From: Cliona cf. orientalis
Taxonomy: Eukaryota > Porifera > Demospongiae > Clionaida > Clionaidae
Direction of reading: 5' to 3'
DNA length: 64,000 nucleotides
Assembly: GCA_963930775.1 (NCBI GenBank)
Contig: OZ005695.1
Span: 7,006,001-7,070,000 of the forward strand
The position numbers and the translations under genes are program-made. The notes under the pieces were generated by a model, which was given only the letters and a program-made list of their open reading frames with translations, was not told where the DNA came from and did not search any database. Shown here piece after piece: positions 1-64,000 of this stretch. Each line of letters starts with the position of its first letter. Positions within the stretch are counted from its first letter, which is position 1.

Positions 1-360
1 GAGGTATATCACCTTATCTTACATTCTGGAAAATGTTGTGCCATGTTGTTTACCAGGAAACATGCAACCTCTTACCACCCACTGATGCTCAAAGGCATTC
101 AGCTCAATTATGTTGATCAGTACAAGTATCTTGGCCTCATTTTTTGTCCCGGCACCTCAATCAAGAGACTGAGTCTGAGACTGACTATCGATCTCGATAG
201 TGACAAGTTTTGATACTTCAATTACTGAGACAAACTCGACAGTGCAGTACAGCTTCTGAACTTCAAAATGAATCAGTTGTGGCATGCATACTGCATGCAC
301 TCTTAGAAATTTTGCTTAATTTTGAAGTCTGGTGCTCTAGCCCTTTGTATGAATCGAATA
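1..360 (+). mobile_element. LINE reverse transcriptase fragment (decayed)
   Basis: Reading +1 frames near 28-195 gives a reverse-transcriptase thumb-like stretch containing VDQYKYLGLIF, preceded by KCCAMLFTRK; this is the usual 'KC..M.F.RK ... YLG..' block of non-LTR retrotransposon RTs. Further on (about 290-335) LEILLNFEVW resembles the conserved 'LPILLYG.E.W' block. Stops lie between the pieces, so this is a dead fragment, and it is cut by the window edge. It differs from the LINE at the right end of the window. Family assignment beyond non-LTR is not possible here. Confidence 0.6.
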
Positions 361-396
361 AGAAACACCTGTAGCTAGCAACTTCAACAATATTCC

Positions 397-3300
397 GCTT
401 ATCCCAATACTGATGATGGCTTATCACAGCTCAATTCGCGACACCACATAGTGTTCAGGCAGAAGCATAGATGTCTCAGTAATATAGGCAGTAGCAAAGG
501 GGATACAAATGGAGTGAGAGCGATAAATACAAGGATCGACATGATATAATTTTGCCCCTGTAGTATGAAGCAACTTACTTTAGTCGTGGTAGGGGGCCGC
601 CATAGCCAATCGTATCAGCAGGCTATTTGTTGTGATGTCCAACTTGGGGCCGTTCTGCAATACAAACTTAAGGTAGCTACATTATTAGCATCACTTGGTG
701 AAATTCTTCTCTGCGCATGCTATATAGCTACTTTATGCAATAATTTAATAGCTGGCTAAAAGGGAATAAAAAAGAATAATTTTCTCCAGGTGAAACTTTA
801 CTTTCAGGTGACTATTTTTGAGTGTACCGTGGCATGTGCAATGGTTGATATTTCTGCAGATTGGCCCCAAAACACAAAGTGTATGATAAGTTCCCCCGCC
901 ATCCCCCTCCCACATACTTACATAATAATCATCAACTAGTATTCCAATTTGCACTCACTTTGAAAAAGTCAGCTGCCCTGCGTGTATGTACACCTCAAGT
1001 GATCAGGAAACTTAAAAGCATAAATTAGGAAATGGTCGTCAATGTGTTCACCTTTTGCGCATGCGCAATCTTCTTCGCCAGGGTACCGATCTTTCTATCA
1101 GTTGGATAAGAGATTCTTGGCTCCATCTAGGCTTTAGAATATAGTATCGAGTAACGATAGATGATAAAAATTTAATACTAGATAGTTGGCTGGCTAGCAC
1201 CCCGAGGCTTGCCATTACATGTATCATCATATAATGTCATAATAATAATTATTATTGTCAGGTAAAATTCAATGCTGATAATGGTAGCAAGCTACTTTAA
1301 GCAATAATAATATTATTATCACGATCATTACAACTTCTGAATCATTGCAGCTTGTTGATATTCACGACTTGTCAGTTCTAACGTGAATCGAATGATCCGG
1401 CCTGCTGTTACTGTACCATTTCTTTCTTGGGGGCGTTTGATGATGCTGGATCACAGGGATGGTGCACCTCAACCACAGAGTAGGTGGGTTCCTTTGGTTT
1501 CTGCTTGGAAGACACTGTATAGTCATCTGTATTAACAGGGCGATCAATCAAGTCCAGCAGCTCACCAAATCGGTGAATATCATTATCAGGCGGTGGAGAG
1601 ATTTGCTTTCTAGTTTTACACTTTGGTTCCTCTGCATTAGTAAGTAATCCGTTGATTAATATGAGAAGTTTTGTCTTCTTAATCTTTGAGAAAACTGTAG
1701 TGTACATGTAGATATGGTAGAGGATGATGAGCAGTAGTACAATGATTGTGATGATGACTGAAATGTAGGCAGCTGCTTCCTTGTTTCTACACTCCCCAAG
1801 GCAGTACCACGTAAATGCAGCAAAACTCAAAATATTCAAGTAGAAAATTGTTTCCAACACATCAATGAACCATTTCTTGTACAATCTATTTCCCATAAAT
1901 TTATTGAGCGCAAAAATACAACTCATTGAGAAGATAATAGCTACAAGGACAATCCCAGGATCATTTGAAACATTTACAGCGCTTACAAGATACATGGCAA
2001 TACGAGCAATCAGCAGTAGTCCAGTCCAGTAGCGATGCTTGGGAGTGAATGGTGCATGGTAAGTTTCAATGAAAATTTGTATCCTTGGATTCCTTGACCA
2101 CCTGAAAATTTTCCACCCTGGAAGGTAGAGGAGCCACTGCCATGAGAAGAGAAGAGCGGTGTAGACCAGACCTACCAGGAGAATGAGAACAGCTACAATG
2201 AATAGAGGAATGTGCTTTCCGGAAAGATATTTGACAGTTGCATCAGGGAGCCATAGCATTTCACTAGAGCCATCAGGATACTCAAGTATGCCAACTGATA
2301 GAGATTTAAAGCAGACTTCAAGAAGCTTGGCATAGGAAAGCAAAATTAATGTAGCCAGAGTTGCCACTGGATCTTTTCTTCCAATGAGATTTGAGAATCC
2401 GGTAGAATAGGAGCTGATGATGATAACTAAGATTACAAGAAGAATGATGTATGTAGGAAAAGCTAACTGTAGCTAGCCATGTTTTGATGTAAGAGTCCAT
2501 TCCTGAAAAGTAGCAGGTATCAATTCCTACTTCCAGATTTAGCCATAATACAATTATGGTGATGAAGTTTTTTGTCTCTTGGAATGGAAGCAGAATACTT
2601 CTATTTGCATACACAACGTTAGCATAGAATATCAATCCATTTAAAGTTCCAACTGCAACTGTCATATTGAGTATCAGCAATAAAGCCACCAATGCTATGC
2701 CAGCCAGGATTGCAGCTATGGTGATGGCTATGAATAGTGCAGGCCAGTAGTTAGGGCATGGGAGGCAGCGTGAACTACCAAGAGAGAGGCTGAGACCAGG
2801 TTGGCAAGATCAACACAACAGAGATGACCGGTTGAAGGCACACTGAGCATCAGCTCCATTTGGCTGGTTGAGGTCAACTGGTGGACTGGTTGATAAGCAG
2901 TAGTCAAAAGGACAGTTGGAATAGATTAAATAACCAGCAACGCCGGAATTATTAAAGTAAGAAATCCAGGATCGTAACTGAGAAATTTTAACGAATGATC
3001 CATGATGGGTATCACACTGTTGCACATACTGACGGATACTATTGTGACATTCACATATACAGTTAGTTTCATTCAATTCAGAGATCTGTAATCCGATCAG
3101 ACAGGTGCAAGGAAGAAAGTGAATTTCTACCGTAGTCCTAGAGAGTTGAGCATCCTTGCATGGGCCATCTGAGGCATATAGTGTCACGTTTTCCTGATCA
3201 TGAGGAGAGACGATATTGAATGTCAAGTCAGTGCACTCTGCAGGTATTTTGTTTGTTAGCTGTCCTTCAGCTAGACCACTCTCGGAAAATTGGAGGGAGG

Positions 3301-5835
3301 TTTGGATGGTTGCACTAACTGGTTGGCCTATCTGATCAACAGCAATAAGTGATACAGTGAATAGCCTTCCCTTTTGAATGTCAGTACTTGTTTGATGGGT
3401 ACAGTTGGGTTCATTATTGATGCAAATGCACACTCGCACTGGATTAGATGATATTGAGATGTTTGTTCTGAGCTTTATGTCTGTGACATTGTAATATTGT
3501 GAATTATAAGGAGTTGATACATCGTAAAAGTACATAATTCCATTGCCATCATTCTCAAGGTCATATTGGCTAGGCTCATCAAGTGGATGTTTGTTGCGTA
3601 CTTCAGCAAATAGACTCACAGTACATCTGTCTAGTAATCCTCCATAGAGAGTAGACGCTGAAATGGCAGCGTAGTTATTTGAGAAATGCATGCTCTGTGT
3701 TCTGCCAGTGAAAATATTGCTATACAGACTCTGAGCTAGATTAATGTCCTACAGAGCTAGCACTTGAAAAAAACACTCTGCATTTGATTCACTTGAACAT
3801 GATGTCCCCGAGTTGCTGTTATCATCCACATATACTGCTCCACCATACTCAGCGATGTTAGATATGAATATTGATGTGTTGGTTTCGTACGTATAGGTAG
3901 GGTAGTGACTGTATTTCAGTATGTAGAGTTTGGTATTTGCTTCCAATGATAATCCACCACCTCTTTCTGCTCGATTCTTCATAAAGTACAATCTAGATCC
4001 AGTATAAATGCGTATTCTGGGGTCCCTTATGCAAGAACATAAATATATATGATCTGAAGCAGCCTTGACAGATGAGCTAACTGCATGGATTCCTCCTCCC
4101 TTATATGTTGCTGTGTTATTGACAAGTTTAAATATGCTTAGCGTTTGGCAGTTGATTTCACTGTTTAAGAGGTACACACCTCCCCCATTTCCAGATGCTT
4201 TGTTATGTTCAATTAAAAGTAGACCATTCACGACAATTTTGCTCTCTATAGAACGTATAGCTCCACCATTATTGGCAAAGTTGTATTGAAAATAACAATA
4301 ACCATCAAAGAACATGTTGCTCTGAAGCAAGGTCACTGCACCTCCTTCTTCAAATTCAGGCATGGTACTTTGTGCTGGTTGATTGTTCTCAAATGTAACG
4401 TTATAACCGGCCATCAAGGTGATATTACTGTTGAATGCCAATAGTGATCCCAAGTTGTTTGAAAGTATAGCATATCCTGAATAGTGTGCTCTAAACGTGG
4501 AGTCAGTTACATAAATGATAGCGTATCTACCAGCTGAGTTGTTAGCTACTCGAAGGGTATTTCGATATTGCAGCACTGAGTCACCCTGAGCATAAATAAC
4601 AGCTCCAATTGGTGCACTGTTGTTAAAAATTACACCATCATCAATTTCTATAGTGCTATTGTCAATATAGAGTACACCTCCATGCTGGTTGGCTTTGTTG
4701 CTGTGAAATGTAGTAGATTTTATTCCAATTATGCTATTGTAAGAGCACAGAGCTCCCCCATACTCGTCAGCAGTATTGCCAAACAGTTTACTCTCTTCAA
4801 TTGTCATATCACTATATTCTGCAAATATTGATCCACCAAAATCTGCATCATTGCTTTCAAACATACTTTGAATGATTTTAATCTCACAGTGTGCTGCAAA
4901 AATTGCTCCACCAACACTGTCAATGATGAATGCTGATACAGATCCAGGTATAGTACCTTGGAAGTGAAGTCTAGTATTTGCTCTCACTGATCCTCCTTTA
5001 TTGGATACAAAAGTGCTGTTGACAATCTGTGCTCTCATTTGAAAGAGTATCAGTGCTGAATTTCTGATTAGCTGCCGTTGTGATGATCTTTCACTGATTC
5101 CAAGACCTCTGAAAGATGCAGTGCTGACTACAAATTTGTTTACATTCTCCACTCGATTGCCTCTGCATCCAACAAACTCCAAGTCATTAATGTGAATGTA
5201 TTGTAATTGTCTGAAATAGAAATTGTGCGACCTATCTGTACATACAATTTGAGCGGTAGTGTATTCGGAGTTCATCATAAAGCTATTTTGATTTGAGATT
5301 TCTAGCTTGGCATTGAGATAGTGTGTTCCAGGGAGGAAGATCAGTGTGGTGTTGGAGTGGAGAGAACGGCTCGAGTTAGCAGCAAATTGGGAAAGGGTTA
5401 GACATGGCTGCACAGAGCAAAGGTCAGTTGAGTTTCTTGTTATGTACTGTATCTCACCGTTCATTTGCTTGAGAGAGCGGAGGAGGAACACTGCTATGTA
5501 TAATACAAAGATACTAAACTTGGGATAATACATGCTGCTCTAGATTTTTAGCTTGTGTTACTACAGTACATGCATGTATATCACAATTGTCGCACTGTCT
5601 TAGTTCAGTTATATCAATAGCTAGGTATGTATAGCTATATGAAAGATAATGGACTGTTCATCGTATAATATGTACTACTTGAAAATTGACAGATGTGAGG
5701 TGGATTTCTGCTTCTAGTAGCTGAATGATGCCCGTCAATTGTCCAACTTGGCAGTTGTATTCAGATATGTCAGTAAATAGCCTTGAAATCTAGAAATAAC
5801 AATAATATTAATTTTTAGGGTAAAATTAGGACACG
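397..5835. repeat. Tandem duplication, unit 1 (receptor gene and flanks)
   Basis: From 'cttatcccaatactgatgat' at about 397 to the shared 'gtaaaattaggaca' near 5,830, this unit matches 9,191-14,675 in the same orientation, with only scattered substitutions and small indels over most of its length. Both the 3' flank (about 400-1,400) and the 5' flank (5,534-5,835) of the gene are included. This is therefore a genomic segmental duplication, not a retrocopy. The match falls off in the 5' flank, where small indels are frequent. Confidence 0.9.
1408..5533 (-). pseudogene. Beta-helix/multi-pass receptor, copy 1 (broken)
   Basis: This is the minus-strand copy of the gene at 10,162-14,367, and the reading is interrupted. 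It starts at 5,533 with a signal peptide, then a Pmp-like beta-helix ectodomain with repeated GGA(I/V) and NN(T/S)A turns. Compared with copy 2 it (i) lacks about 32 residues, one beta-helix rung, near 4,805; (ii) has TAG where copy 2 has TAT at 3,749-3,751; (iii) lacks 6 bp in frame near 3,084; (iv) shares the in-frame TGA at 2,810-2,812; and (v) has a 4-bp insertion (a duplicated ctag) near 2,474 that shifts frame in the membrane domain. The remaining frame 1,408-2,367 still reads the last membrane spans and cytoplasmic tail. It is most likely a recent pseudogene. An alternative is that unit 1 is a misassembled or erroneous allelic copy. Confidence 0.8.
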
Positions 5836-6032
5836 AGACAAAATTTACATGACAAGTTTTAATCTAACAATCAGGTCTCCTGATGTTATTAGTAAATACT
5901 TATTCAACTTAGCAAAGATACATACACAGTCTACACTCTCAGTGCACTTAAGGACTGTCTCAGCTCTTCTAGCGCGCGCCCGACTAGCGGCCACTTATCA
6001 TGCATGTTTGTGGTCAATTAGAGCTTGTACCG

Positions 6033-6040
6033 TGACGTCA
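6033..6040. promoter_or_regulatory. CRE-like palindrome TGACGTCA
   Basis: A perfect 8-bp CREB/ATF consensus lies inside the CpG-rich patch (5,960-6,330). CREB/ATF proteins bind TGACGTCA in animals. The site sits about 500 bp upstream of the minus-strand receptor copy 1 start at 5,533, and also before any plus-strand transcript that might start in the patch. A single 8-mer is weak evidence. Confidence 0.3.
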
Positions 6041-8046
6041 CCCCATATCAACCACATACAAGCCACGGCAGCAAAGCCGCACGGCTGCAACAATCGAGCA
6101 AAATTCGTTGGTCAGCGAGTTCCAACATTGTTCTCGGGGAAATTTCGAAAGTTAAACGACGAAAAGCTAACCTTAGGGATGATTGTCGACGATCTGCCGC
6201 GGCGATTGTTCGTAGCTGCCTTGGTCTTTCAGCTACATGCGAGAGATCGTGCCGTCAGAAGTGCTGAAATGGCGTTTTTTGCGATTATCTACTTACTACA
6301 AAGTTGTTTGCAAATTCGCCGCGGGGAGAATTAAGAGTATCATCCTAAGTTTCATTTGCCCCTGTTAAGGTCAGCTACATCTGGCTGGAACAATGTTGGA
6401 AAATTTGAAATAGTGTTTAAGAGGGCGTGGCTAATCGCGGTTGTACCGCCTAATTAGATAATTGGTTGCGGTTTATTTTCTGAAATTCTTGAAGTACTAG
6501 AGTTATAGTTTCATTTCATCACCATGATCAGCTTCTCATATCTTGTTTAGGTACCTGTATCAGTGGTTGAAAATGTATAAATTTTATGCTTAATTGTATC
6601 TGAGACTGTCCTTAAATACACTGAGCTAAGGTGCTTGAAGTTTATCAGAAAAAGGAAGTTGTAGCTGGCGTGCCACAAAACATCACACATTGTAATTGTG
6701 GTTACCTGATGCGGACTACTCCCATATACTCCTATAAACAAAGGGCGCGGGCCCCAGTGCTACACGTAGAAGTCAGGCTGTTCAGTGAACTATTTTTTCA
6801 GATTTTAAAGGCTTCATTCTCAGAGGTTTACACAGTATCAATTCCACGGCACTGCTACAGGTTAAGGACATAGATGGATCATAAATTTACCCTTGTGCTC
6901 ATTCTAGGATGTCCATTACTGATTTGCATAAAATTCAAAGTTCATTCCAGACATATATTTTCTGTTGTTTGAACGCAGTGAATTAGAAGAAAAATATTCT
7001 CTTATCGTTTCTGTGTATGCATGCATGCATTGTGTCTGGAAGATAATTGTTTGTCGTCATAGTGGAGACGCTGGATTGTGTGTTTATGTTGCATGCATGG
7101 ACGGTTTGGCTCAGCTGGTGGGTACTTAAAGTGGATGCTTTGAGTAGTAGTCACTCTCTCGGCGACTCCTATTCACAGTGCAGAGAAGTTTTCCCCAGGT
7201 ATGTACATGGATGCTATATATCAGTGCATTGACTGCTCCATGTCTGTTTGTTTGAGTATCACATGCAGCTCTAATTGCAACTTACTGACGGAACAGAGCT
7301 AAGCAGAGATCCACCTGACCGGACTAGATCTATACTCTAATGGACAGAACTCACCCCTTTTTTGTTACCAGGGATGTTGTAATTCTTTTTTCTTTCCGGG
7401 CTTTTCCTCTCTCACAGTTTTTCCGTAATCAAAGGTTTTTTATGTGTGAGAGGTTTTTTCCCATGGGTATAGTTGGCCGCATACCCTAAAATTGTGTACA
7501 GTCTGGTACACAATTATGTTTTCATTGGCCCATCCCTGCTTATTCCAGCTAGTCATTTTATGTAGCTGTTCGTATGTGATACTGTGTTGATGTGGTTGTT
7601 GTGTTATTGTGTTGTTGTGTGGTGGACTTTTTCTGCACTCTCTGTCGCCCGATACCAAATTATAATTGATTGTGAACATGTTGGTGAGTGGTTGCATGGG
7701 GTGCCATGCATGTAGTGGGATTAGATGAGAGAGCAATTTGTCCATAGTCAGCAGACAAGACAGCTCACCACAAAAAATCTACTTGCCACAACTTGGACTG
7801 TAGCTAGTAGCTACTAGTACTAAAGTTTAGCCTGATTTGTGTTTTAATAGCTTAGATATGTTGTATTAATTTTTGGGATGGAATCTGTCTAAAGTCATAA
7901 ATTATTTGTTCTTTTAAAGCGTGTTTGATGTTCAACAGGTACGTCCAGTACTCTCCAGATTGTACTTAAAGATAGTTCTGATACTTATCTATTTGTAAAC
8001 CAGGGCCAAGAAGTATAGCCTACCCATTTCTGATTTGCCACAAAAT

Positions 8047-8309
8047 TCAAAGTCTGTCACTAGCCAGCTGCAGGCGCTGGTTGACCACTGTGGCTGCCAT
8101 TGTCTCTAGTGAAGACCACTTCTTGATGATCTTGATACCACTATAAAAAGCGCTTTTTGTGCTCTCTTCAATGGTACCTTAGACAGAGTCATAGCTTGTT
8201 CATAACAAAAGTTACAAGAATAATGTAGCTATCATTTTACCGCCACGTATGCAGCTTCCACGTCATTAACCCCCAGGATCCAAGCATCAAACCAATCCTT
8301 GAGTGCCAT
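8047..8309 (-). other. Possible short two-exon coding remnant
   Basis: On the minus strand an ATG at 8,307-8,309 opens 23 codons (MALKDWFDAWILGVNDVEAA...) ending at a GTAAAA donor (exon 8,241-8,309). A 63-nt gap ends in AAG, followed by an open stretch to 8,047. Two frames of that second piece are open. One reads S(A/T)KSAFYSGIKIIKKW..., which looks protein-like but is not the phase the donor predicts. No family is recognised. This may be an old gene or transposon remnant, or chance. Confidence 0.18.
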
Positions 8310-8635
8310 GGAAAAACGAGAGTGCCACTAAGTCTCCCTGGACTGTAGTCCCTCCTGAAGGAGCATGCACAAAAGCATAATATTATAATTGGGCTCAATG
8401 GATCAGCCTCGACATCAACAATCTATTGACACGGTTTCATCCAGTGCTGAGGAGGGAAGCCTCCAACCCAAACTCTCTAACTTCTCCCCTAAATTTTGAC
8501 TTTAATTAGGAAATATTGACTCTGGGAAAACACGTGACAACGAATCATAACACAACTAGTTCTCCCAAAGCCACTCCAAAAGCAAGCATTCAAGCAGCTT
8601 CATGAAGCACCAACCGCTGGGCACCTTGGAATAAA

Positions 8636-8885
8636 TTGGCCATATCCGGCAAAGGTGCAATGATATCAGTTTGTGACACTCATGGGCCTTACCAAACAAT
8701 TCGAAGCATAATGATGCCAGTTTTTGACAATTTTGATGGATTTGTACGTGTGTGTGTTGTGCTTATAAGTAGCTCAGATGCCTACATCTCCAACACTGGG
8801 CAATGTCAATTCAAAATATACAAACAAACAGACAGAACTGACTGCTTTACCCCTTGCACATACACGTGGGGTAAAAATATCCATG
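8636..8885 (+). repeat. Dispersed repeat, degenerate copy (family R1)
   Basis: Contains 'aattcgaagc', 'ccagtttttgacaattt', 'gtgttgtgcttata' and 'actgctttaccccttg', in the same order as the better-preserved copy at 49,318-49,705 and the inverted copy at about 47,836-48,010. The end 'cgtggggtaaa' corresponds to 'cggggtaa' in those copies. A short ORF through it is incidental. Confidence 0.6.
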
Positions 8886-9190
8886 CAGACATAAATCTAT
8901 GAGCAGCTAAAAACATTTTTAATTTTAAGTGCCTGAAGTCTGCCAGTGGTTATGTGGCTTTGGGTGGTGCTACCAAACTGGTTTACCCTATAACCCACAC
9001 CAACAGCCCAGTACATTACCACAAGTCACCTGTGCAAGCTGCCACTGCTATAATATAGCATTTGTATAGCCACTATGTCTGGATATTATAGGTCGAAGTA
9101 TAAAATATTATTTTTAAGCGGAAATTGTCCAGTTGTGGAATATTAATTCAAGCCCTGCCATATTTGTTTAGGACCATCAAAGAAATTGAC

Positions 9191-12100
9191 TTATCCCACT
9201 ACTGATGATGGCTTATCACAGCTCAAGTCCCGACACCACACAGTGTTCAGGCAGAAGCATAGATGTCTGATATAGGCAGTAGCAAAGGGGATACAAACAG
9301 AGTGAGAGCGATAAATACGAGGTTGATATGATTTAATTTTGCCCCTGCAGTGTGAAGCAGCTTACTTCAGTCGTGGTAGGGGGCCGGCATAGCCAATCAT
9401 ATCAGCAGGCTATTTGTTGTGACGTCCAACTTGGGGTTCTGCAATACAAACTTCAGGTAGCTACATTATTAGCATCACTTGGTGAAATTCTTCTCTACAC
9501 ATGCTATATACTTTATGCAATGATTTAATAGCTAGTTAAAAGGGACAAAAAAGAACAATTTTCTCCTGGTGAAACTTTAGTGACTATTTTTGAGTGCACC
9601 GTGGCATGTGCAATGGTTGATATTTCTGCAGATTGGCCCCAAAACACAACGTGTATAATAAGTTCCCCCGTCCCACATATTTACATAATAATCATCAACT
9701 AGTATTCCAATTTGCACTCACTTTGAAAAAGTCAGCTTCCCTGCGTGTACGTACACCTCAAGTGATCAGAAACTTACAAAAAACGGAAATTGAAAAGCAG
9801 AAAATAGGAAATGGTCGTCAATGCGTTCACCTTTGCGCAGGTACAGTCAGTTGGATAAGAGATTCTTGGCTCCATCTAGGCTTTAGAATAATATTTTTAT
9901 AGTATCGAGTAACGATAGATGATAAAAGTTTAATACTAGATAGTTGGCTGGCTAGCACCCCTAGGCTTGCCATTACATGTATCGTCATACAATGTCATAA
10001 TATTAAATAATTATTATTGTCAGGTAAATTCAATGCTGATATTAAATGGTAGCAAGCAATAATGATATTATTATCATGATCATTATAACTTCTGAATCAT
10101 TGCAGCTTGTTAATATTCATGACTTATCAGTTCTAATGTGAATCGAATGATCCTGCCGTTACTATACTGTTTCTTTCTTGGGGGCGTTTGACGATACTGG
10201 ATCACAGGGATGGTGCACCTCAACCACAGAGTAGGTGGGTTCGTTTGGTTTCTGCTTGGAAGACACTGTATAGTCATCTGTATTAACAGGGCGATCAATC
10301 AAGTCCAGCAGTTCACCAAATCGGTGAATATCATTATCAGGCGGTGGAGATATTTGCTTTCTAGTTTTACACTTTGGTTCCTCTGCATTAGTAAGTAATC
10401 CGTTGATTAATATGAGAAGTTTTGTCTTCTTAATCTTTGAGAAAACTGCAGTGTACATGTAGATATGGTAGAGGATGATAAGCAGCAGTACAATGATTGT
10501 GATGATGACTGAAATGTAGGCAGCTGCTTCCTTGTTTCTACACTCCCCAAGGCAGTACCACGTAAATGCAGCAAAACTCAAAATATTCAAGTAGAAAATT
10601 GTTTCCAACACATCAATGAACCATTTCTTGTACAATCTATTTCCCATAAATTTATTGAGCGCAAAAATACAACTCATTGAGAAGATAATAGCTACAAGGA
10701 CAATCCCAGGATCATTTGAAACATTTACAGCGCTTACAAGATACATGGCAATACGAGCAATCAGCAGTAGTCCAGTCCAGTAGCGATGCTTGGGAGTGAA
10801 TGGTGCATGGTAAGTTTCAATGAAAATTTGTATCCTTGGATTCCTTGACCACCTGAAAATTTTCCACCCTGGAAGGTAGAGGAGCCACTGCCATGAGAAG
10901 AGAAGAGCGGTGTAGACCAGACCTACCAGGAGAATGAGAACAGCTACAATGAATAGAGGAATGTGCTTTCCGGAAAGATATTTGACAGTTGCATCAGGGA
11001 GCCATAGCATTTCACTAGAGCCATCAGGATACTCAAGTATGCCAACTGATAGAGATTTAGAGCAGACTTCAAGAAGCTTGGCATAGGAAAGCAAAATTAA
11101 TGTAGCCAGAGTTGCCACTGGATCTTTTCTTCCAATGAGATTTGAGAATCCGGTAGAATAGGAGCTGATGATGATAACTAAGATTACAAGAAGAATGATG
11201 TATGTAGGAAAAGCTAACTGTAGCCATGTTTTGATGTAAGAGTCCATTCCTGAAAAGTAGCAGGTATCAATTCCTACTTCCAGATTTAGCCATAATACAA
11301 TTATGGTGATGAAGTTTTTTGTCTCTTGGAATGGAAGCAGAATACTTCTATTTGCATACACAACGTTAGCATAGAATATCAATCCATTTAAAGTTCCAAC
11401 TGCAACTGTCATATTGAGTATCAGCAATAAAGCCACCAATGCTATGCCAGCCAGGATTGCAGCTATGGTGATGGCTATGAATAGTGCAGGCCAGTAGTTA
11501 GGGCATGGGAGGCAGCGTGAACTACCAAGAGAGAGGCTGAGACCAGGTTGGCAAGATCAACACAACAGAGATGACCGGTTGAAGGCACACTGAGCATCAG
11601 CTCCATTTGGCTGGTTGAGGTCAACTGGTGGACTGGTTGATAAGCAGTAGTCAAAAGGACAGTTGGAATAGATTAAATAACCAGCAACGCCGGAATTATT
11701 AAAGTAAGAAATCCAGGATCGTAACTGAGAAATTTTAACGAATGATCCATGATGGGTATCACACTGTTGCACATACTGACGGATACTATTGTGACATTCA
11801 CATATACAGTTAGTTTCATTCAATTCAGAGATCTGACAGTGTAATCCGATCAGACAGGTGCAAGGAAGAAAGTGAATTTCTACCGTAGTCCTAGAGAGTT
11901 GAGCATCCTTGCATGGGCCATCTGAGGCATATAGTGTCACGTTTTCCTGATCATGAGGAGAGACGATATTGAATGTCAAGTCAGTGCACTCTGCAGGTAT
12001 TTTGTTTGTTAGCTGTCCTTCAGCTAGACCACTCTCGGAAAATTGGAGGGAGGTTTGGATGGTTGCACTAACTGGTTGGCCTATCTGATCAACAGCAATA

Positions 12101-14675
12101 AGTGATACAGTGAATAGCCTTCCCTTTTGAATGTCAGTACTTGTTTGATGGGTACAGTTGGGTTCATTATTGATGCAAATGCACACTCGCACTGGATTAG
12201 ATGATATTGAGATGTTTGTTCTGAGCTTTATGTCTGTGACATTGTAATATTGTGAATTATAAGGAGTTGATACATCGTAAAAGTACATAATTCCATTGCC
12301 ATCATTCTCAAGGTCATATTGGCTAGGCTCATCAAGTGGATGTTTGTTACGTACTTCAGCAAATAGACTCACAGCACATCTGTCTAGCAATCCTCCATAG
12401 AGAGTAGACGCTGAAATGGCAGCGTAGTTATTTGAGAAATGCATGCTCTGTGTTCTGCCAGCGAAAATATTACTATACAGAGTCTGAACTATATTAACGT
12501 CATACAGAGCTAGCACTTGAAAAAAACACTCTGCATTTGATTCACTTGAACACGATGTCCCCGAGTTGCTGTTATCATCCACATATACTGCTCCACCATA
12601 CTCAGCGATGTTAGATATGAATATGGATGTGTTGGTTTCGCGCCTATAGATAGGATAGTGACTGTATTTCAGTATGTAGAGTTTGGCATTTGCTTCCAAT
12701 GACAATCCACCACCTCTTTCAGCTCGATTTTTTATAAAGTACAATTTAGATCCAGTATAAAAGCGTATTCTGGGGTCCCTTACGCAAGAACACAAATATA
12801 TATGATCTGAAGCAGCCTTGACAGATGAGCTAACTGCATGGATTCCTCCTCCTTTATATGTTGCTGTGTTATTGACAAGTTTAAATATGCTCAGCCTTTG
12901 GTAGTTGATTTCACTGTTTAAGAAGTACACACCTCCCCCATTTCCAGATGCTCTGTTGTGTTCAATTGAAAGTCGACCATTCACAACAATTTTGCTCTCT
13001 ATAGAACGTATAGCTCCGCCATTATTGGCAAAGTTGTATTGAAAATAACAATAACCATCAAAGAACATATTACTCTGAAACAAGGTCACTGCACCTCCTT
13101 CTTCAAATTCAGGCATGGTACTTTGTGCTGGTTGATTGTTCTCAAATCTAACATTATAACCCATCAAGGTGATATTACTGTTGAATGCCAATAGTGATCC
13201 CAAGTTGTTTGAAAGTATAGCATATCCTGAATAGTGTGCTCTAAACGTGGAATCAGTTACATAAATGATAGCGTATCTACCAGCCGAGTTGTTAGCTACT
13301 CGAAGGGTATTTCGATATTGCAGCACTGAGTCAACTTGAGCATAAATAACAGCTCCAATTGGTGCACTGTTGTTAAAAATTATACCATCATCAATTTTTG
13401 CAGTGCTATTATCAATATAGAGTACACCTCCATGCTGGTTGGCTTTGTTGCTGTGAAATGAAGTGGATGTTATTCCAGTTGTGCTATTGTAAGAGCACAG
13501 AGCTCCCCCATACTCGCCAGCAGTATTGCCAAACAGTTTACTCTCTTCAATTATCATATCACTAGAATAAATACATATTGCTCCTCCGTAACTGGTTGCA
13601 TTATTGTTCATAAGCACCGTACCATTCCTCACACCAATGGTGCTATATTCTGCAAATATTGATCCACCAAAATCTGCACCATTGCTTTCAAACACACTTT
13701 GAATGATTTCAATCTCACAGTGTGCGGCAAAAATTGCTCCACCAACACTGTCAGGGGCGAATGCTGGTACAGATCCAGGTATAAAACCTTGGAAGTGATA
13801 TCTAGTATTTGCTCTCACTGACCCTCCTTTATTGGATACAAAAGTGCTGTTGACAATCTGTGCTCTTGTTTGAAAGTGTATCAGTGCTGAATTTCTGATT
13901 AGCCACCACTGCTGTGATGATTCTTCACTGATTCCTAGACCTCTGAATGATGTAATGCTGACTACAAATTTGTTTACATTCTCCACTCGATTGCCCCTGC
14001 ATCCAACAAACTCCAAATCAGTAATGTGAATGTATTGTAATTGTCTGAAATAGAAATTGTGCGACCTATCTGTGCACACAATTCGAGCGGTAGTGTATTC
14101 GGAGTTCATCATAAAGCTGTTTTGATTTGTGATTTCTAGTTTGATATTGAGATAGTGTGTTCCAGGGAGGAAGACCAGTGTCATGTTGGAGTGGAGAGAA
14201 CGGCTCGAGTTAGCAGCAAATTGGGAGAGGGTTAGACATGGCTGCACAGAACAAAGGTCAGTTGAGTTTCTTGTTATGTACTGTACCTCACTGTTTGTTT
14301 GCTTGAGAGAGCAGAGGAAGAACACTGCTATGTATATCGTGAAGAGACCAAACTTGGAAAGATACATCCTGCTCTCGATGAATGTTTCAGCTTATGTTGC
14401 TTTCAAGTGCCAGTATTTATCACTACTATCACACTGTTACATACTGATACAGTAGCTGGTTATCTAGGAAGGTGAAAGGACCTTATGCCGTATTAAATCT
14501 GAATTGGATTTCTGCTTCAATGATGCCTGTCAACTGAATATCATTGGATCGGTAGCTGTCTTTTAACTGAATCAGACATACCAAATGAGAGCTTAAGTAG
14601 CTAGCTAGCCTTGAAATTAATGTGCTATTGCTATCAGATTCTAGAGATTACATTTTCGTGGTAAAATTAGGACAT
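9191..14675. repeat. Tandem duplication, unit 2
   Basis: Partner of 397-5,835 in direct orientation. Coding parts are nearly identical, while noncoding flanks carry more small indels. It contains the longer and more intact receptor gene. Confidence 0.9.
10162..14367 (-). CDS. Beta-helix ectodomain, multi-pass membrane receptor (copy 2, one in-frame TGA)
   Basis: A single-exon minus-strand gene of about 1,401 codons starts at 14,367. Residues 1-26 are a signal peptide. About 60-630 is a right-handed beta-helix of the Pmp/polymorphic-membrane-protein type, with repeated GGA(I/V), NNxA and SNxA turns and many N-glycosylation sites. About 640-936 is a cysteine-rich region (CTCLIG.., CICECH, CPFDYC). 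A TGA at 11,557-11,559 follows LLC. The same frame then continues without break to 10,162: a GCC2/ephrin-receptor-like cysteine motif (SCQPGLSLSLGSSRCLPC), eight or nine membrane spans, and a ~90-residue cytoplasmic tail rich in K, P and S. Relatives of this architecture carry CG at the TGA position, so GGA to TGA is the simplest change. It is probably a cell-surface receptor or sensor; ligand and signalling are unknown. Alternatives are a dead gene, readthrough, or two proteins. Confidence 0.7.
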
Positions 14676-14938
14676 GCCATGGCAACAATAATAATATTGT
14701 AGGTCATTTATCACAAGCACACGTATGGATTCAAGTTTCACAAGCTCATGGTGTGCACATGTACTGTTTATTATGTCATTGGGTTCTCCTCCACAGCAGA
14801 ACATTTCAAAATAACGAACACATTATAGTAACATCCAATTAACTTAAAGACCAGTAAATAAATACCGTTAGTTACTAGCTAGCTATAAGTATAAAGAACG
14901 TTATAATATGATTATAATATTATTGGCAAGTGTGGACC

Positions 14939-15114
14939 ACCGTAGTGTCCTGGATTAGTGCCCATGGATCCTTAAACATAGCTACATTGCGATTTTGGCC
15001 CGCATGGGTGCTTACCCGGGACATAATTTCCATCCATTTTATAGAAGCTGCTACATTGAAATGAGGTACATGGGCGCTTACCCGGGAGTGGACGCTTACC
15101 CAGGACACTACGGT
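14939..15114. mobile_element. MITE with ACCGTAGTGTCC ends (family R2)
   Basis: Terminal inverted repeats ACCGTAGTGTCCTGG (left) and CCAGGACACTACGGT (right) enclose ~176 bp with internal repeats of 'gcttacccggga' and 'catgggcgctta'. Related right ends occur at 39,575-39,632 and 41,390-41,447. It has no coding capacity. The ends resemble TA-inserting Tc1/mariner-type MITEs, but no clean target duplication was confirmed. Confidence 0.6.
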
Positions 15115-15118
15115 AGTA

Positions 15119-15680
15119 CAGTAGAACTTCCGAATAACGGACACATTGGGAGCAGGCCTTCTGTCCTTTATATGGAGGTTGTCCCTTTACAGAAGCAGAG
15201 ACAATTTACATAATAATATAATATAGTCTACACAAATTAGCGTTTGCAGAGGTGACTGGAGAAAGAATCAACAGGAAAGCAGGATATGAGCTGGATTTGA
15301 GTCTACTTCAATTTATTAAAGTACTGTGTATACACTTGAATTGTATCATGCATTGATACATTAGTCTTGCCCCAGACCCACCTTCAAGATAGCACCCCTC
15401 CTACAAAGGGGGAAGGGCCTGGCTAGGCTATCATGATTACGTCACTGGCCGCGAAAAGGGGTGTGGCTTCCTGGCCGTCCGCTATTTAGAAGTAAAATTA
15501 TACTGAGCAGGTTCAATCGGGTCCGAACAATCCGTCCGTTATAGAGAATTGAGAGGTTGTCCGCTCCTCGGAGGTTCGTAATGTACTAAGTCTATGGCAA
15601 ATTCAATCCGTTCCATAGCGGTTGTCCGTTATATAGTGGGTGGTCGCTCCTGGGAGGGTCCGTTATGAGAAGTTCCACTG
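15119..15680 (+). mobile_element. Pogo/Tigger-like MITE, copy 1
   Basis: Ends CAGTAGAACTTCCGAATAAC and, on the other side, GTTATGAGAAGTTCCACTG form ~25-bp terminal inverted repeats, flanked by TA at 15,117-15,118 and 15,681-15,682. CAGTRGAAC.TC ends with a TA duplication are typical of pogo/Tigger elements of the Tc1/mariner superfamily. A second copy in opposite orientation lies at 54,183-54,766, and the interiors align throughout. There is no transposase, so it is non-autonomous. Confidence 0.85.
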
Positions 15681-15867
15681 TATCTAGTCCACATTTGCCA
15701 ATTAGCATTAATTTTTAATGACTTCAGACTTTTTTCAGAAATCTAAGACTTTCTACCGTTTTCAAATTCAAATTTTTTCAGATTGGTAAGACTCTTTTAA
15801 GATTAGCTACATCTTAAAGTACCACTTTCAACTTCAGACTCTCTTCAGATTGGTAAGACTCCTTTAA

Positions 15868-17297
15868 GGTACCATTAAATTGCGTGGGCGTGAGGTGGGG
15901 GATATGACACCTAAACCACATCAAAGTCATTAGTGAGGTGCATGTTGTGTAACCACGCCCTTTTAATTGCACAGGTCTCAGGGGTGTGGCTGCTAGAGCC
16001 GGAAGTGTTCATTTAATATCCTCCATGGACCGGAAGCCGAGCCGGAAGGGAGGGGCCAGGCCACGCCCAAAACAGCCCCACCCTGTTCCCCAAGGACCAC
16101 CATTCTCAATCAAGTGCCTACTAACCACCGGATGTCCACCGGAAGCCCACAATCAATCCCAATTAAAACACACAGCTTCCTCAAGGCCAAAACACACACA
16201 AACACTTGGAGGCCGTTCTGCCACACCGCCCACGCAAGAGCTCACCTCATTTCCTGTGTGGGCGGAGTAACAACACGTCATCGCAACCACATCCGCTTCA
16301 AACCATCGTCAGCTTCCGTCCAGCCGTACAGGCCCCTCGATCGCACCGCCGTACAGTGCCTCATTAACAGACATGGCCTCACCTTTGACCTCCTGCCACG
16401 CCCCCAAAGCCTCCTCGCGGGGTTCAAAGGTCACCACCGCTTCCGGGACACGCCCACCTATCGCCGAGGCCAAGTCCCAGGCGCCGATGTCCAAGCACTG
16501 GCCCGTGAAGCCACGCCCAATCGGAAGCAATAAAACCTGCATTAACGCACACGCACACACTCCACACAGTGCCAGGAACACGCCCACATGCTTAATTAGG
16601 CCTAATAAGCTTTTTTTTTTTTTTTTTTTTTTTTTCAAGGAGACCACACAACAAGCAGAAAAAAAATTGTCCGGAAACCATGATATAGTTGAGCTGGATG
16701 CTTAGTAGAGCCATACAATGCAAGCAGGCAGCCTATACTCCAATTTTGGCCAAATTGGGTAAAGGTCGACACGTCTATGTGCGCGCGTAGCCCCGCCCCT
16801 CACGTAGCGCGTGGGCGGAAACATTGCAAATGCATGGCTTCCTATACAAACATATGGGGAAACTTCAAAGGGCCATAACTTTAATTGTAAGGTGTGAATC
16901 AAAATTTCCCGCCATCAAAATTCTAGTTTTGACCCATTCTGCGTGTCCATGTAAAAATTATCCCCCCAAGTGCTCCCAAACCCCCCATGAATTAGATTAT
17001 TTAATTATTTAATTATTTAAATTTGCTTTTTTTTTCTACTTGTTGTGTAATTTGTCGTTGCGGTTAATAGTTAAGAAAGAATGCTTTGATCTTGCTTTGA
17101 TGTGGGCAATTACCGGCCTTTTCTTCAGGGGCCACTTCCGGTCGCTAATTACACGCGCATAATCATCCCTGGCCGATTCTGGACACGCCCACCTTCGACC
17201 AAAAGCACTCGTATGGCCTCTTCGGCCACGCCCCTTCACGATTCGCTAATTGAATTAGCCATTCCTGACGCTCACGCCCACGCAATTAAATGGTACC
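15868..17297. mobile_element. 1.43-kb TTAA-flanked TIR element with GC-rich interior
   Basis: The left end GGTACCATTAAATTGCGTGG and the right end (reverse complement GGTACCATTTAATTGCGTGG) match at 26 of 27 positions. TTAA flanks both sides (15,864-15,867 and 17,298-17,301), as in piggyBac and Kolobok insertions. About 15,950-16,600 is much more GC-rich than the surroundings. The motif CACGCCC (or GGGCGTG) recurs about ten times, including inside the TIRs (15,953; 16,062; 16,401; 16,451; 16,514; 16,578; 17,176; 17,228), suggesting a protein-binding array. A T26 run lies at 16,611-16,636. Overlapping ORFs of 94-139 codons occur on both strands in the GC-rich part, but none is recognisable. Confidence 0.7.
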
Positions 17298-17301
17298 TTA
17301 A

Positions 17302-18031
17302 GACTGTATTTTAAAGTACCGTGTAAAACTTTAAGACTCTTGAGAAACCTAGTCAGAGATCTAGACCTTCATACACTGCGGGTGGAAATCATATTATTTC
17401 AAATTTTTTTCTGTCCAGTAGTGGTAGTTGACAAATAATTACACACTAATCTTCGACTTGATGTAGATTACACATGCAAGCTAATTAATGCATACACAAA
17501 ATATCTTCGGTCATTGAATCAGTGTGCTGTAGTCTGCAATAATAATATCTGCTGACCAGTAATGATCGACATTTGACATAATACACATGGACACGTACAG
17601 ATTAACTAGCTACTACCACTACGTATACACATTCTGAGAATTCATATTATAGAGGAACTTCATGAAAAGGAAATTGTTGCGATATTCTCCTCCACAAGTT
17701 ATGGCATTGCAAAATTATGATAAACGATATCGTATTTCTGCATGTGAGCAGATATCGATTCCCTTACACTGCTTTTTGCAGTGTAAATTAATACCCTTAC
17801 AAGCAAGTCTAAAGGTCAGTCCACAAAGTGACACAAGATCTTATGTTGTAATTTGCAAAACGCTAATATTTCAGCGATTTTTGTACGTTCTGACGCAAGA
17901 ACGCAACACAAAGGAGAACAAGGATAGGATCCGAGTCTATATATCCTACTATCGCGTTACATTCCTTCAAGCATTGATGCAAAGATGATGCAATATACAT
18001 TGCATAGTGTCTTATTGTGAACCAGCCACCA
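17302..18031. other. Spacer before the giant element
   Basis: No supported gene; a 108-codon frame at 17,662-17,988 has no recognisable features. The stretch 'caagcattgatgcaaagatgatg' near 17,966-17,988 recurs at about 39,664. The left flank of the giant element is thus related to the duplicated sequence downstream of it. Confidence 0.5.
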
Positions 18032-18039
18032 GCAAAACT
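18032..18039. repeat. 8-bp target-site duplication, left
   Basis: GCAAAACT lies directly outside the left terminal repeat and is repeated exactly at 37,586-37,593 directly outside the right terminal repeat, as expected from a DNA-transposon insertion with an 8-bp staggered cut. Confidence 0.8.
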
Positions 18040-18149
18040 GGCTAATACTTCATGTAAGAGTCACAATTAATGAATATCATTAAACTTTACTTAATTTGTT
18101 GTAATACTCATCTACTACTGCATAATTATGTTAATATATTATTGCAATT

Positions 18150-21100
18150 ATGTTACGTCAATAACTACAGTCCCATCAATAACTACAGTCTCAATAGTCA
18201 CTACTGTCTACTACAGTACCACCAGTCTCCATTGTCACATCAATAACTACAGTCTCATTGGTCACTACTGTCACATCAGTAAGTACAGTCCCATTGGTCA
18301 CTACTGTCACATCAGTAACTACAGTCTCAATAGTCACTACTGTCAACTACAGTCCCACCAGTCTCCACTGTCACATCAGTAACTACAGTCCCACAAGTCT
18401 CTACTGTCACATCAGTAACCCATTGGTCACTACCGTCTCATTAGTAACTGCAGTCCCATCGGTCACTATTGTCACATCAGTAACTACAGTCTCAATAGTC
18501 ACTACTGTCAACTACAGTCCCACCAGTCTCCACTGTCACATCAGTAACTACAGTCCCATTGGTCACTACTGTCACATCAGTAATTACAGTCCCATTGGTC
18601 ACTACTGTCAATTACAGTCCCACCAGTCTCCACTGTCACATCAGTAACTACAGTCCCATTGGTCACTATTGTCAAGTCAGTAACTACAGTCTCAATAGTC
18701 ACTACTGTCATCTACAGTCCCACCAGTCTCCACTGTCACATCAGTAACTACAGTCCCATTGGTCACTATTGTCACATCAGTAACTACAGTCTCAATAGTC
18801 ACTACTGTCATCTACAGTCCCACCAGTCTCCACTGTCACATCAGTAACTACAGTCCCACAAGTCTCTACTGTCACATCAGTAACTACAGTCCCATTGGTC
18901 ATTACCGTCTCATTAGTAACTGCAGTCCCATCAGTCACTATTGTCACATCAGTAACTACAGTCTCAATAGTCACTACTGTCATCTACAGTCCCACCAGTC
19001 TTCACTGTCACATCAGTAACTACAGTCCCACAAGTCTCTACTGTCACATCAGTAACTACAGTCCCATTGGTCATTACCGTCTCATTAGTAACTGCAGTCC
19101 CATCAGTCACTATTGTCACATCAGTAACTACAGTCTCAATAGTCACTACTGTCAACTACAGTCCCACCAGTCTCCACTGTCACATCAGTAACTACAGTCC
19201 CATTGGTCACTACTGTCACATTAGTAACTACAGTCTCAATAGTCACTACTGTCAACTACAGTCCCACCAGTCTCCACTGTCACATCAGTAACTAAAGTCC
19301 CATTGGTCACTACCGTCTCATTAGTAACTGCAGTCCCATTGGTCACTATTGTCACATCAGTAACTACAGTCTCAATAGTCACTACTGTCAACTACAGTCC
19401 CACCAGTCTCCACTGTCACATCAGTAACTACAGTCCCACAAGTCTCTACTGTCACATCAGTAACTACAGTCCCATTGGTCACTACTGTCTCATTAGTACC
19501 TGCAGTCCCATCGGTCACTATTGTCACATCAGTAACTACAGTCTCAATAGTCACTACTGTCAACTACAGTCCCACCAGTCTCCACTGTCACATCAGTAAC
19601 TGCAGTCCCATTGGTCACTATTGTCACATCAGTAACTACAGTCTCAATAGTCACAACTGTCAACTACAGTCCCACCAGTCTCCACTGTCACATCAGTAAC
19701 TACAGTCCCATTGGTCACTATTGTCACATCAGTAACTACAGTCTCAATAGTCACTACTGTCATCTACAGTCCCACCAGTCTCCACTGTCACATCAGTAAC
19801 TACAGTCACATAAGTCTCTACTGTCACATCAGTAACTACAGTCCCAATGGTCACTATTGTCACATCAGTAACTACAGTCTCAATAGTCACTACTGTCAAC
19901 TACAGTCCCACCAGTCTCCACTGTCACATCAGTAACTGCAGTCCCATTGGTCACTATTGTCACATCAGTAACTACAGTCTCAATAGTCACAACTGTCAAC
20001 TACAGTCCCACCAGTCTCCACTGTCACATCAGTAACTACAGTCCCATTGGTCACTATTATCACATCAGTAACTACAGTCTCAATAGTCACTACTGTCATC
20101 TACAGTCCCGCCAGTCTCCACTGTCACATCAGTAACTACAGTCACATAAGTCTCTACTGTCACATCAGTAACTACAGTCCCAATGGTCACTATTGTCACA
20201 TCAGTAACTACAGTCTCAATAGTCACTACTGTCTACTACAGTACCACCAGTCTCCATTGTCACATCAATAACTACAGTCTCATTGGTCACTACTGTCACA
20301 TCAGTAACTACAGTCCCATTGGTCACTACTGTCACATCAGTAACTACAGTCTCAATAGTCACTACTGTCAACTACAGTCCCACCAGTCTCCACTGTCACA
20401 TCAGTAACTACAGTCCCACAAGTCTCTACTGTCACATCAGTAACCCATTGGTCACTACCGTCTCATTAGTAACTGCAGTCCCATCGGTCACTATTGTCAC
20501 ATCAGTAACTACAGTCTCAATAGTCACTACTGTCAACTACAGTCCCACCAGTCTCCACTGTCACATCAGTAACTACAGTCCCATTGGTCACTACTGTCAC
20601 ATCAGTAATTACAGTCCCATTGGTCACTACTGTCAATTACAGTCCCACCAGTCTCCACTGTCACATCAGTAACTACAGTCCCATTGGTCACTATTGTCAC
20701 GTCAGTAACTACAGTCTCAATAGTCACTACTGTCATCTACAGTCCCACCAGTCTCCACTGTCACATCAGTAACTACAGTCCCATTGGTCACTATTGTCAC
20801 ATCAGTAACTACAGTCTCAATAGTCAATACTGTCATCTACAGTCCCACCAGTCTCCACTGTCACATCAGTAACTACAGTCCCACAAGTCTCTACTGTCAC
20901 ATCAGTAACTACAGTCCCATTGGTCATTACCGTCTCATTAGTAACTGCAGTCCCATCAGTCACTATTGTCACATCAGTAACTACAGTCTCAATAGTCACT
21001 ACTGTCATCTACAGTCCCACCAGTCTCCACTGTCACATCAGTAACTACAGTCCCACAAGTCTCTACTGTCACATCAGTAACTACAGTCCCATTGGTCATT

Positions 21101-22107
21101 ACCGTCTCATTAGTACCTGCAGTCCCATCAGTCACTATTGTCACATCAGTAACTACAGTCTCAATAGTCACTACTGTCAACTACAGTCCCACCAGTCTCC
21201 ACTGTCACATCAGTAACTACAGTCCCATTGGTCACTACTGTCACATTAGTAACTACAGTCTCAATAGTCACTACTGTCAACTACAGTCCCACCAGTCTCC
21301 ACTGTCACATCAGTAACTAAAGTCCCATTGGTCACTACCGTCTCATTAGTAACTGCAGTCCCATCGGTCACTATTGTCACATCAGTAACTACAGTCTCAA
21401 TAGTCACTACTGTCAACTACAATCCCACCAGTCTCCACTGTCACATCAGTAACTACAGTCCCACAAGTCTCTACTGTCACATCAGTAACTACAGTCCCAT
21501 TGGTCACTACCGTCTCATTAATACCTGCAGTCCCATCGGTCACTATTGTCACATCAGTAACTACAGTCTCAATAGTCACTACTGTCAACTACAGTCCCAC
21601 CAGTCTCCACTGTCACATCAGTAACTGCAGTCCCATTGGTCACTATTGTCACATCAGTAACTACAGTCTCAATAGTCACAACTGTCAACTACAGTCCCAC
21701 CAGTCTCCACTGTCACATCAGTAACTGCAGTCCCATTGGTCACTATTGTCACATCAGTAACTACAGTCTCAATAGTCACTACTCTCATCTACAGTCCCAC
21801 CAGTCTCCACTGTCGCATCAGTAACTACAGTCACATAAGTCTCTACTGTCACATCAGTAACTACAGTCCCATTGGTCACTACCGTCTCATTAGTAACTGC
21901 AGTCCCATCGGTCACTATTGTCACATCAGTAACTACAGTCTCAATAGTCACTACTGTCAACTACAGTCCCACCAGTCTCCACTGTCACATCAGTAACTAC
22001 AGTCCCAATGGTCACTATTGTCACATCAGTAACTACAGTCTCAATAGTCACTACTGTCAACTACAGTCCCACCAGTCTCCACTGTCACATCAGTAACTAC
22101 AGTCCCA
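18150..22107 (+). repeat. Satellite array, left arm
   Basis: About 4 kb of head-to-tail repeats. The base unit is 36 bp (contains GTAACTACAGTCCCATTGG then TCACTACTGTCACATCA), with a sister 36-mer (..GTCTCAATAG..) and a 28-mer (..CCCACCAGTCTCC..). 36+36+28 make a 100-bp unit seen many times. A higher-order period of 2,025 bp is visible: 18,182-20,206 recurs from 20,207 onward, including rare variants such as 'gtctactacagtaccacc' and the truncated 'cagtaacccattgg'. The many 60-130 codon frames in it are by-products of the 3-divisible period and should not be annotated as genes. Confidence 0.95.
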
Positions 22108-22120
22108 TTGGTCACTTGAA

Positions 22121-24440
22121 ATGACTATTAAAAGAATGAGATGGGAACACTACATGCAAAGAAAGAGAATGTATCAGTGCGCAATTGATAATTCGAAGAA
22201 ACTGAGAGACACAACACTTGAACATCCAGTATTTGCTGAGCTTAATATCATTGTAGAGAAACATGTTCCGAGTAATGACATTATAGCCAAATGTTTTTTG
22301 TCAAAATTTCTAGAAAATGAAGCACACTACAGACATAATATACATTCTACAAACACAGGGCATGCACCTAGCTTTGATCACACATTCAAAATTGCAGCTA
22401 ATATCGGCTATTTACGTGCAGATAATAAATGGATACCACAATATGACAGTGCCTTTTTTGTTTTCAATTCTCAAGGTAATATTCTCACTTGGCAGTTTAC
22501 TAAAGGAACAAGCTTTAATCAAGTTGAACCATTACTAATATCAATAAAAAAAACAAGCAGAAAGGCAAGGCAATGTTATAGAGACTATTTATATTGATAA
22601 CTGTTGCCAATGGAAAAAATTACTTCAGAAGGTTTTCGGTGCAAGTGTGAAAGTGAAATTAGATCTATTTCATGGGGTTCAGAGGATTACAAGGCACATG
22701 AGTAAGCGACATGAATTCTATGGACAGTGTGTGAGTGATATTCGATTAGCATTTCGCAAAAAAGAAGATCAAGGTAAAAAAAGAACACAGTTAACTCCTG
22801 AACCCGATGAAATTGCAAGCAATCTTGATCAATTTTTAAAAAAATGGCAAAGTATTAATGGTGACCATGGCAAAATATTATCAAGTGAAACTATCCGTGA
22901 GGTGCAGAAATTGAAACTCCATGCAAGTAAAGGATGCTTAAGTGGGATAGAGGTTGGAGGAGGGACGAACAGGAATGAAGCCTTTCATAGATATATAAGA
23001 AATTTTTTCCATAAAAGTAGACTGGGTGTACTTCTTGCCTATGCTCTTATGATGGTGATAGTTTGCAATTTTAATGAAAAAGGTAATGTAGGCAAATATT
23101 TTGATATTAATCAGACATGCATTGGAGAAGACGACAACAGACGGCAAGAATTCTTAGGACCCTATAATATAACTGATTGTGATACAATACACAGTGACAG
23201 TTACACTCAGGATGTATCCTCAGATTCCATAGATACTGATAATGTAAAGTGTATCGTCACAACTGCAGTGTCTCAGTATGCACTATCAAACTTGATTCAG
23301 CAACAAACAAACACAGCAAGTAACTTCTTCAAGTACGCTCCATTTAGTAAAATAATGAGATATCAAGATATCATGACTCCAAATGAAACAGAAGACAGGA
23401 TTCAAGGTGACAAAAGTAGATTAGAGAGCATTCTCAAGTCATGGAATTTCATTTTAGAACCGGTAAGAGGTGATGGAAATTGTTTTTTTGTAGCCATAGC
23501 ACTAAATATTCTTCATAATATTGACAATCGAGCAAATTTGATGAATAAACTTAATGTGGATGAAAGTGAACCAATAAGTATTTTAATACAAAAATTAAGA
23601 GAACTATTGGTACAGGAATGGTTAAGCCCCAACAGAAGTGAATATGATTTTTTATGTGAAGAGGAATCGTATGAAGAAGAGGCAAGAAAGTTTCTCAGTG
23701 ATGGTTATTATGCAAGTGCTCTTGGCGATTCGATGCCATTGGCTATGGCTAATGTGCTCAATAGCAATATTGTGATATTTCGATCAACCCCTGCTGCCCC
23801 AATTACCTACATTAGTCTGAAAGAGAGTCCAGAGTTTGTTATGTTCCTAGCATATACAGCTAGTGGACCTGGACATTATGACAGTGTTTTGTATGCTGGA
23901 ACTCAGATTGATAATTTTCAAACAACACACTCAGATACTAAATGTAGATGTGGAGTGAATGTTAAAGACAAAACTACGAATGCTTGCATTCATACGACCC
24001 AAAGGCATTCAAAGTGCAAATGTTTAGCTGCTAAACAGCCATGCTCTAACTTGTGTGGCTGCAAAGGCTGCACTAATCCATTTGGTAATAGAGTTGTGCT
24101 TGGGAAAAGAAAAAGAGAGCCGCACAGCTGGCAACAGATTGATTGTTGCAATGAGTCATTCATGTTAGAGCGAGGACAAGTGAAGGTTGATGGTTGCTGG
24201 TCCGATTTTGAGACTATAGTGTTAATTAATGTAATTTGTTACTGCAATATAGAAGATTTGGCAACATCTGCAAGTGAAATTCAGGCTATGTATAATGAAG
24301 TGGTCGTATTTGTCCATGCCCCATATTGCTCTATTCAACTTCCTCAGGCAGCATTACTAAGGAAAAAATCAGAAAGGCAAATGAAGTCAAAGCTTGATCA
24401 CCTACTTAGTGAACTGAACCTGTTGAAGCGGTTTCAATAA
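22121..24440 (+). CDS. DDE-type transposase fused to OTU protease and CXC domains
   Basis: It begins 14 bp after the satellite. Frame 1 (22,121-22,597) ends shortly after an A8 run (22,546-22,553). The sequence resumes in the +1 frame, open from about 22,554 to 24,440 (RQGNVIETIYIDNCCQW then KVKLDLFHGVQRI). The likely catalytic acids are D in DHTFK (residue 86 of the first frame), D in KLDLFH and E in GGTNRNEAFH; the last two are residues 6 and 111 of the frame counted from the ATG at 22,647. Next is an OTU cysteine-protease domain: GDGNCFF (Cys 279 in that count) to GPGHYDSV (His 410). A tesmin/TSO1-like CXC cluster follows (about 433-480; KCKCLAAKQPCSNLCGCKGC). The C-terminus is about 110 unrecognised residues. 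It probably encodes the element's transposase, with OTU acting on ubiquitin and CXC binding DNA. The frame break may be a sequencing indel, slippage at A8 or inactivation. Confidence 0.75.
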
Positions 24441-24639
24441 TTAATATTATTCAGAAACAACAGAAATTATACCAGCTCTGTTCTCCATTGTCACGTACAA
24501 TACTAATTAATTATATCTGCATGCATGCATGCATGGTGAAAGAGGGATAATTATATATAATATACAGTATCCATTGAAGATCCGGAGTATTTTTTTCCGG
24601 ATTCTGTAAAAATTTACACTTTAATGAACCGAGGGTAGC

Positions 24640-25320
24640 TTAGGATCTTACCATCAGCTTAGGATCTAAGCCAACCTCCACTTAGCTTAGAATCTAAGCC
24701 ATGGCAGTACCATCACTTTAGGATCTATATAAGACAACCTCCGCTTAGCTTAGAATCTAAGCCAGTACCATAAGCTTAGGATCTAAGCCAACCTCCGCTT
24801 AGCTTAGAATCTAAGCCAGTACCATCAGCTTAGCATCTAAGCTACCAGTATTTAAGCCACCGTCCGCTTAGGATATAAGCCAACCTCCGCTTAGGATATA
24901 AGCCACTAGTATATAAGACAACCTTGGCTTAGAATCTAAGCCAACCTCAGCTGCTTATGATCTAAGCCACTAATATCTAAGACAACCTTGGCTTACAATC
25001 TACATATAAGCCAACCTCAGCTGCTTAGGATCTAAGCCACTAGTATCTAAGACAATCTTGGCTTAGAATCTAAGCCAACCTCAGCTGCTTAGGATCTAAG
25101 CCACTAGTATCTAAGACAACCTCAGCTTAGGATCTAAGCCATTCTCAGCTGAACATTTTATCCAGTTCCATCAGCTTAGGGTCTAAGCCAGTCATGACTT
25201 GGGAATTACAGCTGAGGATCTAAGTCACCACCGATGTTGGCACAATAGCTTGCCTTATAATTAAGCCACAAACTACTTGAGCATAACCACTAGCCTACTT
25301 GAGATACAAGCCACGTGGTC
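24640..25320. repeat. TAAGC palindromic minisatellite, left arm
   Basis: About 15 imperfect repeats of 40-50 bp built from GCTTAGGATCTAAGCC and GCTTAGAATCTAAGCC, each itself a near-palindrome (GGCTTAGAT/ATCTAAGCC), joined by 'aacctc(c/a)g' linkers. It starts just after 'ccggattctgtaaaaattta' and 'gaaccgaggg', which also occur inverted near 32,930-32,960 in the right arm, beside a much shorter repeat remnant. Single-stranded DNA or RNA from it would fold into serial hairpins. Confidence 0.85.
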
Positions 25321-25689
25321 AGCAGCTCATCACCAAGACCATTAATTAAAGTATGTACCTGAGCACTATTGTTACATTGTATGCTGTTGACTTCTATGCA
25401 CGGATTTTTTTTTTGTTCACTTGCATTAATTTTACTATAATGTATTTTCAAGTTATGTTATGAACATACACCAGGTCCTATTTTGGTGAATTTTAATAAA
25501 AATCCCTTTTCTTGAAATCAGTCAATTGGCAATGCATGATGATACAATAGGGGACAATTATGATAACTACAGTAATAATATTAAAACTTGCAAGATTTAG
25601 TGTGTTGAATGATGCTAATCAATAACTAGAAATAAATCCATAACAATTAGTGCTTATTAAGTCTGTTCAATATACACATGTAGAAGAGG

Positions 25690-28340
25690 ATTTTGAGTTT
25701 AACTATTTCGGTATAGTACACATCTTGCAGCATTTTTGGTCTCATTTGTACACCCCACACTTTCTAGGTACCAAACCCATACAAGTACTTTTGTTCTTGT
25801 GTCTATAACCATAGTCTAGAGTGGTGTAAACAGTAGGCATGGCATTAGTGACTTCTGTGTGTGTGAGGATGAGCATTTGTATGTACTTCAATGTTATTGT
25901 ACACATCTTGTAGCTTTCTTGGCCTAATTTGTACACCCCACACTTTCTAGATACCAAAGCCATACCAGCACATTCGCTCCTGCGTCTGTAACCACAATCT
26001 AGAGTGGTGCAAACAGTGGGCATGGCATCGATGACTTTTGAGTGTGTGAGGAGCATTTTGTGTATACTTCATGTCAATCGATACTGTACACATTTTGTAG
26101 CTTTTTGGTCTCATTTGTACACCCAAAAGTTTCTGGGCACCAATATCAAAACATTACCTTTGTTCTTGTGTCTATAACCATAATCTAGAGTGGTGTAAAC
26201 AGTGGACATGGTATTGGTGACTTCTGCGTGTGTGCATTCTGAGAATTTTCCATGCAATCATCTACATGTATACATAGTACATATTTCTAAGCGTTTTAGC
26301 TCTCAATTCTTCACATGGCATCCCTTAACTTCCAAACTTGAACAGTACCTTTGTCTTGATGTTAACAATCATACTTCTGAGTTATATTGACTGGCGATGT
26401 AGTTGAAGCATGTTCTGTGCATGTGAGTATGAGAATATCTTGTGCAGATGCATTCACAGTAATCGGTACAATTATTATAGCTTTTTAGCTCTCAATTTCA
26501 CATACAACATCTCTGGAGTGCCAGACTTGATCAGTATCTTTATTTTGATGTCTTTCACCATAACCTAGAGTGGTGTAAACAGTAGGCATGGCATTGGTGA
26601 GTGTGTGAGGATGAACATTTTGTGTGTACTTCAAGTTAGTCAATACTGTACACATCTAGTAGCTTTTTTGGTTTCATTTGTACACCCCACACTTTCCAAG
26701 TATCAAATACCTTTATTTTGATATCTATATTCATAATCTATAGTGGTGTAAATAGTGGGCATGGTATTGGTGACTTACTATGCATGTGTATATATTCTAA
26801 GTTTCCATATTATGTGCGTACATCAGTAATCCGTACAATTTTTATAGCTTTTAAGCTCTAAAATCTTCACACATCATCTCTGAAGTTCAAAATTTGATCA
26901 GCAGCTTTGTCTTGATGTTAAAAATCATATTTCTGAGTTTTGTCATCTGGCGATGTGGTTGAGGCATGTTCTGTACATGTGAGTAAGAGAATTTCCTGTG
27001 CACCTGCATGCATTCACAGTAATCGGTCCGATTTTCACAGCATTTCAGTTCTAACATCTTCATATAACATCCCTGAAGTTCCAAACTTGATCAGTACCAT
27101 TGATTTGATGTTAATAATCATATTTCTGACTTTCGTTAACTAGCGATGTGGTTGAAGCATGTTGTATGCACATGTGAGTATGAGAATTACCTAATATAGC
27201 ACATGCATTCACGGTAATCGATGCAATTTTAGTAGCTTTTCAGCTCTCAATTCCACATACAACATCTCTGGAGTACCAGACTTGATCAGTACATTTGTTC
27301 TTGTGTCTATAACCATAATCTAGAGTGGTGTAAACAGCAGACATGGCATTGGTGACTTCTGTGTGTGTGAGGATTAGCATTTTGTGTGTACTTCATATTA
27401 ATCGGTACTGTACACATCTTGAAGCTTTCTTGGTCTCACTTGTACACCCCACACTTTCTAGGTACCAAAACCATACCAGTACAGTTGTTCTTGTGTCTAT
27501 AACCTTAATTTAGAATGGTGTAAACAGTGGACATGACATTGGTGACTTACTCTGCGTGTGTATTCTAAGAATTTTCCAGTGTACACACATTCACAGTAAC
27601 CAAGGTACAACCTTCATAGCTTTTTAGCTCTTAATTCTTCACATATCATCTACAAATTTCCAAACTTGAACAGTACCTTTATCTTGATGTTAACAATCAT
27701 ATTTCTGAGTTTCGTCAACTGGCGATGTGGTTGAGGATTGTTCTGTACATCTGAATATGAAAATATCCTGTGTACATGCAATCACAGTATTCAGCACAAT
27801 TTTTTAAAGCTTTTTAGCTATCAATTCCACATACAACATCTCTGGAGTGCCAGACTTGATCAGTATCTTTATTTTGATGTCTATAACCATAATCTAGAGT
27901 GGTGTAAACAGTAGGCATGGCATTGGTGACTTTTGAGTGTGTGAGGATGAACATATTGTGTGTACTTAGCATCAATCGATACCGTGCACATCTTCTAGCT
28001 TTTTTTGTCAAATTTGTACACCCAACAGTTTCCAAGTATCAAAACCAGTCCACTACCTTTATTTTGATGTCTATAATTATTCATAAACTATAGTGGTGTA
28101 AACAGTGGACATGGTATTGGTGACTTCTGTGTGTGTGAGGATGAGCATTTAGTGTATACTTCATGTCAATCAATACTGTACACATCTTGTAGCTTTTTTG
28201 GTCTAATTTGTACACCCCATACTTTCTAGGTACCAAAACCTGACCAGTACCTTTGTTTTTATGTCTGTATTCATAATCTAAAGGGGTGTAAACAGTAGTC
28301 AAAAGGAAAGATGGTTTATGTATGAGAATTCTAATCAATG
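25690..28340 (-). repeat. Interspersed ~200-bp repeats, left arm
   Basis: Two unit types alternate. Type 1 contains 'tttgtacaccccacactttc', 'ctataaccataatctagagt', 'ggtgtaaacagt' and 'ggcattggtgacttctgtg' (about 190-200 bp, at least eight copies, for example near 25,745, 25,930, 26,120, 27,440 and 28,200). Type 2 contains 'cattcacagtaatcggtac', 'tttttagctctcaattc' and 'gcgatgtggttgaggcatg' (for example near 26,450, 26,990, 27,180 and 27,780). The same units appear reverse-complemented at 29,160-32,215. There is no coding signal. Confidence 0.9.
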
Positions 28341-29159
28341 GAGAATTTTTTGTCAGTATGTAACGAGAGAGAAACACAAGCAAACTCATACAAATCAAAA
28401 TCCAATTAATAAATCTTTGAACCTTAAATTAATATGTGTATTATAATATTATCATATAATATTATGATAGGTCCAGCGTTAGATCATACACTATGGTGAT
28501 TGAGCATCTATACATTATGTGGTTTTACTAGTAGATGTACTTCACCTAATCAGTGTATAAGGCACTTGAACTACACCATGTGTGTGTACTCTGTGGTGAC
28601 CACAATATCATAATCATAGTATTAAGAGGGGCATATGCTCTGTGGAATTATGAAGTACTGCACAGAGGAAAATTACTACCATGCAATCACTAGCTAGCTC
28701 AGTACCACCATACATGCTATTATTATGGCTGGTTCATTTTCCCTATCACTTACTTCTTAGTATGCCTACCTTTTGGTTACATGTAGGTGTTAATTAAATT
28801 AGAGGGCATTGATCATTTACATGATCATGTAAGTATGTATACATGTGTACATGTACACATGTAGTGTATCTATAGACACAGAATTGCATGTGCATGTGTA
28901 AAACACATGCCATGTAATATACATGCATATGATATGAGTGTGAATGTAAGCTATGTGTGTACATGTAAATACCTTAAATCAAACCAAAACCCAACCCAAA
29001 CCCAAACCCACTCACGTCACACACACACACACAAACACATGTACACACAACACTACTAACATACACACACATGCACGCACTTCATAGCTTAATTGGAAAC
29101 ATCCTCTCTCACAGCCTATTTAACACAACATGTGAGCACATACAGAGGTATAAAGTAAA
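28341..29159. other. Centre of the giant inverted repeat
   Basis: About 0.8 kb at the orientation switch. It is AT-rich with short palindromes (gtacatgtacacatgtac-like around 28,850), a GT/CA-rich strip (29,015-29,075) and 'aacccaacccaaacccaaac' near 28,987-29,006, which superficially resembles a telomeric repeat. No gene is visible. Confidence 0.6.
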
Positions 29160-32100
29160 AATGTGGCGTGCACAAATGAGACTAAGAAAGCTACAATAAT
29201 AATATTATGTGTACAGTACAGATTAATATTATATGAAGTACACACAAAATATTCATCCTCACACACACAGAAGTCACGAATGCCATGTCTACTGTTTACA
29301 CCACTCTAGACTATGGTTATAGATATAATAACAAAGTTACTGATCAAGTCTGGTGCTCCAGAAATGTTGTATGTGGAAGTGACACCTCAAAAGCTAGTAC
29401 TAATTATACTGTGAATGCATGTGCACAGGAAACTCTCATACTCACATGTGCATAACATGCCTCAACCACATCACCAGTCAATGAAACTCAGAGATTAACA
29501 TTAAAATAAAGATACTGATCAAGTTTGGAACTTCAGGGATGTTGTGTGAAGAATTGAGAGCTAAAGAGCTACGAAAATTGTAGGATTACAGTGAATGGGT
29601 GTACACATGGAAAATTCTTAGAATACACACACACAGAAGTCACCAATGTCATGTCCACTGTTTACACCACTCTAGATTATGAATATAGACACAAGAATAT
29701 AAAAGGTACTGGTATTGCGTTGGTACCTAAAAAGTGTGGGGTGCATACACGTACACACAAAAGTCACCAATGCCATGTCCACTGTTTACACCACTCTAGA
29801 TTATGAATATAGATCTACAAGAACAATGGTACTGGTCTGGTTTTGGTATCTAGAAAGAGTGGGGTGTACAAATGAGACCAACAAAGCTGCAAAATGTGTA
29901 CAGTACAGATTAACATAACTTAAGTACATACAAAATGTTCATCCTAACACACACAGAAGTCACCAATGCCATGACTACTGTTTACACCATTCTAGATTAT
30001 GATTATAGACACAAGAACAAAGGTACTGGCATTGTGTCTGGTGTACGTACTCCAGAGATGATGCATGTGGAATTGAGAGCTAAAAATCTCTAAAAATTGC
30101 ACCCATTACTGTGAATGCATATGCACAGGATAGTATCATACTTACATATGCAGAACATGCCTCAACCACATCGCCAGTCGACGAAACTCAGGAGTATGAT
30201 TATTAACATTGAGATAGAGTTACTGATCAAATTTGGAACTTCTGGGATATGTCGTGTGAAGAACTTAGAGCTAAAAAGCAAGAAATGTGTATACGTACTA
30301 CATGTAGCTGATTGCATAGTAAATTCTTAGAATACATACAAAGAAATCACCAGTACCATGTCGGACTCCACTGTTTACACCACTCTATAGATTATGAATA
30401 TGGACAGGTACTGGTCTGACTTTGGCACTTAATAGAAAGTGTGGAATGTACAAATGACCAAGAAAGCTACAAGATGCATGTGTACAGTATCGATTAACAT
30501 GAAGTACATATAAAATGCTCATCTTCACACACACAGAAGTCACCAATACCATGTCCATTGTTTACACCACTCTAGATTATGAATATAGACACAAAAACAA
30601 ATGTACTGATCTGATTTTGGTACCTAGAAAAAGTGGGGTGTACAAACGAGACCAAGAAAGCTACAAGATGTGTACGGTATCATGACATTGGTGATTTCTG
30701 TGTGTGTGTGAGGATGAGCATTTGTGTACATACTTCATGTTTACTTAATCGATACCGTACACAGAGCCCTGAGTCTTTTAAATCACGTAGAAACCTCCTA
30801 AATGCAGTGTTGTCTAACTTTAATATTACATAGTATACCATGCACTCTAATAATTATAGCTAATATTATAGACTCTAGTTTATGAATAATACTACACAGT
30901 GTCTAGAGTGCCGGCAAATTTATGTAGAAATTTATATTGCCATATGCAGGAGGGGGTGGGGACTATATAGAGTTACGTAAGAGTATACAGTATTTTATAT
31001 GGACTTACCGGAACTATATATAATGCTTAAATTGCGGTGCCGGTATACCGGCACTGTTACAGTAGACACAGAGATAATAATAATATAGACATAAGATCAA
31101 AGGTCTGTTTATGGTATCTAAAAAGTATGGGGTGTACAAATGAGACCAAGAAAGCTATAAGATGTGTACTATATATATAAGATGCCATAAATTTTTATTC
31201 GAAATGCTCTTCTAAATTGAACAGACTTAACAAGCACTATAAGTATTTGTATATACCGTATAGCGTGAAATTTTCAAGGGAGAAAACTTTCGCAGATCGG
31301 TAGGGAAGGAGCATTTCACGAAGAAAACTTTCGCGGAATGTTAAAACTGGTCGCATAGAATTTCATGGAGAAAACTTTCACGGATGCATGGCGGGAAAAT
31401 CCCGAAATTCGTGTAAGTTTTCTCCCTTTGAAAGTTTCCCGCTATACGATAGTTATTGATTACTATCATCCAATACACAATTCTTGCTTGCTTTAGCTAT
31501 TATAATATTATTATATTCTGTTAATTCCCATAATCAATAGTATTATTGTATTATTGCATTATAATAATATTTTATAGGTTATTAATATAATCATAAAATT
31601 AATTGTCCCATGCAATATCTTCATGCTATTATAGTATTATTGATGATTTGGAGTTGTATTATTAATTCTCAAAATTAAAAAGCTACAAAATGTGTACAGT
31701 ATCGATTGACATGAAGTATACACAAAATGCTCATCCTCACACACTCAAAAGTCACCAATGCCATGCCCACTGTTTACACCACTCTAGATTATGGTTACAG
31801 ACACAGGAACGAATGTACTGGTATGGTTTTGGTACCTATACAAAGTGACACTGTGGGGTGTACAAATTAGACCAAGAAAGCTATACAAGATGTGTACAAT
31901 AACATTGAAGTACATACAAATGCTCATCCTCGCACACACAGAAGTCACCAATGCCGGCCATGCCTACTGTTTATACCACTCTAGATTATGGCTATAGACA
32001 CAAAAACAAATGTACTCTTATAATTTTGGTACTGGAAATTAAGTGTGCAGTGTACAAATGAGACCAAAAAGCTTAGGGCCTACAAGATGTGTACAGTACG

Positions 32101-32215
32101 GATTAATAATATGAAATGCACACAAAATGCTCATCCTCACACACACAGAAGTCACCAATGCCATGCCTACTGTTTACACCACTCTAGACTATGGTATAGA
32201 TGTGATAAACTACCG
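29160..32215 (+). repeat. Interspersed ~200-bp repeats, right arm
   Basis: These are the same two unit types as 25,690-28,340 but in the opposite orientation ('ccactgtttacaccactcta', 'tgtgtacagtatcgatt', 'gaagtacacacaaaatg', 'cctcaaccacatcgccagt'). They are interrupted by a MITE at 31,256-31,449 and an AT-rich strip at 30,840-31,090 and 31,450-31,680. Together with the left set they form an inverted repeat several kilobases long. Confidence 0.9.
31256..31449. mobile_element. MITE with CGTATAGCG ends (family R3), copy 1
   Basis: The left end CCGTATAGCGTGAAATTTTC and the right end (reverse complement TCGTATAGCGGGAAACTTTC) are both followed inward by 'aagggagaaaact'. TA flanks both sides (31,254-31,255; 31,450-31,451). 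It is 194 bp, non-coding, and has several internal 'gaaaactttcgc' repeats. Related elements lie at 42,829-43,325 and 52,264-52,467. It is nested in the giant element, so it is younger than that insertion or travelled with it. Confidence 0.8.
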
Positions 32216-32429
32216 TGAGCATGCAATCAAAGATAATTTAATTTAATACTTTAATATTATAAATTTAAAGCAGTAAGTATTATGATGCAGAAATCAGAAT
32301 GATAAAGTAATTATACTCTTGGATTAGACACTATTTTGCAAACACAGTCCATTAATTACAATAGATACTTGAAGAATTATTATATAATATCCATAACAAA
32401 AAAAGTTATCTCACAAATATAATAATAAG

Positions 32430-32590
32430 TTTGAATAAAGCAAAGATTCATTGCAGCAGACAACTTAAATGTTCGGTAAAACTTGCCGACGTTTCGAATA
32501 GATGCTCTAGTCATCCTCAGTGCATGTAGCTATGTAGATTATAACTGAGAACAATGTCACAATATTAAGTTTGATAAAGTTTACTATGAC
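32430..32590 (-). ncRNA. Hammerhead-ribozyme-like motif in a repeat remnant
   Basis: The minus strand of 32,485-32,520 reads CTGAGGA, then a short helix-loop (TAGA-GCA-TCTA with a flanking G-C pair), then CGAAAC and GTC. CTGANGA...GAAA is the conserved hammerhead core, and CGAAACGTC with a tiny stem III is the arrangement seen in Penelope-like and retrozyme hammerheads. The surrounding 'aaaacttgccgacgtttcga' also resembles widespread Penelope-type repeat ends. The 10.1-11.1 pair is not ideal and stem I was not verified, so activity is uncertain. Confidence 0.3.
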
Positions 32591-32689
32591 AACAAAAATT
32601 AACATGATATTATTAATAGTTCACTAGTAATGTCACACTCCCTGCATATAGTAGACAACAATATAATTATTATTGTTATAGAGAGTTAT

Positions 32690-32960
32690 CACATGCACCT
32701 CAATGATCTTGGTGGTGAGTTGCTGATCATGTGGCTTGTATCTAATGTAGGCTATTGTTTTTGCTTAAGTTATTATGTATTATAGTTTGTTGCTTATAAG
32801 TGGAGAGTAGCTTTAAATAATTATTAGCTTAGATTCTAAGGCGAGCCACCCTTGCCTTAGGATCATCCTGTAATTATTAGCCGAGTGTGGCTTGGATATA
32901 CTAGGATCGTGAGCTGAATGCCCTCGGATTACTAAAGAGTAATTTTACAGATTCTAGAAA
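32690..32960 (-). repeat. Right-arm counterpart of the TAAGC region
   Basis: In reverse complement, 'agcctac.t.agatacaagccac' followed by 'tcaccaccaagatcatt' matches left-arm 25,287-25,345. 'gccttagaatctaagc' and 'tccgagggcattcagctcac' match 24,620-24,690. Only two or three TAAGC units remain here, against about fifteen in the left arm. Confidence 0.6.
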
Positions 32961-33789
32961 TACAGTTAATGTCGTGTATTTATCCCTGCAGTTATTATGA
33001 TTGTAGTATTACATGCATGTACAGTCACAATAATAATAATTATATTACTCCCATAGCCAAGAGTGTTTTTTGTGGTTGGTCAATAGACTAAGTAATATGT
33101 TATAGCACTTAATATAGTTGCTATTTTGGCTGCACCTTTGCAACTGCATGCATAAAATGTTTAGAGGTTAGATATTATTGTTTAATCTGTGGTAGCTACT
33201 TGATTTAGAAAACCTCAGGGCTCAGTAGAAACCCTAGCTCGTGAATATGTTAATCCTTGCAAAAAACAAATATTATATATACTGTCTCTATGTATTTTAT
33301 GTCATTACTTCAGTAACTATACACCAAAATAATTTATATATTCTGTTACTGTCTTGTTAAATTAAAAGATCATTTTAGCTAGACTAAGTGTATTAGTCAC
33401 TTTTGTAGCATCAATCTGTCACTGCATGTATTATTGTCACCTATCATTCGCTAATGGTATTTCAGTCTAATAATATGAAATTGTATAACAATTAATCATA
33501 CACTTCAAAGTACAATAGTAATTATTAGGGCAGTAATCAGTACGCTTACGTATGGACTACTGCTGCTGTACGTAATTAATTAGACCAAAGCAGGAGTATA
33601 CCGATTACAGAATGAGAGTACAATTATGAAATATTAGCGTAGGACAAACTCTATACTATTATTCACAAGTTTTAATCCTCATAGAATTAGGGCAGCATAA
33701 TTGTGTTCTCATAGTACTCACTGTTGCTCATGCTATTATTGACTGTATTAGTAATTACTGCTGGGACAATAATATTATTATAGTGACTC
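32961..33789. other. Non-repetitive strip of the right arm
   Basis: This AT-rich sequence sits where the left arm carries the transposase gene. I find no transposase remnant in it on either strand by eye, and no other gene. Confidence 0.45.
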
Positions 33790-36700
33790 AATTAAGGACT
33801 GTATTTATATACTGATGTGACAGTAGTGACTGATGGGACTGTATTTATGCATGATATGACGGTGGATACTGGTGGGAGTGTAGTTCCTGCATGATACAAA
33901 AATATAGTGACTAACAGGTCTATTAGTTACAAATGTGACAGTAGTGACTATTGAGACTGTAGTTACTTATGTGACAATAGTGGCTGATGGGACTGTAGTT
34001 ACTTGTGTGTTTGTAGTTACTGATATGACAATAGTGACTGATGGGACTGTATAGTCACTGATGTGACTGTATAATAGTGACTGGTGGGACTGTAGTTACT
34101 AATAATATGATAATAGTTACTGATGTGACTGTAGTTACTGATGTGACAGTAGTGACTATTGGGACTGTAGTTACTGATGTGACAGTAGTGACCAATGGGA
34201 CTGTAGTTACTGATGTGACAGTGGAGACTGGTGGGACCGTAGTTGACAGTAGTGACTATTGAGACTGTAGTTACTAATGTGACAGTGAAGACTGGTGGGA
34301 GTGTAGTTGACAATAGTGACCAATGGGACTGTAGTTACTGATGTGACAATAACGACTGATGTTACTAAGGTGACAGTAGTGACCATTGGGACTGTAGTTA
34401 CTGATGTGACAGTGGAGACTTGTGGGACTGTAGTTGACAGTAGTGACTATTGAGACTGTAGTTACTGATGTGACAATAGTGACCAATGGGACTGTAGTTA
34501 CTGATGTGACAATAACGACTGATGTTACTAATGTGACAGTAGTGACTATTGAGACTGTAGTTACTGATGTGACAGTGGAGACTTGTGGGACTGTAGTTGA
34601 CAGTAGTGACTATTGAGACTGTAGTTACTGATGTGACAATAGTGACCCATGGGACTGTAGTTACTGATGTGACAGTGGAAACTGGTGGGACCGTAGTTGA
34701 CAGTAGTGACTATTGAGACTGTAGTTACTGATGTGACAATAGTGACCAATGGGACTGTAGTTACTGATGTGACAATAACGACTGATGTTACTAATGTGAC
34801 AGTAGTGACCATTGGAACTATAGATACTGATGTGACAGTGGAGACTTGTGGGACTGTAGTTGACAGTAGTGACTATTGAGACTGTAGTTACTGATGTGAC
34901 AATAGTGACCAATGGGACTGTAGTTACTGATGTGACAGTGGAGACTGGTGGGACCGTAGTTGACAGTAGTGACTATTGAGACTGTAGTTACTGATGTGAC
35001 AGTGGAGACTGGTGGGAGTGTAGTTGACAGTAGTGACTATTGAGACTGTAGTTACTGATGTGACAATAGTGACCAATGGGACTGTAGTTACTGATGTGAC
35101 AGTGGAGACCGGTGGGACCGTAGTTGACAGTAGTAACTATTGAGACTGTAGTTACTAATGTGACAGTAGTGACCAATGGGACTTGAGTTACTGATGTGAC
35201 AGTGGAGTTTGGTGGGACAGTAGTTGACAGTAGTGACTATTGAAACTGTTGTTACTAATGTGACAGTAGTGACCAATGGGACTGTAGCTACTGATGTGAC
35301 AGTGGAGACTGGTGGGACCGTACTTGACAGTAGTGACTATTGAGTCTGTAGTTACTGATGTGACAATAGTGACCAATGAGACTGTAGTTACTGATGTGAC
35401 AATAACGACTGATGTTACTAATGTGACAGTAGTGACCATTGGGACTGTAGTTACCGATGTGACAGTGGAGACTTGTGGGACTGTAGTTGACAGTAGTGAC
35501 TATTGAGACTGTAGTTACTGATGTGACAATAGTGACCAATGGGACTGTAGTTACTGATGTGACAGTGGAGACTGGTGGGACCGTAGTTGACAGTAGTGAC
35601 TATTGAGACTGTAGTTACTGATGTGACAGTGGAGACTGGTGGGAGTGTAGTTGACAGTAGTGACTATTGAGACTGTAGTTACTGATGTGACAATAGTGAC
35701 CAATGGGACTGTAGTTACTGATGTGACAGTGGAGACCGGTGGGACCGTAGTTGACAGTAGTAACTATTGAGACTGTAGTTACTAATGTGACAGTAGTGAC
35801 CAATGGGACTTGAGTTACTGACGTGACAGTGGAGTTTGGTGGGACAGTAGTTGACAGTAGTGACTATTGAAACTGTTGTTACTAATGTGACAGTAGTGAC
35901 CAATGGGACTGTAGCTACTGATGTGACAGTGGAGACTGGTGGGACCGTACTTGACAGTAGTGACTATTGAGACTGTAGTTACTGATGTGACAATAGTGAC
36001 CAATGAGACTGTAGTTACTGATGTGACAATAACGACTGATGTTACTAATGTGACAGTAGTGACCATTGGGACTGTAGTTACCGATGTGACAGTGGAGACT
36101 TGTGGGACTGTAGTTGACAGTAGTGACTATTGAGACTGTAGTTACTGATGTGACAATAGTGACCAATGGGACTGTAGTTACTGATGTGACAGTGGAGACT
36201 GGTGGGACCGTAGTTGACAGTAGTGACTATTGGAGACTGTAGTTACTGATGTGACAATAGTGACCAATGGGACTGTAGTTACTGATGTGACAGTGGAGAC
36301 CGGTGGGACCGTAGTTGACAGTAGTGACTATTGAGACTGTAGTTACTAATGTGACAGTAGTGACCAATGGGACTTGAGTTACTGACGTGACAGTGGAGTT
36401 TGGTGGGACAGTAGTTGACAGTAGTGACTATTGAAACTGTTGTTACTAATGTGACAGTAGTGACCAATGGGACTGTAGCTACTGATGTGACAGTGGAGAC
36501 TGGTGGGACCGTACTTGACAGTAGTGACTATTGAGACTGTAGTTACTGATGTGACAATAGTGACCAATGGGACTGTAGTTACTGATGTGACAATAACGAC
36601 TGATGTTACTAATGTGACAGTAGTGACCATTGGGACTGTAGTTACCGATGTGACAGTGGAGACTTGTGGGACTGTAGTTGACAGTAGTGACTATTGAGAC

Positions 36701-37470
36701 TGTAGTTACTGATGTGACAATAGTGACCAATGGGACTGTAGTTACTGATGTGACAGTGGAGACTGGTGGGACCGTAGTTGACAGTAGTGACTATTGAGAC
36801 TGTAGTTACTAATGTGACAGTAGTGACCAATGGGACTGTAGTTACTGATGTAACAGTGGAGACTGGTGGGACCGTAGTTGACAGTAGTGACTATTGAGAC
36901 TGTAGTTACTGATGTGACCGATGGAACTGCAGTTACTAATGAGACGGTAGTGACCAATGGAACTTTTGTTACTGATGTGACAGTGGAGACTGGTGGGACC
37001 GTAGTTGACAGTAGTGACTATTGAGACTGTAGTTACTGATGTGACAATAGTGACCGATGGAACTGCAGTTACTAATGAGACGGTAGTGACCAATGGAACT
37101 TTAGTTACTGATGTGACAGTGGAGACTGGTGGGACTGTAGTTGACAGTAGTGACTATTGAGACTGTAGTTACTGACGTGACAATAGTGACCAATGGGACT
37201 GTAGTTACTGATGTGACAGTGGAGACTGGTGGGACTGTAGTTGACAGTAGTGACTATTGAGACTGTAGTTACTGATGTGACAATAGTGACCAATGGGACT
37301 GTAGTTACTGATGTAACAATAAAGACTGATAGGACTGTAGTTACTAATGTGACAGTAGTGACCATTGGGACTGTAGTTACTGATGTGACAGTGGAGACTG
37401 TGGTACTACAGTAGACAGTAGTGACTATTGACACTGTAGTTATTGATGGGACTGTAGTTATTGATGTAAC
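33790..37470 (-). repeat. Satellite array, right arm (inverted)
   Basis: Reverse-complement orientation of the left array, with the same 36- and 28-bp monomers. The inner 300 bp (33,790-34,090) are degenerate. Its higher-order structure differs from the left: a 627-bp period (34,988-35,614 recurs at 35,615) followed by a 564-bp version (35,715 to 36,279). Variants such as 'acgactgatgttactaatg' and 'gagtttggtgggacagtag' mark each period. It ends with 'gtggtactacagtagacagt' and 'ttattgatgtaacataattg', mirror images of the left array's outer edge. Confidence 0.95.
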
Positions 37471-37585
37471 ATAATTGCAATATGATTAATATAATTATGC
37501 AGTAGTAGAATATGAGTATTAAAATATATTATAAGAAAAGTTTAATGATATTCATTAATTGTGACTCTTACATGAAGTATCACCC

Positions 37586-37593
37586 GCAAAACT
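37586..37593. repeat. 8-bp target-site duplication, right
   Basis: GCAAAACT directly follows the right terminal repeat (..GAAGTATCACCC) and is identical to 18,032-18,039. Confidence 0.8.
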
Positions 37594-37789
37594 ATACTTA
37601 ACTCCTTTAGCTACAGGTAAAGTCAAAGCCAAAAGAGTGAGGCTAACTTAAGATTCATAGCACTATAATTATAATAGTTACTGTAGCTATGACTTAGAGT
37701 AACTATATAAAATTCATCATGAGGTAATTTGATTGTGATTACAGCATGAATGCAAGGACTCAAAGTCCAACGCCCAATGACAGACCAGT

Positions 37790-40700
37790 ATTAATGAATC
37801 GTGCTTTTGGTGTGTTTCTCTGCAGTCATTCGCTGCTAAGCACCATTAACATTCACCTATAGCAGATTGGACTACCTGTAATCAATATGCTTGACAATTT
37901 GTTTACAAATTAGCAGCAACGTGGACTCCAAATTGAATTGATATTATAGCTATAAGATTAACGTTTGTTGCCCTAATTAGGAAATTAGTACCAGTGGCTA
38001 TTAAATATGAATTTGCACAAGTTTGTGATGTATGTGACGTGCATTGCGCGTAGCTATATTAGTGCACAATAGTCGTGATTAATGTCATAGCAGTCACCAT
38101 GCAGTTCTCCTACATACGTTCTCAGAAGAGAATGTTATCATTAGCAGTCGCCAGTTTTCCTACGCATTCTCAGAATGTGGCGGTATTATTAGTTTGTGCC
38201 TCAGTCTGTTACATGTTTATTTTATTCATCTCAGTCATGCATCATTATTATTAATACATGATTTAATCTAAGCCCTTAGTGGTTAAAAAACATGTCATTG
38301 ACATTGTCAGACTCTAAGCCCTTAGTGGTTCAAAAACAAATTCAGCTGCCCAGTTATATGTCAATAATTAATTGTGTGCTAAGCATGATATCAAGTAATA
38401 ATATTATCATATTTTGTTTACGAAAAACGTGACTAGCTGTTAAACCTCTGCTTAATAGCTCAACCTGTCTGCAATTATCTTTCACTCTATTAATCAGCTC
38501 AAAAATGTTGATTTCTATCAACAGTAAAGAATCTAACAGATTGGCAATTATATCGCTCACTAATTGACATACATATTTATGACATGGTACATCTAGAATA
38601 TGGAAACCACTATAATATAGTTATATTGATAAATAACATGATATTGCGCGGTCGTTAAAAATGAATTTACAACTCATGATCATTATTATATTATGTTTAC
38701 AGTAAAATCTCTCACTGCTTAGTAGTTAGCTACCTAGCTGCTATTAACAAAGCCCAATTAATATGCTGTTATCAAATTAGCCACTTCTAAGAAGTGTCCA
38801 GTCTGCTATCTATCACATACAGCAGAAAGCCTAGCAGATCAGCATGTATATATACCTATAGACTACATGCTTGTTGACTGCAATGCAAAATGAAAGCCAT
38901 GCATTAGCAGCCGAAACGACAGCATCCAATACCAGCACACAGCAGAACTTTATAGTACATTCTTGAGAAGTTAATAATGAGATTTCTGTTGGAGCACACC
39001 AGTACATACATGTAGCCGTGTTCCCACACTAGCTACCTGATCTTTTCAGCATGGAATGTTGAAATTGATAGGCTAGGAGTAGGATGTGGGAGTGATGCTA
39101 GGTACAGCAGTGGTTAGTCCCCCCCCCCCCCTTACTCTGTGCTTTTGACCCTCTTTAAAATTTGGCATTTTCCTGCTTTCCCTTGTGTTGGATAGAGACT
39201 GAGTGCATATACGAGTCAGAAAACTATTTGCCAAGAATAAATCAGATAAGTGTGTTAAACTCACATAATATTATGTATCGTAGTATCTTGGTAACATATC
39301 TCGTGATTCTGGCCCACATGGGCGCTTAATACCTGGGACACAAATTGCATGTGTAGCTAACATTGTTTGTACGGAAGCTGTGTAGTATATTGTGATGTCA
39401 CGCATTTCAATGTTATGTATGTTCGTGTATTTAGAATGCTTTGTGCCTATTTTTGTGTATGTACCTGGGTATTAAAACAGTTGATGTACTATTGTTGAGT
39501 GGCTCACTAACGTGCGCAAGCCGGCACTTCTACTATTTACTCGGCTACCACAAGCTGCTATATACCTTATCCCCTTAAAATGCAGTACATGGGCACTTAC
39601 CCGGGAGTGGGCGCTTGCCCGGGACACTACGGTATACTATAAAAGTTTGGGGAACATTCCTACAAGCATTGATGCAAAGATGATGCCATTATAAAATAAA
39701 TCATGAATCATGTTTTTGGTGTGTTTCTTTGCAATCATTCGGTGCTAAGCACTATGAAGAAATTCACTTAATAGATTCTATCTGTTACATAGTCGATATG
39801 CTTGTTTACACTTAATTATTAACAGCAACATGCACAGACTCCAAATTGAATCAATACTAAAGCTATAAAATTGTTTTATTGCTTTAGAAAATTAGTACCA
39901 GCAATAAATTTGCACAAGCTTATTCTGTACGTGGCATGCATTGCACGTAGCTATTATAGTGCATAATATTAAATCATGTATCATGTTAATAATACATGAC
40001 TAAGATGAATAAAGTAAACATGTAACAGACTTACTAATAGGCACAAACTAAGAATACCACCACATTCTGAGAACGCGTAGAAGAACTGGCGACTGCTATA
40101 ATATTTTCCTCTGGGAAGGTGCGTAGGAGAACTGGCGACTGCTATGACATTAACCACGACTCTAACCCCTTAGTGGTTTGAAAACAAATTCAGCTGCCCA
40201 TTATTATGTCAATAGTTTGTACTGAGTTTGACGTCAAGTAGTATTATCACACTTGTATACGAAAAACATGACTATTAAAGCTCAGCTTAGCTCGTCTGTG
40301 CAATTATCTATCACACTATTAATTAGCTCAAGAAAATGTTGATTTCTATCCACAGTAAAGAATCTAACAGATTGGCAATTATATCAATCACTAATTGACA
40401 TACATGTTTACGACATGGTACGTCTAGAATAATAATTATGAAACCACTACATTTTTGTGAATAGTTATAATTATGATATTGCAGTCGTTAAAAATAAATT
40501 TACAACTCATGATCATTAATATTATTATTATTATTATTATGTTTAGCTACAGTAAAATCCCTCACTGCTTAGTAGTTAGCTACCTAGCTGCTATTAAAAA
40601 AGCCCAATTAATAATATGTTGTTATCAAGTTAGCTACTTCTAAGAAGTATCCAGTCTGCTATCTATCACGTACAGCAGAAAGCCTAGCAGATCAGCATGT

Positions 40701-41105
40701 ATGGCATGTATATATTATACCTATTGACTACATGTTTGACATATTGACTGCAATGCAAAATGGAAGCTATATGCATGCATTAGCTGCTGTAAAGCCAAAC
40801 GACAGCATCCAATACCAGCACACAGCAGAACTTTATAGTACATTCTCGAGAAGTTAATAATGAGATTCTTATTGGAGCACACCAGTACATACATGTAGCC
40901 GCGTTCCCACACTAGCTACCTGATCGTTTCAGCATGCAATGTTGAAATTGACAGGCTAGGAGTAGGGTATGTGAGTGATGCTAGGTACAATCCCCAACTA
41001 CTCTGTGCTTTTGACCCTCTTTAAAACTTGGCAATTTCCTGCTTCCCCTTTGTTGGACAGAGACTGAGTGCACACTCGAGTCGGAAAATTGTATAATTCA
41101 CATAA
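37790..41105. repeat. Degenerate ~1.4-kb tandem duplication with internal inversion
   Basis: 37,790-39,270 matches 39,705-41,105 in the same order ('ttttggtgtgtttct.tgca.tcattcg', 'ttcagctgccca', 'cagtctgctatctatcac', 'agcagaaagcctagcagatc', 'aggctaggagtagg'). Identity is roughly 80-90%. A ~195-bp internal block (38,072-38,267 and 39,969-40,160) is inverted between the copies. No gene is seen in either unit. A C12 run lies at 39,119-39,131. Confidence 0.8.
39575..39632. mobile_element. Family R2 MITE end, copy 2
   Basis: 'gcagtacatgggcacttacccgg' then CCGGGACACTACGGTA matches the right end of 14,939-15,114. A degenerate left end may lie near 39,275, and 'gcccacatgggcgcttaata' at 39,312 is an internal match, so the copy may span about 39,275-39,632 with an insertion. 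Confidence 0.5.
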
Positions 41106-41384
41106 TATTACAGAGGTATAAATAATGACTTTTAGTTGTTCTGACATATTGTCCTAGCAATGTGAGTTTTGGTCGGCCATCTCCGAGCTTTGGTCAAACA
41201 CAAGTGTTTGCCATAATTTTTCTGAATACATTTCACTATTGCATGGTGCACAAAATAAAACTGAAGGATTGTCAAGATGTACAGAAACAAGATTAATATT
41301 GTAGGGATACTAAAGTACATCCACTAGATTTATACATCCCTATGCTTGATTTTCGGGCTATCTCCCATCTATCATCCCTTATCC

Positions 41385-41447
41385 CCTTAAAATGCAGTAC
41401 ATGGGCACTTACCCAGGAGTGGGCGCTTGTCCGGGACACTACGGTAA
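41385..41447. mobile_element. Family R2 MITE end, copy 3
   Basis: 'ccccttaaaatgcagtacat' followed by 'gggcacttacccaggagtgg' and 'ccgggacactacggtaata' is nearly the same as 39,575-39,632. It marks another copy of this small repeat beside the second unit of the tandem duplication. Confidence 0.5.
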
Positions 41448-41659
41448 TACTATAAAAGTTTGAGGAACATTCAGATAGAGCAACACAAGATTTAGTATAC
41501 AGAAAAAATTCAGTAGTGATGAAGTTGTAAAAAAAATGTATTACTGTCATGCACATAAAACACCATTATTTTAAAGTTTTGTTCTGTCTATCTAGGTACA
41601 TTAGTTATTTATGAAAGTGCATGCACTTTTATGAGTTACCAGTGAATGATATCATACTA

Positions 41660-44600
41660 TCATGCATTATTTTCATCGGATGTGGTTCGAATTCGGTGTA
41701 CAGTACCGTGTGTTGCTTCATCATGGCCGTTGCCATTGTTAGGTGCTACTACTTGATCATTGTTCGTGTCAGAACTTTGGTGGCGTCCATTCTCACCATT
41801 CTTATAGCTCGCCAATGTAGCCTCCCCTATACATACGGTCATGGGTTGTCTAACTGATGATGCAGTGTATAAAAATCAAATTACCTTGGGGTTGCATTAA
41901 TGAGCTGACGTTCTGTACGAACTCCATTGCATACTTCTCCAAGCTGGCCACATCTTTGGGCTACATATAAGAGCAAATTTAAACAGCATGGCAATGATAT
42001 AGCATAATGTTCACTTCTTGCATCACTAGGGTGGATCTTGGTGGGAGGGGGTTCAGGGGTTGCACCTGCGATCCCCCCCCCCCCCCCCCAACATGGTCAG
42101 AGTCGGAATGAAGTAAATATTAAATACTGCTGTGCTTTACCATGGAGAAACTACAAGTATCTTCCCTAAAGTTATAAAGCCACTCTCCAGACAGACAGTC
42201 TGATGCAATAATAAAGTTTTACACTTGTTGGAGTGCCTGCTAACAGTGCTAATAATAATATTATGCTCGAGGTATATACCATAGGATTAAAAATCCTATA
42301 TCTATCCATGATCAATGAGTGATGTCGTGTAAATACCCTGCAATACAGTTGCAGATACTATGAGTGAAGGTTCGCCCAATCTGATGATAATATCATCTCC
42401 TAGTATTTTTAATAGGCAGGTGTCATACATTGCTACTATTCAGACACACCAATTAAATTTGGTCATATCAAAGTATTCACCTTGGTATTAGCACAGTCTC
42501 TGTTTGATAGCCTTTCAACCTTATGCTGCAGCTGTATGTTTAATAGAGAAGAGTGAATAATAAACATACACATGTATAAGTATCGTGAAAAAGGGCCCAT
42601 AGGCGGTGCACCTTACATTGGACCTAGACTGAGGGATGGGCTGATATTTGAAGTATCACTGTGGCAGTTAGACACAAAAGAGTACCCAGGTAAACACCTA
42701 TGCAATATACATAGTTAATTTTGAATAGTAGGCGCAGCTATTGATTTCACCCTTACTTAAGTATTAACCGAGAGGAGGGCGGCTGGATTTTATTAGCATC
42801 AGGCATAGTGCCATTGACAGCAACTATATACCATGTATGGCGGGAAATTTTCGAGGGATCCAATTTTCACAGAAGGCTCATATTCAAATTTTTGCAGATG
42901 GACATTCCAGAGTTGCTCCACCCACAATATCCATTAGGCTCTGCTTCTTACTGCACGCACGCAGCAGCTAAAATCTTGTTAGAACCAGCCAAAAAAGTTG
43001 TGAAAATCCAGCAAGCGATCGATTGAGTGTACTTGTGCTTAGCGGAGATCGAGAAATGGCACGAGAGTTGCATATGATTGAGGCTAGAGACATTTGTGTA
43101 GAAAAAGGTCAACAATTAACAATGAACTGGTGGGAAGTAAACCACCTGTTAGATTGATTCAGCAGTGTCATCATGATGGCCATGCCCCCTGTTATCACGC
43201 ATGCACACACATGTCGACATTGCAAGAACATGCGTTTAGGCTTTTTATTTCGCGGATTTAATCTTCATAGATTGCCAGTCAACCACAAAAATTGGCTCCC
43301 TTGAAATTTCCGGCCATACAGTATAACTCAAATGGCTGGTTTATGGGGACTGAATTTAATGTCAAAACTTGATAATCGGGGTAAGATTAAAAAATAACCT
43401 GCCGAACTAGGGGATGAACAGACAATTCATAATAACTCCTCTTTCACGAGACTAAAATATACGATAGTGGAATGCAGATATCAGGGGTGGGGGATCCTGG
43501 GATTGCACTAGGCAGTAGGATTGGTTGTGGAACCTGAAATTGTGATTACAAATATACTCCTTTTGTATGATTATGGGAAGATGATATCATCAGGCGGAGT
43601 GAGCCTTCGCTCATGGCAGGTATGCAGCCAGTGTGACGACCCTTACCTTGTATATAATGTTATGTATTATGACTATCCTTTACCTCGTATATTATATTAT
43701 AGCATTATGTAATGTTGTGCAAGTCAGTCCAACCGGTTTGTCGTGGAGTATCTGGTTTGTCCAGTCTTTATCATATTCAAGTATGAGTGCAATACGTGTT
43801 GGTCAGTCTAGTCTCAGTCTCTCATTTTGTCAGTGTCTGTTCATTTGTGCTATATTTAATAGCTATTACATGCCGTCTCCACGAGTATAATGAACTTACC
43901 GATTAAACTTGTGTGATTGATCTTTGTTTAAGTACATGTACCAAGCACATAATATCAGAACATTTGATCTAGTAAGCACAATACATGTCTATTAGTTATT
44001 AAGCAATGCGAGGTAGGATTAATTTGGGCGTAACCTGGGTCATTGATGGCAGCTAGGTAACTTGACTGTATGACTGTAAGGTCAAGGTCACTGTGTTTGA
44101 GTACCAGCGTATGAGTCCTGCCGTTGAGGCCAGGAACCAACTGGCGAGTAGGCTAGTACCAGCGTGGGAGTCCCAACCTGAGTCAGGTGCCAACTGGCAG
44201 CTAAGGCCAGCGTGGGAGTCCCGACCGTGAAGTTGAGTACCAACTGGAACTAGGACAGTGACATCCAGCGTTAGAAAACAAAGACATTGCTGGCGTGACC
44301 GATAAGTTACGTGTGACATTCAGCCACCAATCAATTCCCCCTATCTACTCTAACTACATGTGTATTGCCTATTGATTGATTGACGTAGTGTGTTGAATGG
44401 ACTGAATATAAACCTATCAGGGTGGGAGAGGTGGGAGATTTTTCCACTGCGATGTTCTTCTTGCTTGCAGGAGTTGTTGCGCAGTTAAAGTGTGCTTTAT
44501 TTAGAATAATTGTATACTAGTGTGACGTATGCGCATGCGCCATACGTCATAGGCAAACGTGCTCTTTACGTCGGCCTGATGCTATTAACTATAGTTTATG

Positions 44601-47600
44601 CATGCATAAACTTCATGTACATATCTCGCTACTCTCATGACTCCTGCCTGTGATTGGTTGCATATTGATGAACAAAACATTTCTATGAACTTCAGCAACC
44701 ACCATTGGGCAGTATAAATGCATGTTCAATGTGCGGCGTCATACCAGTGCTAAGGACACAAATAATCAGCAGCCAAGCTCTCAGTTTGGCCATAGCATCA
44801 TCCTTGAGTATAGTCATAAAGCTTTATTTATCTCCTACATTGTTACAATGAGCTGGAGAACGGTGCAGTTATGGCCTTGAGCTCGAGCCATACTGCACTG
44901 TCACGATTTGACTGCGTTGATGATGACCCTTACCAATCACGGTACATGTAAGTGATCTACCACGTGGCATCTGAGCATGCGGTACATGTAAGTGGTCTAC
45001 CACGTGGCATCTGAGCATGGGCATTGAGTCATTGCTATGTATGCAAGATCACGCACAAATAAAGAAATGTATATATACTCCATTTCCGGTTTCTTGTGTA
45101 TTCGGGACTCGCTCAGGCTCGCCCCGAATAACTATATGAACTGCTATTATACCTCTTCAAAATCTTCAACAGAAGCTTTTTGGTTGTTCATAAGTTGCAT
45201 CTCCTTTTGCATGGTACCCATCTGATCCTTCAGGCCTCTGATGGTCTTCTGAAGCTCGTCCTTCTCCCGTTCTAGCAGTTCAATCTAAATAATAATAGCA
45301 TAACTGAGCGGTGGGTTCACTGTCCACCCTCCACATACGGTAGATATACTAATGAAAGGAAGTGTATTACCGGGGGGAGGAGGGGATAGGGAAAACCTCG
45401 TTGGGCAGGATAGTAAAGTTAATTATCATTTAAGGCTTATCTTAGGCTACAACATGCATGTACAATGTAGTCTCACAGGCCAGCCCCTTCACAAGAGAGG
45501 AAGGATCTGATCAACTTTACATTGTGATTAACATGAGCATATAATTATGCCACTATTTTCTTAGTGGCATTGACATACAGAAGAAGGAAGGTGCTAAGCC
45601 AATTACAATTCATACGAACACTAGTGTACAATGCATTATACACTGTAATTGTACATATTATAATATTATGTACTTTGCGATTGAGCTCTGTCTCCATTCT
45701 CTGACTGCTCTTTCTTTCATGTTCAAGATCCTCATCCTTCCACTGCAGTCTCTTTATGAGATGATTCCTCTCCTCTCTCGCTTCACTCAGTTCGTCCGTC
45801 TTCTTTGACAGCTCCTCATTCTTTGAGTCAATCGCCTCTCTCAGCCCTTTAACCTGTTATAGCGTGCAATGTCCAGCCTTTATAGAGGGGAGCTAAATTA
45901 AATGGTCTTTAGAATTAATGAAGGCAAACTACACTTCTAACTAGGGATAGGTACCCGACTCATAAAATTATGTTAAATCATTGGTGCATATAGCATGAAC
46001 ATAATATTATTGTACTTTATGATTTTTGTTAGGTAACATGCATACGGATTAAAATTTAATTTCAATGCTGCCCATCCCTACCTTAACTAAAATAGCTGCA
46101 TAGACCTCTCAACATGAATGGGAATTATTAAAAATTCTCAGAAGATGACTATAATTATACAATGCACTTGTACGACCTTGTGCATTCCACATCATCATCC
46201 TATACCTCAATCTGTAGTCCTTTAAGAACCTCTCTCATTTCTCTCATTTGACTGTCATCATGGCAGCCTGCCCCAAGTGATGCTGATGCCTCCTGTAACA
46301 AGAGGAATACCTTGATTTGTTTAATTATGTCATGCTACTACTGCCTATGAAGGAGCATGACGTGTAGTTTTATGTGCCATATTGAAATATAAATAATTCA
46401 TGTGCGCAACTGGGCATGGCTAGGCATGTATGTATATGTACACAATAGATGCATGGTTTCCCAATATGTATAACAGTAAAAACTTGTATTTCGATGGCTC
46501 CTGAACATACACGGATTTGGGGTAGTGTACCATGGGAAGCAGACATTCATGAAAAGTCCAAAACCATGAATAAAGCAGCCCAAATTCACCATAGTACATA
46601 GGTATCCTTAAGTGGTTTGCAGATGAAGTATCTGGTTGCTACTCACCTATACTTACGTAGCTTGTAGCAAGCAGAAAAGAAGTACGCTCTAAATTGGAAG
46701 GACTAAGATAATAATATATAGTAGTTTTATGGTATGACTATTGTAATTAATTGCCTGTACTTTTGATCAACTATCCGCCAAAAGTTTCACCACTCTATGA
46801 TGATCATAGACTTCTAGTAGCTTGCTTAAAGGCACTATGTCACAATATAAGCAGTGATTGTTACTAAATTTAGATCTAGTATACGGACTCGCGTTGTGAT
46901 AAATTGTGCACATACAAAAATATCGTTGCGCACTCCTCGTGGACTCCAAAACACCATCGAAGGACAAGGCAAGGACTTAGCTATACTCGTGGCGCTGCAA
47001 GAAGATTGGTATATACCCCTGTCTGTTTTTCGATCAACTCTCACTTGTTAAAGGTAATATAAAATCTAAATAATGACCGCCCACTCACTTGCAAATCTCG
47101 TTATGACAATAACTGAGATTAATAACACCCTGAGTACAGAATTATACAAAAAATGTACTTAACAACCAGCATCTACAGAGGGTGCATCACATGAATGTAA
47201 CTGCACAGCCACCTGACCCAGACGAAGTAAACCCTACTAATCTTCAACAGTATTTAATATACCTGATGTTCATAGGAGTCCATGCGAGATGCCTGAAAGT
47301 CAGTGAGGTGTGTTCCAACCAGGAGTTTCGCTCGATCTTTTTCAGAGCAGTCTGAAGCCTCAGAGCATTGGTGCTCCAGTATCAGTCGCTCTTCTGAGTA
47401 GGGAACACCTGCCTCAGCAGTAGCCTCATCAGTGCCGTCATTACCTCCGACTTCCCTTGCTGGGAATCCAGGCTGCCAGGGAGTGGGATGGGAGCATTAA
47501 ATTAATGATTATTTATAATATCATGCGTGCTCATGGGTCATCTGGGTGGTATCTCAGTGATCTATGAAGATACACTGAATATGACCGAGTCATCGAGCCA

Positions 47601-47708
47601 TATTTGATAATTCACAGGTTTATTTCCCACTATCTAATTCTAAACACCCAGGACAAGAACGATTGCATTTAGACTACTCACCAGGCTTTGGTCACCACCA
47701 GTAGCCAT
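41660..47708 (-). CDS. Coiled-coil protein, 8 exons, about 318 residues
   Basis: Exons read on the minus strand with GT-AG borders and consistent phase: 47,682-47,708; 47,263-47,472; 46,206-46,292; 45,674-45,853; 45,153-45,284; 42,481-42,531; 41,885-41,960; 41,660-41,853. The ATG at 47,708 gives MATGGDQSL. Residues about 10-79 are acidic and low-complexity. Residues 80-250 are charged heptad-rich coiled coil (SKNEELSKKTDELSEAREER; LEREKDELQKTIRGLKDQM). The last exon is polar and Asn/His/Gly-rich and stops at 41,660. The first seven junctions are phase 0, or phase 1 at the last. There is no signal peptide or membrane span, so it is cytoplasmic or nuclear, probably a scaffold or cytoskeletal partner. 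I do not recognise the family. An exon could be missing in the 2.6-kb intron 5. Confidence 0.75.
42572..42689 (+). other. Possible plus-strand exon inside intron 5 of the coiled-coil gene
   Basis: An ATG at 42,572 opens 39 codons (MYKYREKGPIGGAPYIGPRL, then RDGLIFEVSLWQLDTKEYP) ending exactly at a consensus CAG/GTAAAC donor. The composition is protein-like, but no downstream acceptor exon was identified. It could be a first exon of a nested gene, a transposon remnant or chance. Confidence 0.25.
42829..43325. mobile_element. MITE of R3-like type, copy 2
   Basis: Ends TATACCATGTATGGCGGGAA and (reverse complement) TATACTGTATGGCCGGAAAT, followed by 'ttttcgaggga' and 'ttcaagggag', form imperfect terminal inverted repeats ~490 bp apart. 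A TA target fits. It is non-coding and lies in intron 5 of the coiled-coil gene. Confidence 0.65.
44095..44260. repeat. Short tandem repeat (~55-60 bp, 3 copies)
   Basis: 'gtaccagcg(t/g)..gagtcc' followed by 'aactggc' recurs at about 44,101, 44,156 and 44,205, with 'ccagcgtgggagtcc' exact in the last two. It is moderately GC-rich in an AT-rich intron, and its function is unknown. Confidence 0.55.
44523..44549. promoter_or_regulatory. Palindrome with an NRF1-like core and CRE-like half-sites
   Basis: Arms TGACGTATG and CATACGTCA are perfect inverted repeats around CGCATGCGC, and the middle contains GCGCATGCGC, the NRF1 consensus. Another TACGTC half-site follows at about 44,566. A TATA-like 'agtataaatgc' lies at 44,711. 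This may be the promoter of an unrecognised plus-strand unit or of an old repeat. Confidence 0.35.
44938..45026. repeat. 43-bp direct duplication
   Basis: 'cggtacatgtaagtgatcta' plus 'ccacgtggcatctgagcatg' is repeated once immediately downstream with a single base change (gtgatct to gtggtct). It is a small local tandem duplication in intron 5 of the coiled-coil gene. Confidence 0.8.
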
Positions 47709-48856
47709 AGTTGTAGTTCTAGGGTAAGAAGGCAAGGTTCAACTTCGGTAGAGGTCATAGGGTGGGGAATTCCCCTGGTCTCGTTGCACCGTACTATAGT
47801 GTTTTAGAGTCTGTCCACCCTGTGCGGTACCGTTATTACCCCGCGCGCATGCGCAAGGGGTAAAGAGCACAAAAATCGCCATATCTCGAGATTTATACGT
47901 CTAAGCGACTCGTAAGCACAACAGATCAATCGAATTTGGCGAAAAACTGGCTTCAGTGTGCGTCAAATCGATGGACACGGTCCATGGGCGTCATAAATAG
48001 TGCCTTTTCGTTAGCTAACGTAGCCACGCCTATCGACAGTGCCTACAATGCATAATGGATGCCCATTGTGTTGTCTGCTCATGCGCACAACTAAGTATAT
48101 AGCCAAGACCAAGAATAATAATAATATTATTATGACTGGTAAAGATCGTCGAAATTAATACTTGAAATCTATATAGATCTATACTCCATCCGAATCCGCT
48201 GACGGAGCTGAAATCTGCAGCCTTATGGAACCAAAACATAATGTAAGACGGCTATAAGCTTACTATTACAACAGACTATTGGACGTATCAGTTCATATCT
48301 CCTAGTAGTCTAGATCTAGTACAGAGAGAGTGTTTTTTTTCACCGGTACCGGGACCTCCGGTAGCTATGACATTATGACAATTAAGCATTTCCACTAATT
48401 TTCTGAAGGTCACAAAATTATAGCCATGCACACAAAGCAATTCTATAGATTGCGCAATGTGCGCGTGGGGTATGTGCTCTGCAGAGCTCTAGTTAAATTT
48501 AGTATGTGTGATTATTTTTATCACTCCCGATCATCATGCAACAATGATGCTCTTCAGTACTCAATTATAGCTAGCTATAGGATTCTAGATAAATGAACTG
48601 AACCGGATATAGAGTAGCTAGCATACTCAGTATGTGCAGGGAACAGTTCGAACAATCATGATTAAGTTGCATGAAAAGAACATTAATATTATGCTGATTC
48701 CTGTTTGGAATGGTGCTGGCTAGTATCCTGGACCAATGTAATAAATATTAATTAGGTTTCGATCAAGTTAACAAACATCATTTAGTAGCATGAAATTATA
48801 ATATAAACGATAAAAAACCCAGTCAACTGTAATAATTGTTATTATATCACACACTC
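47709..48856. other. Spacer and upstream region of the coiled-coil gene
   Basis: About 1.15 kb between the coiled-coil gene start and the subtilase stop. It holds a reversed copy of dispersed repeat R1 (about 47,836-48,010) that brings a GCGCATGCGC (NRF1-like) core at about 47,846-47,855, and an R1-type end at 48,455-48,495. No further gene is seen. Confidence 0.55.
47836..48010 (-). repeat. Dispersed repeat R1, inverted copy
   Basis: In reverse complement, 'ccagtttttcgcc', 'gttgtgcttac', 'ctcgagatatggcgatttttg' and 'ctttacccc' match 49,582-49,705 in order. 'gcgcgtggggtatgtgctct' followed by 'gcagagctctagtt' at about 48,468-48,493 matches the other end of R1 (49,318-49,346, reversed). The full copy may therefore span about 47,836-48,495 with an insertion. 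Confidence 0.65.
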
Positions 48857-51800
48857 TTAAGCAGCACAGTTCTTGAAGAGCAGTAGGTTAGGGGTGTCTG
48901 GATCAGTAATACCCTCAATCTTGTCAGAAGTAGCACTACAATGGCGTACAATGTCATTTTGATGACACTTAACGGTCGGATAATAATATTCTATTTCTTA
49001 CGTGTTAATAATCTCCCGCTTCAGTTCAGTTGGAGTGTAGTCCTTTGTACTGAGAAGCTTAGCCATCACACCAACCTACGACACAATAATGAGACTATAG
49101 GTACTAGTCTTAATTAAAGATGCACAATAGATTTGGGATTCAGAAGGGATCATACAATCACTAAAGTATTCATGCATTGTCAAGTCATGCTGTGATCGAG
49201 CTACGTCTCCATTGAATTTATGCTGTGCAGAAAATAATATTAATAATGCATGAATGCAAAATTGTATCCATTACTGCACAGATGATCAATATTCAAGCTA
49301 GAATCATAATAATAACTAGAGCTCTGTAGAGCACATACCCCGCGCGCTCTGTAGCCACTATAGCGTACGTAGTATTGCAACACTCTGAGGCATATATGTA
49401 GCTGTTTTCATGACGTGACGACCCTTTCCAACAGCGTGCTTGAGCATGCGCAATTGCATCCGCATTTTATTATGCTAAAAGAGTGGGTGTGGTCGATAAA
49501 CCACAGGCATGCTGAACAGAAATGCACAATTTATAGCACTAGTAAGCCTTTTTGAGAAATTCGAAGCGCGTACAAACCAGTTTTTCACCGATATCTACCG
49601 ATGGGTTGTGCTTATAGCACACACAGACACCTAGAACTCGAGATCTGGCGATTTTCGTGCCGACAACAGACGGACAAACCGATTGCTTTACCCCTTGCGG
49701 GGTAATTATTATTATTATGCTTACCACATGTGGTGCAGCCATTGACGTGCCTGAAATTGTGTTAGTGGCATCAGGGCTTCCCTTCCAGGGAGCCTTCACA
49801 TTCACACCCTGTATCAAGAGTACATCTATTATATTGATTATTAGCCTAGGAACACGATGGCTATAGATTGAGCCTAAGAGCTACTAGTCCATGCATGCAT
49901 GGGGTCTTTCTTTCAATACTATTAACCTTCAGTGTATGCTGGGAGACTTCTTGGAGTGAGATTACGTCTATAAACATGCACTGGCCAGTGTAACTATAAT
50001 CTTCCTCACCGGTGCAAAGACGTCCACACATTCACCTTGGTTACTGAATGATGCTTTCTTGTCATCAATATCTGTTGCACCAACAGTAACACTGCACACA
50101 CAAATTAAAAGTGAAATTGAAATCACCACGATGTGCCTTATTCAACCTTTGACTTACCAATGCAGAGCACTGGCTGGTGACTTGTTGCAGGCACTGCCAT
50201 AGTCATTTCCTGCTGAGACACCAAAGTTAACTCCCTTGTCAACAGCAGCATTGACGGCATCGTTGATGGCCTCATCAGTTCTTGTACCCAGGGACATGCT
50301 GTATAATGAGTATTATTGCTATTCGTTATTCCTGTGGCTACCACACTGCTAACGTCATCTGTTATGAATACATACACTCATGCACACACATAATATTATA
50401 CCGATTATTATGCACACACACATTATTATGATAATGCATAGCCTCATTCTCAGCTAGGCTCTCCCTTAGGGGTAGGTAAATTATGCCGGCATAATTTTGA
50501 GCATAATAGGTGTGTGTAAGCATTTGAGAATTATGCTAGCATTATAGGCATCAACTGGCATAATTTGAGAATTTTAGGGCACACAGTTGCAGGTAGCTGT
50601 TCAACACAAGCAAATTGACCTTGATCATAATACCTGGAATACATAATTATTGTGGACTAGTAAAGGGTTGATCAATCAGCTGGTGCCCACTTTTGAATCC
50701 GAGCACATGTAAAACTAAAATTGCTACACTCGATGATAGTGTAACCAAGTCTCCTTATGTCTCATATATATCAGTTTATGTAGTCAGTACAACTTGAGCA
50801 TAATGGGTAATGTACTGGGAATTATAAGTGCACTTCTTGAGCATTATAAGGGAATTTTTGAGCATTTGAGAATAGCATTATAGGCCAAAAAATTAGCATA
50901 ATTTACCTACCCCTACTCTCCCTTTCCTTTTTGCTCAAAACACATAAATTTTGCTTTCATGTTTAATGTTTCCCTTAATAATTATTATAAAACTGAGAGG
51001 AGTGGACTTGAGCCTGAAAATGAGGCCATGCACGCACACAATCATACATGCATGCACACAATAAGTTGCTTACTTGGCGACAGATTTCTTCCCGTTAGAG
51101 TGCTGGTTAGCCACCCAGTCAATTCCTGCAATTATCCCGCTATATATGCAAATTTATGGCATAATGATAACTGGTATCTGAAAGGCACAGTTAAGTATTA
51201 CGCTGATGATCCACTTCCAGAATCAGTTAATACTTTAACGGCAATCGCTGTGGCCTTTTTGGCAAGTCCATATTCGTCCCCCAGTATGGTTCCTGTGGAT
51301 TGATCAGATGAGTACCTCTTATAATGCAATTAGCCATAATCAGTAGCACACTGCAGGTGTTAATTACCAGCAACATGAGTGCCATGTCCATAACCATCAG
51401 TTTGAGGATCTTCAGGATTAAAGACATCGTAACCATACCTGGCACGCCCAGAGAAATCACTGTGCTCAATGTAGATACCACTGCATGGTTGATAAGATCA
51501 GTTGATTTGATGATAGATCACTTAGCATTGTACTCTAGATCAATGGCAACTTATCATGCAGTCTACTCACATAGTTCTCACTAATAATGGTAAGGACTAC
51601 AATAAGGGTGTGAGTACTATAGAGTAGCTAGTAGCTATCTCAGCACGATAGTGCACCTGTCAACAGGATGCCCCTCTATCCTCCTCCCACATGAAACCAA
51701 GGGGTACCAAGGGGTCTTTACAGAATAAGCAGGACCTAGGGTGGGGCATTTGACTTTTCTGTACACATTGATATGAACTAGAGGGTGTGGCCTGTGAGAC

Positions 51801-53780
51801 TACGATTGCCACATCACAATAGATGTAGCATGAATGCAATCGAAGCCCCCTATGTTCCCCTAGGATATTATACTGGATGCTAAATAGGGAATTTGACTTC
51901 AAAGGTTGCTCTGACCCTGGGGTGATCATTGTCAAATCCCCTAGTGTGCCCCTATTTGGAGTGGGAGGGAGATACTGGGGTATAGACGACTTAAGGCGTG
52001 AACGTTTATCTCATTAAAAGGTATGAATCGCACTATATCACACGTATGCATGCGCCCACTGGTGGTCAAAATACACTATGGGTATGGGAAGAAATGCTCT
52101 AAAACACTTATAAAAATTTAATAGCAAGGACTCTTGCCATTCATCTATTGCTACAATTATGGATACTTTAGTGGCCGATCTTACTGCACTCAGGCTCTAG
52201 AGTGCTGCTCGATTTTTATCGTGTTGTAGCAACTGAGAGTATTTCTATTCCCATATACGACTACGGTATAGCACTTAAATTTCGTGGGACTTAATTTTCG
52301 CTGTTTTCGCGGATACAACGGCTTCCGCGAAAATTATTCAACGAAAATTTTCCAATGCCCACGAGCGCGCGCCCATACCAGGCCAGAACCGCGAAATTTA
52401 TTCAACGAAAAGCTTGTAGAGAGCTATCCATGAAATTTAAGTTCTGCGAAATTAAGGCGTTATACGATAATACATTTGAGGCAGGAGCAAAGGTGCGAGT
52501 CGCGCCTGGTCACACCTCCTGGTGGTCATCTAATCGGCTAAATATTCACACCTTAAGTCGTCTATACTGTTCAATACAATACAAATATTATGATTTTCTG
52601 TTGTATTTCTTACATACGTGTCAATGATATAAGCATCCACCCCTTCTCCAGAGCCATCTATATTATTATGCACACACACACAAAAATAATAATATCACTG
52701 GATTCTATGACAACTTCATACAAAGCACTCACCTAAATCATAGACGTAGTCTTTAATGGTCGGCTTTTCCCTGGTGGTTGTCCTGACAAGACCCCACTCA
52801 GCATCTGGTTGATTTGTACACTCTTCGTCTAGCTGAACAACCTGTAAAAAATTTTATGAAGGGCTAACTTACTTCGATGATGGAGTTAACGGTATAACGT
52901 TGAGACGAGCATGTGACTGTACCTGGCTTCTCTGAATGTAAGCAACATCAGCCATTGAAAGAATCATCTCTAGCTCTCTGTAATGGTGTAATATTTTGAA
53001 TGCATACATATGTAAGCAGCTAGTGCTGTGTGTGTGTTTGTGACATTATATGACAAGTACTATATTAATTTAATTTATTATTATTATTAAATTAAAATTA
53101 ATATGTGTATGTGTGCATGTGTGTGCATGCGTACGCACACACATGCATGGCATATATTATATTAGATTATAGGTGTGTGTGTGTGTGTGGCAATAGATGA
53201 CTCACTGAGCGCTGAGTAGTGCTGCATATCCCATGAACTCCTTGCCGATGTGGTACACATACTCAATCTTGGACTGAGTCCCATTCAACATACTCTGTAC
53301 CTTGCTTCTGTGCAACTCAGCTATCAGTATGGGAACACATGTTCTGTTATAGGTTACTATGGTCGTCATTCCGTAAAATTAGTTACCTTGGTCAATTGTC
53401 ACTTCATCCCTGAAAACAACAATGTACTCTCCCTCAATGGCAACAGGGGAATCAGCAGCAAGCAGGGGGGCTGTGTATTGATCAATAGTTCATAAAATCT
53501 ATAAGCACTAGGTGTACTGAACATCAATCTCAGATACATGTATATATTATTACAACATAATAAGGAGGCACTACCATTGTATACAGTAACAGTATGCTAT
53601 TATTACATAGCATAGCATGCATGGTAGCACATTATTATGTTATGCAGCTCAGGGGCAATAGTACCGTAAACTGAAAGTTTGATGTCATCTCATAAAGATA
53701 TAGCTCTCCTTACCTCTTCTGTGTGGTGCAGTCAGGCCAGCAGATACCCAGGACAAGAGAAGAACAATCAGCAGCTTCAT
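48857..53780 (-). CDS. Secreted proteinase K-like subtilase (S8), 14 exons
   Basis: Exons: 53,714-53,780; 53,387-53,470; 53,206-53,320; 52,923-52,977; 52,733-52,841; 52,618-52,657; 51,368-51,480; 51,202-51,292; 51,074-51,139; 50,158-50,298; 50,010-50,091; 49,725-49,808; 49,002-49,075; 48,857-48,935. They total 1,200 nt, 399 residues, all GT-AG with matching phase. Residues 1-18 are a signal peptide (MKLLIVLLLSWVSAGLTA). An inhibitor-I9 propeptide follows (EYIVVFRDEVTIDQ; VEYVYHIG-like core), then the S8 catalytic domain from about WGLVRT: Asp156 (DAYIIDTG), His189 (GHGTHVAG), oxyanion Asn278 (SAGND), Ser343 (SGTSMAAPHV). All catalytic residues are present and length fits proteinase K/aqualysin types. 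It is predicted to be a secreted endopeptidase, made as a zymogen. Introns contain several MITEs. Function in the animal (digestion, matrix or defence) is inference. Confidence 0.92.
49318..49705 (+). repeat. Dispersed repeat R1, best copy
   Basis: It begins 'actagagctctgtagagcac' then 'ataccccgcgcg', and ends 'tgctttaccccttgcggggt'. It lies in intron 12 of the subtilase, and its right end abuts the exon-12 donor region. Matching pieces occur at 47,836-48,495 (inverted) and 8,636-8,885. The ends share short GGGGTA/TACCCC inverted motifs, so it may be a TIR element, but no target duplication was confirmed. Confidence 0.65.
50467..50915. mobile_element. hAT-like MITE, 449 bp
   Basis: Terminal inverted repeats TAGGGGTAGGTAAATTATG are perfect on both sides. 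The 8-bp target duplication CTCTCCCT is exact (50,459-50,466 and 50,916-50,923). TAGGG-type ends plus 8-bp duplications are hallmarks of hAT elements. Internally it is rich in 'gcataatttgagaatt'-like repeats. It has no coding capacity and is inserted in intron 9 of the subtilase. Confidence 0.88.
52264..52467. mobile_element. MITE of R3-like type, copy 3
   Basis: Left end CGGTATAGCACTTAAATTTC and right end (reverse complement TCGTATAACGCCTTAATTTC), flanked by TA (52,262-52,263; 52,468-52,469). It is 204 bp with 'ttttcgcggat'/'ccgcgaaaatt' internal inverted motifs. It lies in intron 6 of the subtilase. Confidence 0.75.
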
Positions 53781-54019
53781 GTTTGACTCTCTAGTCTACA
53801 ATAGAAAATTTCTCACCAGGGCTATAATGAATCACATGACCAGCTTGGATGACTACAAGTCTACAGCTTGCACCGTCTGTGGAGCAGGGTGGGTGGGGCT
53901 CATGAATAATCTTTATCACACACTGACATTCCATTGTAACAGTCAATAGCTACGTATGAAATGGTATGCATAATAATAATATTATTGCATTGTGTACCCT
54001 TCCATAACTTTTTCACTAA

Positions 54020-55086
54020 GGGGCCTTGTCCAAAGTCCTTGTGGAAAAATTAACGTCATTATGACGTTAACATTTTACCTCCTTCCCCCCCCCCCTCTTA
54101 ACGTCACAGCAATCCAGCATAGATTCAATACTGAAACTCTGATTCTGCTCCATTTAGCCTACACAGTCGATATTCACTTGTACAGTGGAACTTCTCATAA
54201 CGGACCCTCCCAGGAGCGACCACCCACTATATAACGGACAACCGCTATGGAACGGATTGAATTTGCCATAGACTTAGTACATTACGAACCTCCGAGGAGC
54301 GGACAACCTCTCAATTCTCTATAACGGACGGATTGTCATGATTGTTCGGACCCGATTGAACATCTCAGTATAATTTTACTTCTAAATAGCGGACGGCCAG
54401 GAAGCCACACCCCTTTTGCGGCCAGTGATGTAATCACGATAGCCTAGCCAGGCCCTTCCCCCTTTGTAGGAGGGGTGCTATCTTGAAGGTGGATCTGGGG
54501 CAAGACTAATGCATCAATGCATGATACAATTCAAGTGTATACACAGTACTTAAATTGAAGTAGACTCAAATCCAGCTCATATCCTGCTTTCCTGTTGATT
54601 CTTTCTCCAGTCACCTCTGCAAACGCTAACTAGCTATATAGCTATCGTAATGTGTAGACTATATTATATTAGTATGTAAATTGTCTCCGCTTCTATAAAG
54701 GGACAACCTCCATATAAAGGACAAAAGGCCTGCTCCCAAGGTGTCCGTTATTCGGAAGTTCTACTGTATTCTACAGTGCTAGCTATGTCTTCATGGATTC
54801 ATTGCATACCTGTGCTTCTTTAACAGTTTCTTCCTTGCCTGTAGCTACATGCACACTTTCAGCTAGGTAGTGCTTGATACAGCTGTCACAAAAATGCAAA
54901 TTTTGACACTGATGGAGGTGTGTCCAGACTTGTTCAACCACAAGAATGCATAATCACAACTAAAGAAAAAATCTGCTGACAATGCAGTTGTAAAACGTCA
55001 TGGACCAAGACCCCCTCCCCCCCCCCCCCCCCCCCCAACGTCATAATGACGTTAATTTTTCCACAATGACTTTTGGACAAGCCCCC
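54020..55086. mobile_element. PIF/Harbinger-like MITE carrying a nested pogo-like MITE
   Basis: Left end GGGGCCTTGTCCAAAGTCCT and right end (reverse complement GGGGGCTTGTCCAAAAGTCA), with TAA flanks at 54,017-54,019 and 55,087-55,089. A 3-bp TWA target and GGGSC-type ends fit PIF/Harbinger. Just inside each end is the 21-bp palindrome TTAACGTCAT-T-ATGACGTTAA (its A-centred reverse complement at the right end) and a poly-C run (54,085-54,094; 55,012-55,036). The net element is ~480 bp after removing the nested copy at 54,183-54,766. Confidence 0.75.
54183..54766 (-). mobile_element. Pogo/Tigger-like MITE, copy 2 (inverted)
   Basis: Same element as 15,119-15,680 in the opposite orientation; ends CAGTGGAACTTCTCATAACG and ..TTCGGAAGTTCTACTG, TA on both sides (54,181-54,182; 54,767-54,768). 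The interiors align over the whole length ('aacggattgaatttgccata', 'gcccttccccctttgtagga'). It is inserted inside the Harbinger-like MITE, so it is the younger of the two. Confidence 0.88.
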
Positions 55087-55089
55087 TAA

Positions 55090-55657
55090 GATTAAATTTC
55101 TGTCACAGCATTTGTGACTATAAAGTTAATACACATTAACTGTACACTTTCGTTTGATTTGAATAGATAACAGACATTGTAGTTAACAAAATGAAATCTG
55201 ATATTAAACCACTATGCTTGCAAACCTAAACTGTGCCAGTTTAATGTGGTGCCACCATCAAATAATATCAGTTGCTTAATTATAAACATCAGTCTGAAAC
55301 TCAAAGTATAGCTACTGTAACAGCGGAGACCTACAATTCCTAGAATCAATTGCAAATCAAAGGTAGTTACATTATAACAAACAAGTATGCACGTTGTACT
55401 ATAATAATAATATTATACATGCATCATGAATGGCCATCTGGATAGTGTCCACAACAAAGAATAGATTACAATAACTTGGGAATGTAATAAAGAACAAGTG
55501 ACAATGATGATTAAGCTTCTGTAGCCATTATTATTATAAACATAGTATACATGCATGTCTATAATTCCAGTCAATCACATTATTGATTATCATGTAGCTC
55601 AATAAAATTACATAGCTAGCAGTCAACGTTTGGATTTCAGGCTTCTTTAGTGCATTA
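55090..55657. other. Spacer between Harbinger-like MITE and amine oxidase gene
   Basis: AT-rich sequence downstream of the amine oxidase stop. Several aataaa/attaat stretches could hold its 3' end. I see no gene or repeat. Confidence 0.5.
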
Positions 55658-58484
55658 TCATGAGAGGAAGAAGACTCTTGAGTAGCTGACAGCTATTCCC
55701 TCACACTCTGGAGTGATGCTCACTCTGTGTCGCTCTCCCTCCAGATCCCTCAGCATCAGTGGGTGCTCACCTACACATCCGAATAAACCTATCATCATCG
55801 CACATTAATAAATCTAATATCTACTCTTGTATAGCTCTATAGCCTATGTAAAATTTAATGATCATTGATCTTCAGCCACCTGTATTAACTTTTTTGTTGC
55901 TATAATACATTATTTCTACTCATTAAAATTAATGCAGCCTTGCCCACAACCCTATTCCCCATGCAGTGGTAGCACAATGTCCAAAGGTGTCCCATTTGAG
56001 ACTGGAGGCTATATCGATGCCCTAAAAGGTATACAATTATTATCCTATCACCCATTAATTACTGGTCATACTTACAAGGGAACTCCTGTGAATCCACTTT
56101 GCACCTGATACCAGTGACAGGGAGGCCAGATGTGGTAAACTCCACTTTTGCATTGTCTCCATAGACACTCAGTCCAGAGTTGATGAGGTGAACTGCACAG
56201 TGGGAGCCATTGCCAATGAAGAATCCTCTGGAAACAGATGTCCTATCGTCCTTGTCATTTCGGGCAACAACTCTCAAAATGTACTCTCCTGACTCGAGAT
56301 TGGAGAAGGACACCCTTCCAGAGGAACCTGCATGCATGATGTTAATTTGCAGATTGCCCTAAACTATGAGTCTTAAGAATTGGCTCATGATCATGGGTAA
56401 GCCTGCCATGGCTATGCCTTGTCCCCAGGCTCTTTTCAATGTTGCCTTGTTCCCAGGTTTATATACATGATAAAATTATAGCATGGGTCTGGAGTGGTCT
56501 GGAGACAAGGTTATATACACAATAGTAATGTGCATGCAGCCTTGTATTCTTTGATGTCACAATTATAACAGTTGGTGTGGATTAATTGTTACATCAAAGA
56601 ATACAAGGTTGTGCTTTGGTTTCCATGCCAGATAGAGTCCTACTGCCAAACAATACCTTACAGCTGGCAGATAACGGATGTTGTCATAATAATGGTTAAC
56701 AGGACAGATGGTCAACATAGCTACAATGCTAACTACTAGCTACACCTTGAGCAGTACAGATACATATCACTTACAATTGACTCTTTCCACTTGTCTCTGT
56801 CCCTGTCTTCTGATGCTGCACTCAATCAGCTTGGCTGCTCTCGACACAATGAACTCAGCAGTGGTAGAATTTCCTTCCAGTTGAGGCGAGTCATTGACAA
56901 ACGTTACTGCACAAACAGCATAAAAAAAATTAGTTACTAATTATATATAATTTTTATGTTACATAATAATTATAAAATTGCTAATAATATTATGTCCTTA
57001 CTAGTGAGAGGACCAAGAATTTCTTGCATGATACGTTCACCAATTTGAGTACCATGAACTAATGCACCGTGAGCGGAAGAATGGAGTGCAGGTATGTATG
57101 CTTCACCAGCCAGGTAGAGCTGACCAATTGGGTGGTTTAGCTCCTCAAAAGTGTTGTCTGAAACCCCAGGAGTTGCAGAACTAAAGTCACCAAAAAAGTA
57201 GCGATTGACAATGAAATCGTGCATGATTATGTCCACTGGGTCACTGGCTTTTTCTCCATAAATGTTTCGCATCACCTCTGCTATTTGTTCCTTGGTTATT
57301 TCTAAATCTTGGTAGGCAACACGTAGAGCAGCATCTCCAAATAAGTATGCTTCTAGGATTGGAGGCTTGTTAGGTAGAAATTCACCCCATGGTGTGAATG
57401 CAGGGTAATATTCTCGACCGTTAATTTCATCCACATAGTAGGTAAACTCAACACCAGTATCCCAAAACGTTTCATTAAATTCAACGTAAATCTTGAGAAA
57501 ATTGGCCATTTCGAGTCGCTGCATTTCTAATCGTTTAGCTAGCGGTAGCTCTGGAACAAATGTGACTACATTATTAACAATTTCACCAACACTGAAGGTG
57601 AGAATTGCATAAGGAGCACAGTACTCCCCCTCTACTCCATCCTTGGTGGCCGTGACACACACACACTCATCTCCCCATGCTACGGTGCTAACTGTGGTCT
57701 CCAGAAGAAGTCGCTCGTCATTTGAAGCAAGAAACTCGTCAGCAAGGCAATCAGCAATGTCAGAGTATGGATCAAGGACAATATAACTCGCTATGTTTGT
57801 TCCAAACGAAAATAGCCTTTGGATGTTTACTTGGGGGTCATATGTATCTCGATAACTGCCAGTGTCGGTCGGACGTCCAACTACAAAGTCAAAAGCTGTG
57901 TATTCCACCAATTCTTCAATTGGGTTACCTGCCGCAGACCATCCAGCCTCTCTCAAAGCAACAGCTGCTGGTAGGTCTGCTCCATCACGCAGACCTTCTA
58001 ACACACGGCTCACTGCTGGAAGACTAGTGCTTTCCGCATACCTGGCGAAAGCATCAAGGAGCTCTGGTGATTGAGTAATATTCTCACCCAGACTTGTGTA
58101 GGCAGTGAATGAACCTCCAAGAGGGGGATCCCGCAGGGAAATATTGCATTTCTGTATGAGAGGCCAGAGTGGTTGCTGATCTTCCTCTGGTACTGACTGA
58201 TCAACGAATAATACCCACTGGGGTCCAAGCTGGACGATGCCCCCGCCAAATTCTGCAGCTTGGAGTCTTCCTCCCACTCGATCACGCTGTTCTAGTATGA
58301 GGAAGTCGGTGATTCCGCTCTCACTGAGTCTTCTTGCAGCTCCCAGACCAGCCAGCCCGGCTCCTAGAATGAGAACCTGTGCATCTGGTTCACGATCACA
58401 GTTAGGCTGCTGCACATCAGCGCCGCCGAATGCTGGTTGCACAATTATCAGCAATCCCAAAATAACAACGCACGGTGACAACAT
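55658..58484 (-). CDS. Secreted flavin amine oxidase with C-terminal Ig-like modules
   Basis: Four exons: 57,002-58,484; 56,775-56,906; 56,076-56,327; 55,658-55,770, total 1,980 nt, 659 residues, all GT-AG and phase-consistent. Residues 1-20 are a signal peptide. The flavin amine oxidase/polyamine oxidase fold follows: Rossmann GAGLAG at 41-46, Glu65, GGRL at 71-74, and the C-terminal FAD block LYLAGEAY...GALVHGTQIGERI at about 456-485. It would oxidise an amine or polyamine, releasing an aldehyde, ammonia or amine, and hydrogen peroxide; the substrate is not predictable here. Exons 2-4 add about 165 residues with two tandem beta-sandwich modules of the 'F..S....I.C.......C......L..G.Y.L.V.A.N' kind (LESGEYILRVVARND; GIRCKVDSQEFPC). 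The fusion and signal peptide indicate an extracellular enzyme. An NRF1-like site lies ~200 bp upstream. Confidence 0.9.
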
Positions 58485-58686
58485 TGCCAGCTTGTATATT
58501 CAATCGTTGCCACGATCTTCCTTGAAACTACGATTCCGATATACGTAGCTTTCTTATCCGTCTATAGCGTATATGCAGCCACAAGTTAGCAGCCACTCAA
58601 CGTGCTGTTATCTAACCACAAAAGTAGACCTACGGTGGCCGTACAAAAAACCCCACACGCTTACGCGCGCGTACAAATGAAGTTTG

Positions 58687-58697
58687 GCGCATGCGCA
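58687..58697. promoter_or_regulatory. NRF1-like site upstream of the amine oxidase
   Basis: GCGCATGCGCA matches the NRF1 consensus core and sits ~200 bp upstream of the amine oxidase ATG (58,484) in a locally CpG-rich stretch (cttacgcgcgcgtac at 58,660-58,674). It is a plausible promoter element. Confidence 0.45.
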
Positions 58698-58778
58698 GCG
58701 TTAGTGGAAGGAGTTTACTGCGACTACTCCGTTCTTACTAGATACCAGTCAGGAGTCAAAGTTTCTATAATAATAATA

Positions 58779-58902
58779 CCGTGTTTATGCTGATAGAACG
58801 CAAGCTAAAAATTAATTTAGCGCGATTAGGCTGGTAAAGCTCGTCACACTCTACATGTCCTAGAACGCGAATTTTCTTGCGCTAATCGTTTCATAAACAC
58901 GG
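58779..58902. mobile_element. 124-bp MITE with CCGTGTTTATG ends
   Basis: Perfect 11-bp inverted ends CCGTGTTTATG, TA on both sides (58,777-58,778; 58,903-58,904). The interior is largely palindromic ('agaacgc', 'attagcgc' on opposite sides). It is non-coding and could form a hairpin over its full length. Confidence 0.8.
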
Positions 58903-59924
58903 TAATAACAGAAGAACTATTGGGGCGACTCTATTCTGGGCGTCTCTTTTGGAAGCCTTGCGTGATAAGCTTCAATTTATGCTGCAACGGGCTAGTAGCC
59001 ACCGGAATACTTTTGTATATAGCTTTCCCTAGGGCTACAAAATTTAATGCCTCTCAGGATAAATTTAATATGTAGCTAATTAAAATGGAGGCTATTATCA
59101 GCCCAGGACAAGTATAGCTACACCCCATGCAAGACTTCATTAAGACTGGTCTCCCCTCCCTCCACCCCCTCCCCCCAATTAAGATGTAGCTAATTACCGT
59201 ATTGTTTATTTTAATATGTTATCTGGATTAGTCCAACAGTTTTTCTAGATAATATAATATATAGAGAGTGATAAAGTCACATGATCATGATCAGATTCAA
59301 TCAGCCAGGATGTGCACATATTCTGTAAGCACATGCGCAAGTAGCTAGCTACATGGTAAAGTCGTCATGACATGACAACAGGTGCATATAGCTAGCTACT
59401 GCTGCAGCTCTCAAAAGCCTGCGGAGGATTTGGCAGAGTGTATGGCTCTTGCGACATTCACCTGAGCAAAGCAGCTAGCTATATTCATTGCTATAGTCAA
59501 AAAATTTATGAAAACAAACGGACATTGAGTACTGGTCCCAAAGACCCATAATACTATACGGGCTCTATATATATAATTTTGAGGCATTAATATTTTACAG
59601 CTGAGGATTCAGTTCTATAGATCTAGATCTTCTTCTATTATACTTTGGTTCAGTAGATGCATGACTTCTCTGACTCTGAGAGTCATGGTTATTGTATCTG
59701 TGAATTCCCATACTTATAGTTTGTGGCTCATTTAGATATAGCTGCATGGCTATCCATGCATGCATGCATATAACAAAGGGTAGATTAATAAATTCAGAAT
59801 ATTGGGAATTGATCAGGTGCGTGTTTTGTTATTAACAATAGTAAACTACGATGCAAGTCATGCGTGGTAAACACCCTAGTTAAATAACATCATGACAGCT
59901 GTATAGAGGAATCTATCCGCATTT
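58903..59924. other. Spacer upstream of the repeat-bearing membrane gene
   Basis: AT-rich with simple pyrimidine runs (59,145-59,178) and ATGCATGC repeats near 59,755-59,770. No gene or structured repeat was identified. Confidence 0.5.
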
Positions 59925-61831
59925 GTGTCACAGTCTCACATAAAAATTAATCATGGAGAAGGTCTTAACATTAATTTTAAAGTATTCTTATTCTGTATAA
60001 TATTGGCTAGTCTTATTGCTAGTGATGTCAATGTGCCAGTATCAGTTACAAGACGAATAGGTGGTGATATATATTATGTCACTTCAACAAGGCATTTCGT
60101 TTGTAGCAATGACAATAACGTCACCTTTCTGGTCAGTGAGAACAGATGCATCAAGAATGAAGACTTGCTCAATGGTAATCTTGCTCTTATAATCATAACA
60201 ATAATATTATGGCTATAGCAATGTAACAGTAATAATGCTTTCAACAGATTAATATAATTATTGTATTATACAGCCTGCAGCTTCAGTATTTCTCCCATCA
60301 AGGAATGGTCCACATTCAGAGTTGCACTATATATACTTGGTCAAAATGGAACTGAAGTTGATCATGAACAGACAGCTACTTTTACATCTAATAACTCATT
60401 ATCAAGTGCTGTAATAACTTTTATTAATACCAGTCAGCCAGTGACTGGCTCATTCTGAGCTGTCAAATAACAAGCCTTGAAGTGTACAGAGGAAGAATGC
60501 ACAGCACTGAAATCAGCCATCGTGGATTCTCCTTGAGTAGTGAAGGAATACTTGAGGTGAACCAAACAATTAAATGCACGTCGAATGCAAGATGTAGCTA
60601 TACAATTAAGTTAACAATATTAATGTATGATATTGTCATAATTAATTTTGGGCACATACAGATGAAAAATATGGATTTCTAAAGTATTATAAAGTTCTCA
60701 TGGTATACATACTTGTTGCTTTAAATTATTCGTATTGATTTTAATAATGAGCAGTATCATCAAAATATCAACATCTTGGCCTACGATGCTGATGAGTATA
60801 GGGGAGAGCTCTATCGAATGAACATATCATGCTCTGCTGAAGGACTACCCAGGAGTGGATGTCTGTATTTCAAAGTGATAGGAAGAGCCGAAGTAAATAA
60901 TGGTGAAAAAATTAATAATAATAGCTATTGATACTGATGACCAAGTGTTATATTTATAATATCTTGTAGCTAAATTTAACTTCACTGTTCAAGGGACACT
61001 TGACAATGATAATGCAATAAACTTACCAACCCGATATACAACAACTCAGGAGCATTCCTTGCCTATAGAAACTGATGATGATCTGAATACCACAGAGAAC
61101 ACCAAAGAGAGCCTTGAAACAACTCTAGGTGGTTTTCAAGTCGAAATGACTCAGGAGCGTCCTTTGCCTGTGAAACTGATGATGATCTGAACACCACAGA
61201 GAACACCAAAGAGAGCCTTGAAACAACTCTAGGTGGTTTTCAAGTCGGAACGACTCAGGAGCGTCCTTTGCCTATTGAAACTGATGATGATCTGAACACC
61301 ACAGAGAACACCAAAGAGAGCCTTGAAACAACTCTAGGTGGTTTTCAAGTCGGAACGACTCAGGAGCGTCCTTTGCCTATTGAAACTGATGATGATCTGA
61401 ATACCACAGAGAACACCAAAGAGAGCCTTGAAACAACTCTAGGTGGTTTTCAAGTCAGAACGACTCAGGAGCGTCCTTTGCCTATTGAAACTGATGATGA
61501 TCTGAACACCACAGAGAACACCAAAGAGAGCCTTGAAACAGCTCTTGATGGTTTCCAAGTCGGAAGTTTCCTATTCTACATACTGATAGGAGTGGGAAGT
61601 AGCGTAATAGTAACTCTTGTGGTTGCTATCACTATTGTGATCATAATAATAAGACATACGAGAATTATGATACCAAAATTTTCTTTGACTGCCAGTCAAT
61701 TACGCGGATGGAGACAAAGAAGGAGTAGTAATGAAGAAATTCCACCCCCTGACATCACCACTCCACCTAACCATGATGAAGACCTTTTTATATATGATAA
61801 TTTTGCATACACGCAAGGACACATAAAATAG
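59925..61831 (+). pseudogene. Type I membrane protein with 35-residue tandem repeats (frame-broken)
   Basis: Exons visible: about 59,925-60,170 (hydrophobic leader FKVFLFCIILASLIASDV, then ectodomain to a GTAATC donor); 60,274-60,457 and on (CSFSISPIKEWSTFRVAL..); about 60,740-60,900 (NILAYDADEYRGELYRMNIS, ends near GTGAAA); last exon 60,970-61,831. The last exon has five 105-bp repeats, then a transmembrane span (LIGVGSSVIVTLVVAITIVIII) and a ~60-residue cytoplasmic tail (RGWRQRRSSNEE..). Frame problems: no ATG in frame at the leader (the nearby ATG at 59,953 is in another frame), a shift near 60,455 (..PVTGSF then SCQITSLEVY), and a 1-bp deletion in repeat 2 (about 61,170). It was probably once a cell-surface protein. 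It is now likely a pseudogene, unless these are sequence errors. Confidence 0.6.
61041..61564 (+). repeat. Five tandem 105-bp repeats
   Basis: Units start at 61,041, 61,146, 61,250, 61,355 and 61,460. Each encodes (T)TQERPLPIETDDDLNTTEN then TKESLETTLGGFQVG, an acidic, Thr-rich stalk-like segment. Units 3 and 4 are almost identical, indicating recent expansion. Unit 2 is 104 bp. Confidence 0.92.
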
Positions 61832-62049
61832 CAATGGCTAATACGAGTATGCGCCTTATAGCTAAAATATTTAATTTATGTATTAAAGTACTTACTTACA
61901 TTATACTTAAAAGAATACAAAGAATACAAAGATGATGAACAAGTAACAGAACTGGGTATATATATGTTATTCCACAAATTAATAGAATGTGGGAAAAAAG
62001 AATGATAATGAGCTGTAGAATGACAAATAGGTCTAATTAATAAGTAGGG

Positions 62050-64000
62050 ATTAAACTTGCATATTGTGAAACATAAGAGATGCTTGTGGACAAAATACTA
62101 AATCTCAAATGAGTTGATAAGTTTTAGTTGTGTTCTCCTCTGCTCAAGTCGGGGCAATTGAGTTTGTAAGAGTAGGGTGTGATATGGTTGATTCCATGAT
62201 TTTGTGCAAACCTTAAGGGCAAATCTTCGTATACCTTTTCTAGAAGTTCAATATGTTTAATTAGATGTGGGTCCCCCACTGGTACAGCATACTCTAAGTG
62301 AGGACGAACAAGAGCAACGTACAGACATTTGAGCACACTAGTGGGACAGTATTGGTAGAATTGGCGATAATAATAGTATTCTTACAGTTTTCTTCTATTT
62401 GTTTAGTCCTGCTGAGGTCATTAGTGATCCACACTCCATGGTACCTGTAGGCATTCACTGTCTCCAGAGCTTTTCCGTCAAGGATCAGATTAACTGGGTA
62501 ACTGGGATGTTTCTTCCATGTAATTACCATCTGCTTACATTTTTTAGCATTAAGGTTAAGGAGGTTACTTTTGATCCAATCAGAGAGTGTATCAACATCA
62601 CCTTGAAGCAGCATAAAAAGTCACTTGGATCACGGATGGGTCGATAAATAACTATTATCATCTGCAAAGAGTATTAGGGTACCGTCAGAGAGCTGAATCC
62701 CAGCAGGCCCATCAATGTAGACTAGAAAGAGCAGTGGCCCAAGCACTGAGCCCTGTGGTACACCCGAGATCACTGGCAGTGTTGAGGAAGTTTTGCCATC
62801 AACACCCACAGCTTGGGTCCTTTGATAGAGGTAGTTCGCAATCCAATGATGCAGATGTGGATTCAGAGAAGCAATTTTCCTGAGGAGAGCAATGTGTGGA
62901 ACGCTATCAAATGCTTTTTTAAGTCAAAAAATACGACATATACATCCAGCCCATATTGTCTAAGTGGGTGTGCCAGTCATTTATAGCAGTGACTAAGGCT
63001 CCTGTGGTAGATCTTCCCTTCAGGAAACCGAATTGGGAGTTAGATATAGGATCAGTTGAACATAGATGCTTCAAAAGTAGTGAATGTACATGCCTTTCCA
63101 GCACCTTACTAAGAATTGGCAACAGTGATATCGGTCGATAGTTACTCACATTGGATCGTTCACTCGTCTTTGGAATTGGAGTAATAAGAGCATGTTTCTA
63201 CTCACTCAGTAGCTCACCCCATCGCAAGGAGATATTGAACAGTTTGGTAACTGCGGGTGCAATGCTGGCTGCAGTCCCTTTAAGCATTTTTGCTGATAGT
63301 CCATCCGATCCACATGCTTTGGTTGTATCCAATGCAAGTAGATAACGTACTGCAAACCTCTTCCTAAGTGCAGAGTAGATCCGTTGGGATTTCTGAAGAA
63401 CCCACTTCAGCATGAGGGAGGGACTCCAGTGAGAGAGGGGGTAGTGCATGATTGAAGCATTGTGCAAAGAAACTGTTACAGTTTAGCATTTCGGCCTTTT
63501 CAGAGCTCGAGTGCGCCACAGCAGGAGAAGTATCATTGTTTAGGGTAGGAATGCATGATTCTTTTTTGTTGGTATACTTCACTACTTTCCAAAATTCCCT
63601 ACAATTTTGCAGATTAAGTTGACTGAAGTATGTAACTTTTGCTTCTCTTAATTTTGTCACTAGTTTGTTATGAAGATTTCGGTATCTGTTCCATACTTCA
63701 GAATCATTACTTGCTCAAGCCTTCTGGAAAGGGTAATTTCTCTTTGATCATCAATAATTGTATTAGGGACTTTGACAACCATGGTAGGTTTCGTCGATTT
63801 GGTAGGAAGGCAGTTGGTATGCATCTTTCCATAACGTCCAAGAAAAATTTTTTCCAGCGATTCCAACTTAGATTGATGTCATTCAGTTCCAAGATAGCGT
63901 TTAGGTCAGAGCATAACGCCATACCTGCCTGCGTGAGGAATTCATTGACCTGTGTTCCTTACCCCTCTATTGATCGTGATATGAAGACCTAAATGGTCAG
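62050..64000 (-). mobile_element. LINE (CR1/jockey-like) reverse transcriptase, 5' part beyond the window
   Basis: Read from 64,000 downwards: a linker region (NLPWLSKSLIQLL at about 63,775), then RT blocks SNYRPISLLPILSKVLERHV (about 63,145), NSQFGFLKGRSTTGALV (about 63,030), LKKAFDSVPH (about 62,915), SGVPQGSVLGPLLFLVYI (about 62,750) and catalytic FADD at 62,657-62,668, and a C-terminal domain (YRYHGVWI.., LVRPHLEYAV) to about 62,124. The endonuclease would lie to the right of the window. The frame is broken in several places (near 62,320, 62,640, 62,920, 63,200 and 63,380-63,660), so this copy is dead. The order and motifs are those of non-LTR elements of the CR1/jockey group. Confidence 0.85.

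Follow-up and report, generated by a model that had tools for sequence, protein, structure and literature searches.

The window (the whole 64,000-nucleotide stretch of the Cliona cf. orientalis genome that was analysed) contains, in our judgement quite probably, a gene-bearing but damaged member of a lineage of DNA transposons, in which the transposase of the lineage moves the tips, the satellite arms serve as its binding sites, and another foldback is nested inside. Directly in hand for this reading are the element ends, the 8-bp target duplications, three subfamilies, the position of the gene in two elements, and the folds predicted in a relative of the encoded protein. The features of the element are as follows.

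18032–18039 (no strand): left 8-bp target-site duplication GCAAAACT, exact copy at 37586–37593
18040–18083 (+): left terminal tip, conserved over about 44 bp, with genome matches to a 30-bp part
18164–22116 (+): left arm of 36/100-bp satellite (F1 satellite), found with Tandem Repeats Finder and by inverted match to the right arm
22118–24437 (+): transposase gene, 5' part missing, running from the arm junction; D-D-E residues, a DxxH motif, and OTU and CXC regions present
24563–32967 (no strand): nested unrelated foldback, "N", with ends like AACAGTATCC... and 4-bp duplications in other copies
24649–25192 (+): TAAGC minisatellite belonging to N, found with Tandem Repeats Finder
25708–28301 (+): ~200-bp repeats, left half of N, inverted match to 29158–32208
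29158–32208 (-): right half of N, with the ~200-bp repeats in inverted orientation, matching 25708–28301
32968–33780 (no strand): what is left of the outer element's core on the right, with one 61-base match in this stretch besides itself
33781–37458 (-): right arm, the F1 satellite in inverted orientation, with a degenerate stretch as far as about 33924
37542–37585 (-): right terminal tip, GGGTGATACTTC...
37586–37593 (no strand): right 8-bp target-site duplication GCAAAACT, exact copy of 18032–18039

Ends, target duplications and satellite arms

The limits of the element were called correctly at 18040 and 37585 in the earlier note, being bounded by an exact repeat of GCAAAACT, the 8-bp target duplication that it described. 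Its terminal repeats, given there as nearly identical over about 50 bp, differ at 2 positions in the first 48 bp. A genome search with a 30-bp tip pattern, allowing up to 3 mismatches, returned 50 matches, compared with 0 for the pattern read backwards. Of 16 element pairs with both ends read, 15 have exact 8-bp target duplications and the remaining one agrees at 7/8 positions (the duplications of one copy, C11, were called by eye), and control cross-pairings of element ends gave an exact 8-bp duplication in 0/240. The tip matches and the duplications are therefore not due to chance. Copies sharing both ends beside different 8-bp flanks, for which a search had been proposed, are present in the genome.

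The best inverted alignment between the left and right arms has 82% identity over 3,817 columns. Arm length at 13 F1 loci ranges from 0.07 to 8.2 kb, mostly 1–5 kb. Long inverted ends with tandem repeats, a variable core and a target duplication fit the foldback-type structural class, and there is strong support for describing the element as a foldback DNA transposon with satellite arms and an 8-bp duplication. We give almost no credence to the idea that the inverted satellite structure is a product of chance or assembly and not a mobile unit. Satellite arrays are hard to assemble, and a search with the joined flanks gave no empty allele: its matches were the two window flanks themselves plus 19 partial ones confined to the left flank, and none extended across the junction. 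Against this, the ends, the 8-bp duplications and the foldback plan recur at many loci, which strongly disfavors an assembly artefact, and the satellite is present in both orientations at 13/16 F1 loci in the stretches read (3 have a single orientation).

Three subfamilies have the ~44-bp tip in common, with inverted arms filled by three different satellites. The left tip shares 35/44 and 36/44 bases with the corresponding tips in the two sister subfamilies. In one case, two units almost identical to each other were seen at different places. Candidate words common to the subfamily satellites are CAGTCCCA in F1 and F2, TCCCAGT in F2 and F3, and GTCTCC in all three. The F1 and F2 satellites share 8 6-mers (letter-shuffled mean 1.1, maximum 5), which is weak evidence from a crude control, and at 7 and 8 bases the shared F1–F2 words do not rise above the control maximum (3 vs 3 and 1 vs 2, respectively).

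A core of ~0.8 kb is common to 10 of the 12 other F1 cores compared, two of these containing an insert. This core has no match in the core of the window element, and the short copies are therefore not simple deletion products of it. The sequence retrieved at the 15 other F1 loci did not contain the transposase gene, leaving the window copy as the only F1 carrier. Most of the other F1 copies examined lack the gene, having only tips and arms around a short unrelated core, and are presumably moved in trans.

A second foldback nested in the element

The proposal of one continuous 19.5-kb unit gives way to two nested foldbacks. The inner one, N, is 8.4 kb long, has many relatives elsewhere in the genome, and supplies both the ~200-bp repeats and the TAAGC minisatellite. 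Because these inner repeats belong to N, 19.5 kb is a composite length, and the native length of the outer element is ~11.1 kb. The flanks of N in the window, AATA and AATG, are alike at 3/4 positions. N would be the older foldback, and would have come to sit inside the window copy later by jumping in. According to the earlier note, each class of internal repeat is present in both arms in opposite orientation. This is so for the satellite arms and the ~200-bp repeats, but only in part for the TAAGC minisatellite, which extends over 544 bp on the left and on the right leaves only a degenerate trace, judged by eye, near 32828–32920.

The transposase gene and its protein

The element is gene-bearing, as had been noted, with a transposase gene between its arms, but the gene is damaged: its 5' part is missing and there is one frameshift, in an A-run at about 22547–22553. 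The window copy as it stands is therefore not autonomous. A DNA search revealed three transposase loci, two of which lie inside foldbacks with such tips, namely the window copy itself and E2, a sister element of 25.6 kb. At the third (C1:25519029), 8.5 kb of sequence was read without revealing a convincing tip. In the diverged sister, which has a different satellite, a relative of the gene occupies the same place in the same orientation, and is likewise damaged. E2 also holds an insert and a minus-strand P-loop frame.

The protein has a DUF6729-like + DDE + OTU + CXC architecture, and 131 relatives of it were found. Every Pfam match of the window protein falls below the curated cut-offs; the DDE part alone matched 0 Pfam families, and a search of NCBIfam with four relatives gave one weak, unrelated match. 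For a modelled relative, the top fold match was the ISCth4 transposase, over residues 21–477 at ~10% identity, the OTU and CXC parts lying outside the match; the predicted DDE part thus resembles this bacterial transposase. ISCth4 presumably belongs to the IS256 family, which is related to MULEs. Viral or bacterial relatives were sought and rejected: the 54 stretches with the pattern in viral_contigs, like the 52 found in genome_contigs, all went unconfirmed by tblastn, and the window protein alone had no pattern match in viral_contigs.

The arms could instead belong to foldbacks that are non-autonomous and depend on an unrelated transposase for their movement, with the OTU/CXC DDE gene as captured cargo or an old insertion between them. 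The gene is present in one F1 copy only among the stretches read, and the arm passes straight into the truncated reading frame, as capture would allow. Independent capture would not, however, predict a relative of the gene at the same place and orientation beside a different satellite, and the fold predicted for the relative resembles a transposase; we regard capture as unlikely.

We favor a transposase belonging to the lineage itself, in which an IS256/Mutator-like DDE core would be joined to a DUF6729-like N-terminus and to protease (OTU-type) and CXC domains. This protein would move these ends. It would most likely recognise the ~44-bp conserved tip, cut at the GG end, and insert into AT-rich DNA with an 8-bp stagger. 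The inverted satellite array behind each tip most likely offers many iterated subterminal sites, to which the transposase would bind. Drift of the array sequence and its expansion by tandem units would leave sister subfamilies with the tip retained and the satellite changed. The OTU domain may act as a protease.

Relation to known transposons and significance

In Drosophila FB/NOF, short tandem repeats make up the inverted ends, and some copies carry genes. The earlier suggestion that the element looks undescribed was too strong for the body plan, since gene-bearing foldbacks with tandem repeats in their inverted ends are described for Galileo (PMC3688188, PMC3573991, PMC4168063) and Tm1 (PMC3169594). 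As described in the three Galileo reports, this element of the P superfamily in Drosophila has long, internally repetitive inverted ends, of which only the outermost ~40 bp are conserved between species. Its duplications are 7 or 8 bp long, some copies bear a transposase while others consist of arms only, and the tandem repeats contain transposase binding sites. Duplications within the 7–8-bp range and long, internally repetitive ends are both present here. Galileo ends are given as 0.5–1.2 kb (PMC3688188), with 4.2 and 4.7 kb in one gene-less copy (PMC4168063), compared with mostly 1–5 kb in F1. The Galileo transposase is described as P-element type with a THAP domain, unlike the ISCth4-like DDE, OTU and CXC parts predicted here. 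Profile matching of 51 relatives (limit E 0.01) gave 10 families in all, none of them THAP, which rules out membership in the P superfamily or Galileo.

Other systems share parts of the plan. Tetris of Drosophila virilis is described as a foldback with tandem repeats within its inverted ends and ties to satellite DNA, but is apparently non-autonomous with ~220-bp repeats (PMC4079207). Rehavkus is described as Mutator-like with a minisatellite beside one end, but that minisatellite lies before the 3' end only, and the group has 9-bp duplications and a PHD finger (PMC6446971); membership is ruled out here by 9-bp duplications in 0/15 pairs and no PHD family among the 10 matched. Ginger DNA transposons, in whose paper "OTU" occurs 17 times, can be likened to the sponge element by description only, and by description only are they set apart, through a Gypsy-integrase-like transposase (PMC2836005). 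An 8-bp duplication agrees with the value given for Zisupton (PMC12730594) and with KDZ; in a comparison by family name, KDZ-named families among the 10 matched by the 51 relatives at E 0.01 numbered 0.

The element may also be a foldback of the known Mutator superfamily, such as Tm1, and merely another species' family, a plausible reading to which we assign less than an even chance. The question is one of naming and is compatible with the explanation favored above. The 8-bp duplications fall within the 8–11 bp given for MULEs (PMC6446971), the model predicts the DDE fold of the IS256 kind that marks Mutator (MULE) elements, its DDE part aligning to ISCth4, and among the 51 relatives one matches Transposase_mut (E 0.0036) and one DDE_Tnp_ISL3 (E 0.0063). 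The other relatives, however, have no Mutator-type Pfam match at E 0.01, and neither the MULE survey (PMC6446971) nor the Tm1 paper (PMC3169594) mentions "OTU" anywhere in its main text. Tm1, from root-knot nematodes, is described with composite inverted ends containing a short repeat in varying number, with transposase-bearing, MITE-like and other groups, and with duplications of similar length, but these are mostly 9 bp and the motif is ~14 bp (PMC3169594). A separate superfamily-level lineage, comprising eukaryotic IS256-like transposases with their own OTU-type deubiquitinase and CXC module, and whose elements retain long satellite arms in inverted orientation as iterated platforms for binding, with the satellite replaced between subfamilies, can be put forward only tentatively.

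Three things look new here: the transposase architecture, the length of the arms, and the satellite turnover behind a conserved tip. The combination of DUF6729-like, DDE, OTU and CXC parts seems so far to be without a name: a search of the PMC literature for "DUF6729" returned no paper, and one for OTU, CXC and transposase gave no title or abstract start suggesting this architecture (Repbase was outside the search, and an entry there is possible). An unnamed protein family with 131 relatives is hereby tied to real transposon ends, and because of this link can be annotated as a likely transposase. One tip with three satellites provides a natural series for asking whether satellite arrays within transposon ends are binding platforms, by-products of inverted-DNA repair, or a place from which genomic satellites arise. 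With its OTU domain, the transposon may counter ubiquitin-dependent host control.

Ends, arms and target-site duplications

On contig C7 (7006001-7070000) of the 216.8-Mb, 149-contig genome, exact copies of GCAAAACT flank the outer foldback element at window positions 18032-18039 and 37586-37593. The terminal repeats inside them show 2 mismatches over the first 48 bases, and the satellite arms give a best inverted alignment of 82% over 3,817 columns. The 171-bp end region has at least 41 matches in the genome (40 of 48 candidates scored), many of them plus/minus pairs spaced 0.9-20 kb apart, and a 30-bp tip pattern gave 27 forward and 23 reverse matches, compared with 0 in the control. The tip, a conserved end of ~44 bp, occurs in three forms, F1 (the window element), F2 (the sister element E2 on C1) and F3 (a related short subfamily), any two of which agree at 35-39 of 44 bases. 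F1 arms consist of the 36/100-bp satellite of the window, present in both orientations in 13 of 16 loci and in one orientation in 3, within the stretches read. The arms of E2 are a satellite based on ~10 bp, and those of F3 a ~70-bp satellite (two copies read whole).

The 16 F1 loci comprised the window and 15 others. Both tips were in the expected orientation in nine; the other seven were excluded from the duplication count, for reasons including the fetching of one side only (some loci) and a displaced, inverted left tip (C11). Exact 8-bp duplications were present in 8/9 F1 pairs (the remaining pair agrees at 7/8 bases), in 6/6 F3 pairs and in E2 (CTTATAGA), giving 15/16 pooled pairs versus 0/240 cross-pairings, the best of which were alike at 7/8 bases (seen four times). 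In a length test of 15 pairs, 14 fitted 8 bp, and none fitted 4-7 or 9-11 bp. The duplications have a GC content of 23%, versus 40% for the window. Six more single-tip loci, with the tip read in four, all stand outside this count. In the C11 copy (C11:7444320-7444840, positions 120-640 of the stretch L016), the left tip and duplication are displaced and inverted, with the 8-bp sequence reversed; judged by eye, this is a rearrangement at the foldback end.

Nested element, cores and copy history

The following features were placed in the window:
1411-5539 and 10165-14391, minus strand: a pair of similar adjacent genes encoding large proteins, part of which looks membrane-like by eye; the reading frame is split into four pieces in one gene and into two in its neighbour
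22118-24437: transposase reading frame, beginning at the arm junction, with one frameshift, in an A-run
24563-32967: window copy of the nested element N, more diverged than other copies, with flanks alike at 3/4 bases
61040-61828: 105-bp tandem repeat (61040-61565), in frame and thus a repeated protein segment, then a hydrophobic stretch

Within the scored part of the candidates, window positions 25700-26260 had at least 268 genome matches and 24440-25700 at least 77. Six other N-type copies with both ends read are ~9.5-16 kb long, and all six have the ends AACAGTATCCATTT... (also given as AACAGTATCCATTTAAGATCC) and exact 4-bp duplications. N is a further foldback family, and an abundant one; it carries a minisatellite and ~200-bp repeats and is the source of the TAAGC minisatellite and ~200-bp repeats of the window. 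The outer element, taken in the earlier note for a single unit of ~19.5 kb, is ~11.1 kb long once N is removed. E2 contains a large insert, at roughly 19688768-19702529, which splits the OTU region; its native length would be ~12 kb without it. A short repeat at 30893-31045, within N, is 88% identical to L016 163-305, in the flank of another F1 copy.

Among the 12 F1 copies compared besides the window, a ~0.8-kb core is common to eight; it is partial in the C2:8653 copy, and in C1:7141 there are just short satellite-like pieces. The C3 and C9 copies both carry the core plus the same insert of ~4.5 kb, which was therefore inserted before the unit duplicated. In alignments of C3:4953393-4965755 and the C9 copy, the insert edges overlap by ~11 bp. 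The two copies align over 10,587 bases at 99.1% identity, with different duplications and no similarity between the flanks compared (~0.5 kb), which fits recent movement of whole units. One arm differs in length by 1.7 kb, fitting growth or shrinkage of arms by tandem units. Comparison of the first 130 bp placed the nearest relative of a tip in another element for 8/9 pairs, and the two tips of the C15 pair are identical; arms within one copy are generally not homogenised.

The transposase gene and its link to the ends

The window protein is 83% identical to a 932-aa relative and lacks the first 155 residues of that protein. It keeps the D-D-E and DxxH motifs, the cysteine and histidine motifs of the OTU region and the CXC cysteines; these are conserved at 90% or more, up to invariance, across 51 relatives chosen among 120 listed. 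Pfam matches in the 51 (E ≤ 0.01) were MSL2-CXC (26), OTU (18), Peptidase_C65 (6), TCR (6), and DUF6729 (5). Single matches were to Transposase_mut, to DDE_Tnp_ISL3 and to three families probably matched by chance, DUF6648, PMBR and Cas6_C. Of nine relatives scanned singly, five had OTU-type or CXC matches above the curated cut-off and none DUF6729; the window protein had no Pfam match above it. DNA-level searches of the genome revealed no intact transposase copy.

These searches gave three gene-bearing loci: the window copy, E2 and a degenerate copy at C1:25519029, where no convincing tip was present within the 8.5 kb read. The window and E2 genes both sit between tips of the outer element's family. 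The E2 gene adjoins the left arm, runs in the same direction as in the window and resumes, CXC included, beyond the insert. Because the satellite and protein of E2 are strongly diverged from those of the window (protein 41-45% aa), shared descent accounts better than two separate captures for the common gene position. Between the CXC region and right arm of E2, broken minus-strand reading frames with a P-loop motif (C1:19705484-19706374, about 3185-4075 of the stretch L059; RNA_helicase E 0.009, DUF927 E 0.034, below cut-off) may belong to a second gene of the element or to a captured one.

Classification and proposed mechanism

In an AlphaFold model of a relative (59 sequences, pLDDT 84.9, pTM 0.78), residues 21-477 matched ISCth4, at an rmsd of 5.3, which is large, and the part from about 580 to 750 matched OTU proteases. 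The predicted fold points to the IS256/Mutator side. The 8-bp duplication fits MULE, P and Zisupton; we regard the profile evidence as too weak for filing the element as a MULE. Rehavkus was rejected, as duplication length and PHD finger both fail. The body plan is that of Galileo and Tm1, and also of FB-type elements, so the suggestion that it was undescribed is not upheld.

The family has discrete ends, an 8-bp stagger, conserved tips and arm turnover, and the predicted fold of the relative is transposase-like. We propose that the transposase would bind the tip. The short words common to the three satellites occur only, or for the most part, in one orientation; sharing of 6-base words was 8, versus a crude-control maximum of 5, and at 7 or 8 bases it did not exceed the control. 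This fits, and does not prove, conservation of candidate binding words. In Galileo, according to PMC3688188, only ~40 bp at each extremity are conserved between species, and the tandem repeats contain binding sites for the transposase. By analogy with Galileo, the satellite arms may supply extra iterated sites.
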